Shown here in pieces: positions 1 through 57,035 of a DNA stretch of 57,035 bases; positions within the stretch are counted from its first letter, which is position 1, and the number at the start of each line of letters is the position of its first letter. The notes beneath the pieces are model-generated. The model searched no databases, was not told where the DNA came from, and was given only the letters and a program-made list of their open reading frames with translations. Source of the stretch: Flavobacteriales bacterium (GTDB lineage Bacteria > Bacteroidota > Bacteroidia > Flavobacteriales_F > PHOS-HE28). The position numbers and the translations under genes were made by a program. The stretch covers positions 1-57,035 of the forward strand of contig JAIOIH010000069.1 in assembly GCA_019912395.1 (NCBI GenBank), written 5' to 3'.

Positions 1-154
1 ACCCCGAGTTGTTCACAGAGCTAACAGTGATCAACAAAGAGAAAAGGACCAAAAGAGAAAAATCACAACACAACCAACAAATCGAGTTGACAGAACACTG
101 AAAAGAGGTCAACGTCTGGCAGGACTTGACATCCTGACAACTGGCAACTGGCAA
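1..154. other. Intergenic DNA downstream of recQ, no gene seen
   Basis: No coding frame is supported here. The stretch is A-rich and poorer in GC than the flanking gene. It holds a short inverted repeat (GTTGAC at 86-91 and GTCAAC at 108-113). Next to the recQ stop lie three tandem heptamers (CAACTGG, CAACTGG, CAACTAG at 138-158). The heptamers are one of several such tracts next to stop codons in this window. Confidence 0.6.
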
Positions 155-2344
155 CTAGTTCGCTACCTCGCTCATGAACTTCAGGCGCATCAGCCTGAGT
201 TCCTCCTCGCTGTAGTCCCCGTCGAATTCCTTGGAGGCCTCCTCGATACTGTCGGTCTCGGCGGTACGGAAGTAGTCCATGATCTCCTCCTGGGCATCCT
301 CCTCCACCACATCGTCCAAGTGGTAGTTGATGTCCAGCTTGGTACCGCTCATTACAATGGTCTCCATCTCGTCCAGGAGCGCCTCCATGGTGAGGCCCTT
401 GGCTTTGGCGATGGATTCCAGGGAGAGGCGCTTGTCGATATTCTGGATGATGTGGACCTTGTTGCTGCTCTTCTTCATCACCGAGCGCACCACCGTCTCA
501 TCCGCGCGTTCGATCTCGTTCTCCTCCACATAGTTGGCGATCAGTTCCACGAAGGGTTTGCCGTATTTCTGTGCTTTCCCGGAGCCTACACCGCTGATCA
601 ATGTCAATTCTTCCAGCGTGAGGGGATAACGCACGGTCATCTCCTCCAAGGCGGGGTCCTGGAAGATGACGTACGGGGCGAGCTTGGCCTTCTTGGCCAC
701 CGAGTGCCGCAGGTCCTTGAGCATCTTCATCAGGCGCTCATCCGCAGCTCCACCACCCTTCCCGTTCAGCACCACGTCCTCGTCCGGGGCATCCTCGTCC
801 ACCCGTTCACGTTCCTTGGTGAAGGTGATGGATACGGGTTTCTTCAGGAATTTCTTCCCTTCCTCGGTGAGGCTGAGGTTGCCATAGCTCTCAATGTCCT
901 TGTGGAGATAGCCGCCCACGTTGGCTTGCCGGATCACGGCCATCCAATGCTGCTCATTGTGCTCGCTTCCCGAGCCATAGGCCTTGAGCTTATCGCCCTT
1001 GTAGTTCTTGATCTCGCTGGTCTCGTTGCCGGTGAGCAGGTCGCAGATGAAGCGCGCACGGTGCCGCTCCTTGCTCTCCTTCACTGCCGCAAGCATGAGC
1101 TTCAGGTCGTCCTTGGCCTCAAAGTATTCCTTGGGGTTGTTGCAGTTGTCGCAGGCACCGCAATTGTCACCCGGCAGCTGCTCCCCGAAATAGTGGAGCA
1201 GGTACTTGCGGCGGCACATGCCGGTCTCGGCATAGCTCACCGTATCGGCCAATAGTTGCCTGCCGATCTCCTGTTCGGCCACGGGCTTGCCCTGGAGGAA
1301 TTTCTCCAGCTTCTCGATGTCCTTGTAGCTGTAGAAGGTGATGCATTTGCCTTCGCCTCCGTCCCGTCCGCCACGGCCGGTCTCCTGGTAGTAGCTCTCC
1401 AGGCTCTTGGGGATGTCGTGGTGGATCACGAAGCGCACATCGGGCTTGTCGATGCCCATGCCGAAAGCGATGGTGGCGACGATCACGTCCACGTCCTCCA
1501 TCAGGAAGCGGTCCTGGTGGCTGGCACGCTGGGCGGCGTCCATGCCGGCATGGTAGGGCAGGGCCTTGATGCCGTTCACCACCAGGGTCTCGGCGATCTC
1601 CTCCACTTTCTTGCGGCTGAGGCAGTAGATGATCCCACTGCGGCCACTGTGCTGTTTCACGAAACGGATGATCTCCCGGGCCACGTCCTTCTTGGGCCGC
1701 ACCTCGTAGTAGAGGTTGGGCCGGTTAAAGGAATCCTTGAACACATTGGCCCCGGGGATGTCGAGGTTCTTCAGGATGTCCTCCTGCACCTTCTCGGTGG
1801 CGGTGGCGGTGAGCGCGATCATGGGCACGCGCTTGATCTCGTTGAAGATGGTGCGCAATCGGCGGTACTCCGGGCGGAAGTCATGGCCCCACTCACTGAT
1901 GCAGTGGGCCTCGTCGATGGCGAAGAAGCTGATCTGGATGTCCGAGAGGAACTCCACGTTCTCCTTTTTGGTGAGGGACTCGGGTGCCACGTAGAGCAGC
2001 TTGGTAATGCCTGCGCGAATGTCCTCCTTCACCTTGATCGCCTCGTTGCGGGTGAGGGAGCTGTTGAGGAAGTGGGCCACGCCGTTCTCGCCGCCGAAGC
2101 CGCGCAGCAGGTCCACTTGGTTCTTCATCAGGGCGATCAGCGGGCTTACCACGATGGCCGTCCCTTCGCTCATCAATGCGGGTAGCTGATAGCAGAGGCT
2201 TTTTCCACCGCCGGTGGGCATGATCACGAACGTGTCCTTCCGGTCCAGCACGCTTTGCACGATGAGTTCCTGGTCGCCTTTGAAGGTGGTGAAGCCGAAG
2301 AACTGTTCCAGGGCTTCCTTGGGAGAAATGTCGACGTTGGTCAT
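155..2344 (-). CDS. recQ: ATP-dependent DNA helicase RecQ
   Basis: A 3'-5' superfamily 2 DNA helicase acting in recombination and repair of stalled forks. The 729-aa product shows the full RecQ plan: Walker A MPTGGGKS at residues 42-49, the DEAH box in [19 protein letters not shown] near 140-160, helicase motifs through [10 protein letters not shown], the zinc-binding RQC cysteines ([10 protein letters not shown] then CGACDNC), and an HRDC domain around 540-620. It carries a C-terminal extension of about 100 residues rich in acidic residues, resembling the helix-turn-helix tail of long Bacteroidota RecQ proteins, and is longer than the roughly 610-aa E. coli protein. It is transcribed away from tatC. 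A plausible promoter on this strand is TTG-N19-TACTTTTA at 2386-2415. Identity is certain. Confidence 0.97.
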
Positions 2345-2385
2345 TGGATGTTCGTACGGCGGAGCTGCCGCAATGGTTAATTGCT

Positions 2386-2415
2386 TAAAAGTAGGGTGCG
2401 CCGAGGGATTTACAA
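2386..2415 (-). promoter_or_regulatory. Putative recQ promoter (TTG-N19-TACTTTTA)
   Basis: On the minus strand a TTG (2413-2415) is followed after 19 bases by TACTTTTA (2386-2393). This is close to the Bacteroidota -33/-7 consensus TTG and TAnnTTTG, and lies about 40 bases before the recQ start. Confidence 0.45.
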
Positions 2416-2522
2416 CACGATCTTACCCTGCTCTTGGAAACTTAGAACCTTTTGGGACGGATCGACCGGGACCATCGTTGATAAACCTGCGGTGGGCAGC
2501 TATCGAGGCTAGGGCACGATCC

Positions 2523-2530
2523 TATCTTTG
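2523..2530 (+). promoter_or_regulatory. Putative -7 element of the tatC operon
   Basis: TATCTTTG is an exact match to the Bacteroidota -7 consensus TAnnTTTG, 26 bases before the tatC ATG. No good -33 element was found. The remainder of the 212-base gap between recQ and tatC shows no gene. Confidence 0.5.
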
Positions 2531-2556
2531 GCGCGGCCTTCTCTGGCCTGTTATGC

Positions 2557-3393
2557 ATGGGGGAACCAAGGAAGGAGCTCACGTTCCTGGAGCATCTTGA
2601 GGCGTTGCGCTGGACCTTGGTCCGGTCCGCGGTCGCGGTCCTGATCGGCATGGTGGTGGCCTTCATCTACAAGGATTTCGTCTTCGATACGATCATCCTG
2701 GCCCCTCAACGCGCGGATTTTGTCACCTACAGGGCTTTCTGCCGGATCGCCCTGAACATGGGATTGGATCGGTCCTTCTGTACGGAAAGCACGGGGTTCA
2801 CCCTGATGAACACGTCCATGGGCGGGCAGTTCATGGTCCACATCATGGTTTCCTTCGTTGTGGGCCTCATTGTCGCATTCCCGTATATCCTCTGGGAGAT
2901 CTGGCGCTTCGTGAAACCGGGCCTCGCGGGAGCGGAACAACAGGCCGTGCGCGGCGTGGTCTTCTTCGCCAGCGTGCTGTTCATGCTCGGTGTTGTATTC
3001 GGCTATTACATACTGGCCCCCATGAGCATCCAATTCCTGGGCACGTACACCATCAGCGCTTCCGTGCCCAACTTGGTGGACCTCAATAGCTACATCGGCA
3101 CCATCACCTCACTGACGCTGTGGACGGGAGTGGTCTTTGAACTCCCCATGGTCGTATACTTCTTGGCCCGCACGGGCTTATTGGGGCCGCAGTTCCTGCG
3201 CACCTATCGGCGCCACGCGTATGTTTCGATCCTGATCATCGCCGCCATCATCACCCCGCCGGACATCAGCAGCCAGTTCATCGTATCCATTCCCCTGATC
3301 GCCCTGTACGAGGGCAGCATCCTGCTCGCAGCGCGCACCCGCCGTTCCATGGACCGCGCCGAAGGCACGGCAACCGACCGTTCCAAGCCATGA
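2557..3393 (+). CDS. tatC: Sec-independent protein translocase TatC
   Basis: The core integral-membrane subunit of the twin-arginine translocase, which recognises the RR signal peptide of folded proteins at the inner membrane. The 278-aa product starts with the TatC amphipathic motif (LTFLEHLEALRW, residues 8-19) and shows about six hydrophobic segments, the WRFVKPGL motif after the second one, and the terminal GSILLAARTRR tail. The first periplasmic loop, between the first two membrane segments, is long and contains two cysteines, which fits Bacteroidota TatC rather than the shorter E. coli form. No tatA or tatB is nearby. The stop overlaps the next start by four bases (ATGA), indicating a translationally coupled operon with the DUF5686 gene and lptB. 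Confidence 0.95.
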   Translation: MGEPRKELTFLEHLEALRWTLVRSAVAVLIGMVVAFIYKDFVFDTIILAPQRADFVTYRAFCRIALNMGLDRSFCTESTGFTLMNTSMGGQFMVHIMVSFVVGLIVAFPYILWEIWRFVKPGLAGAEQQAVRGVVFFASVLFMLGVVFGYYILAPMSIQFLGTYTISASVPNLVDLNSYIGTITSLTLWTGVVFELPMVVYFLARTGLLGPQFLRTYRRHAYVSILIIAAIITPPDISSQFIVSIPLIALYEGSILLAARTRRSMDRAEGTATDRSKP

Positions 3394-5891
3394 GCAGAAC
3401 GTTCCGAGGTGTGCTTTCGCTGCCCGCGTTGTGCGGGGGGCTCCTGCTGGCCAGCTCGGCCTGGGCCCAAACCACCCGCATTTCCGGAACCGTCACCGAT
3501 GCCGTAACCGGAGAGACCCTTCCGTTCGTCAACATCAGCTTCATCGATAGCCGGGTCTCCACCAACTCCGACATGGACGGCAACTACAGCCTGGATACCT
3601 ACTATGCCACCGACAGCATCAAGGCCGTAAGTGTGGGCTACTTCACGTTCACCGCCCGGATAAAGCGCGATATCGCGCAACGGGTCGATATCAAGCTGCA
3701 ACCACGGACCGATCAGCTCGGCGATGTGGTGATCACCTACGCGGGCAATCCGGCATTCCCGATACTGCGTCGATTAGTGGCCAACAAGCCGGTGAACAAT
3801 CGCGCGAAGCTGGAGGCATATCAGTATGAAGCCTACAACAAGATCGAGTTCGACCTGAACAACATCACCGAGGACTTCGAGAAGAAGAAGATCTTCAAGG
3901 ACTTTGCCTTCATCTTCGACCATGTGGACACCACGGGAGGCAAGCCCTTCCTTCCCATTTTCATGACCGAGACCCTGAGCGACGTGTACTATCGGCAGAA
4001 GCCGAAAGTGCGGCGCGAGCTGATCCATGGCACGAAAGTGAGCGGTCTGGAGAACGCCAGCATCGCCCAGTTCATGGGTGACATGTACCAGAACGTGAAC
4101 ATCTATGACAACTACCTGGTGATCTTCGGGAAGAACTTCATCAGCCCCATCGCCGACGGTGGCCGGGGCTTCTACGATTACCACCTGCTGGACAGCAACT
4201 GGGTGGGGCACAACTGGTGCTACAAGATCGCCTTCAGGCCCAAGCGGGTGCAGGAACTGGCCTTTACCGGCAGCATGTGGGTGAACGACACCAGCTATGC
4301 GGTACGGAGCATTGAGGCCACCATTGCCGAGGGGGCGAACCTCAATTTTGTACAAGGGTTCCAAGTGAAGCAGGAGTACAGCGAGGTGAAGCCCGAGGTA
4401 TGGATGCTCACCAGGGACCAATTGGTCGTGGACCTGAACGTGATCAAGGACCGGGGCAAGACAAAGGAGAATCCCGTTCAGGGCTTTTATGGGCGCCGCA
4501 CGGCCAGCTACCGGGATTTTGTGATCAACCAGCCCAAGCCCGATGTATTCTACGAAGGGGTGGACGAGGTGGTGATGGATATCGACCCGCTGAGCCTCGG
4601 TGCGGACTACTGGGACCAGCACAGGCACGAGAACCTGACCAAGCAGGAAGTGGACATCTATCACATGGTGGACACCATGAAGACCATCCCCAGATTTCGC
4701 ACCTACGTGGACATTGTCACCACCGTGGTCACGGGCTATTACACCAAGGGCAAGATCGACATCGGCCCCTATTTCACCACGTACAGCTTCAATCCCGTGG
4801 AGGGTAACCGCTTCCGCATCGGCGGCCGCACCAGCAGCAACTTCAGCACGCGCACCGAGTTCAATGCATACACGGCATACGGCACCCGCGATCAACGGTT
4901 CAAGTTCGGGGTGGGGGGGAAGACCTTCGTGAGCAAGACTTCGCGCCAGATCGTTGAACTGGCCTACAAACAGGATGTGGAACAGCTGGGCGAGAGCGTG
5001 AACGCCTTCCGGCAGGACAATATCCTCAGCAGCGTCTTCCGGCGCACGCCGAACACCAAGCTCACCTTGGTGGAGGAGAGCAAGGCCAGTTACCTGCGGG
5101 AATGGTTCACCGGGTTGGACAATACGCTGCTTCTGCGCTATCGCACGCTCTACCCACTGGGGGATCTGGAATACCTGAAGCCGAGCCCCGATGGAGAACC
5201 ACCCACGGTGCTCAATTCCATTCAAACGGCGGAGGTGGGCCTGAACACGCGCTTCGCCTACAAGGAGAAATACATCAGCGGGGATTTCGCGCGGGTGAGC
5301 CTGGGCACGGTCTATCCCACGGTGGAACTGCATTTGGCCACGGGACTGCCCAATTTGGCCCAAAGTGAGTACGGTTACCAAAGAGTGGTCTTGCACGTGT
5401 ACCAGCGATTACAGCTTGGCGTATTCGGATGGTCCCGCATCAATGCGGAGGTAGGTCAAGTTTGGGGCAACCTGCCCTACCCCTTGCTTATCCTGCACAG
5501 CGGGAACGAGACGTTCTACTACGACGATCTGGCCTTCAATACCATGAACTACTTCGAGTTCATCAGCGACCGGTACGCCCAGCTGTTCGTGGAACATCAC
5601 TTCGAAGGCCTTTTCTTCAACCGGATCCCGCTGCTGCGCCGATTGAAGTGGCGTGAGGTGGTAGCTGGCAAAGTGGTGGCGGGATCGCTGGACCTCGCCA
5701 GGACCGAAAAGGAAATGCTCTTGCTCCCCGGGATGTATGCCCTGGATCGCGGGCCGTTCGCGGAGGTGAGCGCCGGGGTGGAGAACATCCTGAAGATCCT
5801 GCGCGTGGACGCGGTATGGCGTTTGCGATACAACGATCACCCGGGCACCAATCCCTTCGCACTACGTTTGAAGCTCTACATCAACTTCTGA
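3390..5891 (+). CDS. DUF5686 outer-membrane protein with carboxypeptidase-like domain
   Basis: An 833-aa exported protein. A signal peptide covers residues 1-26 (cut after SSAWAQ). Residues 29-110 form a carboxypeptidase-like regulatory beta domain (ISGTVTDAVTGETLPFVNI). The rest matches the DUF5686 family: the region after GNPAFPILRRLVANKP, an LNxxTEDFEKKK-type segment, then a long stretch of alternating beta strands ending in KLYINF, as expected of an outer-membrane beta barrel. The function of DUF5686 is not established. It overlaps tatC by four bases and its TGA directly abuts the lptB ATG, so the three genes are almost certainly co-transcribed. That context suggests a role in envelope assembly, which is inference. 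Confidence 0.88.
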   Translation: MSRTFRGVLSLPALCGGLLLASSAWAQTTRISGTVTDAVTGETLPFVNISFIDSRVSTNSDMDGNYSLDTYYATDSIKAVSVGYFTFTARIKRDIAQRVDIKLQPRTDQLGDVVITYAGNPAFPILRRLVANKPVNNRAKLEAYQYEAYNKIEFDLNNITEDFEKKKIFKDFAFIFDHVDTTGGKPFLPIFMTETLSDVYYRQKPKVRRELIHGTKVSGLENASIAQFMGDMYQNVNIYDNYLVIFGKNFISPIADGGRGFYDYHLLDSNWVGHNWCYKIAFRPKRVQELAFTGSMWVNDTSYAVRSIEATIAEGANLNFVQGFQVKQEYSEVKPEVWMLTRDQLVVDLNVIKDRGKTKENPVQGFYGRRTASYRDFVINQPKPDVFYEGVDEVVMDIDPLSLGADYWDQHRHENLTKQEVDIYHMVDTMKTIPRFRTYVDIVTTVVTGYYTKGKIDIGPYFTTYSFNPVEGNRFRIGGRTSSNFSTRTEFNAYTAYGTRDQRFKFGVGGKTFVSKTSRQIVELAYKQDVEQLGESVNAFRQDNILSSVFRRTPNTKLTLVEESKASYLREWFTGLDNTLLLRYRTLYPLGDLEYLKPSPDGEPPTVLNSIQTAEVGLNTRFAYKEKYISGDFARVSLGTVYPTVELHLATGLPNLAQSEYGYQRVVLHVYQRLQLGVFGWSRINAEVGQVWGNLPYPLLILHSGNETFYYDDLAFNTMNYFEFISDRYAQLFVEHHFEGLFFNRIPLLRRLKWREVVAGKVVAGSLDLARTEKEMLLLPGMYALDRGPFAEVSAGVENILKILRVDAVWRLRYNDHPGTNPFALRLKLYINF

Positions 5892-6635
5892 ATGATCCTC
5901 CGAGCCGAAAACATCGTGAAACGCTACAAGCGCCGCACCGTGGTTGGTGGCGTAAGCGTGCAGGTGGAACAAGGCGAGATCGTAGGTCTGCTCGGCCCGA
6001 ACGGTGCCGGCAAAACCACCAGCTTTTACATGATCGTGGGCCTGGTGAAACCCAACGAGGGCCGTGTGTACTTGGACAAGGAGGACATCACGGACCTGCC
6101 CATGTACAAGCGGGCACAGCGGGGTATAGGGTATCTGCCGCAGGAGGCCAGCGTATTCCGCAAGCTCTCCGTGGAGGATAACATCAAGGCCATCCTGGAG
6201 ATGACCAATCTGACCAAGGCAGAACAGGCCCATAAACTGGAAACGCTTTTGGACGAGTTCAGCTTGGGCCATGTGCGCAAGAACATGGGCGACGTGCTCA
6301 GCGGCGGTGAGCGCAGGCGCACGGAGATCGCACGCAGCCTGGCCACAGAGCCTAAGTTCATCCTGCTCGATGAACCCTTCGCAGGTGTGGACCCCATTGC
6401 CGTGGAGGACATCCAAGGCATCGTATCGCAATTGAAGAAGCGCAACATCGGCGTGCTGATCACGGACCACAACGTACAGGAAACATTGAGCATCACCGAC
6501 AGGGCCTATCTGCTCTTCGAGGGCAAGATCCTGAAACAGGGAACTGCCGAGGAACTCGCTGCGGACGAGCAGGTGCGGAAGGTATACCTGGGGCGGAATT
6601 TCGTGCTCCGCAGAGCCGCATCGCTGAAGTCGTGA
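5892..6635 (+). CDS. lptB: LPS export ABC transporter ATP-binding protein LptB
   Basis: The cytoplasmic ATPase that powers LPS extraction from the inner membrane by LptFGC. The 247-aa product is the normal size for LptB. Walker A is GPNGAGKT at residues 35-42, the ABC signature is LSGGERRR, Walker B is [12 protein letters not shown], and the switch histidine lies in [11 protein letters not shown]. The LptB-type segment [19 protein letters not shown] is also present, which separates it from LivF-like ATPases. It starts immediately after the DUF5686 stop with no gap. The other lpt genes are outside the window. Confidence 0.95.
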
Positions 6636-6642
6636 GCCGAAG

Positions 6643-6691
6643 GAGTCGTGAGTCTTGAGTCCAACTCAGACGGACTCAAGACTCACGACTC
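6643..6691. repeat. Perfect 20-bp inverted repeat built from ACTCACG-type heptamers
   Basis: The arms at 6643-6662 (GAGTCGTGAGTCTTGAGTCC) and 6672-6691 are perfect reverse complements around a 9-base loop. The heptamer phrase continues to 6712 (ACTCGCG, ACTCAAG, ACTCACG) and ends in a run of five T. It sits between lptB and pnuC and could act as a transcription terminator for the lptB operon. It also belongs to the heptamer tracts seen elsewhere in the window. Confidence 0.7.
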
Positions 6692-6721
6692 GCGACTCAA
6701 GGACTCACGACTTTTTCACAA

Positions 6722-7309
6722 ATGAATCCTCTCACACTCTCCTTCCTCGAATGGACGGCCGTGGTGCTCAACGTGGGCTTCACCATCTGCATCGCTTATG
6801 AAAAACGCATTGGTTGGGTCCTTGGCTTTATTGCCGGAGTGATCGGCGTGGGGCTGTATGCCTTGGCCAATACCTGGGCCATGAGCGCCCTGAACGGCTA
6901 CTACGTGGTGATGGCCGTGTATGGCTGGTGGAGCTGGGGGCGAAGCAGCGAGGATGGGAAGATCCGCACGCAGCGTTGGCTCTTCCATGCACTGGTGATC
7001 CCGCTGGGCCTTTTGCTCAGTTACGGGATCTCCGTGTTCCTGGTGGAATACCTCGATGGCAGCTTCCCGCTCCTGGATGCCTTCGTTACCGTCTTCAGCT
7101 TTGCGGCCACGTGGATGATGGCCCGCAAGCTGATCGCCAACTGGCTCTACTTCATGGTGGCGGACAGCGTGGCCATCTATCTCAATTGGCGCATCGGCTA
7201 CCAAGGTTATGTGCTGCTGAACGCCATTTACCTCGTGCTGTCCCTCATCGGCTTCATCAAGTGGAACAGGATGTTGGTACGGCAACAAGGCACGGTCGTC
7301 AGCGCTTGA
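6722..7309 (+). CDS. pnuC: PnuC-like vitamin permease (nicotinamide riboside or thiamine)
   Basis: An inner-membrane facilitator of the PnuC/PnuT family. The 195-aa product has about seven hydrophobic segments and the PnuC landmarks: EKRIGWVLGFIAGVIGVGLYA near the N-terminus, NGYYVVMAVYGWWSWGR in the middle (the GWW segment), and NWLYFMVADSVAIYL towards the end. Trapping of substrate needs a cytoplasmic kinase; a NadR-like kinase lies 1.9 kb downstream, followed by a TPP riboswitch and a TonB receptor. In Bacteroidota, PnuC relatives inside thiamine regulons (PnuT) transport thiamine, so the substrate here is open between nicotinamide riboside and thiamine. The 3' end overlaps the convergent T9SS gene by 11 bases. 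Confidence 0.85.
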   Translation: MNPLTLSFLEWTAVVLNVGFTICIAYEKRIGWVLGFIAGVIGVGLYALANTWAMSALNGYYVVMAVYGWWSWGRSSEDGKIRTQRWLFHALVIPLGLLLSYGISVFLVEYLDGSFPLLDAFVTVFSFAATWMMARKLIANWLYFMVADSVAIYLNWRIGYQGYVLLNAIYLVLSLIGFIKWNRMLVRQQGTVVSA

Positions 7310-9152
7310 TGAAAGGCTGCGAGCGCTTGTGGCCTTCCGCGATCACCCGCACCGTGTAGGCACCTGCCGCGAGCGCCTTGATGTCCACGTCAGTGGTGCG
7401 GTCCCTCAATGTCCGCGTGAGCACGGTTCGCCCATTCACATCCACGATATCCAGCGTTGCATCACCGGTGAAGGCTTGGTCCAAGATCACGGTCAAGCCC
7501 TCGCTCGCAGGATTCGGGAAAAGCTCCAGGCCCGCACCTTCCGGCGCTTCGCGGATGCCGGTGGTCAGGATCGTTTCCGCCACGTACGGGACCGTATCGC
7601 CAACATTTTGCGTGAATTCGCCACCCGCATACAATCCGAATGCATCGGAAATGAAGGGGTCCGAGGCCAGTGCGTCAACCGGTCCGTTGAAGTAGGCCAA
7701 GGGCTCAAAGTTGTCCGGCGTGCCGAGGAAGCGTGCCAGATGTTGCCCCATCGAGGTGAACTGTACCATCCCGAAGGCACCACCCATGTAGACGTGGTCG
7801 CCATCGGATAGCAGGGCCCGCACCTCCGCGGGACCCGGCCCGCCACTGATGTAGTCCACCAGGTTCGGCATCAAATGTTCCCAACTTGCAGTTCCCGAAG
7901 CGAGCCTTGCCAGACCGAACAAGGGAGCGATGTTCGCAAACATGCTACCACCGGCGTAAAGCGTGCCCTCCACGTCCAACAGGGAGAGGACCGTGCCGTC
8001 CAAGCCGTCACCGAGTGGCGCCCATCCGCTCGGACCAAGGGTTGCTACGTGCTGGACCTGCAGCACAGGGTCGCCGATCTGCACTCCGTCGAATTCTCCA
8101 CCTGCAACCAACTGGCCATCATGGCTGCCCAAACAGCGCACGGGTGCGGTGAAGTTGCCGGGCAAATAAGTCCATGTGTTTCCGGCCAGGTGTGCCACGC
8201 GGTAGTCGATCCCCGCGAAGCCAGAGGCTGCACCGCTGGAATAGAGCGCGTTGCCATGGACGTGCATGGCGAAGATCTGCGGTAGTTTCCCATCGAAGAC
8301 CGTGGTGAAGTTCCATTGCGTTCCGTCCCAGTGCGCCACGTCGCTGTTGCCCCCCAAGGCGTAGCCGCCGAGGTAAACGTCCTCCCCGAGCACTGCGCCG
8401 CAGGAAATGTTGCCGAATACGCCATCCCCCAGCGCAGTAAAGCTCCCTCCGTCCCACAGGGCGACATTCTCGACAGGCACACCACCTGCTTCAGTGAATG
8501 TCCCGGCAACCAGCACATTCCCGCTCGGCAGGTTCAACATCACCCTCACCGGCCCATTGGTGCCTCCGCCCAGAGCCGACCATTGCAACGTGGGCGGATA
8601 GCCCGGCTGGATCCAAGCAAGCTCATCTGCCGTGAAGCCTTCCTGTGTGGCCCACTGCGCCACGTCCGCACGCTTGATGTCGTGGACGTACGCCAAGTTC
8701 ATTTCCTTGCTGACGCTTTCCGCCAGGTCGCGATACCCGCTCTCGATCATCAGTTGGCCTACGGCACAAGCGGTTCCGTACGGGTCGATGAATACCGGGT
8801 TCCGATAGGGCAGCACATGGTTCTGCGGGAACAAACCACGATCAGCGTAGTTATCCAGGTCATTCAGCAAGGTGGCGCGTTCCGATGCAGCCGCTGCGGA
8901 AAGCCCTTCAGGCGATGCGGATCGCAGATGCGCGGCCACCAAGTGCAGGTGCTTCGCAATTCGCTCGGCCTCCGTGTTGAAATGCACCGGCGCGTCATCC
9001 TGTGCCATCGCGGGCAGCATGGTTTGCCATTGGGCGTTCACCTCCTGCATGTGGTGCAATAGCGGAGCATCGGTTCGCGGAGAGAGCTGCGCCTGAGCTG
9101 TGAGGGAAGCGCAGAAAGAGAGCGAAAGGAGTACGGAGGGTTTCATCAGCAT
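7299..9152 (-). CDS. Secreted T9SS-sorted protein with Kelch-like beta repeats
   Basis: A 617-aa exported protein. Translation may start at 9152 or two codons later at 9146 (MKPSVLLSLSF); both give a signal peptide ending at AQAQ. Residues 60-185 form an N-terminal module with an RNPVFIDPYGTACAVGQLM segment and a WATQEGFTADELAWIQPGYP segment. The middle 300 residues are repeats of the form LYAGGxF...VAxLxGxxWxxLGxG, typical of a Kelch-like propeller. The C-terminus is a T9SS type A sorting domain (ELFPNPASEGLTVILD ... GAYTVRVIAEGHKRSQPFIKR), so it should cross the outer membrane by T9SS. Its ligand is unknown. It lies between the permease and the kinase of the vitamin locus on the opposite strand, probably an unrelated insertion. 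Confidence 0.85.
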   Translation of the reverse strand: MLMKPSVLLSLSFCASLTAQAQLSPRTDAPLLHHMQEVNAQWQTMLPAMAQDDAPVHFNTEAERIAKHLHLVAAHLRSASPEGLSAAAASERATLLNDLDNYADRGLFPQNHVLPYRNPVFIDPYGTACAVGQLMIESGYRDLAESVSKEMNLAYVHDIKRADVAQWATQEGFTADELAWIQPGYPPTLQWSALGGGTNGPVRVMLNLPSGNVLVAGTFTEAGGVPVENVALWDGGSFTALGDGVFGNISCGAVLGEDVYLGGYALGGNSDVAHWDGTQWNFTTVFDGKLPQIFAMHVHGNALYSSGAASGFAGIDYRVAHLAGNTWTYLPGNFTAPVRCLGSHDGQLVAGGEFDGVQIGDPVLQVQHVATLGPSGWAPLGDGLDGTVLSLLDVEGTLYAGGSMFANIAPLFGLARLASGTASWEHLMPNLVDYISGGPGPAEVRALLSDGDHVYMGGAFGMVQFTSMGQHLARFLGTPDNFEPLAYFNGPVDALASDPFISDAFGLYAGGEFTQNVGDTVPYVAETILTTGIREAPEGAGLELFPNPASEGLTVILDQAFTGDATLDIVDVNGRTVLTRTLRDRTTDVDIKALAAGAYTVRVIAEGHKRSQPFIKR

Positions 9153-9207
9153 GTGGTTTTGGTCTCGGAGGTAAGACGTAAGCTAAAGGCTGGATGCTGC
9201 CTGAAAG

Positions 9208-9215
9208 CAAAGTTA
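9208..9215 (-). promoter_or_regulatory. Putative -7 element of the Kelch-like T9SS gene
   Basis: On the minus strand this reads TAACTTTG, matching TAnnTTTG, about 55 bases before the 9152 start. Confidence 0.4.
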
Positions 9216-9224
9216 ATTTGCAGG

Positions 9225-9752
9225 ATGCGGAAGATAGTCGTCACGGGTGCCGAGTGCAGTGGGAAGTCCGCTCTCTCCGCAGCATTGGCGGAACATTACG
9301 TTGTGCCGTGGGTGCCCGAAATGGCGCGGGAATACTTGAATGAATTAGGCAGCCCGTACCGTGAAGAGGACTTGTTGAGGATCGCTGAACTGCAATTGCG
9401 CACCGAAGAGGAAAGAGCATCGGAGGCAGGCTCGGCTGCACCTTTCCTTGTTTGCGACACCGACCTGATTACCATCCGCATCTGGGGCGAGGAGAAGTAT
9501 GGCAGAAGCGATCCCTGGATCGTGCAGCAAACCGAGGAGCGCCCATATGACCTCTGGCTGTTGTGCCGGCCAGACATTCCGTGGGTGTATGATCCGCTGC
9601 GTGAGAACCCGCACGATCGTGACCGTTTGTTCGCGGTGTATGAAAAGACGTTGAAAGCGTTGGCGAAGCCGTATGTGATCATTGAAGGTGGGAGGGAAGA
9701 GCGGCTGAAGCAGGCGATAGCAGCCATAGGCGGACTGGGGCAGACCGAATAG
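9225..9752 (+). CDS. NadR-like P-loop kinase (ribosylnicotinamide or thiamine kinase-like)
   Basis: A 175-aa ATP-binding protein related to the kinase domain of NadR. The P-loop is GAECSGKS at residues 8-15. Other family landmarks are MAREYLNELG (the lid/substrate region), the FLVCDTDLITIRIW segment with its acidic pair, and the RPDIPWVYDPLRENPHDRDRLF substrate-binding stretch. No nucleotidyltransferase domain or HTH is attached, so it is the kinase alone. ATG at 9225 is chosen because the frame upstream to 9153 lacks family similarity and would add 24 residues before the P-loop strand. It lies directly before a TPP riboswitch and TonB receptor, so thiamine is a possible substrate; nicotinamide riboside is the family default. 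Confidence 0.85.
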   Translation: MRKIVVTGAECSGKSALSAALAEHYVVPWVPEMAREYLNELGSPYREEDLLRIAELQLRTEEERASEAGSAAPFLVCDTDLITIRIWGEEKYGRSDPWIVQQTEERPYDLWLLCRPDIPWVYDPLRENPHDRDRLFAVYEKTLKALAKPYVIIEGGREERLKQAIAAIGGLGQTE

Positions 9753-9760
9753 GGTGCGTT

Positions 9761-9815
9761 CGGCTGTGGCCGAGCGCCAACACCAAGAGAGCCCGGCTGG
9801 GCCGGGCGCCAAAAG
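9761..9815. repeat. Twin short hairpins with GCGCCAA tail
   Basis: Two similar units follow the kinase gene. The first (about 9761-9782) is TCGGC-TGT-GGCCGA followed by GCGCCAA. The second is GCCCGGC-TGG-GCCGGGC (9791-9807) followed by GCCAA. Each is a compact GC hairpin. No T-run follows, so a role as intrinsic terminator is not strongly supported. Confidence 0.5.
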
Positions 9816-9896
9816 TTGGAAGGACCGGTGGCTACACCCGGTCCATCAACGTCCATGGTTGTCCATTTACAGCACGCCCTGCCGCAGGTAAAGCCC

Positions 9897-9904
9897 TATC
9901 TTTG
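9897..9904 (+). promoter_or_regulatory. Putative -7 element of the TPP-riboswitch transcript
   Basis: TATCTTTG is an exact match to TAnnTTTG, just upstream of the aptamer. This would place the transcript start a few bases before the riboswitch. Confidence 0.5.
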
Positions 9905-9911
9905 CACCGTC

Positions 9912-9990
9912 GAAACACTGGGGTGCCCGCCTTCGAGCGAGCTGAGATCACACCCAATGAACCTGCGCAGGTAATGCTGCGAAGGGAACT
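9912..9990 (+). promoter_or_regulatory. TPP riboswitch (THI element)
   Basis: The thiamine pyrophosphate aptamer is recognisable from its conserved core: GGGGTGCCC (from 9920), GCTGAGATCACACCC (CTGAGA at 9942-9947), GAACCTG, then GTAATGCTGCGAAGGGA (9971-9987). The P2 stem (GGGTG with CACCC) and the pyrophosphate-sensor half are clear. I could not find a strong P1 closing stem. It should repress the downstream TonB receptor when TPP is plentiful, which makes that receptor a likely thiamine or thiamine-precursor importer. Confidence 0.92.
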
Positions 9991-10003
9991 TGCACCGGAA
10001 CCC

Positions 10004-10037
10004 CGGAGCACTCCGTGCCAGACTTGAAAACACGGAG
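10004..10037 (+). promoter_or_regulatory. Putative expression platform: Shine-Dalgarno-sequestering hairpin
   Basis: CTCCGTG (10011-10017) can pair perfectly with CACGGAG (10031-10037). The latter contains a GGAG ribosome-binding site six bases before the ATG at 10044. CTCCG can alternatively pair with CGGA at 10004-10007, which would free the GGAG. These mutually exclusive pairings are what a translational riboswitch needs. How they couple to the aptamer is inference. Confidence 0.5.
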
Positions 10038-10043
10038 AACGAC

Positions 10044-12431
10044 ATGCGGGATTTATTGGTCTTGTGCGCGATGGCACTTTTAGTGAACGGCTCGTTCGCC
10101 CAAGTGAAACTGAAGGGAACGGTGCGGGATCCGGAGGGAGCTCCGGTGCCCTTTGCCAGCGTATTGCTCGGAAGCCAAGGGCTGTTGGCCCCGACGGACG
10201 CGAACGGTACATTCCATGCCGGAGGACTTTTCGAAGGCGATCTGCGCGTGCGTGTCTCGGCCGTTGGTTTCGTTCCGAAGGATACCGTGCTCACCGTGCA
10301 GGCGGGCGAGAACTTCGTTGCCATTGTGTTGCAACCGGGTGTGGTGGAACTCTCCACTGCGGAGATCACCGCGTTGCGCGCCGGCGATCGCGCCCCTTTT
10401 GCGAAGAGCACCATGAGCGCCGAGGAGATCGCTAAGGTCAACACCGGCGTGGACCTGCCTTACTTGCTGGACATGCAGCCCAGCGTGGTGGTGGGCAGCG
10501 ATGGCGGTACCGGCATCGGCTACACCAACATGCGCATCCGCGGAAGCGATGCCACGCGCACCAACATCACGTTGAACGGCGTGCCGTTCAACGATGCCGA
10601 AAGCCAAGGTGCATTTTTGGTGAACCTGCCGGACCTTGCCACCAGCGCGGAAGACATCGAGATCCAACGTGGAGTGGGCACCAGCACCAACGGCCCCGGT
10701 GCCTTCGGTGCTAGCGTAAATCTGCGCACTACTTCCGTAAAGAAGGAGCCTTGGGGCTTGGTCGATGTCGGCGGCGGATCGTACAACACCCAACGCTATT
10801 CCGTAAGTGCGGGCACCGGATTGATCCAAGACCGCTTCAGCCTCGATATGCGCCTCTCCTCCATTACCTCAGCTGGCTACATCGATCGCGCCAGCGCCGA
10901 CCTGAAGAGTTATTTTCTGCAAGGCGCATGGGTGGGGAAGACACGTTCGTTGCGCTTCATCACCTTCCGCGGATCGGAAGAAACCTATCAGGCCTGGGAC
11001 GGTGTGCCGCGCGAAGTGATCGACACCAACCGCACATACAATGGCTTCACTTATGACAACCAAGTGGACCATTATGATCAAACGCATTACCAGGTCCTGT
11101 TCGACCAGAACATCGGCAGGAACACCGTGTTGAACCTCACGCTGTTCCACGTGCAAGGGGCCGGTTATTACGAGCAGTACAAGCCCAACGACAAGCTGTC
11201 CACATACGGGATCGCTTCGCCGGCGGTGATCAATGGGGATACGATCACGCGGACGGACATCATCCGCAGGAAATGGTTGGACAACACGCTCACTGGCGTG
11301 AATGCCAGCGCGGACATCTCCCTTGGTGCCCACAAGCTCGTGCTTGGCGGCAGCTACAGCGATTATAAAGGCGAGCACTATGGCGACGTGATCTGGGCGC
11401 GCTATGCAGGTGCCACCGATATCCGCCACCGCTACTATGACAATGATGCGCACAAGACCGATGGGAATGCCTTCGCAAAACTGACATACGCGCTCAGCGA
11501 ACGCATCGACCTGTACGGCGATGCCCAAGTGCGGCACGTGGGCTATTCCTTCCTCGGCTTCAATGATGTACTGGACAACATCACACAGAAGGTGGAGTAC
11601 ACCTTCTTCAATCCCAAGGCGGGATTGCTCTGGCGCATGCGCAATGGCGCCAAGGCCTACGCCTCGTTCGCCGTGGCCAACCACGAACCCAACCGCAACG
11701 ATCTGGAGGAGACCACACCCACAAGCCGTCCCACCAGCGAGCGACTTCTCGATTACGAGCTGGGCTACGAGCAGCGGGCCGGGCGCTGGAACGCCGGCAT
11801 CAACGCCTATTTCATGGACTACGCCGACCAACTGGTGCTCACCGGCGAATTGAATGATGTGGGTGCAGCTTTGCGGACGAATGTGCCACAGAGCTACCGG
11901 GCAGGTGTGGAGCTGATGTTCGCCGCACAGATCGCAAAGCCGCTGACATGGAAGGCGAACGCCACCTTCAGCATGAACAAGGTGCGCAACTACACCGAGT
12001 ATGTGGACGATTGGGATAACGGTGGCCAGATCGCCGTCAACTATTCGTCCAGCGACCTCGCTTTCTCTCCCAACGCCATTGCAGCGAGCACGTTCAGCCT
12101 CCGGGTTTGGGACAAACCGAAGAAGGGAAGCGCCGATCTAAGCTTCGTCACCAAATACGTGGGCCAACAGTATTTGGACAACACGGCCAGCAGCGAGCGC
12201 ATGCTCGATGCGTACATGGTGAACGACCTCCGTGCCAACGTAACGCTGCTCAATTTGAAAGGCACGAAGAGCGTCGACTTCAACCTGACAGTGCGCAACA
12301 TCTTCAGCGAGCTGTACGAGAGCAACGGCTGGGTATACAGCTACATCAGCGAAGACCGAAGGCAGGAGCAGGTAGGGCTTTTTCCGCAAGCGCCGATCAA
12401 TGTGCTGGGCGGGGTTAGTGTGAGGTTTTGA
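10044..12431 (+). CDS. TonB-dependent receptor, probable thiamine (TPP-regulated) importer
   Basis: A 795-aa outer-membrane active transporter. A signal peptide ends at NGSFAQ (residue 20). A carboxypeptidase-like regulatory domain occupies residues 22-95 (LKGTVRDPEGAPVPFASVLL). A plug domain follows (VDLPYLLDMQPSVVV, TNMRIRGSDATRTNITLNGVPFNDAE), then a 22-strand-type barrel ending in NVLGGVSVRF with the terminal aromatic residue typical of BAM substrates. The ATG at 10044 has a GGAG six bases upstream and lies just after the TPP riboswitch; an in-frame TTG at 9990 falls inside the aptamer and is rejected. Regulation by TPP points to uptake of thiamine or a precursor. TonB, ExbB and ExbD are not in the window. 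Confidence 0.92.
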   Translation: MRDLLVLCAMALLVNGSFAQVKLKGTVRDPEGAPVPFASVLLGSQGLLAPTDANGTFHAGGLFEGDLRVRVSAVGFVPKDTVLTVQAGENFVAIVLQPGVVELSTAEITALRAGDRAPFAKSTMSAEEIAKVNTGVDLPYLLDMQPSVVVGSDGGTGIGYTNMRIRGSDATRTNITLNGVPFNDAESQGAFLVNLPDLATSAEDIEIQRGVGTSTNGPGAFGASVNLRTTSVKKEPWGLVDVGGGSYNTQRYSVSAGTGLIQDRFSLDMRLSSITSAGYIDRASADLKSYFLQGAWVGKTRSLRFITFRGSEETYQAWDGVPREVIDTNRTYNGFTYDNQVDHYDQTHYQVLFDQNIGRNTVLNLTLFHVQGAGYYEQYKPNDKLSTYGIASPAVINGDTITRTDIIRRKWLDNTLTGVNASADISLGAHKLVLGGSYSDYKGEHYGDVIWARYAGATDIRHRYYDNDAHKTDGNAFAKLTYALSERIDLYGDAQVRHVGYSFLGFNDVLDNITQKVEYTFFNPKAGLLWRMRNGAKAYASFAVANHEPNRNDLEETTPTSRPTSERLLDYELGYEQRAGRWNAGINAYFMDYADQLVLTGELNDVGAALRTNVPQSYRAGVELMFAAQIAKPLTWKANATFSMNKVRNYTEYVDDWDNGGQIAVNYSSSDLAFSPNAIAASTFSLRVWDKPKKGSADLSFVTKYVGQQYLDNTASSERMLDAYMVNDLRANVTLLNLKGTKSVDFNLTVRNIFSELYESNGWVYSYISEDRRQEQVGLFPQAPINVLGGVSVRF

Positions 12432-12437
12432 GAGGAG

Positions 12438-12713
12438 ATGGCACCATTCTCTATCTTTGAGGTCAAAGCCGAGAAGATGAGTTCCGATGCCATGAAACTT
12501 GAGTTGATCCAATGGTTGTCCCAATTGGAGGACAAGGGATTGCTGACTTCGCTATTTCAGATCAAGAAGATCAACGAGAGCGCGGATTGGTATGACGAAT
12601 TAACCGAGGACCAGCGGGCTGCCATTGCTGAGGGCGAGGCGGACCTGAAAGCAGGTCGTGTCATTAGCTCCGAGGAACTTTGGAAGGAGTATGTGCGCGC
12701 TGCGAAGGGTTGA
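12438..12713 (+). CDS. Orphan antitoxin-like protein (addiction module component family)
   Basis: A 91-aa acidic helical protein; an internal ATG at 12477 would give 78 aa starting MSSDAMKLEL. The segment ADWYDELTEDQRAAIAEGEADLKAGRVISSEELWKEY matches the W-(Y/W)-D-E-L-xx-xxxxxIxxGxxDLxxGRxISxEE pattern of the putative addiction-module component family, the antitoxins of ParE/RelE-type toxins. No toxin gene follows; the next DNA holds a 42-bp palindrome and then an unrelated secreted protein. Its base composition looks lower in GC than its neighbours. It is therefore a solitary antitoxin or a remnant of a toxin-antitoxin pair. Confidence 0.65.
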   Translation: MAPFSIFEVKAEKMSSDAMKLELIQWLSQLEDKGLLTSLFQIKKINESADWYDELTEDQRAAIAEGEADLKAGRVISSEELWKEYVRAAKG

Positions 12714-12741
12714 GGGGACTGCGCGTTGAGGGTAAGAGCAG

Positions 12742-12783
12742 CCCCATTCTAATTCCCTCGAATTCGAGGGAATTAGAATGGGG
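12742..12783. repeat. Perfect 42-bp palindrome
   Basis: The left half reads CCCCATTCTAATTCCCTCGAA up to the centre between 12762 and 12763, and the right half is its exact reverse complement, ending in GGGG at 12783. There is no loop and no T-run after it. As RNA it would form a very stable hairpin (a possible terminator); as DNA it could extrude a cruciform or bind a dimeric protein. Confidence 0.9.
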
Positions 12784-12827
12784 ACCGGGCAGAGGATCGA
12801 AAAGCGTCCACAACCTGATTTCAATTA

Positions 12828-12841
12828 TGGCGGATCCGCCA
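12828..12841. repeat. Perfect 14-bp palindrome TGGCGGATCCGCCA
   Basis: A perfect palindrome centred on GGATCC, about 45 bases after the 42-bp palindrome and about 50 bases before the likely start of the next gene. It could be an operator-like site; no binder is identified. Confidence 0.5.
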
Positions 12842-12889
12842 CAATTAATATTCAGGAACATGTACATTGTCATTCAAATTCCGTTCGCG

Positions 12890-15067
12890 ATGCTACGATC
12901 CATACTCCTTGCCGCGATCCCATTTCTCACTGCATCGGTCTTCGCTCTTCAGGTGCAGCTCACGGTGGTCAATTCCACCTGCGGGAATAGCACCGGGTCC
13001 ATTACGGCCTCCACCAGTGGCGGGTCAGGGGCATACACTTTCCTCTGGGCACCGGCCCCGCCCACGGGCCAAGGAGTGAATGTGATCTCCGGATTATCTG
13101 CGGGCACATGGAGTGTAACGGTTACCGATAGCAATGGCGACAGCGGCACCGCCACGGCCACTATCATCGACCTGCCCAACTTGGATGTTCCCAATGCCAT
13201 TTTGGGAAGTTCGTTCATGGCCGCTTGCGCCGGGCAATGCACCGGTCAATTGTACCTGAATGAAAATCTTTTGGGTGGCGAAGGGCCTTACTCAATAACC
13301 ACCACGCCTCCCATGCCCTTGAACGGCATTTGTGGTGATGCCCCGTTCAACCTTCAAGTGACCGATGCGCTTGGCTGCAGCGGCATGGGCACTACAGTGA
13401 TCCCGGAGAACCATCCCGTGGCCATGCTCGGTTCCTTGGTGGAAGGCCCCTGCGGCGGTGCACCGACGAGCATCACGTTCTACTTCGACGGGCCGTTCCC
13501 GACCGGAGGTATGTGGGCTGGGCCGGGAGGTTCCGTCTCGCCACCCATGGGTGCCGCCGTTGGGCATACCTTGGTTGTCACGGCACCGCCCGGGCCTCCT
13601 GGTGTGTACGTCTATATCATCCCCAGCATTTCGCCTTGCCTGTCGGTGAACTATTTGTTCTTGATCCCTGCCACCGTTACGGATTGCGCGTCCGTGGAAG
13701 GCGATCTCTTCGTGGATGTGAACAGCAATTGCACGTACGACGGTACGGACTTTCTTCTTCCGAACAAGGTTGTCACCCTGCAATCGGGTGGGCAGGTCGC
13801 CTTGACCGATGCTTTTGGCCACTATCGCTTCCAAGTGCCCTACGGTACCTATGATCTTTCCTTCACGGATCCGGTCTATGGGCAGAATTGTGCCGTTGCC
13901 AGCCCGGTGAACTTCACCCTCGATGCGGGCACGCCTTCCACCACCATCGATCTGGCCCTCAGCAGCGGCGCTCCGGATGTCTCGATCAGTTGTGCCATCG
14001 GACAGGCTGTTCCGGGCTTTAAGCAATCCCACTGGTTGACGGTGACGAACAATAGCGCCATCCCGAGCGGGCCGCTCACCGTGACGTTGGACCATGACCC
14101 GGCGCTCACCTATACACCGGTCTGGTACTGTAGTGGGGGCGGACCTTTCTGGAACACCACCGCTTATTGGGGTTATCCGGACACGTCCGTTCCGGGGCAG
14201 GTACAATGGGAACTCCCGGGCGGATTGGAGCCGGGTGCTCAGGCATTCCTGCGTGTGGAGCTGCTCCTTCCTCCTGATGTCAACTTGATCGGGACTACAC
14301 TGAGTGCCACAGCAACTGTGATCACCCCGCTCAACGATATCGATCTCAGCAACAATGTGTGCAGCCACAGTGAAGTGGTGGTCGGCTCCTTCGACCCGAA
14401 CGACAAGCAGGGACGCACCACCTCGGGTAGCGATGTGAGCTGGATCCCGGGGCAAGACAGCACCATAACGTACACGCTTCGTTTCCAAAACACGGGCACG
14501 GCACCTGCACAAACCGTTGTGATCTCGGATACACTTCCGGGCCTGCTGGACCTTTCCACACTGCGTATTCTCGGAGCAAGCCATGCGTATGCCGTATCGC
14601 TGGACAGTGCGCGCGTACTGCGGTTCACCTACGATCACATCATGCTTCCGGACAGTGGGAGCAATGAACTGGCCAGCCATGGTTTCGCACAATTCCGGAT
14701 CAACCCGTTCCCGGATATTGCGGTGGCGAGCACCATCGATAATGCTGCGGACATCTTCTTCGACTTCAATCCACCGGTGCGTACCAACACGAGTTCGCTT
14801 ACCGTGGAAGGCACCACTGCAGTCCTCGGAACTGATGCGAAGCTCCTATCCATCTATCCGAATCCTGCGGGGGATGTGTTGATGTTCCGCACGGTCGATC
14901 CCGGTAATTACAGCGCCTACGTGGTGGCCATGGATGGTCGAGTTGTGCTGAAGACCCCGAATGTTGTCGATCGGGTGCGCGTGCAAGGGTTGGCACCGGG
15001 TGTCTATGTCCTGCGTCTCGTACGCAAGACGGGCCATGAGCTGCGATCGAGCTTCGTCAAGGATTGA
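12890..15067 (+). CDS. Secreted T9SS-sorted protein with SprB-like and DUF11-like repeats
   Basis: A 725-aa exported protein from the ATG at 12890 (MLRSILLAAIPFLTASVFA is the signal peptide); an in-frame ATG at 12860 is the alternative. Early residues resemble SprB-type repeats (NSTCGNSTGSITASTSGGSG, with LSAGTWSVTVTDSNGDSGT). A middle segment, VEGDLFVDVNSNCTYDGTDF, opens a Cna-B-like carboxypeptidase-regulatory domain. It is followed by GSFDPNDKQG and a DUF11-like repeat (ITYTLRFQNTGTAPAQTVVISDTLP). The C-terminus is a T9SS type A sorting domain (LLSIYPNPAGDVLMFR ... SSFVKD). The domain mix suggests a surface adhesin, but no ligand can be named. The longer open frame upstream runs through the palindrome and is rejected. 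Confidence 0.85.
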   Translation: MLRSILLAAIPFLTASVFALQVQLTVVNSTCGNSTGSITASTSGGSGAYTFLWAPAPPTGQGVNVISGLSAGTWSVTVTDSNGDSGTATATIIDLPNLDVPNAILGSSFMAACAGQCTGQLYLNENLLGGEGPYSITTTPPMPLNGICGDAPFNLQVTDALGCSGMGTTVIPENHPVAMLGSLVEGPCGGAPTSITFYFDGPFPTGGMWAGPGGSVSPPMGAAVGHTLVVTAPPGPPGVYVYIIPSISPCLSVNYLFLIPATVTDCASVEGDLFVDVNSNCTYDGTDFLLPNKVVTLQSGGQVALTDAFGHYRFQVPYGTYDLSFTDPVYGQNCAVASPVNFTLDAGTPSTTIDLALSSGAPDVSISCAIGQAVPGFKQSHWLTVTNNSAIPSGPLTVTLDHDPALTYTPVWYCSGGGPFWNTTAYWGYPDTSVPGQVQWELPGGLEPGAQAFLRVELLLPPDVNLIGTTLSATATVITPLNDIDLSNNVCSHSEVVVGSFDPNDKQGRTTSGSDVSWIPGQDSTITYTLRFQNTGTAPAQTVVISDTLPGLLDLSTLRILGASHAYAVSLDSARVLRFTYDHIMLPDSGSNELASHGFAQFRINPFPDIAVASTIDNAADIFFDFNPPVRTNTSSLTVEGTTAVLGTDAKLLSIYPNPAGDVLMFRTVDPGNYSAYVVAMDGRVVLKTPNVVDRVRVQGLAPGVYVLRLVRKTGHELRSSFVKD

Positions 15068-15145
15068 GCGTGGCCTTGTCCGGTCCAGGTTGGACGCATT
15101 GGCAGATCGTCGGCTCTGCACGGTGTTTGCTCATGCGGCTCAAAC

Positions 15146-16171
15146 ATGATCCCCTTTTCCATCCTCGACCTCGCCCCGATCGCCCAAGGTGGCTCGGCAT
15201 CACAAGCATTTCGCAACTCCGTTGAACTGGCGCAGAAAGCGGAGAAACTCGGCTACCATCGCATCTGGCTGGCGGAACACCACGGCATGGCGGGCATCGC
15301 GAGCGCGGCCACCGCAGTGGTGATCGGCCATGTGGCCGGTGCCACGAAGACCATCCGTGTGGGCGCCGGGGGCGTGATGCTGCCGAACCACGCACCACTG
15401 GTGATCCCGGAGCAGTTCGGGACTTTGAATGCGATGTATCCGGGGCGGATCGACCTCGGATTGGGGCGCGCTCCTGGCACCGATCAGCTCACCGCCCGTG
15501 CGCTGCGCCGCGACCTGAATGCCAGCGCGGAGCAATTCCCGCAGGACGTGCAAGAGCTGCAGTTCTATTTCCAACCTGCTGAGCCTGACCAGAAGATCAA
15601 GGCGGTTCCCGGTGAAGGTCAGGACGTGCCGATCTGGCTGCTGGGGTCCAGTGTGTTCAGCGCACAACTCGCGGCTCTGCTTGGATTGCCGTTCGCCTTT
15701 GCCTCGCACTTCGCGCCGGAACTGATGGAGCAGGCCGTAGCGCTCTACCGCGAACGCTTCACGCCCAGTGCCCAGCTGAAGAAGCCATACGCCATGCTCA
15801 CCGTGAACGTTTTCGCCGCGGACAGCGATGCGGAGGCCAAGCGCCTCTTCACCTCCATGCAGATCGCCTTTGTGAACATGCTGCGCGACCAGCGGGGTCT
15901 GGTGCAACCTCCCATCGATAACATCGACGACTATTGGAATCCGCAGGAAAAGGCGTGGGCAACCGAGAAGCTATCCCGCTCCTTCGTGGGCAACGCGTCA
16001 ACAGTGGAGGAGGGGCTGCGGAAGTTCATCAACGAGTATCAGCCGGATGAGCTAATGGTCTCCGGGCATTTCTTCGACCCTGTGGCGCGGCTGCGTTCGC
16101 TGCAGATCACGGCTGAGGTGCGGGAGCGGTTGCATGCGGCCGGTTCCATCGTGGATGCCGGTCGTTCCTGA
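15146..16171 (+). CDS. LLM-class flavin-dependent oxidoreductase (YhbW-like)
   Basis: A 341-aa luciferase-like TIM-barrel protein expected to use FMNH2 and oxygen, or F420-like chemistry in relatives. Family landmarks are the start [14 protein letters not shown], the [12 protein letters not shown] segment that lines the flavin site, [23 protein letters not shown], and [16 protein letters not shown], all typical of the group-1 YhbW/MsnO8-type proteins. Length matches the family norm of about 330-340. The substrate is unknown. It is transcribed alone, in the same direction as the T9SS gene 78 bases upstream. A flavin reductase-like protein exists in this window but 18 kb away and in a different context, so pairing is not implied. 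Confidence 0.93.
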
Positions 16172-16268
16172 TCGATCTTGCTCGAACAAATTCGGCCCCG
16201 ATGTTGGCGAACATCATCGCGCTTGGCACGTTCCATGATAGCATATGCTTTCACCACTTCCTCAATAC

Positions 16269-16499
16269 ATGAAAACACGTGATGCCATTGTTCTGGGTCT
16301 GATCGCCCTTGTAGCGGTCGCTGCATGTGGGTTCCTGCTGAATGCCCGCAATGAAGAGCATTTTTCCGCTGACGTCCCTTGGATGGGAGAAGAGGATAGC
16401 GATGATCCCTTTGCGGAAATGATCGAGGAAGGGGCTGGGCTGATCGGGCAAATGAAGGCAGAGGCCGCGGAATTGGCCCGCAGGATGGAAGGTGCCTAA
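16269..16499 (+). CDS. Small single-pass membrane protein of unknown function
   Basis: A 76-aa product from the ATG at 16269; an upstream in-frame ATG at 16245 would add eight residues (MLSPLPQY). Residues 6-26 form one hydrophobic segment (AIVLGLIALVAVAACGFLL), followed by an acidic stretch (WMGEEDSDDPFAEMIEEG) and a short helical tail. The AC-G near the end of the hydrophobic stretch is only weakly lipobox-like. No family is recognised. It is convergent with the heptaprenylglyceryl-phosphate synthase gene. Confidence 0.55.
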   Translation: MKTRDAIVLGLIALVAVAACGFLLNARNEEHFSADVPWMGEEDSDDPFAEMIEEGAGLIGQMKAEAAELARRMEGA

Positions 16500-16551
16500 T
16501 TCCCCGGTCGCTCGATCGCGGAGGCACTCCGTTCAGGATGCGTCGTGTCGA

Positions 16552-17292
16552 TCAGGCATGCACCGCTTCGCTCATCGCGAAGATATGCTCCGGGTCCTTC
16601 TCGAAGGCCGTTCCCACCACCAGCACATCCGCGCCGGCCTCGCACAGGCTCCTTGCCGTGGCCACCTCACGAATGCCCCCGCCGATGATGATCGGGAGGT
16701 CCACACTTTTGCGCACGGCTTCGATCATTTCCGGGGATACGGCCTGCTCTGCGCCGCTGCCGGTATCCATATACACGGTGCGCAAGCCCAGTAATTCGCC
16801 GGCAATTGCCGTAGCTGCGGCGATGCCCGGTTTGTCGTGCGGGATCGGCACGGTTTGGCTCACGTAGCTGACAGTGGTAGGCTTACCGCCGTCCACCAGC
16901 ATATAGCCTGTAGGAATCGCTTCGATGCCCATGGCGCGAATGGTGGGGGCCGCGGTAACATGGTGCCCGATCAACAGCTCGGGATTGCGGCCGCTGATGA
17001 GGCTGAGAAATAGCACGGCATCCGCATGATGGCTTAGCTGCGCCGGACTACCGGGGAAAAGCACCACGGGCCGGTCGCTCCATTGCTTCACCAGTTCCAC
17101 GCAACGGTTGAAGGCCGTGGAAGTCAGCAGGCTGCCACCCACGAATATCAGGTCCGCTTTGGCCATGCAGGCGTTCTGCACGGTGCGCTCCAGAAGGGCC
17201 TCATCGGTGCCGAAGTCGGGGTCGATCAGCACGGCGAGCATCTTGCGCCCACTGCCCTTCGCCGCTTCGATCAGGTCGATCACGTTGCCCAT
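16552..17292 (-). CDS. Heptaprenyl/geranylgeranylglyceryl phosphate synthase (PcrB family)
   Basis: Joins a polyprenyl diphosphate to glycerol-1-phosphate, the ether-lipid first step known from archaea and from Bacillus PcrB. The 246-aa TIM barrel shows AVLIDPDFGTDEA (residues 20-32, aspartates for Mg-diphosphate), FVGGSLLTS, VVLFPGSPAQLS, TGYMLVDGGKPTTV, YMDTGSGA, and the phosphate-binding loops IIGGGIRE and VVGTAFE. Many Bacteroidota carry this gene, where its physiological product is still unclear. It stands alone with no adjoining glycerol-1-phosphate dehydrogenase. Confidence 0.93.
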   Translation of the reverse strand: MGNVIDLIEAAKGSGRKMLAVLIDPDFGTDEALLERTVQNACMAKADLIFVGGSLLTSTAFNRCVELVKQWSDRPVVLFPGSPAQLSHHADAVLFLSLISGRNPELLIGHHVTAAPTIRAMGIEAIPTGYMLVDGGKPTTVSYVSQTVPIPHDKPGIAAATAIAGELLGLRTVYMDTGSGAEQAVSPEMIEAVRKSVDLPIIIGGGIREVATARSLCEAGADVLVVGTAFEKDPEHIFAMSEAVHA

Positions 17293-17330
17293 GCCGCGAA
17301 CTTAGTGCGAAAGATCACGATGGGTTCAAC

Positions 17331-17531
17331 CGCAACGGCGCAACGGCGCAACGGGAGCGCAACGGAATGCTTTTATACCGCCACGACGCGAAGAACGCCA
17401 AGGGAACGCAAAGGAATGCTTTTCAACTGCCAAGGGAACACAACGGAATGCATATTCCCTCATCCGATCTCCGAGGCTCAGATCCGCGTTCATCGTAACC
17501 ATCAGCGTCATCAGCGTCATCAGCGTTCCAT
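17331..17531. repeat. Repeat-rich intergenic tract before ahcY
   Basis: Three blocks are visible. CGCAACGG is repeated three times at 17331-17354. A roughly 50-base unit then recurs with the phrase CGCAA(C/A)GGAATGC, ending near 17455, and includes an inverted copy of the GGCG...TTxGCGTC...GGCGGTA repeat (17378-17404) also found at 33.1-33.3 kb. Finally CATCAGCGT occurs three times in tandem at 17500-17526, inside an element starting CTCAGATCCGCG (17478) that recurs before clpP. No gene is supported between 17293 and 17632. Confidence 0.75.
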
Positions 17532-17601
17532 GAAGCCCTCCATTGAGCCCGGCATTCCATCTTCTGATTTTCCGATCATCTCATCTTCTGATCGCATTTG
17601 G

Positions 17602-17609
17602 TACCTTTG
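17602..17609 (+). promoter_or_regulatory. Putative ahcY -7 element
   Basis: TACCTTTG matches TAnnTTTG exactly and lies 23 bases before the ahcY ATG. Confidence 0.5.
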
Positions 17610-17632
17610 CACTCCTTTTGAAAACACGGAAC

Positions 17633-18946
<1,314 letters not shown>

Positions 18947-19277
18947 TAGTCGTCAGTTCTTGGTTGTCAGTTGTCAGGAGTGCGGCCCGGCGTTTTGTGC
19001 GCTGTGGCCGCACTTCCTTTTAGGTGTCCGCCCGCGCTTGCAGCGCGAGTTTTCCTGCCGAAGGCAGGGCGTGCGAGGTGTGCGCCTGTGGCGCGTAGAG
19101 GCTGTAGCCCTCCATTGAAACAGCATCAAGAGCGTCCCGCAGAAAGCACTGGATCAACAAGCCAGCTCCCAGGCAAGCAAAGTGAGTCACCCCTCTCCCC
19201 GGAAGATGGGCGGCCCTGAGATTAACGCCCTCCATTGAGGAAGCCTGACAACAGACAACTGACAACGAACTACTGCT
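18947..19277. repeat. Intergenic block bounded by inverted CAACTGA-type tracts
   Basis: The 331-base gap is bordered by related sequences in opposite orientation: TTGTCAGTTGTCAGG at 18964-18978 and CCTGACAACAGACAACTGAC near 19247-19266. Inside are the ahcY terminator, small hairpins such as CCTGCCGAAGGCAGG, and two direct copies of GCCCTCCATTGA (near 19109 and 19229). No gene is supported. Confidence 0.55.
18979..19021 (+). terminator. Intrinsic terminator after ahcY
   Basis: AGTGCGGCC (18979-18987) pairs perfectly with GGCCGCACT (19006-19014), followed by TCCTTTT. It lies 33 bases after the ahcY stop. Confidence 0.7.
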
Positions 19278-19703
19278 TCAATTGAAAATGCGCAGTATCG
19301 TCCCGTTAAAGGTGGTATTGTACCGCTTCAGCCCCAGCACGGCCGGTGCCTCCGTTACACTGCCATCCAGCAGAAGGAAGGCACTGTGGCAGCAGGAAGT
19401 ATCGCGTGCCATCACCTGGCTGTCATCCACTGTTACCCGGCAAAGATCCTCCGGTTGGAAGGTACAATGCCTGTCCAGGGCCGTGAACTCGTCCGGACTT
19501 TTGCGGTAGACGATGAGGCCTTCGGAGCCTCCGGTGACGTATGCCCACCCGCCCGTGACGGCCAAGGCATTGTATTCGGGCAGGTTGATATTGATCTCGA
19601 TGTCAACATTGACGAGCGGTACGTCCACCTGTTTGTCCTTCCTGCATCCCGGGGTAAGCAGGAGGATGCACAGGGGGAGGAGCAGGTGGGAAAGCGATTT
19701 CAT
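19278..19703 (-). CDS. Degenerate Rieske-like lipoprotein
   Basis: A 141-aa probable lipoprotein. From the ATG at 19703 it begins MKSLSHLLLPLCILLLTPGC, a signal peptide with a lipobox-like TPGC at residues 17-20. The rest (LPEYNALAVTGGWAYVTGG ... DRHCTFQPEDLCRV ... SCCHSAFLLLDGSV ... LKRYNTTFNGTILRI) follows the fold order of a Rieske [2Fe-2S] domain. The usual ligand pairs CxH and CxxH are not intact: the first motif reads RHC and the second CCH. It may therefore have lost or altered its cluster. A longer open frame reaching 20033 overlaps the opposite-strand gene and is rejected. A -7 element lies at 19738-19745. Confidence 0.7.
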   Translation of the reverse strand: MKSLSHLLLPLCILLLTPGCRKDKQVDVPLVNVDIEININLPEYNALAVTGGWAYVTGGSEGLIVYRKSPDEFTALDRHCTFQPEDLCRVTVDDSQVMARDTSCCHSAFLLLDGSVTEAPAVLGLKRYNTTFNGTILRIFN

Positions 19704-19737
19704 CAACAGGGGATCGTGCGCGCATAACGGCGCGATG

Positions 19738-19745
19738 CAAAGGTA
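19738..19745 (-). promoter_or_regulatory. Putative -7 element of the Rieske-like lipoprotein gene
   Basis: The minus strand reads TACCTTTG, an exact TAnnTTTG match, 34 bases before the ATG. Confidence 0.5.
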
Positions 19746-19785
19746 GGTATGCCCCTGCGGCACGAAATTGGCAGCCCCGTTCACC

Positions 19786-20085
19786 ATGAGCCGCCTCCTT
19801 CCCCGCATCGTCACCGCCTTGCTTTTGTCATGTGCCATCCTTCCGGCAGCGCGTGCACAGGAGGGCATCAGCAAGGAAAAGCAGGAGAAGAACCTGCGGA
19901 AGAAGGAGAAAAGTGATGTGAAGGAGGTAAGGAAGGAAGAGAAGCGGATCGCCAAGAAGCACTTGGCCAACCAGGACAAGGCCACCCGCAAGCGGATGAA
20001 AAAGCATAACCGCCGCGCCGATAAACACGGCAAGGGCCGCCACCGCGATTCGTTCCTGCAAAGGCTTTTCGGCAGAAAACACTAG
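19786..20085 (+). CDS. Small exported Lys/Arg-rich protein
   Basis: A 99-aa product from the ATG at 19786 (MSRLLPRIVTALLLSCAILPAARA is the signal peptide, cut before QEG); a start at 19768 would add six residues. The mature part is almost entirely charged and helical (KEKQEKNLRKKEKSDVKEVRKEEKRIAKK, seen in pieces), ending in RLFGRKH. No family is recognised. Such a strongly basic exported protein might bind an acidic polymer such as LPS, DNA or capsule, which is speculation. It is divergent from the Rieske-like lipoprotein gene with 82 bases between starts. Confidence 0.55.
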   Translation: MSRLLPRIVTALLLSCAILPAARAQEGISKEKQEKNLRKKEKSDVKEVRKEEKRIAKKHLANQDKATRKRMKKHNRRADKHGKGRHRDSFLQRLFGRKH

Positions 20086-20266
20086 GTGTTGGACATGTAT
20101 ATCCGGCGCAGGATCTGGTAGGGGTGATCCACCGGAAACGGGTTGTTGTGAGCATACCTTGCTACCGCATCAACGGTAACAGGGAATCACCCATGACCTC
20201 CGGAAATATACGCCAGCCAAATGTCGCTCAGAGCGATTGCCCGCGTCCCACAAGGGGTTGCGGCGG

Positions 20267-20296
20267 TTTGCGCATTCGGGGACTTTTCTATCTTTA
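20267..20296 (+). promoter_or_regulatory. Putative promoter of the TonB-receptor/PorV-like unit
   Basis: TTTG (20267-20270), an 18-base spacer and TATCTTTA (20289-20296) resemble the Bacteroidota -33/-7 promoter. It lies about 47 bases before the receptor start. Confidence 0.5.
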
Positions 20297-20342
20297 CGCC
20301 CCCTCGTTGCCTATCATCCAAGAACGTAACACCCAACCGTTG

Positions 20343-23300
20343 ATGCTGAGAAGACTATGCTCGGCCGCTGTCATCGTCATTTGCAGTGCGCTCGGCCTGA
20401 ACGCCCAAGTGGGTTCAGGCACCCTCCAAGGCACCGTCAAGGACAAGAAATCCGCGGAACCCCTTCCTTTCGTGTCCATCATCCTGGAAAACCGAGGAGC
20501 CCGGGTCGCGGGAGGCCAGTCGGACTTCGACGGGAACTACAAGATCAGTCCCATTGAACCGGGTACGTACGACGTGACGGTGAGCTACGTGGGCTACCAG
20601 CCCACCAAGGTCACCGGCGTGGTGGTGAACAGCAACAAGATCACCTTCCAGAACTTCGAACTGAACAGCGGTGTGGAATTGGGTGATGTGGAGGTGATCC
20701 GCTACAAAGTACCCTTGATCGACAAGGACGGTGGGGCTTCGGGGTCCACGGTCACCCGGGACCAGATCGCCAAGATGCCCACCCGTTCGGCCACCTCCAT
20801 CGCCACCACGGTGGCGGGGGCAAGCACTGCGGGTACCGGTGGCGGGATCAGCATTCGGGGTTCCCGTTCGGAGAACACCTATTACTATATCGACGGGGTA
20901 AAGGTCCCGGCAGGTGCGGGGATCGGATTGCCGAAGAGCGCGATCGAGGAGGTGCAGGTGATCACCGGTGGTGTGCCGGCCAGCTATGGCGACGTGACCG
21001 GAGGTTTGGTGAACATCACCACCCGCGGGCCCAGCCGCAGTTTTTTCGGAGGGGTTGAATACCTCACTTCCGGCTACAAGACCGGGCCGGACATTACGGA
21101 CATAACCGGCTTGGACAAGTATGCCTTCAATCAGGTCGAGGCGAGCCTTTCCGGCCCCCTCTTCTTCAAGAAGGACAGCCTGGGGAACAAGGAAAAGCCG
21201 CTTCTGGGCTTCTTCTTCAGCGGGCAGGCCACCGATGTGGTGGACAACAGCCCACTCTGGAACGGTGATATCCGGGTGAAGCCCGATGTACGGGACCAAT
21301 TGCTGAGCGAACCCTACCGGTTGGTGAACGTGGCGGGCAATCCCGTGGTGCGCTATAATTCGGACTACCTGCGCGCGGGTGATGTGGAGCGCATCGACAC
21401 GCGCCAGAACGCGCGCCGCAGAAGTGCGCTTGCTTCGGGCAAGATCGACATCACCACGACCCCCACCATCAACCTGTCCGTGGGCGGTTCCATGGACCTG
21501 AGCAACCTTCAGGATTTCAACCGGAACAATTCCTTGCTCAACGCGGAGAACAATACCGAGTTCAATAATTCCACTTGGCGCACCTTCCTGCGATTCACCC
21601 AGCGGTTCAACAGCAGGGAAGAGAGCGCGGAGGACCATGACAAAGGGGGCATCAAGAACGCCTATTACAGTGTGCAGTTGGACTATTCACGGTTCAATCA
21701 GAACAGCGAGAGCCAGGACCACGGAGAGAACCTGTTCGACTATGGCTATCTGGGCAAGTACACCACCGATCGTGAGCCCACCTACAATCCATTGTCCGGA
21801 AAGCAGACCGGTTTCATGGATACCCAGGTCCATTTCACTCCGTCCGACCTGAACCCCGACGCTGCAGCGTTCCCGGAACAATACTTCTCCCTGTTCGAGG
21901 AGGGGTCCCCGTTCTACCAGAACTTCATCAATATCCAGGCAAACGGTGGTTTGTTGAATGGCAATCTTCCCGGTAGCGTGTATGGACTTTGGAACAACGT
22001 GGGCGGGCTGAGCAACCGGTATTCCAAGTACCAGAGCGACCAAGCACGCGTGTCCGCCACCGGTTCCGCCGACATCGGCAAGCACAGCGTGAGCATTGGA
22101 GTGGAGTACGAGCAGCTTACCCAGCGTTACTATCAGCTCGCTCCGGTCGGGCTTTGGGGCCGGGCACGTTCGCTCACCAACTTCCACCTTCAGGAATTGA
22201 ACCGGAACGACTCCACCCTCGTGCAGGGACCCAATGGGGTGATCTACACGAACTACAGCCGCTTGGTGGGCAATGACCAGACGGTGTTCGACTACAACCT
22301 CCGCAGCGCCTTGGGCCTGGACCCGCGCGGAACGGACTTTATTGATGTGGATGCGCTGGACCCCTCGGTGTTTTCCTTGGACATGTTCTCTCCGGACGAA
22401 CTGATCCAGGACGGTATCGGAGTCTCCAGCAGCACGCGCGGGGGGATCATCAATAGCTTCTACGGATATGACTACACCGGGAAGAAGCTCACCCAGCGCC
22501 CCAGCTTATCCGATTTCTTCAACGACTATGCCATGGTGGGGAACGATACCTCCTACACCCGGGTGCAGGCGCCTTTCCAACCGATCTACGTGGCCGGCTA
22601 TGCGATGGACAAGTTCGCCTTCGACGACATCATCTTCAACGTGGGCATTCGCGTGGACCGCTACGATGCGAACCAAAGCGTGCTGAAGGATCCCTATCTG
22701 TGGCGTCCTGCCCATACGGCCGGTGATCCCCAGGTGCAAGACCTCTACGCAGGAAACAACCCCAGGCCGGGCAATATCGGGGATGATTATGTGGTGTACG
22801 TGAACAACATCGAGGAACCGACGGCCATCGTGGGTTACCGGGACGGGGACACATGGTACAACGCCCAAGGGGAGACCGTGGTAGACCCCTCCGTACTGCG
22901 CCAGTCCGATGGTATCCAACCGTACCTGGTCGACTACAAGAACGACCCCAGCGGCAGCTTGGTGGGTTCCAAGCTTCGTCAAGAGGCCTTTGAAGTGTAT
23001 AACCCCAAGGTGAACGTGATGCCCCGCATCGCCTTTTCCTTCCCCATCAGTGACGAGGCGGTGTTCTTTGCGCACTACGACATTCTCACCCAGCGTCCCA
23101 CGGGCTTCAGCCGCTTGGACCTGTTGGGCTACGCCTACATTGAGAACACTGGAGATATTCTCAATAACCCCAACCTGAAGCCGACAAAGACCATCGATTA
23201 CGAGCTGGGCTTTCAGCAGGTATTGAGCAAGTCCTCTTCCCTGAAGCTCTCCGCCTACTACCGCGAGCTGCGCGACCAGATCCAGGTGCGCAACGTGGCC

Positions 23301-24071
23301 CAGGCGTGGCCCAGCACATACCGCACGTACGACAACGTGGACTTCGGCAACGTCATCGGCTTCACCACCACCTACGATCTGCGGCGCACCAAGAACGTGT
23401 GGCTGCGCGCCAGTTACACCCTGCAGTTTGCCAAGGGCACGGGTTCCGACCCCAACACCACCCTTTCGTTGATCAATGCCAACCAGCCTAATTTGCGCAC
23501 GATCTTCCCGCTGAGCTTCGATCAGCGCCATCGCTTCCAAGGCACGGTGGACTTCCGCTACGGCGAGGGCAACGACTACAATGGCCCCATGCTCTTCGGC
23601 AAGAAGATCTTCCAGCGCACGGGGATCAACATTGTGGCCGACCTGGGTAGCGGTACACCGTACAGCCGTTCATCCAGGGTGTATAACGAAGGAGAGGGCA
23701 CCGGTTCCTACCAATTGGACGGATCCCTCAACGGCGCGAACCTGCCGTGGCAGTTCAACACCGACCTGGTGATCGACCGTGACATTCCATTGGTGTTCGG
23801 CAAGGACAAGGGTGACAAGGCCAAGCGCACCAACCTCAACGTGTACCTGTTGGTGAGCAACGTGCTCAACACCCAAGTGATCACCAATGTTTACCGGGCC
23901 ACGGGTGCGGCGGATGATGATGGCTTCCTGGCTTCCGCCCAGTATGCCAGCTATATCGCATCGAAGAACGACCCGCAAAGCTACAGCGACATGTACGCGT
24001 TGAAAGTGAACTCACCATACAACTACGGGGCACCGCGCACCATTCGTCTGGGTGCCCGCTTCGACTTCTGA
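20343..24071 (+). CDS. Large TonB-dependent receptor with carboxypeptidase-like domain
   Basis: A 1242-aa outer-membrane receptor. The ATG at 20343 begins a signal peptide ending in ALGLNAQ. A carboxypeptidase-like domain (LQGTVKDKKSAEPLPFVSII) occupies roughly residues 28-105. The plug follows: a conserved IDKDGGASGSTVTRDQIAKMP segment, then GISIRGSRSENTYYYIDGVKV and EVQVITGGVPASYGDVTGGLVN. The barrel is unusually long, with large extracellular loops, and ends in TIRLGARFDF. No SusD-like partner is present. Instead it is followed after 22 bases by a 1392-aa secreted protein and then a PorV-like protein, so it may work with these rather than in glycan uptake. The substrate is unknown. The open frame upstream to 20124 crosses the promoter and is rejected. 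Confidence 0.9.
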   Translation: MLRRLCSAAVIVICSALGLNAQVGSGTLQGTVKDKKSAEPLPFVSIILENRGARVAGGQSDFDGNYKISPIEPGTYDVTVSYVGYQPTKVTGVVVNSNKITFQNFELNSGVELGDVEVIRYKVPLIDKDGGASGSTVTRDQIAKMPTRSATSIATTVAGASTAGTGGGISIRGSRSENTYYYIDGVKVPAGAGIGLPKSAIEEVQVITGGVPASYGDVTGGLVNITTRGPSRSFFGGVEYLTSGYKTGPDITDITGLDKYAFNQVEASLSGPLFFKKDSLGNKEKPLLGFFFSGQATDVVDNSPLWNGDIRVKPDVRDQLLSEPYRLVNVAGNPVVRYNSDYLRAGDVERIDTRQNARRRSALASGKIDITTTPTINLSVGGSMDLSNLQDFNRNNSLLNAENNTEFNNSTWRTFLRFTQRFNSREESAEDHDKGGIKNAYYSVQLDYSRFNQNSESQDHGENLFDYGYLGKYTTDREPTYNPLSGKQTGFMDTQVHFTPSDLNPDAAAFPEQYFSLFEEGSPFYQNFINIQANGGLLNGNLPGSVYGLWNNVGGLSNRYSKYQSDQARVSATGSADIGKHSVSIGVEYEQLTQRYYQLAPVGLWGRARSLTNFHLQELNRNDSTLVQGPNGVIYTNYSRLVGNDQTVFDYNLRSALGLDPRGTDFIDVDALDPSVFSLDMFSPDELIQDGIGVSSSTRGGIINSFYGYDYTGKKLTQRPSLSDFFNDYAMVGNDTSYTRVQAPFQPIYVAGYAMDKFAFDDIIFNVGIRVDRYDANQSVLKDPYLWRPAHTAGDPQVQDLYAGNNPRPGNIGDDYVVYVNNIEEPTAIVGYRDGDTWYNAQGETVVDPSVLRQSDGIQPYLVDYKNDPSGSLVGSKLRQEAFEVYNPKVNVMPRIAFSFPISDEAVFFAHYDILTQRPTGFSRLDLLGYAYIENTGDILNNPNLKPTKTIDYELGFQQVLSKSSSLKLSAYYRELRDQIQVRNVAQAWPSTYRTYDNVDFGNVIGFTTTYDLRRTKNVWLRASYTLQFAKGTGSDPNTTLSLINANQPNLRTIFPLSFDQRHRFQGTVDFRYGEGNDYNGPMLFGKKIFQRTGINIVADLGSGTPYSRSSRVYNEGEGTGSYQLDGSLNGANLPWQFNTDLVIDRDIPLVFGKDKGDKAKRTNLNVYLLVSNVLNTQVITNVYRATGAADDDGFLASAQYASYIASKNDPQSYSDMYALKVNSPYNYGAPRTIRLGARFDF

Positions 24072-24093
24072 TCCACTCTGAAAGGCTGATACC

Positions 24094-27000
24094 ATGAACA
24101 CATTTCGCCTCCCCTCCCTGACGCTCGCCCTGGTGGCTGCCACGGTGCTTTTCGCACGCGAGGTGCCCGGGGTGGGACCCCGGTCCAGTGGCAATTCCGC
24201 CGGTGGCCGGGCCGCAGCCTGCTCCCCCGCCACGGCCCACGAGGAACTGGACCTCAACAATGTGCGCGCCCGCATCGAGAACGGCGGTACCCTTTGGGAG
24301 GATCGGTCGACCGGTAAACCAGCCTATGAGATCCCCAAGACCGACGACCGGACCGGTGCCAATGCATTGTTCGCGGGTGCCCTTTGGATGGGTGGCCTAT
24401 CCCCCGACAACACGCTCAAGCTCGCTGCGGTCCGTTTCAGGCAGGTTGGAAATGACTACTACCCCGGACCGCTCACCGCCTATGATACGCTCACGAACGA
24501 AGGTGATGCTTCCGTGGACGGTACCGTGTGCTCCGAGTACGATCAGATGTGGAAGACCAAGCGGCAGGACGCTCAGAAGCAGGACGCGTACTTCCGCTGC
24601 CTCGCAGACCCGTTGTGCGATGAGAACATCGAGTTTCTCGGCTATACGGTACCCGGTTACTTCTTCGATTGGCCGGCCCACGGTGATGTATCCAAGGGGC
24701 AGGACTACAACCTGGCCCCGTACCACGATTCACCGTATAGTGAACAAGGTGTATACGACCCGCAGAACGGTGACTATCCCGGCTATGACCTGGCCGGCGT
24801 GATCGATTGCAAGGCCAAGCGCCGCGAGGATGCCATTCCATTGTTCGGCGACCAGAACATCTGGTGGGTGTTCAATGACAAGGGCAATACCCACACGGAA
24901 TCCGGTGGACAGCCCATCGGCATGGAGATCCGGGCCCAAGCCTTCGCCTTCAGCACCAATGACGAGGTCAACAACATGACCTTTTACAACTATGTGTTGA
25001 TCAACCAAGGCACGCAGACCCTTACCCAGACCTATTTCGGCCAGTGGGTGGACGTGGACCTCGGAGGTGCGAACGATGACTATGTGGGTTGTGACGTGGA
25101 GCGCGGCCTGGGCTACGGCTATAATGGCGATGCTGTGGACGAGGGCGCCAATGGAAGTCCGGGCTATGGTGGCCCGAACCCTCCCCCGCCCGCTGTGGGC
25201 GTGGACTTCTTCGAGGGACCCTATCAGGATTACGACGGCTTGGACAACCCCTTGACCACGGATTGCCAGATGGCACGGGACATGGACGGTATTCCCTATG
25301 GCGGCATCGGTATCGGCTATGGTGATAGTGTCCCCGACAACGAGCGCTACGGCATGCGTGCCTTTGTATATCACAATAATGCGTCCGGTGCCATCGGTGA
25401 CCCCAGTAACGCGGGACAGTACTATGGCTACCTGAAGGGGATCTGGGGTGACAACACCCTGATGACCTACGGCGGAAACGGCTATAACCCCTCCGGCGGT
25501 GGCACCCGGGCCTATTACATGTTCCCCGGCACCTCGGACCCCTTGGGCTGGGGTACGGACTGCACGCCACAACCCGTATGGGATGAGGTTACCGCAGGCA
25601 ACGCTCCGGAGGACAGGCGCTTCATTCAGAGCGCAGGACCGTTCACCTTGGAGCCGGGAGCCTACAACAACATCACCGTTGGGGTGGTCTGGGCCAGGGC
25701 CGCAAGCGGCGATGTGCAGGCCAGCGTGAACCTCATGCGCAAGGCCGACGACAAGGCCCAGTCCCTCTTCGATAACTGTTTCCGCATCCTCAATGGTCCC
25801 GATGCTCCGGAGCTGACTATCCAGGAATTGGACCGCGAGCTGATCCTGTACATCACCAACCCGCAAGGAAGCAACAATTTCAATGAGGAGTATGTGGAAC
25901 TGGACGCCACCATTCCGCCCACCAGCGAGGTGATCATCTACGACGTTCAAACCTTGTATGATGCCAATGGGGACTCCGTCGGGGTGTTCCAGGTACCCGC
26001 GGGCATCCAAACAGTGAACAACGACCGGAACTACCGCTTCCAAGGTTACCAGATCTACCAGGTGAAGGATGCCACCGTTTCGCCGGACGAGGTGCGGAAC
26101 ACCGATAAGTCCCGGTTGGTTGCCCAAGTGGACATCCAGGACGGCATCACCCAGTTGATCAACTGGGTGGCGAACCCGGAACTCAACATGCCCGTGCCGG
26201 AGGAACGCGTCTTCGGAACCGACACCGGAGTGGTGCATTCCTTCCGCATCCTGGAGGATAAGTTCTCCACTGGTGATCCGCGGTTGACGAACTTCAAGAC
26301 CTACCACTACATGGCCTTGGCTTACGGCTACAACGAATACCAGCCCTACGATGCGGCAACCCTGACGGGCCAACCCTATCCGTACCTGGCTGGCCGCAAG
26401 TCCCCCACGGGATCCATCCGCTCCTATTCGGGTATCCCCCACAAGCCCAGCGTGGAGAACGGTGGTACCGTGCTGAACGCACAGTACGGCGATGGCTTCC
26501 GGATCACGCGATTGGAAGGCCAGGGCAACGGGGGTAATCCCGTGGCCGTGGACGGATCCACCTTGGACGCCATCATGGCCTCGCCCATATATCGTGTGGA
26601 TGAGATCAAGTACAAAAAGGGCCTGGGACCGGTGAACATCAAGGTGGTGGACCCCTTGAAGGTGCCTGCTGGTGATTTCGAGCTGTGGATCGTCGATACG
26701 ACGAGCATACCATCTCCCACTGCACCGATCACCTACAAGCGATTGCAGGATGCGAGCTGGATGCTGGTCCGTCTATCCTCGACACCAACGGACGGGGACA
26801 CGGTCCGTTCCACCCGCACGATCCAGCTCCAGAACGAGCAGTTGATCCCCCAATGGGGCCTCTCGGTATCGATCACGCAATCCCTCTATTCGGGAACGGC
26901 GGACAAGTACACTGAGTTCCTGGGCAGCCTCAAGGAACCCTCCGGGGTGGATTGGTACGCGGGCATACCGGACCTGGAAGGCGAGCAGGTGCAGAACTGG

Positions 27001-28272
27001 ATACGTTCGGGTACCTCCCTGGATACCGCTACGCTGCTCTATCCGGACTATGAAGGAGTGGATCCCGGTCAGGAGTACGAGCAAGTGCTTGGCGGCACGT
27101 GGGCACCATGGGCCTTGGTTGGCCGGAACAGCTCCCAGCCGGGTGCCGCCTCCATGAAGTCCTCGCAGCTCAATGCCGTCATCAAGGATATTCCGAGCGT
27201 GCAGGTGGTAATGACCCCGGACAAGAGCAAGTGGAGCCGCTGCATCGTGGTTGAGCAAAGTGATGATCTGGCCTTCACCACGCCTGCGAATGTGAAGAAG
27301 CTCTACATGCGGCCGGTTGCCAGTGTGGACAAGAACGGACTTTCCGCAGGTATGCCCGGCGCCAACGTGGACGAGGCGAATGCGGTGAACGCCACCGGCA
27401 TGAGCTGGTTCCCCGGTTATGCCGTGGACATGGAGACCGGTGAGCGGTTGAACATCTTCTTCGGTGAGAACAGCTTCGCCGGCGGAGGCATCGGCAGGGA
27501 CATGCTCTGGAACCCGAGCGACATGCTCTACAACCAGGGTTCCCAAGCGGTCTTCGGAGGAGGACATTGGATCTATGTGTGCATGAACCTGCGCAGGACC
27601 TTCCCGGCCAGCTTGGCTGCCAACCGGATGCCGCAGTATGACGAATGCGCCTTTGCCCGATCGAAGATGGACGTCAGTACGGACATCTCTGTGCGCAGTG
27701 TGTATGACGGCGTGGCTTGGGTGGGTTCGGGCCTGCTGGCCGAGGGGATGCAGATGAAGTCTCCCCAGCAAGGCTTGGTGCCTTCGGAGGTGCGCCTGCG
27801 GATGGACGTGGACAAGCCCTACCACATCTACACCCAACCTTACGCCGCCTATGTACCGGAGATCATTGTGGCGCGCAACCGCGGATTGCCGCTGTATACC
27901 TTCAATACCGGCGAATCGGTCGCGGAGGTCAATGTCACCGCAGTGGGCAAGGAGGAACTGGACATCATCGGCATAGTGCCCAATCCGTACTATGCGTACA
28001 GTGGCTATGAGACCACGCGCTTGGACAATCGGGTGAAGTTCATCAACCTGCCCAAGACCTGCACCATCAGCATCTACACCGTGAGCGGCACCCTGGTGCG
28101 CAAGTACAAGAAGGACAATGAGCTCACCTATCTGGATTGGGACCTGAAGAACAACTATAACGTCCCCATCTCGGGGGGCACCTATCTCTGCCATATCGAT
28201 GCGCCGGGATTGGGCGAGAAGGTCATTAAATGGTTCGGGGTCATCCGTCCGGTGGATCTCCAGAATTTCTAA
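24094..28272 (+). CDS. Large secreted protein of the TonB-receptor/PorV-like unit
   Basis: A 1392-aa exported protein of unknown function. Residues 1-22 are a signal peptide (MNTFRLPSLTLALVAATVLFA). An N-terminal segment reads RARIENGGTLWEDRSTGKPAYE then ALFAGALWMGGLSPDNTLKLAA, a phrase I associate with a recurrent Bacteroidota family of very long extracellular proteins. The middle is rich in G, D, Y and N, as in secreted beta proteins. The C-terminus (TCTISIYTVSGTLVRKY ... WDLKNNYNVPISGGTYLCHIDA ... GVIRPVDLQNF) resembles the FlgD-like/T9SS target fold but is not a canonical type A sorting domain. It lies between a TonB receptor and a PorV-like gene with 22- and 18-base gaps, so the three are surely one operon. 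Confidence 0.8.
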   Translation: MNTFRLPSLTLALVAATVLFAREVPGVGPRSSGNSAGGRAAACSPATAHEELDLNNVRARIENGGTLWEDRSTGKPAYEIPKTDDRTGANALFAGALWMGGLSPDNTLKLAAVRFRQVGNDYYPGPLTAYDTLTNEGDASVDGTVCSEYDQMWKTKRQDAQKQDAYFRCLADPLCDENIEFLGYTVPGYFFDWPAHGDVSKGQDYNLAPYHDSPYSEQGVYDPQNGDYPGYDLAGVIDCKAKRREDAIPLFGDQNIWWVFNDKGNTHTESGGQPIGMEIRAQAFAFSTNDEVNNMTFYNYVLINQGTQTLTQTYFGQWVDVDLGGANDDYVGCDVERGLGYGYNGDAVDEGANGSPGYGGPNPPPPAVGVDFFEGPYQDYDGLDNPLTTDCQMARDMDGIPYGGIGIGYGDSVPDNERYGMRAFVYHNNASGAIGDPSNAGQYYGYLKGIWGDNTLMTYGGNGYNPSGGGTRAYYMFPGTSDPLGWGTDCTPQPVWDEVTAGNAPEDRRFIQSAGPFTLEPGAYNNITVGVVWARAASGDVQASVNLMRKADDKAQSLFDNCFRILNGPDAPELTIQELDRELILYITNPQGSNNFNEEYVELDATIPPTSEVIIYDVQTLYDANGDSVGVFQVPAGIQTVNNDRNYRFQGYQIYQVKDATVSPDEVRNTDKSRLVAQVDIQDGITQLINWVANPELNMPVPEERVFGTDTGVVHSFRILEDKFSTGDPRLTNFKTYHYMALAYGYNEYQPYDAATLTGQPYPYLAGRKSPTGSIRSYSGIPHKPSVENGGTVLNAQYGDGFRITRLEGQGNGGNPVAVDGSTLDAIMASPIYRVDEIKYKKGLGPVNIKVVDPLKVPAGDFELWIVDTTSIPSPTAPITYKRLQDASWMLVRLSSTPTDGDTVRSTRTIQLQNEQLIPQWGLSVSITQSLYSGTADKYTEFLGSLKEPSGVDWYAGIPDLEGEQVQNWIRSGTSLDTATLLYPDYEGVDPGQEYEQVLGGTWAPWALVGRNSSQPGAASMKSSQLNAVIKDIPSVQVVMTPDKSKWSRCIVVEQSDDLAFTTPANVKKLYMRPVASVDKNGLSAGMPGANVDEANAVNATGMSWFPGYAVDMETGERLNIFFGENSFAGGGIGRDMLWNPSDMLYNQGSQAVFGGGHWIYVCMNLRRTFPASLAANRMPQYDECAFARSKMDVSTDISVRSVYDGVAWVGSGLLAEGMQMKSPQQGLVPSEVRLRMDVDKPYHIYTQPYAAYVPEIIVARNRGLPLYTFNTGESVAEVNVTAVGKEELDIIGIVPNPYYAYSGYETTRLDNRVKFINLPKTCTISIYTVSGTLVRKYKKDNELTYLDWDLKNNYNVPISGGTYLCHIDAPGLGEKVIKWFGVIRPVDLQNF

Positions 28273-28290
28273 GCCGTCATACTTGGTACA

Positions 28291-29358
28291 ATGTTGAACA
28301 GCATGAGGATGAAGATTACAGGAGCTCGTATGATGGCGGGTCTCGGCATGGCCTTGATCGCCGGAGGCGCCATGGCCGGCAACCCGGACCGCGCCGGGTC
28401 CGCTGGGGCAACGCAGTTGTTGGTGAACCCGTGGGCGCGCAGCAACGGCTGGTCCTTGGCCAATTCCGCCGCGCTCCGCGGGGCTGAAGGGATGTTCGGC
28501 AACGTGGCCGGTCTGGCCCATGTGCGCAAGACCGAGGTGCTCTTTACCAGCACGCGCTGGCTGGAGGGTAGCGGGGTGAAGGTGAACGCGGTGGGCTTCG
28601 GCCAGAAGCTTGGTGAAAGCGGCGTGATCGGCCTCACGGCCACCACTTTCTCCTTCGGGGATATCCCGGTGACCACCATCGATCAACCCGAAGGGGGCTT
28701 GGGCACGTTCAGCCCTACCCAGGCCAACATCGGATTGGCCTATTCCAAGGCGTTCTCGAACAGCATCTTCGGCGGTCTGCTCGTGCGGGTGGTCTCGGAG
28801 TCCATCGCCAACGTGCGCACTTCCGGTGTCTGCTTTGATGCGGGGATCCAATATGTGACCGGTCCCACGGACAATGTTCACTTCGGCATCTCGCTGAAGA
28901 ACGTCGGACCGGCGATGCAGTTCAGCGGGGATGGCCTGGCGCTTCAGGGATTGCTGGTCGGCGGGGACCACACCCTCACCCTGGAGCAGCGTTCGGCGGA
29001 GTTCGAGCTCCCATCGATGATGAACATCGGCATGGCCTATGATATCAACATCAGTGAGCTTCACCGGGTAACCGTGGCGGGCACCTTCACCTCCAACTCC
29101 TTCACCCGGGACCAGTTCATCCTCGGTGCGGAGTACGCCTTCAAGAAGATGATCCACCTGCGCGGTGGCTACCTCTACGAGAAGGACGTGACCGACGGCG
29201 AACTGCGCGAGACGGTGTTCACCGGTCCCAGTGCCGGGGTGAGCGTGGATTTCCCCTTCGGGGCGGAGAAGAAGAGCGCTATCGCGATCGATTACGCCTA
29301 TCGGGCCACCAATCCTTTCAGCGGGGTACACAGCATCGGGGTTCGTTTGAGCCTTTGA
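28291..29358 (+). CDS. PorV/PorQ-family outer-membrane barrel protein
   Basis: A 355-aa product with a signal peptide ending near GGAMAG (an internal ATG at 28303 is an alternative start). The mature N-terminus, AGSAGATQLLVNPWARSNGWSLANSAALRG, is the PorV/PorQ signature in which an N-terminal motif precedes a FadL-like 14-strand barrel; the remaining sequence is strongly alternating and ends in SIGVRLSL. PorV is the T9SS outer-membrane protein that binds sorting domains and shuttles cargo; PorQ binds the sortase. This copy is not in a por cluster but is the third gene of the TonB-receptor unit, so it may be a dedicated partner for the 1392-aa protein. That pairing is inference. Confidence 0.85.
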   Translation: MLNSMRMKITGARMMAGLGMALIAGGAMAGNPDRAGSAGATQLLVNPWARSNGWSLANSAALRGAEGMFGNVAGLAHVRKTEVLFTSTRWLEGSGVKVNAVGFGQKLGESGVIGLTATTFSFGDIPVTTIDQPEGGLGTFSPTQANIGLAYSKAFSNSIFGGLLVRVVSESIANVRTSGVCFDAGIQYVTGPTDNVHFGISLKNVGPAMQFSGDGLALQGLLVGGDHTLTLEQRSAEFELPSMMNIGMAYDINISELHRVTVAGTFTSNSFTRDQFILGAEYAFKKMIHLRGGYLYEKDVTDGELRETVFTGPSAGVSVDFPFGAEKKSAIAIDYAYRATNPFSGVHSIGVRLSL

Positions 29359-29379
29359 CCCGGAACTGTATTATCTTTG
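29346..29379 (+). promoter_or_regulatory. Putative greA promoter (TTTG-N22-TATCTTTG)
   Basis: TATCTTTG (29372-29379) matches the -7 consensus exactly, and TTTG at 29346-29349 could serve as -33. The -7 box lies directly before the terminator hairpin, so a greA transcript would begin next to or inside that hairpin. Confidence 0.4.
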
Positions 29380-29382
29380 GAG

Positions 29383-29404
29383 AAGGACCCGGAGGGGTCC
29401 TTTT
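29383..29404 (+). terminator. Intrinsic terminator after the PorV-like gene
   Basis: AAGGACCC (29383-29390) pairs with GGGTCCTT (29395-29402) around a GGAG loop and runs into TTTT. It lies 25 bases after the PorV-like stop and would end the three-gene transcript. Confidence 0.7.
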
Positions 29405-29462
29405 CCATGCTACCCGTACATCGTACCACTACAAGCAATCGCCGGGATCGGCGAGAATCAAC

Positions 29463-29936
29463 ATGAGCACCACGGCCTATTACACCGAGGAGGGCTTTCG
29501 GAAACTACAGGAGGAACTTCACCGCCTCAAGACCGTTGATCGCCTCCACATCAGCCACCAGATCGCTGAAGCCCGCGATAAGGGCGACCTGAGTGAGAAC
29601 GCCGAATACCACGCTGCAAAGGAGGACCAGGGCTTGTTGGAGGCCAGGATCGCCAAGATGGAGGAGGTGCTCGCCAACGCGCGGGTGATCGATCCCGAAC
29701 AGGTGGATACCGATAAGGTCTACATACACTCCACCGTGAAAGTGAAGCAGGTGGGCAGCAACATGGAGCGCTCCTTCACCTTGGTGGCGGAAAGCGAGTC
29801 GGACATCAAGTCCGGCAAGATCAGCGTGAACTCACCCATCGGCCAAGGGTTACTGGGCAAGCAGGTGAAGGAAGTGGCCGAGATCAGGACACCCAACGGG
29901 ACCACGCGCTTCGAGGTGATCGAGATCTCCCGCTGA
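29463..29936 (+). CDS. greA: Transcription elongation factor GreA
   Basis: Rescues backtracked RNA polymerase by stimulating transcript cleavage through the secondary channel. The 157-aa product is the usual size and has the coiled-coil N-terminal domain with the acidic tip EARDKGDLSENAEYHAAKEDQ (pieces at residues 36-55) and a C-terminal FKBP-like domain with ISVNSPIGQGLLGKQVKE. ATG at 29463 is chosen because the frame upstream has no family similarity. Its stop overlaps the HIT gene start by one base (TGATG), so the two are co-translated. Confidence 0.96.
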   Translation: MSTTAYYTEEGFRKLQEELHRLKTVDRLHISHQIAEARDKGDLSENAEYHAAKEDQGLLEARIAKMEEVLANARVIDPEQVDTDKVYIHSTVKVKQVGSNMERSFTLVAESESDIKSGKISVNSPIGQGLLGKQVKEVAEIRTPNGTTRFEVIEISR

Positions 29937-30325
29937 TGCCAAGCATATTCACACGGATCATCCGCGGAGAGATCCCCTGCCACAAGGTGGGTGAGGATGA
30001 TCACTTCCTCGCCTTCCTGGACATCAACCCGCTGCGCGAAGGCCATTCACTGGTGATCCCGAAATTGGAGGTGGACAAGTTCTTCGACCTTCCTGCTAAT
30101 GTGCTGGCGGGCATCATGCCGTTCGCGCAAGGGGTGGCCAGGCGGATCGCCGCCGTGGTGCCGTGCGATCGCATCGGTGTGAGCGTGGTGGGCCTGGAAG
30201 TGCCGCATGCCCACGTACACCTGATCCCGATCGATTCGATCTACGACATGGACTTCTCCAAGCCCAAAGTGAAGATGTCCAACGAAGCGTTCGCGGACCT
30301 GGCCGAACGGATCCGGAAGGCCTAG
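29936..30325 (+). CDS. HIT family (histidine triad) nucleotide-binding protein
   Basis: A 129-aa histidine-triad hydrolase of the HINT branch, acting on nucleoside phosphoramidates or similar AMP conjugates. The triad motif is HAHVHLIP near residue 90, preceded by FTRIIRGEIPCHKVGED and FLDINPLREGHSLVIPK, which are standard HINT features. It is coupled to greA by a one-base overlap, a frequent arrangement in Bacteroidota. It converges with ruvC with 28 bases between stops. Confidence 0.94.
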   Translation: MPSIFTRIIRGEIPCHKVGEDDHFLAFLDINPLREGHSLVIPKLEVDKFFDLPANVLAGIMPFAQGVARRIAAVVPCDRIGVSVVGLEVPHAHVHLIPIDSIYDMDFSKPKVKMSNEAFADLAERIRKA

Positions 30326-30353
30326 GGTCCAAGCAGGCGCTGCGAGCCGGGCT

Positions 30354-30971
30354 TTACTTCTTCACGCGCTCCGGATTGTTCCGGATGAAGCTGCCCCAGT
30401 CGCCGGTGCCGCGGGAAGGGCTGCGGGGCATGGACCTGGGGACGGATCCCTGCGAGAAATGATGGCATACGGCCACGGCCAGGGCATCGGTGGCATCGGT
30501 GCTCGTGGGCAGTGATTTGAGGCCAAGGATGCTCAACAACATGGCGGCCACTTGTTCCTTGGTGGCGTTACCGCTTCCGGTGATGCTTTGCTTCACCCGC
30601 TTCGGGGCGTACTCCACCACGGCGAGGTCCCTGTGCAGCGCCGCCGCGATGGCGACGCCTTGCGCGCGGCCCAACTTCAGCATGCTCTGCACGTTCTTGC
30701 CGAAGAACTGTGCCTCGATCGCCAGCTCGTCCGGATGGTGCTTTTCGATGATGTGTACCACGTGCCGGAAGATCGCGCGCAACTTCAACGTGTGGTCATC
30801 CCCGGCCGGAAAGCGGATCGCGTCGGCCTCCAACAGGGTAACGGTGTTCCCCTGTACCAGCACCACGCCGAAGCCCATCACGGTGGTGCCGGGATCGATC
30901 CCGAGGATGATCCGTTCGGTGGGCTGGCCGTCCCGCCTACTTTTGGTCGCTTCCGATTGCCTTGTGATCAT
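30354..30971 (-). CDS. ruvC: Crossover junction endodeoxyribonuclease RuvC
   Basis: Resolves Holliday junctions with RuvAB. The 205-aa product carries the RNase H-like catalytic acids: D26 in ILGIDPGTTVMGFG, the glutamate in LAIEAQFFGKN, and the C-terminal pair in STDATDALAVAVCHH. It has about 20 extra residues before the first strand and a basic tail after the fold, making it longer than the E. coli protein (173 aa). Its start lies only three bases from the divergent gene start at 30975. Confidence 0.95.
   Translation of the reverse strand: MITRQSEATKSRRDGQPTERIILGIDPGTTVMGFGVVLVQGNTVTLLEADAIRFPAGDDHTLKLRAIFRHVVHIIEKHHPDELAIEAQFFGKNVQSMLKLGRAQGVAIAAALHRDLAVVEYAPKRVKQSITGSGNATKEQVAAMLLSILGLKSLPTSTDATDALAVAVCHHFSQGSVPRSMPRSPSRGTGDWGSFIRNNPERVKK
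30938..30945 (+). promoter_or_regulatory. Putative -7 element inside ruvC driving the flippase-like gene
   Basis: TACTTTTG matches TAnnTTTG and lies 29 bases before the ATG at 30975, inside the first codons of the oppositely oriented ruvC. Confidence 0.4.
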
Positions 30972-30974
30972 TGA

Positions 30975-31937
30975 ATGACGCGCCGAACGCTGTTGCTTGT
31001 CCGATGGGGGATCTTCCTCGCTGCATGCGCCTTCCTGTACATGCGTTTATCGGCGGACCAAAGTACGTACGCCGCGTGGGGTGATCCGCGCGCCGCACTG
31101 GGCGTGGCCTCATGGCCGTTCTGGGCAGCGATGTGCGGCATGGCCGTATTGAACTGGGGTGTCGAAGCGGCCAAGTGGCGCTGGCTGGTGTCCCCGCTGG
31201 AGCGCATCGGCATCGGACGCGCTTTTGCGGCAACGCTCGCGGGCACCACCATTGGTTTGATCACCCCCAACCGCACGGGCGAGTTCATGGGCCGCGTACT
31301 CTTCCTGGCACCGGAACATCGGTGGCAAGGCGGCTTTGCCACGGTGTTGGGAAGTATCGCCCAGTTCGTCACCACGGTGTCCATCGGCGGCACCGCCTTC
31401 GCGATCTGGTGGTGGACATCGCCCCCTTTGGCAGGTATGGCTCCATGGGGTGGCGTTGCAATGATGGTACTTGTGGCCACCGTGGCGGGCGGGGCGTTGG
31501 TGCTCTATCTCCGGCCTCGGCTCTTGCGCCAGATCGTCCTCATGGTGCCCTTGCTGGATCGCATGGGAGGGGCCGCGCACGTACTGGAAGAGTATTCAAC
31601 GCGCGAATTGCTCGCCGTGCTGTTGATGAGCATGTTACGATACCTCGTGTTCGGCGCACAGTACGTTCTCTTCCTGGCCGTGTTCACCGAGGTCAGTTGG
31701 CAAGCAACGGTGGTGGTGGTACCGGTGATCTATTTGATCACCACCTTGGTGCCCACCATGATGCTGACGGAATTGGGAGTGCGGGGCTCGGTGGCCGTTG
31801 CCCTGCTGACACCGATCGGTGGGCTGCCAGCCGGGGTGCTTCTGGCATCCTTCGGGGTATGGGCGGTGAACCTGGCGCTGCCGGCGGCCGTGGGGGCCGT
31901 GATCCTGTTGATGGCCCGTATCCGCACGCGGTCATGA
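30975..31937 (+). CDS. Flippase-like integral membrane protein (LPG synthase TM/UPF0104 type)
   Basis: A 320-aa protein with about eight hydrophobic segments. NWGVEAAKWRWLVSPLE followed by LAGTTIGLITPNRTGEFMGR is the hallmark of the lysylphosphatidylglycerol synthase transmembrane family (COG0392), as are a LLTPIGGLPAGVLLASFGVW-type ending and multiple conserved P/G kinks. Members without the catalytic aminoacyl-transferase domain, like this one, are of uncertain function, probably lipid or glycolipid translocation. It overlaps the following glycosyltransferase by four bases (ATGA), so a joint role in envelope glycolipid synthesis is likely but not proven. Confidence 0.85.
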   Translation: MTRRTLLLVRWGIFLAACAFLYMRLSADQSTYAAWGDPRAALGVASWPFWAAMCGMAVLNWGVEAAKWRWLVSPLERIGIGRAFAATLAGTTIGLITPNRTGEFMGRVLFLAPEHRWQGGFATVLGSIAQFVTTVSIGGTAFAIWWWTSPPLAGMAPWGGVAMMVLVATVAGGALVLYLRPRLLRQIVLMVPLLDRMGGAAHVLEEYSTRELLAVLLMSMLRYLVFGAQYVLFLAVFTEVSWQATVVVVPVIYLITTLVPTMMLTELGVRGSVAVALLTPIGGLPAGVLLASFGVWAVNLALPAAVGAVILLMARIRTRS

Positions 31938-33097
31938 GCACTATGCTGCTCCTTGCCATCGTCGGTTTCCTCGGCAGCATGATCTTCGCGCTTTCCGTGG
32001 GGGGCTGGCGGGATGCGTTCCTGATCGCTTGGCGGGAAACCGATCCCGTACCGGACGACGTTCATACGGGCTTCGTGAGCGTGATCATCCCCGCGCGGGA
32101 CGCCGCCGGCACATTGACACCCTTGCTGCAGGACCTCCATGTCCAGCACTGGCCCAAGGAATTGATCGAGGTGCTGGTAGTGGATGATGGCAGCAGCGAC
32201 GGCACGGCGTCCATCGTTCAGGGGTTGATGAGGAACTGGCCGGGGCTTCGATCGGTCACCGCGACGGGTGAGGGAAAGAAGGCTGCGATCAGCCAAGGGG
32301 TGGCGGAGGCGCGCGGGGAGTGGATCGTGCTCACGGACGCGGATGCGCGCTGCGGCCCTCGCCGTGTGGAGCGGATCATGCGCGGGGTGAAGCGGCAGAA
32401 CCCGGACATGCTGCTGCTGCCCGTGGAGACGCGCGGCCATGGGGGATGGGTGCAAACGCTGCAGGAGGATGAACAAACGGCCCTCTTGGGCGTGGCAGCG
32501 GGCACCGCGCTTCAGGGCAACCCGGTGCTTGCGAACGGGGCGAACATGGCCTTCCGCAAGGCTGCCTTTCAAGCGGTGGGCGGCTACGCGGGCGATCGCT
32601 GGGCCAGCGGGGATGACCTCTTTTTGCTGAGGCGGATGCTCAAGGCCGGACGGAAGGTGAGCTATCTGCTCGATCCCGAAGTGGTCGTGGTGGTGCAGGC
32701 GGAAGAGCGGTTTGCCGGATTCTGGAAGCAACGTTTGCGCTGGGCCGGAAAGATGCGCGCCGTGGGCGGATGGGGAAACCTGGTCGTGTTGGCGGGGCTG
32801 CTCCTACCGTGGTTTCTCCTCCACGTGTCCACCTCCTTCACCGTGATGGAACTGATGCTGCAGCGACCGTTGGCCATCCTGCTCCTGCTTGCATCGGCTT
32901 GGTTGCTCTGGCTAATACCTGTTCTGGCCCTCACCCTTACCGTACGGAAATTCCTTCGCGAAGCAGGAAGCCGGGAGCACCTGCGGCGCAGGGGTGCCAC
33001 AACCATGCTTTCCCTTCTTGCGTTCAGCATTTACGCTCCCATCATCGCGCTTCTTTCCATCTTCATAAGGCCCATGTGGAAGGGCAGAAAGACTTGA
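31934..33097 (+). CDS. Family 2 glycosyltransferase, membrane-anchored
   Basis: A 387-aa inverting glycosyltransferase. An N-terminal membrane segment (residues 2-22) precedes a GT-A domain with VSVIIPARDAAGTLTPLLQDL, VLVVDDGSSDGT (nucleotide-sugar aspartates), VLTDADARCGP (the DxD-like metal site) and RLRWAGKMRAVGGWG (the acceptor-side motif). Two or three C-terminal membrane helices follow. The acceptor and sugar are unknown. The ATG overlaps the stop of the flippase-like gene, which fixes the start; the long open frame upstream overlaps that gene out of frame and is rejected. Confidence 0.9.
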   Translation: MSTMLLLAIVGFLGSMIFALSVGGWRDAFLIAWRETDPVPDDVHTGFVSVIIPARDAAGTLTPLLQDLHVQHWPKELIEVLVVDDGSSDGTASIVQGLMRNWPGLRSVTATGEGKKAAISQGVAEARGEWIVLTDADARCGPRRVERIMRGVKRQNPDMLLLPVETRGHGGWVQTLQEDEQTALLGVAAGTALQGNPVLANGANMAFRKAAFQAVGGYAGDRWASGDDLFLLRRMLKAGRKVSYLLDPEVVVVVQAEERFAGFWKQRLRWAGKMRAVGGWGNLVVLAGLLLPWFLLHVSTSFTVMELMLQRPLAILLLLASAWLLWLIPVLALTLTVRKFLREAGSREHLRRRGATTMLSLLAFSIYAPIIALLSIFIRPMWKGRKT

Positions 33098-33142
33098 ATA
33101 GCCGAACATACAGGTCGATGCCTCTTGGACAATCCAGCCAAC

Positions 33143-33312
33143 TCCTTGGCGCACTTTGCGTCTTGACGGTACACATCACTCGTCACCTCCGGCCGTTTCC
33201 TTGGTACACTACTGAGAAGATCGGGTTGCGTTCGTTGCGACCGTTGCGGTAAAAAAACACCCGACACCTCCGGACGATCCCATGGCGCCCTTTGCGTCCT
33301 GGCGGTAAAAAA
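33143..33312. repeat. Dispersed TTTGCGTC...GGCGGTA repeats
   Basis: The 228-base gap between the glycosyltransferase and the DUF3127 gene has no gene. It contains CTTTGCGTCTTGACGGTA (33154-33171), a diverged copy GTTGCG...GTTGCGGTAAAAAAA (to 33257) and CTTTGCGTCCTGGCGGTA plus AAAAA (33290-33312). An inverted copy lies at 17378-17404. Confidence 0.7.
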
Positions 33313-33325
33313 CCACTACCGATGC

Positions 33326-33712
33326 CTAGAATGGCAGATCATCCTCACCATCGGCGGGCGGCATATCAGCCATGCTCGGAGGGGGAGGTGCTGCCTGTGC
33401 AGCCGGTCGTGGGCCGGAGGACTGTGCGCCGAGCTTCTCGATGCGGTCGCCCTTAAGGCTCAGAAAATGCTTGGTCACACCATCCCGGCCGGTCCACTCG
33501 CGACCGTTCACATAACAGGTCACGGATACCTCGTCGCCCGGCCCGAAATCGTTCAGCAATTGTGTTTTGTCCTGGGTGAACTCCACGGGAATATGCTGGG
33601 GGTACTGGCCGCCGGACTCGGTGACCACGAGTTCGCGCTTGCTGAACTTCTCGCTGATCTGTTGGGTTTCTCCGACCACCTTCACGGTGCCGCTGATGGT
33701 AACTGATGCCAT
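33326..33712 (-). CDS. DUF3127 protein with SSB-like acidic tip
   Basis: A 128-aa cytoplasmic protein. ATG at 33712 gives MASVTISGTVKVVGETQQIS, the start of the DUF3127 domain, an OB-like beta fold (FSKRELVVTESGGQYPQHIPVEF, VSVTCYVNGREW). After residue 95 comes a P/A-rich linker and the terminal residues GEDDLPF, which closely resemble the D-D-D-(I/L)-P-F tip with which single-stranded DNA-binding protein recruits partners. A DNA-related role is therefore plausible. It lies 32 bases downstream of the flavin reductase gene on the same strand. Confidence 0.85.
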   Translation of the reverse strand: MASVTISGTVKVVGETQQISEKFSKRELVVTESGGQYPQHIPVEFTQDKTQLLNDFGPGDEVSVTCYVNGREWTGRDGVTKHFLSLKGDRIEKLGAQSSGPRPAAQAAPPPPSMADMPPADGEDDLPF

Positions 33713-33744
33713 GTTCTTGCGCCTTTCCCGGCGCTGGTTTTGGG

Positions 33745-34641
33745 TTATCGTTCGTTGAAGGATAGCAAGGCTTTCCACGCCTCTTCCTTTTGTCCGCTCT
33801 TCAGGAGTTCCTTGGCCTTGGCATGCAAGGCCTTCTCCAGGCCCGCCGGGTCATTCGCCATGCTGATGAACAGGTCGGCCAGCTCGGTGAGCTTGTATTC
33901 GTTCACTGCCGTCTCGTCCGGCACCACCTGCAGACTGCCCAGTTGGCCCAGCTCGCTTCCGGTGAGGATGGGGCTTTGGCGCACCGATGCGGGCAAGGCG
34001 TCCACGCCCACGCCAAAATCCTTGTTGGGCTGGTTCAGTTCGAAGAGCGCATCGCCGTGGGCCCGGCAATAGAACATGCCGCCCATGCGGCCCACGAGGT
34101 CGATCTTGCGCTGGTCGATCTTGCCGTTCGCGTCCAGGACACCCTCGTCCACATGGATGAGCACGATCTCGCAGAGCACCAGATTGCCGGCGCTGCCGCC
34201 CGTTCCGGTCTCGATCACCTGCTTTACCACGCACTCGAACTGCACGGGGCTCTCCTTCACGCGGAAGGGGCGTACTTTCTCCGAAGCGATCGGCGTCAGA
34301 CCGGATTTGGCGAACTCATCCACGCCCTCCGGAAATTCACCGCTCGCCACCGATACCTGCTGGACCATGGAATGGGTCACCACGTTGATCACCACCTCCG
34401 GCACGGCCTTCACGTTGTGATAAGTATGCTTGGTGGTATTGTCGCGGCCACGCCGTGCGGGGCTGAAAATGGCCGTCGGCGGGTTCGCCCCGAAGATGTT
34501 GAAGAAGCTGAAGGGACTGAGGTTGGGCCTGCCCCGGGCATCGATGGTGCTGGCCAGTGCGATGGGGCGAGGGCCAACGGCACCTACCAGGTAGCCGTGC
34601 AGCTCGGGGATGGAGAGCTGGGATGGGTCGGCACGCTTCAT
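33745..34641 (-). CDS. Flavin reductase-like FMN-binding protein
   Basis: A 298-aa protein whose N-terminal 200 residues form the split-barrel flavin reductase domain: ELHGYLVGAVGPRPIALASTID, NLSPFSFFNIFGANPPTAIFSP, TYHNVKAVPEVVINVV and FECVVKQVIETG. A C-terminal extension of about 80 residues (LNQPNKDFGVGVDALP ... KALHAKAKELLKSGQ) is characteristic of this Bacteroidota subgroup rather than of the short two-component reductases. Substrate unknown. The ATG at 34641 is chosen because residues upstream in the open frame overlap the tRNA gene. It is transcribed divergently from tRNA-Leu. Confidence 0.88.
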   Translation of the reverse strand: MKRADPSQLSIPELHGYLVGAVGPRPIALASTIDARGRPNLSPFSFFNIFGANPPTAIFSPARRGRDNTTKHTYHNVKAVPEVVINVVTHSMVQQVSVASGEFPEGVDEFAKSGLTPIASEKVRPFRVKESPVQFECVVKQVIETGTGGSAGNLVLCEIVLIHVDEGVLDANGKIDQRKIDLVGRMGGMFYCRAHGDALFELNQPNKDFGVGVDALPASVRQSPILTGSELGQLGSLQVVPDETAVNEYKLTELADLFISMANDPAGLEKALHAKAKELLKSGQKEEAWKALLSFNER

Positions 34642-34692
34642 GGATCTCTGCGGAACAAGGTTGGCGAAGGTAGTCCACCGGGTGGAACGAGT

Positions 34693-34700
34693 TATCTTTG
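34693..34700 (+). promoter_or_regulatory. Putative -7 element of tRNA-Leu (and tig)
   Basis: TATCTTTG matches TAnnTTTG exactly, 42 bases before the tRNA. No clear -33 element was found. Confidence 0.45.
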
Positions 34701-34742
34701 CCGCCTTGAAAGGGCGCGTTCGGTCGGGCCCCGAAGGAAGGA

Positions 34743-34824
34743 ACGGACGTGGCGGAATTGGTAGACGCGCTGGTCTTAGGAGCCAGTACCGTGAGGTGTG
34801 GGGGTTCGAGTCCCCCCGTCCGTA
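34743..34824 (+). tRNA. tRNA-Leu (anticodon TAG)
   Basis: The acceptor stem ACGGACG pairs fully with CGTCCGT; the D-arm contains the Leu-type GGCGGAATTGGTAGACGCG. The anticodon loop CTTAGGA gives anticodon TAG on a CTGGT/GCCAG stem, and the T-arm is GGGGG-TTCGAGT-CCCCC. A class II variable arm is present. The 3' CCA is not encoded. It lies between the flavin reductase gene and trigger factor. Confidence 0.97.
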
Positions 34825-34931
34825 CAGGGGCCGTTGTGCCCCGGAAGCGAATGAACGATGCACACCGCGTCCCAACCATCCAACCCTCAACGATCCGGTG
34901 GGGAACGAACCGACCGGACAATCCGAACGAC

Positions 34932-36284
34932 ATGAACATTGAACGTGAAGAGACAGGTACACTGACGGCAACGTTGAAGCTGAAGCTCGATCCGAGCGAT
35001 TATGCCCCTGCCGTGGAGAAGGTGCTGAAGGAGCAACGCAAGACCGCGGCTTGGCCCGGCTTTCGTCCGGGGCAGGTGCCCATGACGATCATCAAGAAGC
35101 GCATTGGGAAGAGCGTGCTGGTGAACGAGGTGGAGCGGCTGATCGATGAGAAGCTGCGCAACTACATCGAGGAGAACCAGCTTCGCGTGCTGGGCCAACC
35201 ACTGCCGAGCAACGAAGGGGTGAAGAACGATTGGGACACGCCGGGAGAGTTCAATTTCCGGTATGAAGTGGGCATGGCACCGGCCTTCGATGTGGAGATG
35301 AGCGATAAGCTGGGCGTTGAGATCCCCCTCGTGGACGTGGACGACGCCCTCGTGGACAAGGAGGTCGCGGACCTGCGCAGGCGCTTTGGTACGTTGAGTG
35401 ACGCGGGAACGGCCGGGAAACACGACATGGTGATCGGCGACCTGATCGAGCTGGACGGAACGGGCGAGATCAAGGCCGGTGGCCTGATGAACCGCACCAC
35501 CATCACGGTGGAGGAGCTGGAGGACGAAGGCACGAAAGCACTGTTCATCGGCAAGGCCGCTGGCGACACGGTACAGGTGGACCCGCACAAGGTGAGCAAG
35601 GGGCATGATGACCTGGCCAAGATGCTCGGCGTGGACCATGATGCCGTGCATGATCTGCAGGGCGACATGTTGTTCCGCATTGCGGAGGTCAAGCGGATGC
35701 AGCCCTTGGAGGTCGGCCCCGAGCTGTTCGATCGCGTGTTCGGCAAGGATGTCGTCGCCGATGAGGCCACTTTCCGGAGCAAGGTGAAGGAAGGCATGGA
35801 GGGCATGTTCCTGCAGGACAGCGAGCGCATGTTCAAGCGCCTGGTGATGCGTGCCCTGGTGGAGAAGGCCAACATCGAACTGCCTGACGGATTCCTGAAG
35901 CGCTGGATCGCGGCCACGAGCGAAAAGCCCATCACACCGGAGGAACTGGAACGCGGCTATGAAGGCTACGCGGAAGGGCTCCGGAAGCAATTGCTGGAAG
36001 ACCGCATCGTGGAGAAGTACGGTCTGGAGGCGAAAGGCGAGGAACTGAACGAATTCGCCAAGCGCTATGTCGCCGACCAGTTCACGCAATACGGCATACC
36101 CGTTCCCGAAGGGGACAAGCTGCAGGAAATGGCAGGGCGCATGCTCGGTGATCGCGATCAGATCAAGAAGATCCGGGACACCATTGTGGACCGCAAACTG
36201 ACCGCCCACTTCAAGGCCATGCTCAGCCCAACGGAAAAGAGGATGGCGTTCGATGACTTCGTAAACTTGGCCCGCACAGCTTGA
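34932..36284 (+). CDS. tig: Trigger factor, ribosome-associated chaperone
   Basis: Binds at the ribosome exit tunnel and helps nascent chains fold. The 450-aa product has the N-terminal ribosome-binding domain with a diverged form of the GFRxGK signature (PGFRPGQVPMTIIKKRIG, residues about 46-63), a middle region where the PPIase/FKBP domain sits but appears shortened and diverged, and the helical C-terminal arms. Its length matches Bacteroidota trigger factors. ATG at 34932 is chosen since the longer frame runs into the tRNA. It heads the conserved order tig-clpP-clpX. Confidence 0.95.
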   Translation: MNIEREETGTLTATLKLKLDPSDYAPAVEKVLKEQRKTAAWPGFRPGQVPMTIIKKRIGKSVLVNEVERLIDEKLRNYIEENQLRVLGQPLPSNEGVKNDWDTPGEFNFRYEVGMAPAFDVEMSDKLGVEIPLVDVDDALVDKEVADLRRRFGTLSDAGTAGKHDMVIGDLIELDGTGEIKAGGLMNRTTITVEELEDEGTKALFIGKAAGDTVQVDPHKVSKGHDDLAKMLGVDHDAVHDLQGDMLFRIAEVKRMQPLEVGPELFDRVFGKDVVADEATFRSKVKEGMEGMFLQDSERMFKRLVMRALVEKANIELPDGFLKRWIAATSEKPITPEELERGYEGYAEGLRKQLLEDRIVEKYGLEAKGEELNEFAKRYVADQFTQYGIPVPEGDKLQEMAGRMLGDRDQIKKIRDTIVDRKLTAHFKAMLSPTEKRMAFDDFVNLARTA

Positions 36285-36443
36285 GGCTTAAAGCCGAAAG
36301 GTGAAACTGGAAAGCTGAAACGCACACAACAGAGTTGAGTCACCATTCACCATTCACCATTCACCAGCCACCAGCCACCATTCACCGGCAACTACAAACC
36401 TCAGATCCGCGCAGATCCACGCTTTCAGTGTCATCCGCGTTCC
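36285..36443. repeat. Heptamer tract and dispersed repeat between tig and clpP
   Basis: ATTCACC-type heptamers occur several times in a row (36341-36387, with variants AGCCACC and ATTCACC), following a GAAAGCT-like phrase just after the tig stop. From 36400 the element CTCAGATCCGCG ... GCGTTCCAT repeats the one found before ahcY (17478-17531). No gene is supported between 36285 and 36470. Confidence 0.65.
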
Positions 36444-36470
36444 ATTAAACACATCCCCGACACACACACC

Positions 36471-37139
36471 ATGATCCCCCAGGACGAATTCAAAAAATAT
36501 GCGGTGAAGCACCGCAACATCACCAGCACTACGCTGGAGAGCTACATCTCCGCGTCCATCACGCCCTATATCATCGAGGAGCGCCAGCTCAACGTGGCGC
36601 AGATGGACGTCTTCAGCCGCTTGATGATGGACCGCATCATCTTCCTCGGCACCGCCATCAACGACCAGGTGGCCAACATCATCCAGGCGCAATTGCTGTT
36701 CCTGGAAAGCGTGGATCCCAAAAAGGACATTCAGATCTACCTGAACAGTCCGGGTGGCGGCGTATACGCGGGACTCGGCATTTATGACACCATGCAGTAC
36801 ATCGTGCCGGACGTGGCCACGATATGCACGGGCATGGCGGCATCCATGGGCGCGGTGCTGCTGTGCGCCGGGGCCAAGGGCAAGCGAAGTGCCCTGAAGC
36901 ACGCCCGCGTGATGATCCATCAGCCCATGGGCGGAGCGGAAGGCCAGGCCGTCGACATGGAGATCACCGTTCGGGAGATCCTCAAGTTGAAGAAGGAACT
37001 CTACGACATCATCAGCACGCACAGCGGACAGACGTTCGACAAGGTGTCCGCCGATGGTGACCGCGACTACTGGATGATCGCCGAGGAAGCGAAGGCGTAC
37101 GGAATGATCGACGAACTGCTGGTGCGGAACCCCAAGTAG
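36471..37139 (+). CDS. clpP: ATP-dependent Clp protease proteolytic subunit ClpP
   Basis: The serine protease barrel that degrades substrates unfolded by ClpX. The 222-aa product has the catalytic triad S125 (GMAASMGA), H150 (VMIHQPMGG) and D199 (GDRDYW), spaced exactly as in the E. coli enzyme. The handle motif [13 protein letters not shown] and the N-terminal loop region are present. About 30 residues precede the conserved core, slightly more than in E. coli, consistent with a propeptide. It is followed by clpX after 127 bases. Confidence 0.97.
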
Positions 37140-37218
37140 GTCGGCGGTCCTCAAATTGATCACACGCCGGTGGATGAACACCGGTGATAACCGATCGGGC
37201 CTCCCCGCCGAGGTTCCG

Positions 37219-37226
37219 TATCTTCG
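37219..37226 (+). promoter_or_regulatory. Putative clpX -7 element
   Basis: TATCTTCG, one mismatch to TAnnTTTG, about 40 bases before the clpX ATG. It would allow clpX expression apart from clpP. Confidence 0.3.
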
Positions 37227-37266
37227 CACATCCCAATTACGTAGTAGTGGGGATGGCAACTTGAAC

Positions 37267-38502
37267 ATGGAGAAGAAAGAGATCAAATGCTCGTTCTGCG
37301 GGCGCGACAAGCAGGACACGAACGTCCTGATCGCAGGCATCACCGGCCATATCTGCGATAGTTGCATCGCGCAGGCACAGAACATCATCGCCGAGGAGCT
37401 CAACCAACGCGACCGGACCGAGCTGGAAGGGAACCTCGTGCTGCAGAAACCCTCGGAGATCAAAGCCTACCTGGACGAGTACGTCATCGGGCAGGACGAG
37501 GCGAAGAAGGTGCTGAGCGTGGCGGTGTACAACCATTACAAGCGGCTGATGCAAAAGGTGGTGCCCGCCGATGATGTGGAGATCGAGAAGAGCAACATCA
37601 TCCTGGTGGGTGAAACGGGCACGGGAAAGACGCTTTTGGCGAAGACCATCGCCAAGATGCTCAACGTACCCTTCGCCATCGCCGATGCCACCGTGCTTAC
37701 CGAGGCGGGCTACGTGGGCGAGGACGTGGAAAGCATCCTGAGCCGCCTGCTCCAAGCTGCGGACTATGATGTCAGCAAGGCGGAGAGGGGCATCGTCTTC
37801 ATCGACGAGATCGACAAGATCAGTAGGAAGGGGGATAGCGCCAGCATTACGCGGGACGTCAGTGGCGAGGGCGTGCAACAAGCGCTTCTGAAACTGCTTG
37901 AGGGGTCCATTGTCAACGTTCCACCCCAGGGTGGCCGGAAGCATCCGGAGCAAAAACTGATCCAGGTGGACACGCGCAAGATCCTCTTCGTTTGCGGAGG
38001 CGCTTTTGACGGCATCCAGAAGATCATCGCACGCCGCGTAAAGAGCAGTGCGGTCGGCTACAGCGCCAGCAAGGCGGCCCGTATCAGCGACGACAATTTG
38101 CTGCAATACGTGGGGCCCACGGACCTCCGGGCATTCGGGCTGATCCCCGAGCTCATTGGTCGCTTCCCGGTGCTCACGTACCTGGACCCGTTGGACCGCG
38201 AGAGCCTGCGCCGCATTCTCACCGAGCCAAGGAACGCGCTGGTGAAGCAGTACATCAAGCTTTTCGAAATGGACCGCGTGAAGATCTCCTTCGACAAGAA
38301 GGTGCTCGACTTCATCGTGGAGCGGGCCGTGGACTACAAGCTCGGTGCACGCGGGCTCCGCAGCATCTGCGAGGCCATCATGACCGATGCGATGTACGAA
38401 GTGCCCAGCACCAACGACAGGCCCTCGGAGCTACGGATCACGCTCAGCTATGCCCGGGAGAAATTCGAGCGCTCGCGCATGAGCCAGCTAAAGGTGGCTT
38501 GA
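37267..38502 (+). CDS. clpX: ATP-dependent Clp protease ATP-binding subunit ClpX
   Basis: The AAA+ unfoldase that feeds proteins to ClpP. The 411-aa product has the N-terminal zinc finger (C8, C11, C30, C33 in CSFCGRDK and HICDSC), Walker A GETGTGKT, Walker [12 protein letters not shown], the pore loop near [11 protein letters not shown] and sensor regions through [20 protein letters not shown]. The ATG at 37267 gives the canonical [12 protein letters not shown] start; the open frame to 37156 has no similarity. It overlaps no neighbour, and its nearest upstream gene is clpP. Confidence 0.97.
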
Positions 38503-38579
38503 GCGAGCCCCGGAGGTTGGTATTGTCCCATGGCGAATGTGTGCTTAAGGCATCGGACATCGGACGATCCCCTGATCCG

Positions 38580-38587
38580 TACCTTCG
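38580..38587 (+). promoter_or_regulatory. Putative -7 element of the DUF2911 gene
   Basis: TACCTTCG, one mismatch to TAnnTTTG, 24 bases before the ATG. Confidence 0.35.
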
Positions 38588-38611
38588 TGCCTCATTTCAA
38601 ACCCCTTCCTG

Positions 38612-39448
38612 ATGAACCGTCTTATTCTTCCAGTGGCCGCCATGGCCATCAGTTTTTCCGCCGTCGCACAGGACCTGCCCAAGGCAAGCCCCCTGGGAGA
38701 GGTGGAGCAAGTGGTAGGCCTCACCAAGGTGGAGGTGGAGTATTCACGCCCCAGTGTGCGCGAGCGCCAGATCTTCGGCGGATTGCTGCCATTCGACAAG
38801 CTGTGGAGACTCGGGGCCAACAAGAACACCACCATCGAATTCAGCGGTCCCGTTGAGATCGACGGGCAGAAGTTGGATCAGGGCAAATACTCCCTGTTCG
38901 CCGTTCCGGGAAAGGAAGCGTGGGAAGTGATCTTCAACAAGAACACCGAGCAGTGGGGGGAAAGCGACCACAAGGATGAGGAGGACGTGCTGCGCGTGAA
39001 GGCGCGGGTGGAGCCCAGCGAGTTCACCGAGACGTTGACCATCTCATTCGATGAGGTGAAGGACGACAAGGCCCGGATGGATATCCGTTGGGAGAAGACC
39101 CGTGTGAGCGTGCGGATCACCGCCGATGCCACGGATCAATCCATCGTCAACATCAAGGAGGCCTTGGCCAAGCCGGATGTGAAGGCTGGTACCTACTCAA
39201 GCAGCGCCCGCTTCGCGATCGACCGCGGCATCATGACCAAGGAAGCCTTGGAATGGGCGCAAAAAGGGGCGGACATGAACCCAAAGTACTATACCCTGTA
39301 CACGCTGGCACTGGCGCAGGCGGCGAACGGCATGAAGAAGGAGGCCATCGCCACGGCTGAGAAGAGCATGGAAGCGTCCAAGGAGGCTGGCAGTGATGCT
39401 TACGTGAACATGAACGCGGAGAAGATCAAGGAGTGGAGTTCGAAATAG
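38612..39448 (+). CDS. DUF2911 family exported protein
   Basis: A 278-aa protein with a signal peptide (MNRLILPVAAMAISFSAVAQ, cut after SAVAQ). The DUF2911 domain covers residues 24-165: VEVEYSRPSVRERQIFGGLLPFDKLWRLGANKNTTIEF is visible in pieces, followed by GKYSLFAVPGKEAWEVIFNK. A helical C-terminal part with a TPR-like pair (ALEWAQKGADMNPKYYTLYTLALAQAANG) follows. DUF2911 has no assigned activity; periplasmic or surface location is inferred from the signal peptide. It is a single-gene unit ended by a strong terminator. Confidence 0.92.
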   Translation: MNRLILPVAAMAISFSAVAQDLPKASPLGEVEQVVGLTKVEVEYSRPSVRERQIFGGLLPFDKLWRLGANKNTTIEFSGPVEIDGQKLDQGKYSLFAVPGKEAWEVIFNKNTEQWGESDHKDEEDVLRVKARVEPSEFTETLTISFDEVKDDKARMDIRWEKTRVSVRITADATDQSIVNIKEALAKPDVKAGTYSSSARFAIDRGIMTKEALEWAQKGADMNPKYYTLYTLALAQAANGMKKEAIATAEKSMEASKEAGSDAYVNMNAEKIKEWSSK

Positions 39449-39477
39449 GTCTGGCTCGGCCTTGGCCCACATGTAAA

Positions 39478-39512
39478 CCCCCGCGTCCAATGGATGCGGG
39501 GGCTTTGCTTTT
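39478..39512 (+). terminator. Intrinsic terminator after the DUF2911 gene
   Basis: CCCCCGCGTCC (39478-39488) pairs with GGATGCGGGGG (39492-39502), with one G-U pair and a three-base loop, followed by CTTTGCTTTT. Confidence 0.75.
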
Positions 39513-39527
39513 AAGGGTATAGGGCGA

Positions 39528-39760
39528 TCACTGCAGGGCGATGCGCTGCATGCTGGAGCTCCATTCGTTTCCGACACGGACGGTGTAGATGCCCGCTGCT
39601 TTCCCCGAGAGGTCCAAGGATGAGGCGCTGCCGGTGAAGTTGAAGGACTGGACCATTTCACCCAATGCATTGAAAACCTCTACGGCCATGCTGCCCGGGG
39701 TCCTCCGTGCGGATCTCGAGCGGTCCTGCGGTCGGGCTGAGGTAGAGCGCTTTCATCGGC
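39528..39760 (-). pseudogene. Frameshifted remnant of a fourth T9SS paralogue
   Basis: On the minus strand the fragment reads LYLSPTAGPLEIRTEDPG in one frame and then, one base out of phase, SMAVEVFNALGEMVQS ... GKAAGIYTVRVG ... QRIALQ and a stop. It aligns with the C-terminal sorting domain of the three intact paralogues that follow (MYPSPTTGPVQIRSEITGQMTVEVFN ... QRVALK). Only this terminal domain is left and it carries a frameshift, so it is a decayed end of a former array member. About 110 bases (39768-39876) between it and the next terminator hold nothing recognisable. Confidence 0.8.
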
Positions 39761-39876
39761 TGGGAAATGGACTACATTGTACTGTATCACTTCGCCTCTA
39801 GGCACTAGTCCGCTTGGATCCAGTTCGGCACAAGGGGGGATCCGCGCTTTCGGAACTCGGTAGGCCACCAACGAAG

Positions 39877-39917
39877 AACTCCCCCTCGATTCCTGCTTCC
39901 AGGACCGGGGGGGAGTT
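39877..39917 (-). terminator. Terminator hairpin of tandem paralogue 1
   Basis: AACTCCCCC (39877-39885) pairs with GGGGGAGTT (39909-39917). On the minus strand it lies 20 bases after the stop of the 39937-41874 gene. Related hairpins follow the other two paralogues. Confidence 0.7.
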
Positions 39918-39936
39918 TGCTTTCGGGAGCGTTCGC

Positions 39937-41874
39937 TTACTTCAAAGCGACACGCTGCACGCTGTAGTTGGTGCCATCACCCACGCGGATGGTGTAAATG
40001 CCGGCGGCGTTGCCGGAGAGGTCCAGCGAGGTCGCCGTACCGTTGAAGCTGGTGGTCTGCACCAAGGTGCCCAAGGTGTTGAACACTTCCACGGTCATTT
40101 GGCCAGTGATCTCCGAACGGATCTGCACCGGGCCGGTGGTGGGGCTGGGGTACATGGTCACTCCTTGCAGAGCTGGAGCCTCCTGTACACCCACACCGAT
40201 CTGGCTGGAGAGGCGCACTGCCCAAGCGGTGCCGTTGCCGCCGTACAGGTTGATGTTCTGGTCATCAATGGGGATCCAGAGCATGCTTGCGATAGCGGGC
40301 TGCGGCACGGTGGTATCATCGAGGATGTAGAGGTCGTTGCCGCTTTCCTGGAACATGTTCGCGGAGACGAAGTAGGCACCGGGGTTGAGCATGATCGGAT
40401 CCAGGAAGGAGAGCCCGACCACGCCGCCATTGTCCAGGTCCGTCTGGGTGATCACCCGGATGTCCGACTGTGTCAATGGGGAGGAAAGGTCGGGTGGGGA
40501 GGCAAGCACATCGGCCGTGTCGTAGACGGACATGGTGAAGTAGCTGCCGACATCCGTGTTCGCAGTGCTCAACACGACCTCGCCACCATAGAACACCTCC
40601 GCTGTGTTGATCTCGAAGTAATTGACCAGGCGCACGTCCTGGGTGTTGTCAAGGAAGGATCCGGTACCTGTCGGGGTCGTGGTCAGGATCGAGTCCGGCA
40701 CCACGCCGATGGCATCCATGGAATACAGGTCGGGGGTCACCGCGAAATAGCGGTATTTCTCGTTGTTGCTTGGGTTCTCATCCATGGCGATCTGGTCACT
40801 GGTCATGGTGAAATGCGCCGTGTAGATGCCCGTTGCCATGGGGTTGCTCAAAACGATGTTCTCGTCGGTTACTACCGTATCGCCATTGAGCATGGTCCCT
40901 ACAGCAGTGGATGCGGAACCGATCTCGGTTCCGCCCTCATCGCGCACGGAGACGTTCACGGTCACGTTGGTCTGGTCCGCACTACCGAAGTTCACCACTT
41001 GCGCACCTACGTTCAGTTCGGTGGGCATCTGGCTTGCCGGAACTCGGCCATACTCATATCCACCCCCGGTTTGCGATGTGTATCCGTAGTCCATCACCAG
41101 TTCGTTCTCCGGTATCGGGGAGAGTTCCAGGTCGTCGATGGCCCAGTAGTACTCCCATCCGCCGCGCCACTGGAATTGCAGATAGACATTGGCTTGGTTC
41201 GCAGCCACTGAAGAGATGTCCACGGCCACGGTCTGCGGGTTGTACGAGAAACGCTCGCAAGGCGGAGCGATGCTCCCGGTTTGCAGGCAGGGGAACGGAG
41301 CGAAGTTCGTCCAGGTCACCCCATCGGTGCTCACTCGCACCTTGCAGGCCGTATCGGCATCGAGGTCGAACACGCCGATGGTGCTTTTCATGGTGAGCAG
41401 CACGGTAGGTTGTCCGGAGCAATCAATGGGGGTGGTGGTGAGCCGTGTCAGGTGGTTGGACGGTGGAGCGGCGGATAGTCCGCGGTCCGAGTTGGCCCAG
41501 AGGTAGCCATTGGACGCACCCGGAGCCAGAAAGGTGAGGATCAAGGGCTGGTTTGCCGATGCCTGCGTAACGTCAGCGGGATCATTGGACCACTGGAACA
41601 GGACATTGGTTTGGCCGCTTGGCGTAAGGTCGTCCACGTTGGTCCATCCGGCGGGAATGCCTCCTCCGGAGAAGTCCTCCGAGTAAAAGGCGGCACGTTG
41701 ACCATTCCCGAGCCAGCTTGGTGTTTCTCCTTGGATCGCCGCATGCGAGGGTTGTGACATTGCCCCGCTCGGGTGGAAGGACTTGCTCTGCTTGAGATGC
41801 GCATTGTGGGGGGATTGCGCGCTCGCACTTCCGGTGATCGCCAAGGCGAGAATAACGGTGTAAAGGTGTTTCAT
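39937..41874 (-). CDS. Secreted T9SS-sorted tandem paralogue 1
   Basis: A 645-aa exported protein with a signal peptide (MKHLYTVILALAITGSASAQ). Residues about 65-270 form a jellyroll-like domain of the choice-of-anchor type (AAFYSEDFSGGGIPAGWTNVDD ... EYYWAIDDLELSPIPE). A Y-GG-YEYGRVPASQMP phrase then leads into a CARDB/Ig-like domain (TNVTVNVSVRDEGGTEIGSA). From residue about 385 the sequence is nearly identical to paralogues 2 and 3 (DLYSMDAIGVVPDSILTTTP, SFLDNTQDVRLVNYFEI), ending in the sorting domain MYPSPTTGPVQIRSE ... QRVALK. The ligand is unknown; the layout suggests a surface protein with an exchangeable head. Confidence 0.88.
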   Translation of the reverse strand: MKHLYTVILALAITGSASAQSPHNAHLKQSKSFHPSGAMSQPSHAAIQGETPSWLGNGQRAAFYSEDFSGGGIPAGWTNVDDLTPSGQTNVLFQWSNDPADVTQASANQPLILTFLAPGASNGYLWANSDRGLSAAPPSNHLTRLTTTPIDCSGQPTVLLTMKSTIGVFDLDADTACKVRVSTDGVTWTNFAPFPCLQTGSIAPPCERFSYNPQTVAVDISSVAANQANVYLQFQWRGGWEYYWAIDDLELSPIPENELVMDYGYTSQTGGGYEYGRVPASQMPTELNVGAQVVNFGSADQTNVTVNVSVRDEGGTEIGSASTAVGTMLNGDTVVTDENIVLSNPMATGIYTAHFTMTSDQIAMDENPSNNEKYRYFAVTPDLYSMDAIGVVPDSILTTTPTGTGSFLDNTQDVRLVNYFEINTAEVFYGGEVVLSTANTDVGSYFTMSVYDTADVLASPPDLSSPLTQSDIRVITQTDLDNGGVVGLSFLDPIMLNPGAYFVSANMFQESGNDLYILDDTTVPQPAIASMLWIPIDDQNINLYGGNGTAWAVRLSSQIGVGVQEAPALQGVTMYPSPTTGPVQIRSEITGQMTVEVFNTLGTLVQTTSFNGTATSLDLSGNAAGIYTIRVGDGTNYSVQRVALK

Positions 41875-42032
41875 CAGGGCTGTTTTGGTGATTGGATGCG
41901 TAAGGTATGTCGATCCCGATGGATTTTCGAACCTCCAGGACCTCCATATCGCGAATTGGTCTAGGGATCATGAAGTTCGGTCGATGCTTTTCTTGTTCCG
42001 GTCGATGAAGAACCGGGGATGGGCGAAAAATA

Positions 42033-42075
42033 AAACTCCCCCCGGTAACCCGCGATCGGGCCCGAAGGGGAGTTT
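42033..42075 (-). terminator. Terminator hairpin of tandem paralogue 2
   Basis: AAACTCCCC from 42033 pairs with GGGGAGTTT (42067-42075). On the minus strand it follows the 42095-44035 stop by about 20 bases and is followed by TTATTTTT. Confidence 0.75.
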
Positions 42076-42094
42076 CATTCGAGCTCTGCCGAGC

Positions 42095-44035
42095 TTACTT
42101 CAACGCGATGCGCTGCACGCTGTAGTTGGTACCATCACCCACCCGGATGGTGTATATGCCGGCGGCGTTGCCGGAGAGGTCCAGCGAGGTTGCCGTACCG
42201 TTGAAGCTGGCGGTCTGCACCAAGGTGCCCAAGGCGTTGAACACCTCCACGGTCATCTGTCCGGCGATCTCCGAGCGGATCTGCACCGGGCCGGTGGTGG
42301 GGCTGGGGTACATGGTGACTCCATCCAGAGCGGGAGCCTCCTGTACGCCCACATTGAGCTGGCTGGAGAGGCGCACTGCCCACGCCGTACCGTTGCCGCC
42401 GTAGAGATGTTGGTTCTGGTCATCAATGGGGATCCAGAGCATGCTGGCAATTGAGGGCTGCGGCACGGTGGTGTCATCGAGGATGTAGAGATCATTGCCG
42501 CTTTCCTGGAACATGTTCGCCGAGACGAAATAGGCACCGGGGTTGAGCATGATCGGATCCAGGAAGGAGAGCCCGACCACGCCGCCATTGTCCAGGTCCG
42601 CCTGGGTGATCACCCGGATGTCCGACTGTGCCAAGGGGGAGGAAAGGTCGAGAGTGGGGCCAAGCACATCAACCGTGTCGTACACGGACATGGTGAAGTA
42701 GCTGCCTACATCCGTGTTCGCAGTGCTCAACACGATCTCGCCGCCATAGAACATCTCCGCGGTGTTGATCTCGAAGTAGTTGAGCAGGCGCACGTCCTGG
42801 GTGTTGTCGAGGAAGGAGCCGGTACCCGTCCGGGTCGTGGTAAGGATCTGGTTCGGCACTACGCCGATGGCGTCCATGGAATACAGGTCAGCGGTTACCG
42901 CGAAATAGCGGTATTTCTCATTGTTGCTCGGGTCCTCATCCATGGCGATCTGGTCACTGGTCATGGTGAAATGCGCCGTGTAGGTCCCAACGGGCATCGG
43001 ATCGGGCAAGGTGATCTGGGCCTCGGACACAAAAGCGTCCCCCGGGGCCACGGTACCCACTGGGATCGCCAAATTGGCCACTTCCACGTTTGCCTCGTCC
43101 AGAATGGAAACGTTCATCACCACGTTCGTTTGGTCGGTGGACCCGTTATTCGTGATGCTTCCGCCCACATCCATCGTGGGCAGCATTTGGCTCTGGGGCA
43201 CCCGTCCATACTCGTAGCCGCCACCGAATTGCGACGTGTAGGCATAGTCCATGGCGATCTCGTTGGGAGGCAGCGAATAGATGTTGACATCATCGATCTG
43301 CCAGTAATAGTGCGACGAGCCCGCTTCACTATTGTGCCTGAAGCGGAATTTCACGTTACCGGGATTGGCCGCTATGTACGCCGTGATGGCGAAGGAACGA
43401 GTTTCGGTCGTTACGGGACCGCCGGGAACACCTGTAGCTCCCTGGTTCAACGGAAGCCCTTCGTTGGTGATAAAACTACCGGGCCAGGTTGCACCACCAT
43501 CGTTGCTTATTTCCAAATAGAACGGTGAACTGCTGCAGCAGAAGCGCGATTTTTGTTGAAAGGAAATTCCAACGTATGGCGTGGCGCTCAAGTCCAACAA
43601 TGGTGAAACAAGGGAACCTTCAAAATCCACCGGGGAGGCAACGATCACAGGAGAACTGCCGCTCCAATCCGAGTTCGCCGAGTCCGATGCGAAGATCGCA
43701 GCACCATTTGCAGCAGTGGTGGATTGGATGTACTGGTTACCGGAAGTATATGCACCTGTTGGAGAGTGGTTGTTAAAGCGCCAAATGTTGCCGTTCGCAC
43801 CCTCGAGCGTCCACGACCCTACCCCGTTATTACCGACCAGACCATTGGCGAAGTCCTCGGTGAACAGCACGTCGCGATCGGTACCCTGTTCCGAGGGGGG
43901 GTGTTGCATTGGTTGCTGGACGGGTTCATTCCCTTGGAGTTGGCCAAGGTTCGGCAATGGGTAGTGCCCGTTGTGTTGGGCCTGCGCCCCCGCAGCGATC
44001 AAGGCCACGGTCGCGATGGAGAAAAGACTTCTCAT
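42095..44035 (-). CDS. Secreted T9SS-sorted tandem paralogue 2
   Basis: A 646-aa exported protein. The ATG at 44035 starts a typical signal peptide (MRSLFSIATVALIAAGAQAQ); an upstream ATG at 44089 in the open frame would precede it with 18 polar residues. The head (DVLFTEDFANGLVGNNGVGSW ... SGNQYIQSTTAANG ... HYYWQIDDVNIYSLPPNEI) is a jellyroll-type domain clearly different from that of paralogue 1. The linker phrase Y-GGGYEYGRVPQSQM and everything after residue about 385 are nearly identical to the other copies at the DNA level as well. It ends with a type A sorting domain (QRIALK). Same inferred role as its neighbours. Confidence 0.88.
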   Translation of the reverse strand: MRSLFSIATVALIAAGAQAQHNGHYPLPNLGQLQGNEPVQQPMQHPPSEQGTDRDVLFTEDFANGLVGNNGVGSWTLEGANGNIWRFNNHSPTGAYTSGNQYIQSTTAANGAAIFASDSANSDWSGSSPVIVASPVDFEGSLVSPLLDLSATPYVGISFQQKSRFCCSSSPFYLEISNDGGATWPGSFITNEGLPLNQGATGVPGGPVTTETRSFAITAYIAANPGNVKFRFRHNSEAGSSHYYWQIDDVNIYSLPPNEIAMDYAYTSQFGGGYEYGRVPQSQMLPTMDVGGSITNNGSTDQTNVVMNVSILDEANVEVANLAIPVGTVAPGDAFVSEAQITLPDPMPVGTYTAHFTMTSDQIAMDEDPSNNEKYRYFAVTADLYSMDAIGVVPNQILTTTRTGTGSFLDNTQDVRLLNYFEINTAEMFYGGEIVLSTANTDVGSYFTMSVYDTVDVLGPTLDLSSPLAQSDIRVITQADLDNGGVVGLSFLDPIMLNPGAYFVSANMFQESGNDLYILDDTTVPQPSIASMLWIPIDDQNQHLYGGNGTAWAVRLSSQLNVGVQEAPALDGVTMYPSPTTGPVQIRSEIAGQMTVEVFNALGTLVQTASFNGTATSLDLSGNAAGIYTIRVGDGTNYSVQRIALK

Positions 44036-44206
44036 GGTATTGTTTTTTTGTAGGTGTGAGGACATTGAGGCGGGAGCCAAAGTAGGCAAGGTTCCGCTAC
44101 CAAAGAGAGCTCGTTCCTATTGATCCCGGTAGGTGCAGCGATTTTCTCAATGGTGCGTTCATGGCAGTGATCGGAAATCAGGTTGCCGCGCAAGCCCCGA
44201 ACGAAA

Positions 44207-44247
44207 AACTCCCCCTCGATACCTGTTTCCAGAACCGAGGGGGAATT
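44207..44247 (-). terminator. Terminator hairpin of tandem paralogue 3
   Basis: AACTCCCCCTCG (from 44207) pairs with CGAGGGGGAATT (ending 44247), one mismatch. The hairpin and the following TTTCGGGAGCGTTCGCTTAC up to the stop codon are almost the same as after paralogue 1. Confidence 0.7.
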
Positions 44248-44266
44248 CACTTTCGGGAGCGTTCGC

Positions 44267-46096
44267 TTACTTCAACGCGATGCGCTGCACGTTGTAGTTG
44301 GTGCCATCACCCACACGGATGGTGTAGATGCCAGCAGCATTGCCGGAGAGGTCCAGCGAGGTCTCCGTACCGTTGAAGCTGGCGGTCTGCACCAAGGTGC
44401 CCAAGGTGTTGTACACCTCCACGGTCATATGGCCGGTGATCTCCGAGCGGATCTGCACCGGGCCGGTGGTGGGGCTTGGGTACATGGTCACTCCTTGCAG
44501 AGCGGGAGCCTCCTGTACGCCCACACCGAGCATTTTGGAGAGGCGCACTGCCCAAGCGGTGCCGTTGCCGCCGTACAGGTTGATGTTCTGGTCGTCAACG
44601 GGGATCCACAGCATGCTGGCGATAGAGGGCTGGGGTACGGTCTCGTCATCGAGGATGAAGAGGTCGTTGCCGCTTTCCTGGAACATGTTCGCGGAGACGA
44701 AATAGGCACCGGGGTTGAGCATGATCGGATCGAGGAAGGAGAGCCCGACCACACCTCCATTGTCGAGGTCTGTCTGGGAGATCACCCGGATGTCCGACTG
44801 TGCCAATGGGGACGAAAGGTCGGGAGTGCTGGCAAGTACATCCGCGGTATCGTACACGGACATGGTGAAGTAGCTGCCCGCATCCGTATTACTGCTCAAG
44901 ACGATCTCACCACCATAGAACATCTCCCCGGTCTGGATCTCGAAGTAGTTGAGCAGGCGCACGTCCTGTGTGTTGTCGGTGAAGGAGCCGGTTCCTGCTT
45001 GGGAGAGACTAAGGATCGAATCCGGGACCATGTCAATACCGTCCAAGGTGTACAGGTCGTTCGAAACCTGGAAATAGCGGTACGCGAAGTTGTTGCTCAT
45101 GTTGTCATCCATGCCGATCTGATCGCTGGTCACGGTGAAGTAGGCCGTGTATATTCCGACCGGAGTGGGGCTGGGCAATGTGATGTTGGCCTCGGCCACC
45201 GAGGTGTCCCCGTTCAGCATTGTGCCGATCGGTACGATGGCAGACCCAATTTCGGTCATGCTTTCGTCCATGAGGGAAATGGAAACCGACACATTGGTCT
45301 GATCGTTGGCTCCGAAGTTGATGACCCCGGCGCCCACGTCCAGCGTGGAAGGCATCTGGCTTTGTGGCACCCGGCCGTACTCGTATCCTCCGCCGAACTG
45401 GGCCGTGTAGCCGTAGTCCATGATGATCTCGTGGTCAGGCAAGGTGATCACGGCAACATCGTCGATCATCCACGCATAGTCGCAGCCACCCTCATAGCGG
45501 AACCGGATCAATGCACTGGCGGCTCCGCCGATCTGGCTGGACAGGTTCACGGACAGCAGTTCCGGATTGTCCGTGATGCTGTTCCCTCCAATATCATTGA
45601 TCTGGGTCGTTGTCCACGTGGCACCGTTGTCAATGCTGGTCTCCACATAGCAAGTGCCTTGGAACTCGCGATAGAATTGTTCGAACTGGAGAACTACACC
45701 GGAATAGGCGCTCAGGTCGATCGGGTTCGCCATGGCGATCCAGGCGTTCTGGAGGCCGCCGCAAAGGAGGTCGGAGTCGAACAGGGCGAAACCATTGGCG
45801 GCCGTGGTGGATTCGATGGTGCCGATGGTGTAGGGTCCGGTGGAACCCGTGGTGCCGATCACCCAGTTATCGTTGTTGGGGTCATTGATGTTCCCAATGT
45901 TCCAAGTGGCTGGATTCGAGAAATCATCGGTCCAGATCACTTCGCGGTTCGCCGAATAGCCGACGGGCACGTGGTGGGCGGGTTGCGCCGTGATCCGCTG
46001 CTTGAGGACGCGGTTGTGCGCGCTTCCGTTTGATTGCGCCATGGCGGTGCCCCCGATCAGGGACAGGGCCAAGGCCGAAATGTAGAGTTTGTTCAT
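44267..46096 (-). CDS. Secreted T9SS-sorted tandem paralogue 3
   Basis: A 609-aa exported protein with a signal peptide (MNKLYISALALSLIGGTAMAQ). Its head (REVIWTDDFSNPATWNIGNIND ... ESTTAANGFALFDSDLLCGG ... CDYAWMIDDVAVITLPDHEI) is another jellyroll-like domain, distinct in sequence from paralogues 1 and 2. After the GGGYEYGRVPQSQMP phrase it joins the conserved portion, with an Ig-like repeat (TNVSVSISLMDESMTEIGSA), the NTQDVRLLNYFEI block, and the sorting domain ending QRIALK. It is the most upstream member of the array and has its own -7 element. Confidence 0.88.
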   Translation of the reverse strand: MNKLYISALALSLIGGTAMAQSNGSAHNRVLKQRITAQPAHHVPVGYSANREVIWTDDFSNPATWNIGNINDPNNDNWVIGTTGSTGPYTIGTIESTTAANGFALFDSDLLCGGLQNAWIAMANPIDLSAYSGVVLQFEQFYREFQGTCYVETSIDNGATWTTTQINDIGGNSITDNPELLSVNLSSQIGGAASALIRFRYEGGCDYAWMIDDVAVITLPDHEIIMDYGYTAQFGGGYEYGRVPQSQMPSTLDVGAGVINFGANDQTNVSVSISLMDESMTEIGSAIVPIGTMLNGDTSVAEANITLPSPTPVGIYTAYFTVTSDQIGMDDNMSNNFAYRYFQVSNDLYTLDGIDMVPDSILSLSQAGTGSFTDNTQDVRLLNYFEIQTGEMFYGGEIVLSSNTDAGSYFTMSVYDTADVLASTPDLSSPLAQSDIRVISQTDLDNGGVVGLSFLDPIMLNPGAYFVSANMFQESGNDLFILDDETVPQPSIASMLWIPVDDQNINLYGGNGTAWAVRLSKMLGVGVQEAPALQGVTMYPSPTTGPVQIRSEITGHMTVEVYNTLGTLVQTASFNGTETSLDLSGNAAGIYTIRVGDGTNYNVQRIALK

Positions 46097-46131
46097 CGTT
46101 GGTTTGGTTTTCAGTTCGGGTTGGTGAGTTG

Positions 46132-46139
46132 CAAAGATA
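46132..46139 (-). promoter_or_regulatory. Putative -7 element of tandem paralogue 3
   Basis: The minus strand reads TATCTTTG, an exact TAnnTTTG match, 35 bases before the ATG. No -33 element was evident. Confidence 0.5.
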
Positions 46140-46254
46140 GGAACCTCACCGCATTACGGATGGTTGATGGACCATCGGTGGACCCAGGTTACCCATCGGT
46201 ATTAAATGAACGAGTGGAGGGACGGATTGTTCGAATGGCCCGGATCTTCCTCCT

Positions 46255-47982
46255 TCAGGTGGCCGGGACCCTTCGCGATGGCAGGATCGCCTGCAGCAGG
46301 ATGGCCAGCACCACGGTGATCGCGGGGGCGATCAAATTGTACCACAGGAAGGCAACCTCCACATCGGAGAAGTGCAGCGCGAAGATCACCGCCTGCGCGA
46401 TCAGCGCCGCGATGAACACCGCAGTGCCCTGCACGTGCTTGATGAAGAACGCCACCAGGAAGATCCCCAGAATGGTGCCGTAGAACAACGATCCGAGTAT
46501 GTTGACGGCTTGGATGAGGTTCTCGAAGAGCGAGAACACCGCAGCGAAGCACAGGGCCAGGACCCCGAAGAAGACGGTTGCCCATCTGCTCGTGCGCACT
46601 TGCCGGGTATCGGTGGCCGACCGGGGCAGCACGTCCACCACGCTGGTAGTGGCCAGGGCGCTCAGTTCGGCGCTGGTGCTGCTCATGCCCGCGCTGAAGA
46701 TCATGGCCAGTAACAGGCCCACCACGCCAATGGGCAAATGGTCCATGATGTAGGAAACGAAGATGTAGTCCTTGTCGTTCGCCTCGCGGTGCGGCATGGT
46801 TTCCTTGATCGTAGCGGCGTAGCGGGCGCGCAGGGAATCATCCGCCGCCAAGGCGGACCTGAGCGCTGCCGTGGCATCGGCCTGCTGTTCGGGCAGGCCG
46901 GTGCGTTCCGATGTGATCCACTCCCTGGTAAGCGCGGTGATCCGCTCGGAATTGTACTGATGCTGCGATTCCATTTCGGCGGCATTTTCGCTGAGCGGTC
47001 GATCCGGTGGATCGACGGTACGGGTGTTGACCGCGCTTTCGTGCATCGCTTCCACGTTCGCTGCGTTCCAATGCACCGGCGAGGCGTTCAGCAGATAGAA
47101 CACGAACACCAGCACCCCGGTGAGCAGGATGAAGAACTGCATCGGTATCTTCAGCAGTGCGTTCATCCAAAGGCCCTGCTTGGCCTGTTGCACGTTCTTG
47201 CCGCCGAGGTAGCGCTGCACTTGGCTTTGGTCCGTGCCGAAATAGGACAATTGCAAAAAGAAGCCGCCGATCAAACCGCTCCACAAGGTGTACTTGTCGC
47301 TCGGGTCGAAGGAGAGGTCGATCACGTCCAGCTTCCCCAGGGAATTCGCCAGCTTCAGGCTCTCGCCGAAGTTCATGGTGCTCCCGATGTAATGCACCGT
47401 GAGCCCGAACGCGACGAGCAGCCCGGCGAAGATCACCGCCATTTGCTGCTTATGCGTTACGCCCACGGCCTTGGCGCCACCGGTGGTGGTGTACAGGATC
47501 ACCAGCACGCCGATGAAAAGGCAGGTCCACGATAGCGGCCAGCCTACCACCTTGCTGAGGATGATGCTGGGTGCGTAGATGGTAATACCCGCTGCCATGC
47601 TACGCTGGATGAGGAAGAGGCCGGCGGTGAGCAATCGTGCCCGCCCATCAAAGCGCTTGCCGATGAATTCGTACGCGGTGAACACCTTCCACTTGTAGTA
47701 GAGCGGGATGAACACGAGGTTGATCACCACCATGGCCAGCGGCAACCCGAAGTAGAACTGAACGAAGCCCATGCCGTCCGCAAAGCCTTGGCCCGGCGTG
47801 CTGAGGAAGGTGATCGCACTGGCCTGAGTGGCCATCACGCTGAGCCCCACGCCCCACCAGCGCGCATCGCCGCCACCGCGCAGGTAGCCCTCGCTGTCCC
47901 GTGTGCTGCGCGTTTTCCACACGCCATAGGCCGTGATGAAGCCCAAGGTGCCGAGGAGGATGATCCAGTCGAGTGCGTGCAT
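46255..47982 (-). CDS. Sodium/solute symporter (SSS family)
   Basis: A 575-aa inner-membrane transporter coupling Na+ to uptake of a solute. Typical SSS sequences include the N-terminal MATQASAITFLSTPGQGFADG (unwound helix region), a GGAKAVGVTHKQQ turn, YFGTDQSQVQRYLGGKN (sodium-site and family signature) and SAGMSSTSAELSALATTSVVDVLPR. Between residues about 298 and 400 there is a charged, helical, non-membrane insertion (NASPVHWNAANVEAMHESAV ... LREWITSERTG-type). A PIG-L deacetylase gene lies 0.6 kb upstream on the same strand, with a small gene in between. Substrate unknown; a sugar or amino sugar derivative is a guess from that pairing. Confidence 0.92.
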   Translation of the reverse strand: MHALDWIILLGTLGFITAYGVWKTRSTRDSEGYLRGGGDARWWGVGLSVMATQASAITFLSTPGQGFADGMGFVQFYFGLPLAMVVINLVFIPLYYKWKVFTAYEFIGKRFDGRARLLTAGLFLIQRSMAAGITIYAPSIILSKVVGWPLSWTCLFIGVLVILYTTTGGAKAVGVTHKQQMAVIFAGLLVAFGLTVHYIGSTMNFGESLKLANSLGKLDVIDLSFDPSDKYTLWSGLIGGFFLQLSYFGTDQSQVQRYLGGKNVQQAKQGLWMNALLKIPMQFFILLTGVLVFVFYLLNASPVHWNAANVEAMHESAVNTRTVDPPDRPLSENAAEMESQHQYNSERITALTREWITSERTGLPEQQADATAALRSALAADDSLRARYAATIKETMPHREANDKDYIFVSYIMDHLPIGVVGLLLAMIFSAGMSSTSAELSALATTSVVDVLPRSATDTRQVRTSRWATVFFGVLALCFAAVFSLFENLIQAVNILGSLFYGTILGIFLVAFFIKHVQGTAVFIAALIAQAVIFALHFSDVEVAFLWYNLIAPAITVVLAILLQAILPSRRVPAT

Positions 47983-47985
47983 AAG

Positions 47986-48625
47986 GGAATGAAGAATTCA
48001 GAATGTAGAACTCACAATGTAGAATGAGCTGCCAGCAGCTTCCTGCGCACTGCGGAATTCTGCGCTCCGGATGGATCCGCTCCAACATGCGATGCTCTTA
48101 GTACAGTGCGTCACCTGCGTTCCCCGCATTCTAAATTCTACATTCATCAGGTCTACAATTTACTCCTCCCGTCTTTCCGGTTTCGCTCAGCGGTCTTGAT
48201 ACTTGTCGAGAATATGGCGATCAGCTCGCTGCTCTCTTTCAACAACCACGCATTTTTTTCTTCGGAAAGGTCCATCAACTTCGCCCGAGCTTGAACACGC
48301 ATGTTGTTTCGGGACTCCCGCAATTCCTTCAAGGCCAATCTCATTTTATGAATGAAGTCCGCTGTGGACTCAGCGCCTTGTACTTCGCCATAGTGGAGCG
48401 CGGCGGCGGTTCCGCTGCGCAACAATTGTTTGGCAAGGTGCAAGCCCGCTATTGACTTTGGCATTTGGTTCGTGAAGGTCACGATCGCTGCACCAAATTC
48501 AACGCACCGGTCATCCAGGTCATATTTGCGTTCGTCGGCCATGGGCTTCAGGTTTTTACGTTGGATCTCTGACGCTCCAATTCTAAATTCTGCATTCCTC
48601 AGTTCTACATTCTACATTCCGTAGC
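47986..48625. repeat. ATTCTAC/ATTCTAA heptamer tracts around the four-helix-bundle gene
   Basis: AATTCTACATTC-like phrases, built from ATTCTAA and ATTCTAC heptamers, occur after the symporter start (47986-48030, in reverse sense), on one side of the small gene (48128-48165) and again on its other side (48578-48620). They flank the 48153-48542 gene on both sides. Confidence 0.6.
48153..48542 (-). CDS. Four-helix-bundle protein (S23-like)
   Basis: A 129-aa all-helical protein of the S23/four-helix-bundle family. The order DLDDRCVEFGAAIVTFTNQMP, GLHLAKQLLRSGTAAALHYGEVQ, DFIHKMRLALKELRESRNNMR and LLKESSELIAIFSTSIKTA covers the four helices and the family's conserved LRSGTA and E-G-ES/DF blocks. 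Relatives are encoded within 23S rRNA intervening sequences, and others act as accessory proteins of diversity-generating retroelements; free-standing copies like this one have no known role. No reverse transcriptase or rRNA is nearby. Its base composition looks lower in GC than the flanks and it is bordered by short repeats. Confidence 0.88.
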   Translation of the reverse strand: MADERKYDLDDRCVEFGAAIVTFTNQMPKSIAGLHLAKQLLRSGTAAALHYGEVQGAESTADFIHKMRLALKELRESRNNMRVQARAKLMDLSEEKNAWLLKESSELIAIFSTSIKTAERNRKDGRSKL

Positions 48626-51109
48626 TCATCTACGCGATATCAAATTCGCAAATAGTCGGTATGCGCCCGGCACGCCGGCAGGCAATTGCCGGAAGAAGCT
48701 GATGCCCGTGTACACGTACCGTCCCTTGCCATAGTCACAAGTAATGAGTGCGCCGTTGACCGGTTCTTCCCCTGGATCGTTCCATCCGATCAATGGCGTG
48801 TAATGCGGGTCCAGGTCCCCAACGAAATAGAGGCCACGTTCCTGGACCCAGTCGTTGAAGTCGCTTGGGCCTATCTTGTTGGGGGTGTTCAATAGGGGGT
48901 TCTTCGGGTCGAGGAAGGTGGGCGGAGCTTCCTCCACGGTAACGCGGTCGCGGGTGATGGTGAACGGATACGGACCGATGAGCGAGTCCGGCAGCACCAT
49001 GTCCCTGCTCCTTGTGTTGTACTGCGCCACCACCGTGCCGCCCTGCATCACATAATCCATCAGTACCGGGTTCAGGGTCTTCATGGCGGGGTCCGTGTTG
49101 TAGGCGCGAATACCGACCACGATGGCATCGTGGTTCCCGAGGAGTTGTGCCGTTGCAGTGGCGGGGTCGATGAGGTCCACGGTGAGGCCGAGCTGTTCCA
49201 GGGCTTGCGGCACGTCATCGCCCGCGCCCATGATGTAGCCCACGCGCTTGGCGTTCACTTTGATGTCGATCGGCACCGCACGGAACGTGGCCTGTGTATA
49301 CCATGAGCGCTTGGGGATGTGGTCGTAGGCGATGATGCGGCGTGTGAGGTTGGTGGGGCCGGTGTGGCCCACCTCCATGCGCAGATAGGGTAACGTGCGT
49401 TGCGTGGCCCCGCTGGGGACCACCTTCAGGCTTGCGCCGAGGCGTTCTCCTTCCTTCATTGGCCCAAGCTCCTGTCGCTGTGGAAGCAGGTCCCAATCGG
49501 CCACGAGCTCGCAGATCAATTCCGCCTTGGAAAGATCGGTGAAGGCTTCCACGCCGATGTGCTCCACGGCCGCGGTGTCCTTCACCATGAGCACACCGGG
49601 GCTGGCGAACAGCGAGACCGGCGGCACCACTTCACAGTGCTGTTCCAGTTGCCCTTTCACGCGGTCCACCGTGCGATGGAGCACCGGAACCGTGCCCGTT
49701 ACCGTTGCGCCGCCTTGGAAACGCAGGGTATAGGGCACCTGCAATTCCGGCGGCGTAACGGGAAGGCCGATCAACGCCGGGTCCGCAACGCGGAACATGT
49801 TCCCGTGGGGATGTTCCAGCCAGAAGGGTTGATCCGGCCTGCTCGGCGCTCTCAATCCCACCTTCATGGTCCATGGCTCGTTCATCCCCAGCGGGACCCC
49901 GTCCTTGCCCGGGACGACAACTTCCACCGGCGAGCTGCTTCGCGTAAGGATGTTCAAGGCCACGTACACGGAATCACCGGTCACCACCTGCGGGGCGTCC
50001 GCCAAGGCTTCCACCACGGTCCCCGTGACCTCCAGCAGCAGCTTGCCCACCTTTATTCGGGTGCGCTCCTTCCACTTGGATGCTGGTAGCGCATCCACCG
50101 CCGCGGACAGGCGGGCCAAGGCATCCACGCTTTTCTCCGGGGCGCGGACGTCGTATCCGGCGATCAAGGCTGCCACGTCCATTGCCACTTCCGCGCCGCC
50201 TTCAACCCGGCCCCAGGTCATGTCGATGCCGTCGAAGATGTCATTGCTCTTCGGTTTGTCCCCTTTTTCGAAGTGCAGGTATTCCGATTGCGCGCCGCGC
50301 GTTTCAGCTGCTCCGAAGCCTTGGCTCTTGTGCATGCTGCGGCTGCGTCCTGCGAGCTCGGTATAGCTACGGCCCAGCAAGGGGTCATAGCCGCCCACGT
50401 CCACGGTATGCCAGTCGGAATGTGACCTGGCATATTCGGCGAGGTCCTTTTTCCACCAAGTGCTACCATTGAAGAAGAGCCTGCGAGGCTGCCACACGGA
50501 CAAGCCTTGTTCCAATTGCTCGGGGAAGGCCTTCGGGTCCCCGGCCAGGTCGAAGGCTTCGCGGGCGAGGATGGCACTGGCTTCGTGGTGCCCGTGCCCG
50601 GCATCACGCGTGGGCGGAAAGCGGGTGATCATGATGTCCGGCCGGAACGTTCGGATCACTCGCACCACGTCGCTGAGCATCTCTCTTTTGCCCCATTTCC
50701 CAAAGCTCTCCTCGGCGCTCCTGCTGTAACCGAAGTCGCTTGCACGGGTGAAGAATTGCTCGCCGCCGTCGATCCCCCGTGCCGCAAGCAGCTCCTCGGT
50801 GCGAATGATGCCGAGCGCATCGCCGAGTTCCGGGCCGACGAGGTTCTGCCCGCCATCACCGCGCGTGAGGCTGAGGTAGCCGGTGCGCACCTTCTTGCCA
50901 TTGGACAGCCAAGCGATCAGCTTGGTGTTCTCATCGTCCGGGTGCGCGGCGATGTAGAGTACGCTGCCCACCACGGGGAGCTTCTCCATGTCATGGAGGA
51001 TGCGGGCAGCATCAGGGTACGCGACTTGAGCGCTGACGTGGAATGGTGAGGTGCAAGTAGCGAGCGCGAAGCCGAGGTTCAGGGCGAATCCGATGGACAT
51101 GTATCGCAT
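48626..51109 (-). CDS. PIG-L family deacetylase with long C-terminal extension
   Basis: An 827-aa exported protein from the ATG at 51109 (signal peptide MRYMSIGFALNLGFALATC, cleaved near FHVSAQ); another ATG lies three codons on at 51100. The PIG-L/LmbE metal site is the AHPDDEN motif near residue 55, with the later histidines in GHGHHEAS (near 180) completing zinc binding. These enzymes remove N-acetyl groups from GlcNAc-linked substrates. After about residue 300 there is a 500-residue extension with beta-rich segments and a C-terminal class I glutamine-amidotransferase-like segment (AIVVGIRAYNTD, YVMQGGTVVAQYNT). The nearest functional neighbour is the symporter, with the four-helix-bundle gene between. 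Confidence 0.9.
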   Translation of the reverse strand: MRYMSIGFALNLGFALATCTSPFHVSAQVAYPDAARILHDMEKLPVVGSVLYIAAHPDDENTKLIAWLSNGKKVRTGYLSLTRGDGGQNLVGPELGDALGIIRTEELLAARGIDGGEQFFTRASDFGYSRSAEESFGKWGKREMLSDVVRVIRTFRPDIMITRFPPTRDAGHGHHEASAILAREAFDLAGDPKAFPEQLEQGLSVWQPRRLFFNGSTWWKKDLAEYARSHSDWHTVDVGGYDPLLGRSYTELAGRSRSMHKSQGFGAAETRGAQSEYLHFEKGDKPKSNDIFDGIDMTWGRVEGGAEVAMDVAALIAGYDVRAPEKSVDALARLSAAVDALPASKWKERTRIKVGKLLLEVTGTVVEALADAPQVVTGDSVYVALNILTRSSSPVEVVVPGKDGVPLGMNEPWTMKVGLRAPSRPDQPFWLEHPHGNMFRVADPALIGLPVTPPELQVPYTLRFQGGATVTGTVPVLHRTVDRVKGQLEQHCEVVPPVSLFASPGVLMVKDTAAVEHIGVEAFTDLSKAELICELVADWDLLPQRQELGPMKEGERLGASLKVVPSGATQRTLPYLRMEVGHTGPTNLTRRIIAYDHIPKRSWYTQATFRAVPIDIKVNAKRVGYIMGAGDDVPQALEQLGLTVDLIDPATATAQLLGNHDAIVVGIRAYNTDPAMKTLNPVLMDYVMQGGTVVAQYNTRSRDMVLPDSLIGPYPFTITRDRVTVEEAPPTFLDPKNPLLNTPNKIGPSDFNDWVQERGLYFVGDLDPHYTPLIGWNDPGEEPVNGALITCDYGKGRYVYTGISFFRQLPAGVPGAYRLFANLISRR

Positions 51110-51470
51110 GGGCGGCAAGATAGATGTGGTGGTCGAAGGAGGCCGCTCATTCACGTATGATGGCGAGCTCACTTCTGCAATAATGCCAACATCAAGTTGA
51201 GCTTATGCCGCTCCTCTAAATGGCTTTGGCCATCCCTCGGTCAAGAGAAGCTCTTCCGGCATTGTGGTCCCGGAGCGCTGAAAGAACAAGACCGGAAATC
51301 GGATCGGACAGGACTGAACGACCTTTGCATCGGGAGTCGTCCCGAGTGGCCTTTTTGAGCAGTACTGATCGACTGCACCAAAGTATCGGTCGGACCCTTA
51401 ATAACAAGCTCAACTGTCCATCCCGTTCTTGGCCGGGAATGTTGGAATGCACGGTAATTTGGTTTTCTCA
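51110..51470. other. Gene-poor stretch between PIG-L and the FG-GAP gene
   Basis: About 360 bases with no convincing gene. They hold a -7-like TATCTTGC on the minus strand (51115-51122) for the PIG-L gene, a GACCTTTG (51320-51327) on the plus strand close to TAnnTTTG, and a small hairpin TCGGGA-GTCG-TCCCGA (51330-51345) followed by a short T-run. The hairpin could be a leader structure for the downstream gene or a stray terminator. Confidence 0.5.
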
Positions 51471-54400
51471 ATGGTCCGCTCCAGGCAAACATGGGTATTG
51501 GGGCTAGGGGTAGCCTTGGCTTGGTGGTGCCTAAGCATCGGTGTCGGGGTGCGTAACGATGCGCCTGGCATCATGGATCGTTGGGGTTTGGGCCACACCT
51601 TCAATGGTGCTGATCGAAAGGGGCCGCTACATGGGGTGGCGGCCCCGATGACCGGGAGGTTGGAGGATGGATATGCCATCACCGGACAAGCTGGTGCATA
51701 CCAGAGCTGCAATCCCAAGCAGGGCCTGCGGACTGATTACCGGAAGGATGGTTTCGACCTGTTAGTGGAGGCTTGTGGAGAAGAGCATCGGATCTCCTTT
51801 TCCTTGGTGGGCATCGGAGGAGGAGACACTGTTCTGCAGGCCCGCGATTCTGTTGACGGACGGTTCAATGAAGGTCGCTTGGAAATGGACCATGGGAGCT
51901 TTCGTATGGTGTATGAGAACACTCCGGATGGCATGCGCCACGACCTTGTGGTGAAGGAGAGGCCCGGATGCGGTGGTCGTTTGGAAGCCCGTTTCCTACT
52001 ATCCGGAGATCTGCAGGCTTGGCAACCCGACCCGAATGAGGTGGTATTCCACAGCTTCGACAGGGGCGCCATGGCCATGGTGCCAGCATTGCGGTATAAC
52101 AGCCTGAAGGCATGGGATGCCAGCGGGCGGGTGCTGCCATCCAGCATGGAATTGCACGGTGACCAATTGGTGCTTTCAGTGGCGGATAATGGGGCGAAGT
52201 ACCCGGTCACGATCGATCCACTATCCTCCACCGCCGACCTGGTGCTCTCGGGTAGCCAGACGGGGGAAAATTTTGGCTACAGTGTGGCTACCGCCGGGGA
52301 TGTGAACGGCGATGGCTATAGCGACATCCTGGTGGGTTCACCCAACTGGAACACCCCATTCGCGAACGGGGGGCGTGTACAACTTTTCCTTGGTTCGGCC
52401 AGCGGCATTGCAGCCACGGCAGCTTGGACCTTGGATGGTCCTCAGGTCAACGTTCGACTGGGCTTCAGCATTTCAACGGCAGGCGACCTGAACGGAGATG
52501 GATACAGCGATGTGGCCATTGGTGCACCTGGATTGTTGGGCAGGGGTGCCGTGGTAGTGTTCCTGGGATCCGCAGGTGGATTGGGGGCTACCCCCGCATT
52601 TACCTTGTTTGGCGATTCACAGAGTGGGTGTGAGTTCGGCTGGTCCGTTGCCTTGGCCGGGGATGTGAACGGGGACGATCACAGCGACCTCTTGGTGGGG
52701 GCCCCCCTATTTAACAACGGCGGTGCGGCACGGGGAAAGGCCTATTGCTATTATGGACAGGCCGGCACCTTGAATTTGGGCTGGTCATTTGCCGGCACCG
52801 TGACCAACGCGCAGTTCGGGTCCAGCGTGGCGGGTGTGGGCGATCTGAACGGCGACGGCCTCAGCGATGTGGCCATCGGTGCACCCTATCAGCCCAAGTT
52901 CCCCGGGACCAACAACGGTGCCGTTTATGTATTCCGTGGGAATGCAGGTACCGGCTTGAGCGCGGGGGCGAGCAGCATGCTCACCGGGGTGGGGAGTGCT
53001 AATTTCGGCTATAGCATTTCCAGTGCCGGGGACATGAACGGGGACGGCTATTCGGACCTTCTGGTCGGTGCACCCGCTACGTCAAGCGGCAATGGCGCGG
53101 TCCATCTGTATGTGGGGACTGCGGCGGCTAGCATGGTCCCTGCTACAGCGGCAAGTACCTTGGCAGGTTCCGGGGGTGAACGGCTGGGCAGTTCCGTATC
53201 CTTGGCCGGGGATGTGAACGGGGACGGCTATGCCGACGTGATCATGGGCAGCCCGAATTCCGGAACGGACAAAGGGAAAGTGCGGGTGTACAAAGGAGGA
53301 CCGACCGCGCTGTTCGATGCTTCGCACTTGTATTGGACCCGCACGGGATCGATCGCTGGTGCCTATTTAGGCGCTGCGGTTGCCACCGGAGGTGATGTAA
53401 ATGGTGACGGCATAAGCGACCTGTTGCTCGGAGCTCCGGGCCAAGCGGGTACCGGCGTGGTGAGCATCTTCCACGGCAAGCCGGACCTACCCTCCAGTAC
53501 GATACAGTGGTCTTCCCTTGGTACCCAGAACAACGGATACATGGGCCGTTCAGTGGCCTCTGCAGGTGATGTGAACGGCGATGGTTATAGTGATGTGCTC
53601 ATTGGCGCTTCGGGCATGGATGGTGCCAAGGGGCGGGCCATGCTCTTCCTTGGTTCAGCCAGCGGCTTATCCGCTACCCCGGCCTGGACCACATACGGCG
53701 AGAATGCTCTTGACCAGTTCGGCTATTGCGTGGCCTCTGCCGGTGATGTGAACGGCGATGGCTACAGCGATGTATTGGTGGGGGCAGCTTCTTGGCCGAA
53801 CTATGCGTGGACCGGTAAGGCATACCTCTATTATGGCGGCCCCGCAGGACTATCGCCCACTGCGGCATGGACACTTACCGGGACCTTGCCGGATGACCGC
53901 TTCGGTTATGCCTTGTCCAGCGCTGGCGATGTGAACGGCGATGGCTACAGCGATGTGGCCGTGGGGGCGTACATGTACAATTCGGGACAGGGAAGGGCCT
54001 TTGTGTTCCACGGATCGGCGAGTGGCCTTGCCTCCACAGCGGATTGGGTGGGTACCGGGGATCCACAATCCTTCTACGCGGCCAGTATTTCGCTGGCTGG
54101 CGATGTGAACGGTGATGGCTATGATGACCTCATCGTGGGGGCTCCCCTGCACGATCTTGCCGGGGGGAACAATTATGGCGCTGCATTGGTCTATCATGGA
54201 TCGCCAGCGGGCCTCTCCCCGGTAGCAAACTGGTCTGAGTTCGGTGAAGTACCTGGGGACCAGTTCGGAGAGAGCGTGTCCATGGCCGGGGATGTGAACG
54301 GGGACGGGTACAGCGATGTGGTGATCGGTGCTTACATGCACACCAGTGGCGGGCAAGGCTCGGCAGGCCGAGCCTACGTTTTCCATGGCACGCCCACCGC

Positions 54401-55784
54401 CGGTCTGGAGGCCGTTCCCCACACGGTGATCGATGCCAGCATGTCGCTACCGGATGCGCACCTGGGTGTTTCGGTGTGCTCGGCGGGTGATGTGAACGGC
54501 GACGGCTTCAGCGATGTGCTCATCGGGGCACCGCGCCAAGCTTTCCTGTATCCTGACCAAGGGCGGGCTTCCATTCATTTGGGTTCGGCCACGGGTGTAT
54601 CGGCCACCGAGGATTGGATCGGATGGGGCCCGGCGGCAAATGCACGCATGGGCAATTCCGTAGCGTTGGCCGGTGATGTGAACGGCGATGGCTACAGCGA
54701 TGTGGTGGCGGGCGCGTCCGACCGGAACCTCGGGGCCGGTTATGAGGGAGCAGCCTATCTTTTCCTTGGCGGTGGTGCCGGTGGCATGGACATGCGAACC
54801 TTTCAGTACAGGAGCAACCTCACTACCCCGATACGCACCAGCAACGGAACCTTCGAGGCCGCCTGCGATTGGGGCATCGGCCAGCAGGCGCGCAGCATCT
54901 TGGGTCGCTCCAAGGTGAAGCTGGCGTGGGAATACATGGGCCATGGGCCGGGAATGCCCTCCGGCGTGCTGTTCCCCAACAACAGCACCGCCTTCACCGG
55001 TGCGAGCGGGTCGTGGTATGATAGTGGACTGCCCGGCGTGTTGATCAAGGAGTCCCTTGCCGGCCCTGTCGGCACCAGCCATCCTGCATGGCGCGTCCGC
55101 GTGAGGCATCACCTGGCCACTGCATTGGACGGTCGTCCATTCGGGCGGTGGTTCGTGCAAGGTCTCCACGATCTGCAGGTGCCCAGTCTGAAAACGTATT
55201 TGATCATCTGCGGACCCTTGCCCGTAACCCTCATCGGTTCTTCCGTGGAATGTGCTAATGGGCAAGCACTGTTGGAGTGGACCACGGCCACGGAGCAGGA
55301 CTGCGCTGAATTCCAGGTGATGCGATCAGCGGATGGTGTCGATTGGAATGTGATGACCACCCTGCCCTGTAGCGGAAATTCCTCGCAGATGCTGGATTAC
55401 CAAGCCATTGACCTGGCACCTGTAAAGGACGGGTTGACCTACTATCGCCTTGATCAATATGATATCAATGGAGTGATGACCTCCTACCCCGTGATGGTGA
55501 AATTACCCTGCGACAGGGATGCCCCACTGATGGCTTGGCCGAACCCCGTGGGGGATGAACTCTACGTGATGCTTGGTTCCTCCGTCAACCCGGACGGGAC
55601 GGTCAGTGCCAACGTGCTGGACATGTCCGGTAGAATAGTGGTGGCGGACCGAACGGTGGAACTTGTCGGTGGGCCGGTGGGGAAACTGGGTGGATTGTCC
55701 GCTCTTCCTGTAGGACCTTATCTGGTGAAGCTGTATTCGACCCAGCGTGGTGTGATCGGCCATGTGCGGATGGTGCGGATGTGA
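51471..55784 (+). CDS. Secreted FG-GAP (integrin-like) repeat protein with T9SS sorting domain
   Basis: A 1437-aa exported protein. The ATG at 51471 starts MVRSRQTWVLGLGVALAWW, a signal peptide; earlier in-frame ATG 51447 and TTG 51429 are less likely. Residues about 40-255 form a beta-rich lead domain. From about residue 265 to 1095 there are 14 FG-GAP repeats of about 55-65 residues, each with a calcium-loop phrase such as GDVNGDGYSDVLVGA. A region with QYRSNLTTPIRTSNGTFEAAC follows, then a beta domain (ALLEWTTATEQDCAEFQVMRS) and the T9SS sorting domain (MAWPNPVGDELYVML ... GHVRMVRM). Fourteen repeats would fit two seven-bladed propellers. A surface adhesin role is inferred. Confidence 0.88.
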   Translation: MVRSRQTWVLGLGVALAWWCLSIGVGVRNDAPGIMDRWGLGHTFNGADRKGPLHGVAAPMTGRLEDGYAITGQAGAYQSCNPKQGLRTDYRKDGFDLLVEACGEEHRISFSLVGIGGGDTVLQARDSVDGRFNEGRLEMDHGSFRMVYENTPDGMRHDLVVKERPGCGGRLEARFLLSGDLQAWQPDPNEVVFHSFDRGAMAMVPALRYNSLKAWDASGRVLPSSMELHGDQLVLSVADNGAKYPVTIDPLSSTADLVLSGSQTGENFGYSVATAGDVNGDGYSDILVGSPNWNTPFANGGRVQLFLGSASGIAATAAWTLDGPQVNVRLGFSISTAGDLNGDGYSDVAIGAPGLLGRGAVVVFLGSAGGLGATPAFTLFGDSQSGCEFGWSVALAGDVNGDDHSDLLVGAPLFNNGGAARGKAYCYYGQAGTLNLGWSFAGTVTNAQFGSSVAGVGDLNGDGLSDVAIGAPYQPKFPGTNNGAVYVFRGNAGTGLSAGASSMLTGVGSANFGYSISSAGDMNGDGYSDLLVGAPATSSGNGAVHLYVGTAAASMVPATAASTLAGSGGERLGSSVSLAGDVNGDGYADVIMGSPNSGTDKGKVRVYKGGPTALFDASHLYWTRTGSIAGAYLGAAVATGGDVNGDGISDLLLGAPGQAGTGVVSIFHGKPDLPSSTIQWSSLGTQNNGYMGRSVASAGDVNGDGYSDVLIGASGMDGAKGRAMLFLGSASGLSATPAWTTYGENALDQFGYCVASAGDVNGDGYSDVLVGAASWPNYAWTGKAYLYYGGPAGLSPTAAWTLTGTLPDDRFGYALSSAGDVNGDGYSDVAVGAYMYNSGQGRAFVFHGSASGLASTADWVGTGDPQSFYAASISLAGDVNGDGYDDLIVGAPLHDLAGGNNYGAALVYHGSPAGLSPVANWSEFGEVPGDQFGESVSMAGDVNGDGYSDVVIGAYMHTSGGQGSAGRAYVFHGTPTAGLEAVPHTVIDASMSLPDAHLGVSVCSAGDVNGDGFSDVLIGAPRQAFLYPDQGRASIHLGSATGVSATEDWIGWGPAANARMGNSVALAGDVNGDGYSDVVAGASDRNLGAGYEGAAYLFLGGGAGGMDMRTFQYRSNLTTPIRTSNGTFEAACDWGIGQQARSILGRSKVKLAWEYMGHGPGMPSGVLFPNNSTAFTGASGSWYDSGLPGVLIKESLAGPVGTSHPAWRVRVRHHLATALDGRPFGRWFVQGLHDLQVPSLKTYLIICGPLPVTLIGSSVECANGQALLEWTTATEQDCAEFQVMRSADGVDWNVMTTLPCSGNSSQMLDYQAIDLAPVKDGLTYYRLDQYDINGVMTSYPVMVKLPCDRDAPLMAWPNPVGDELYVMLGSSVNPDGTVSANVLDMSGRIVVADRTVELVGGPVGKLGGLSALPVGPYLVKLYSTQRGVIGHVRMVRM

Positions 55785-56327
55785 AGCAGTGGAACTCCCA
55801 ACTCCCCATGCATGTTGGAAGGATGAACAGGAATGCGGCGCTCCTTTCACTCACTTCGTGGTAGGGGCTTCTTTTGCTGGTCTGGCGATCCCTCTGCATG
55901 AGCTTGTCAGGATCATCCCGCGCCGCTCGTAGGTGCGGTGTGATGCGTGTACATGAGGAAAGTCCGCAGATCAACTGTGGCGTCTGAAGGTTCGGGACTT
56001 CCATACCTAGCTGGCGAAGGGGCTTATGGACCGGGTCTTGCCGATTGATGTCCCCACCCTGGCTGTTCTCCTCGGATATCATGTGTACAGGAAGGACTCT
56101 GCTCGGTTGAAAAGGAACCGTGGTCAACAGCGGCGATCACATCTGGGCCATTTCCCTCAGCCGTAGGTCATTCTATTCTCCCTGACCATCTTTCTACTCA
56201 ACTGGTGTAAGCAAGAAGGGCCGTCCCTTTCGGAACGGCCCTTCGGCGTTTGGTAGTTGGTTCTTCGGGCCTTTAGGAGCCTTGGCACGTGCGAACCCTC
56301 TAGCGGTCAGTAGGCCTCGACGAATAG
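55785..56327. other. Gene-poor region with possible structured RNA
   Basis: About 540 bases with no convincing protein gene; a 174-codon minus-strand frame here lacks any recognisable domain and overlaps the 3' end of the FG-GAP gene. The segment 55940-56110 has several pairing possibilities: GGAAAGTCC (55957-55965) with GGACTTCC (55995-56002), an inner CCGCAG/CTGTGG hairpin, and GTACATG (55949-55955) with CATG/TAC near 56080-56088. It includes the string GAGGAAAGTCCG, also found in RNase P RNA, but not the rest of that RNA. Confidence 0.35.
56215..56244. terminator. Bidirectional terminator-like hairpin
   Basis: GAAGGGCCGT (56215-56224) pairs perfectly with ACGGCCCTTC (56235-56244) around a 10-base loop. 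It lies 84 bases beyond the stop of the edge gene on the minus strand. Confidence 0.55.
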
Positions 56328-57035
56328 CTATCGGATAATGCTCAACCGCTGAACAGTAGTTTGTCCGTTCACCGTGATGTTCACCATGTAAACCCCGCTG
56401 GCGATGTCGCCCGGCAGGTCGAGTATCGTAGTGAAGCGATCGCCGCTGTTGCCGAAGGCCTTAGTGAAGACCTGCTTGCCGTAAATGTCCTGGACGTCCA
56501 CGGTGATCTGCTGGTCCGCGTCCCGGATACCCTCGATGTTGAGGTGTACCTGACCATCACGCACGGGGTTCGGCCACAGCGTGGCGTTGCCGAAGTTGGC
56601 CTGCGTCAGGCTGGCCTCGGGGCGGTTGCCGCTGTTGTCGATGGTGATGGTGCAGCTACTGGGGCAGAAGCCGCTGTACAGCCCGTTCACCTTCACGTTC
56701 ATCTGCACGTTGTAGGTATTACCGTCCACCAGCATGGGTGCCACGTTGTTGTTCCACTTCAACTGCAGGATGTAGGTGTTGCGGATGAAGGTCTGGTCAT
56801 AGCCCTCCTGGGCGTTGATGATGCGGAACCGGTACTCCGTGCCACCCACCACCGGCTGGGCATAGATGAAGCTGTTGTTGGTGTTGAAGGCCCGGGTCTC
56901 GTTGCAGGAGTGCCCGTATGCTGGCGCTTGGATCAGCTCGGTACAGGGCACCACTTGAGCGGCTCCCAGGCCCATTTCGCAACCTGCCCCGAAGTGCGCC
57001 GAGGCCAAGGGGCCGTCGCGGTCCGTGCGGACCCG
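56328..57035 (-). CDS. T9SS-sorted protein, N-terminus beyond the window edge
   Basis: The last 235 residues of a protein whose beginning lies beyond base 57035; the frame stays open to the edge (the outermost codons read RVRTDRDGPLASAHF), so no start can be assigned here. The visible part has a beta domain with two or three cysteines (GCEMGLGAAQVVPCTELIQ, YGHSCNETRAF, FCPSSCTITID) and ends in a T9SS type A sorting domain (ATLWPNPVRDGQVHLNIEG ... GVYMVNITVNGQTTVQRLSIIR). The cysteine-containing segment YRFRIINAQEGYDQTFI precedes it. Role unknown; export through T9SS is well supported. Confidence 0.85.
   Translation of the reverse strand, partial: RVRTDRDGPLASAHFGAGCEMGLGAAQVVPCTELIQAPAYGHSCNETRAFNTNNSFIYAQPVVGGTEYRFRIINAQEGYDQTFIRNTYILQLKWNNNVAPMLVDGNTYNVQMNVKVNGLYSGFCPSSCTITIDNSGNRPEASLTQANFGNATLWPNPVRDGQVHLNIEGIRDADQQITVDVQDIYGKQVFTKAFGNSGDRFTTILDLPGDIASGVYMVNITVNGQTTVQRLSIIR

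Follow-up and report, generated by a model that had tools for sequence, protein, structure and literature searches.

Three neighbouring genes in the 57,035-nucleotide stretch of Flavobacteriales DNA analysed here (the window) form a unit that is conserved across Bacteroidota and whose members diverge jointly. They encode a TonB-dependent receptor (TBDR), a 1392-aa protein that ends in a T9SS sorting-type domain (the cargo) and an outer-membrane barrel of the PorV/PorQ family. With modest confidence, we favour a reading in which the three products make up one outer-membrane module, where the cargo would be a T9SS-exported surface partner that is kept uncleaved by a dedicated PorQ/PorV-like anchor and serves the TBDR as SusD serves SusC.

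A conserved three-gene unit

The features of the cassette, in window coordinates, are the following:
20343..24071, + strand: TBDR gene, 1242 aa from the ATG at 20343
24094..28272, + strand: cargo gene, 1392 aa, export signal recognised by eye, conserved across Bacteroidota
24211..25782, + strand: super-beta-sandwich as in GH65, GH94 and GH116 enzymes, then a linker helix (cargo residues 40-563, AlphaFold model)
27925..28269, + strand: T9SS sorting-type C-terminal domain that carries a nearly invariant Lys1379 and ends in a short tail (cargo residues 1278-1392; profiles, structure, alignment A4)
28291..29358, + strand: PorV/PorQ-family outer-membrane barrel gene, 355 aa, own subgroup (NF033709)
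29378..29407, + strand: terminator-like hairpin after the barrel gene, 13-bp stem, -24.3 kcal/mol, z -3.0

Open reading frames and domain matches agree with the initial annotation's three genes separated by 22 nt (TBDR-cargo) and 18 nt (cargo-barrel); the TBDR frame is already open from a GTG at 20124. The terminator that it placed after the last gene corresponds to the hairpin listed above (a generic terminator scan by itself found 7 where 8.2 were expected from shuffles, that is, not above shuffles). Its promoter-like upstream site did not hold up, as a sigma-70 scan upstream of the TBDR gave no promoter. The Bacteroidota-type promoter motif is TTTG-N17-23-TAnnTTTG, and no full site of this kind lies upstream of the TBDR; by eye, the TATCTTTA near 20289 differs from the motif by a single base. 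Over the whole window just two full sites occur, at 12427 and at 29346, the latter preceding greA. The nearest relatives of the window's source in our search are Flavobacteriales and Bacteroidetes metagenome assemblies.

Among cargos longer than 850 aa with both end domains, the order TBDR-cargo-barrel is found for 40 of 44 in the window's class and its near relatives, and for 33 of 35 outside that class (the latter loci come from the best matches of the family search, all at E<=1e-50, while loci L036-L054 come from a related-locus search that names organisms, not class). Both partner families thus flank the giant protein nearly always at the loci examined, the check that the initial annotation had proposed, and similar gene orders do recur in other Bacteroidota. 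Cargos cut short by the end of a contig (L055, L056, L077, L083, L163 and L164) were left out of these counts, and L160 was scored as a cassette despite an extra open frame between cargo and barrel. Over 71 cassettes the median gaps, computed on longest reading frames, are 26 and 21 nt. The gene greA, identified by a short sequence motif, follows the cassette at 37/37 loci of the window's class and its near relatives that extend far enough (L054, L061 and L074 are too short). Four full-length cargos, each a second copy, stand alone (L059, L060, L064 and L087), L158 is a tandem cargo pair lacking partner genes, and no TBDR was recognised upstream of the fragments L083 and L163; the four solo cargos and these two fragments count against a strictly private trio.

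Three genomes picked for their many candidates (G396, G321 and G297) carry 9–14 cassettes each. Their PorV-family genes above the cut-off number 14, 20 and 22, and 35 of these 56 are immediately preceded by a sorting domain, with a Plug 4.0–6.4 kb upstream, against a control in which a Plug lies downstream within 8 kb in 2/56. (This count took 52 of 92 sorting-domain matches, namely those at E<=4.8e-11 plus two weaker ones with adjoining barrels; those two have no Plug and are not among the 35.) Chance clustering is ruled out by these neighbourhood counts and the order counts above. The three genes diverge together, with Mantel r values of 0.91 for TBDR and barrel, 0.93 for TBDR and cargo and 0.89 for cargo and barrel (0/5000 permutations each; 34 of 35 cassettes, L201 being left out by a length threshold), an agreement between trees that can arise from linked inheritance alone. 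The correlation between sorting domain and barrel is only 0.12 once TBDR distance is removed, and co-divergence therefore does not single out a contact between these two. In alignments A1 and A3 the rows taken from loci lack their last residue.

The receptor and its surroundings

The TBDR matches the Pfam families Plug (41.5 bits, cut-off 23.9) and CarboxypepD_reg (59.1 bits, cut-off 32.3), and lacks an STN domain; the SusC model TIGR04056 does not match it at E<=1. As to the 22-strand beta-barrel of such receptors, it gives no Pfam barrel match, which its homologue L145 does (PF00593), and a PDB sequence search returned carboxypeptidase D only. A TonB-box-like stretch, probably a TonB box, is conserved before the Plug: in the alignment, position 118 is V or I in 104 of 105 filled rows and Pro124 is present in 94 of 105. 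A TonB-box pattern matched no more than 8 of the receptor rows to which it was applied, and the region was therefore judged by alignment.

No SusD (PF07980) match was found in the window's genome at E<=1e-5, with one candidate scored. Genomes with at least five SusD make up 6 of the 91 with a strong cassette match (E<=1e-40) versus 122 of the 301 others, and those with any SusD 39/91 versus 181/301; with at most five SusD per genome scored and kinship uncorrected, the exclusion between SusD and the cassette is only a trend. The scan of neighbouring genes covered 12 beside cassettes outside the class, and no enzyme recurs among them; there is one S9 peptidase and one borderline PIG-L deacetylase, and the others include no sugar-breakdown enzyme (29 downstream neighbours were listed, most of them as unscanned sequence). 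We therefore reject a polysaccharide utilisation locus, and since no neighbour enzyme recurs, only the fold of the cargo points towards glycan uptake.

These surroundings bear on whether the cassette imports anything, as opposed to being a surface assembly in which receptor-like and PorV-like barrels hold or display a structural protein. A fixed place before greA is what might be expected of a housekeeping or structural part, and the lack of a recurring enzyme among the scanned neighbours fits this too. However, the Plug and the TonB-box-like stretch are retained, and 9–14 diverged copies per genome in the three multi-copy genomes fit ligand-specific uptake better; we consider assembly in place of import unlikely.

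Probable export and proposed retention of the cargo

The cargo has no Pfam match at E<=1, so the initial annotation's "no named domain" stands for Pfam; it does not quite stand for the last 115 aa, which alone score 18.0 bits (the whole cargo 9.8) with the type A sorting-domain model TIGR04183, just below its cut-off of 23 bits. TIGR04183 and the PorZ model each match 70/70 homologous C-terminal domains at E<=0.1, and the PorU model 66/70. Lys1379 is kept in 90% or more of the 70 domains in the alignment, and a near-invariant Lys is described as a feature of type A domains (PMC10994853). Structure comparison finds the C-terminal Ig-like beta-sandwich of T9SS sorting domains in the cargo, and its closest structure is PorZ (Z 11.3, 92 aligned), followed by two DUF3244 Ig-like proteins (Z 8.9 and 8.4); the sorting domains of mirolase, PorU, RemZ, RemA and NucA have Z 7.0–7.5, level with many other Ig-like domains. 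A PDB profile search with the cargo gave PorZ only, at E 0.41.

SprA is present in all 192 genomes with the cargo family, and the family in none of the 73 genomes without SprA (the family search scored two candidates in each genome at E<=1e-10 and also picked up proteins sharing only part of the cargo, so that the figure of 192 does not count cassettes). The window's genome encodes SprA, PorU, PorV and PorQ, with PorU-PorV and PorU2-PorV2 as neighbouring pairs of like kind. Export of the cargo by the T9SS is thus well supported by sequence, fold and co-occurrence, and the C-terminal sorting domain would direct the cargo out of the periplasm via the SprA translocon. That it is a lipoprotein is rejected, since the window protein has no lipobox match; the pattern matches 9 of 79 cargos from the loci, most with the cysteine past the usual position for a signal peptide or well away from the hydrophobic segment, and a true lipobox is conceivable for the homologue L143 alone.

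The barrel scores 138.3 bits with the PorV/PorQ family model NF033709 (cut-off 90) and falls below the PorV, PorQ and PorV2 equivalog cut-offs (47.1, 64.7 and 33.5 bits versus 250, 220 and 325). All 61 cassette barrels lie on one side of a branch in the barrel tree, with 75% support without the misplaced row L175 (98% for the corresponding branch with it included). A PDB sequence search gave no match, and neither did the BamG model, which weakly matches the homologue L146 (26.2 bits, cut-off 250). The initial annotation had proposed that the barrel may be a private shuttle. Given its sorting-type domain, the cargo is plausibly linked to a PorV-family protein, but an anchor is likelier than a shuttle, because the domain is nearest that of PorZ and has a further relative in the PorU domain, both retained, and because the barrel does not qualify as an equivalog of PorV or of PorQ. 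PorZ and PorU are reported to retain their sorting domains and to be held by PorQ and PorV, respectively (PMC5562754, PMC10202324). By that precedent, the cargo, with no lipid anchor, would be held by its own barrel, whose extracellular loops would receive the kept sorting domain.

Were the barrel to carry the cargo only briefly, PorU would cleave the domain and the cargo would be released or joined to LPS. PorV is described as acting in this way for type A cargos (PMC5562754), the type A model does reach all 70 domains and PorU is present in the genome; yet the nearest structure is a retained domain, the cassette cargos have a barrel of their own despite a general PorV, and a cassette-domain profile finds PorU and PorU2 but misses the canonical type A domain that a short paralogue carries (a weak point, as this test and its E-values apply to three sequences only). 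Such transient carriage strikes us as distinctly improbable. Very improbable indeed is that the genes are co-regulated and co-inherited without a complex, the barrel serving as a channel of the FadL type for a related ligand: PorV is homologous to FadL (PMC12578637) and solo cargos exist, but the barrel is above the PorV/PorQ family cut-off and follows a sorting-type domain, and PorU2-PorV2 is a like pair in the same genome.

What an anchored cargo might do is suggested by its N-terminal half. The model of residues 40-563 (mean pLDDT 70.1) aligns with 9ju0 VIA at Z 18.6 and rmsd 3.0 over 247 residues; cargo models are of middling confidence overall, and the middle (about 640–1270) gave no fold in a structure search whose match list was filled by the sorting domain. 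We suggest that the sugar-fold cargo, held in place by the barrel, sits over the TBDR, captures a ligand that is probably a glycan or glycoconjugate and passes it to the TBDR for TonB-driven import. The module would then work in a SusCD-like manner, a T9SS-delivered, barrel-held partner replacing the SusD lipoprotein.

Relation to known systems and possible significance

The cassette resembles the PorZ-PorQ and PorU-PorV pairs of the T9SS attachment complex, in which a PorV/PorQ-family barrel is described as holding an exported surface protein with a kept sorting domain (PMC5562754, PMC10202324); retention and holding in the cassette are presumed by analogy. It differs from them in that the N-terminus of the cargo is a super-beta-sandwich in place of the PorZ beta-propellers or the PorU peptidase, the barrel reaches neither the PorV nor the PorQ equivalog cut-off, a TBDR is included and some genomes hold many copies. 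Like SusCD, it places a TBDR gene next to a gene for a large surface partner and is multi-copy in some genomes. Unlike SusCD, the partner has a T9SS sorting-type domain and a barrel, the receptor has no TIGR04056 match, the window's genome has no SusD match and the window cargo no lipobox match. The initial annotation's view that the machine is different from SusCD is thus borne out at the gene level, and a SusCD system proper is rejected on the missing TIGR04056 and SusD matches.

Cognate outer-membrane barrels are also reported to hold T9SS surface proteins where type B cargos are paired with PorP/SprF-like anchors (SprB-SprF and PG1035-PorP; PMC9143113). The cassette differs from these in its PorV/PorQ-family barrel, its domain of the PorZ/type A kind and its TBDR. 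A type B/SprF pair is rejected, as no PorP/SprF or type B model matched in a profile library that probably includes such models. BtuB-BtuG and other complexes of TBDTs with surface lipoproteins share the pairing of a transporter with a surface partner, but there the partner is a lipoprotein (PMC12578637). The Bacteroidota BAM complex is reported to contain a FadL-like BamG and a surface lipoprotein, BamH (PMC12611786). A BAM subunit is rejected as well, given the profile search with the cargo that returned PorZ only and the lack of a BamG match for the window barrel. No published description of the cassette surfaced in our literature searches, and it could be an unrecognised alternative to the SusCD import machines.

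More tentatively, and with slightly less than even confidence, we suggest that such cassettes are a phylum-wide class of TonB-dependent import machines whose type IX-delivered outer partner, its sorting domain uncleaved, is pinned through that domain beside the receptor by a PorQ/PorV-like barrel dedicated to it, that they partly replace SusCD in SusD-poor lineages and that they account for the large surplus of PorV-family genes over the need for secretion in some Bacteroidota. If this is true, secretion and import would be coupled, with one part of a nutrient-import system built by the T9SS, and the many PorV-family genes whose role is unknown would acquire a function. The cassette would also be a direct test of the proposal, made in PMC10202324, that cognate PorV-like barrels shield sorting domains from cleavage. 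Finally, Bacteroidota that lack SusD, the source of the window among them, would have in it a candidate system for import.

A conserved three-gene unit and its flanks

Three genes in the window lie close together on one strand: a TonB-dependent receptor (TBDR), a 1392-aa exported protein (the "cargo") and a PorV/PorQ-family outer-membrane barrel of 355 aa. We call this unit the cassette; it is followed by greA.

20343-24071, + strand: TonB-dependent receptor gene (CarboxypepD_reg and Plug domains)
24094-28272, + strand: cargo gene, reading frame for the 1392-aa exported protein
28291-29358, + strand: PorV/PorQ-family barrel gene, family cut-off passed
29463-29936: greA, after a hairpin

The intergenic gaps are 22 nt (receptor-cargo) and 18 nt (cargo-barrel), and the 13-bp hairpin lies 3' of the barrel gene. 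A full Bacteroidota-type promoter motif is present before greA at 29346-29379, and promoter scans of the window found no consensus promoter upstream of the receptor gene. The receptor has no match to the SusC model in an NCBIfam search, and the barrel (138.3 bits versus the PorV/PorQ family cut-off of 90) reaches none of the PorV, PorQ and PorV2 equivalog cut-offs. Elsewhere the window encodes two more proteins with type A sorting domains of type IX secretion (T9SS) cargos above cut-off (44267-46096 and 12680-15067) and a 1451-aa protein (51429-55784) whose sole NCBIfam match at E≤1e-5 is a short XAC2610 domain model.

Cargo homologues are present in 55 of 58 related genomes, and a phylum-wide profile search (E≤1e-10) finds the family in 192 of 392 sampled genomes, a count that takes in matches covering part of the cargo only. 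Gene order was read from fetched loci with mapped genes. In the window's class and its near relatives, 40 of 44 full-length cargos have a same-strand receptor 5' and barrel 3' (39 directly, one with an additional open frame in between); the remaining four (loci L059, L060, L064 and L087) have no receptor or barrel nearby, and each of their genomes holds a complete cassette as well, whose partners they may share. Beyond the class, at loci picked among the best hits, the order receptor-cargo-barrel is found at 33 of 35 cargos, the two exceptions being a tandem cargo pair at a single locus (L158). Across 71 cassettes the two gaps have medians of 26 and 21 nt. For cassettes of the class and its near relatives, greA, identified by sequence motif, lies 3' in all 37 cases with room to look, so the greA-linked copy there probably descends from a single ancestral locus. 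Judged by coordinates, order variants are possible on four contigs (G297:C84, G321:C3, G396:C2 near 8-16 kb, and G321:C13), with the cargo 5' of the receptor in three and the barrel leading in one. At loci L133, L134, L135, L138 and L141-L144 a 680-740-aa gene lies 3' of the barrel (multi-haem cytochrome and TPR matches in both of those scanned, L133 and L141), and at L146 a GWxTD-domain protein is found there.

Copy number, joint divergence and secretion genes

Three outside-class genomes selected for many candidates (G396, G321 and G297) together hold 56 genes that pass the PorV/PorQ cut-off. Thirty-five of these, in counts of 9, 14 and 12 per genome, are preceded on their own strand by a sorting domain immediately upstream and by a Plug domain at a distance of 4.0-6.4 kb; in the control direction, Plug lies within 8 kb downstream for 2 of the 56. 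All 35 fetched stretches contain three consecutive long reading frames. Distance matrices of 34 cassettes are correlated (r is 0.93 for TBDR-cargo, 0.91 for TBDR-barrel and 0.89 for cargo-barrel, with 0 of 5000 permutations as high), and for 26 to 27 of the 34 the closest relatives are in another of the three genomes. Because the matrices agree and most of the closest relatives sit in other genomes, the cassettes look inherited as units, and partner exchange has left no visible trace. Linkage can explain the joint divergence, which does not require contact, and the sorting domain-barrel correlation is only 0.12 after removal of the TBDR distance. A rival reading is co-inheritance of three genes that form no complex.

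In a sample across the phylum, with kinship ignored, the T9SS translocon SprA is present in 192 of 192 genomes with the cargo family, which occurs in none of the 73 genomes without SprA. The window's genome has SprA, PorU, PorV and PorQ, and a profile search of it gave no match to SusD, the lipoprotein of the SusCD import system. Of the 91 sampled genomes with a strong cassette hit, 6 carry at least five SusD genes and 39 carry any, versus 122 and 181, respectively, of the 301 others, again ignoring kinship.

The two ends of the cargo

In an AlphaFold model (mean pLDDT 70.1), cargo residues 30-640 resemble the super-β-sandwich of GH65, GH94 and GH116 enzymes, glucoamylase and dextran dextrinase (best match Z 18.6, rmsd 3.0, 247 aligned). 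The match is limited to the N-terminal part of all these enzyme chains, which is not known to be the catalytic one, and the modelled fold hints at a sugar-related ligand. C43, C146 and C333, invariant in 31 aligned cargos, possibly form disulfides. A 600-aa paralogue of the N-terminal domain (L078:5742-7541, contig C39 of the window's genome) carries a type A sorting domain of the canonical T9SS kind, which scores 42.8 bits against TIGR04183, and similar short paralogues are found repeatedly in relatives.

At the other end, the final 115 residues make up a sorting-type domain of T9SS. Of 70 such domains, all match both the PorZ model and TIGR04183 (type A) at E≤0.1, and 66 match PorU; that of the window cargo is below the TIGR04183 cut-off (18.0 versus 23 bits). 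In a model of residues 600-1392 (AlphaFold, mean pLDDT 66.3) its best solved structural neighbour is PorZ (Z 11.3, rmsd 2.5, 92 aligned, 22% identity), followed by two DUF3244 Ig-like proteins (Z 8.9 and 8.4). Mirolase, PorU, RemZ, RemA and NucA have sorting domains that score Z 7.0-7.5, not above unrelated Ig-like domains, so PorZ is the informative match. Lys1379 is nearly invariant in the alignment; type A domains likewise carry such a lysine, according to a passage of PMC10994853. A search of three sequences, a weak test, had the cassette-domain profile match PorU and PorU2 and miss the type A domain of the short paralogue.

The barrel as a possible anchor

PMC5562754 and PMC10202324 describe P. 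gingivalis PorZ and PorU as retaining their sorting domains and being held on the surface by PorQ and PorV, and PMC9143113 has PorP/SprF-like barrels binding type B cargos. PMC10202324 also suggests that cognate PorV-like barrels shield the sorting domain from cleavage. PorU-PorV and PorU2-PorV2 are adjoining gene pairs in the window's genome; the cassette adds a further pair of this kind, together with a TonB-dependent receptor. The PorU2-PorV2 pair, at L079:1860-8323 on contig C22, is also one of barrel and cargo: its 1691-aa PorU2 has a peptidase C25 domain and a C-terminal stretch with a weak PorZ match. On contig C81 of the same genome (L080:4238-7434) a 285-aa PorV-family protein (52.9 bits, under cut-off) adjoins a 779-aa ComEA/helix-hairpin-helix protein.

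What the data show is that the unit is conserved, that its genes diverge jointly, that the cargo has a sorting-type domain and that the family co-occurs with T9SS. The cargo is likely exported through SprA and, by analogy with PorZ and PorU, would have its sorting domain retained on the barrel. It would also form a surface complex with the receptor; ligand would be captured there and then imported by TonB drive. One alternative is surface assembly without import; the TonB-box-like stretch of the receptor is conserved in the alignment. Another makes the barrel a transient shuttle whose work ends in cleavage. We found no description of the three-gene unit in titles and abstract openings, in a search that took in few subscription papers and no bioRxiv and is weak evidence of absence. 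Every component of the cassette is a member of a known family or similar to one; it is their combination, and its reach, that appear to be undescribed.
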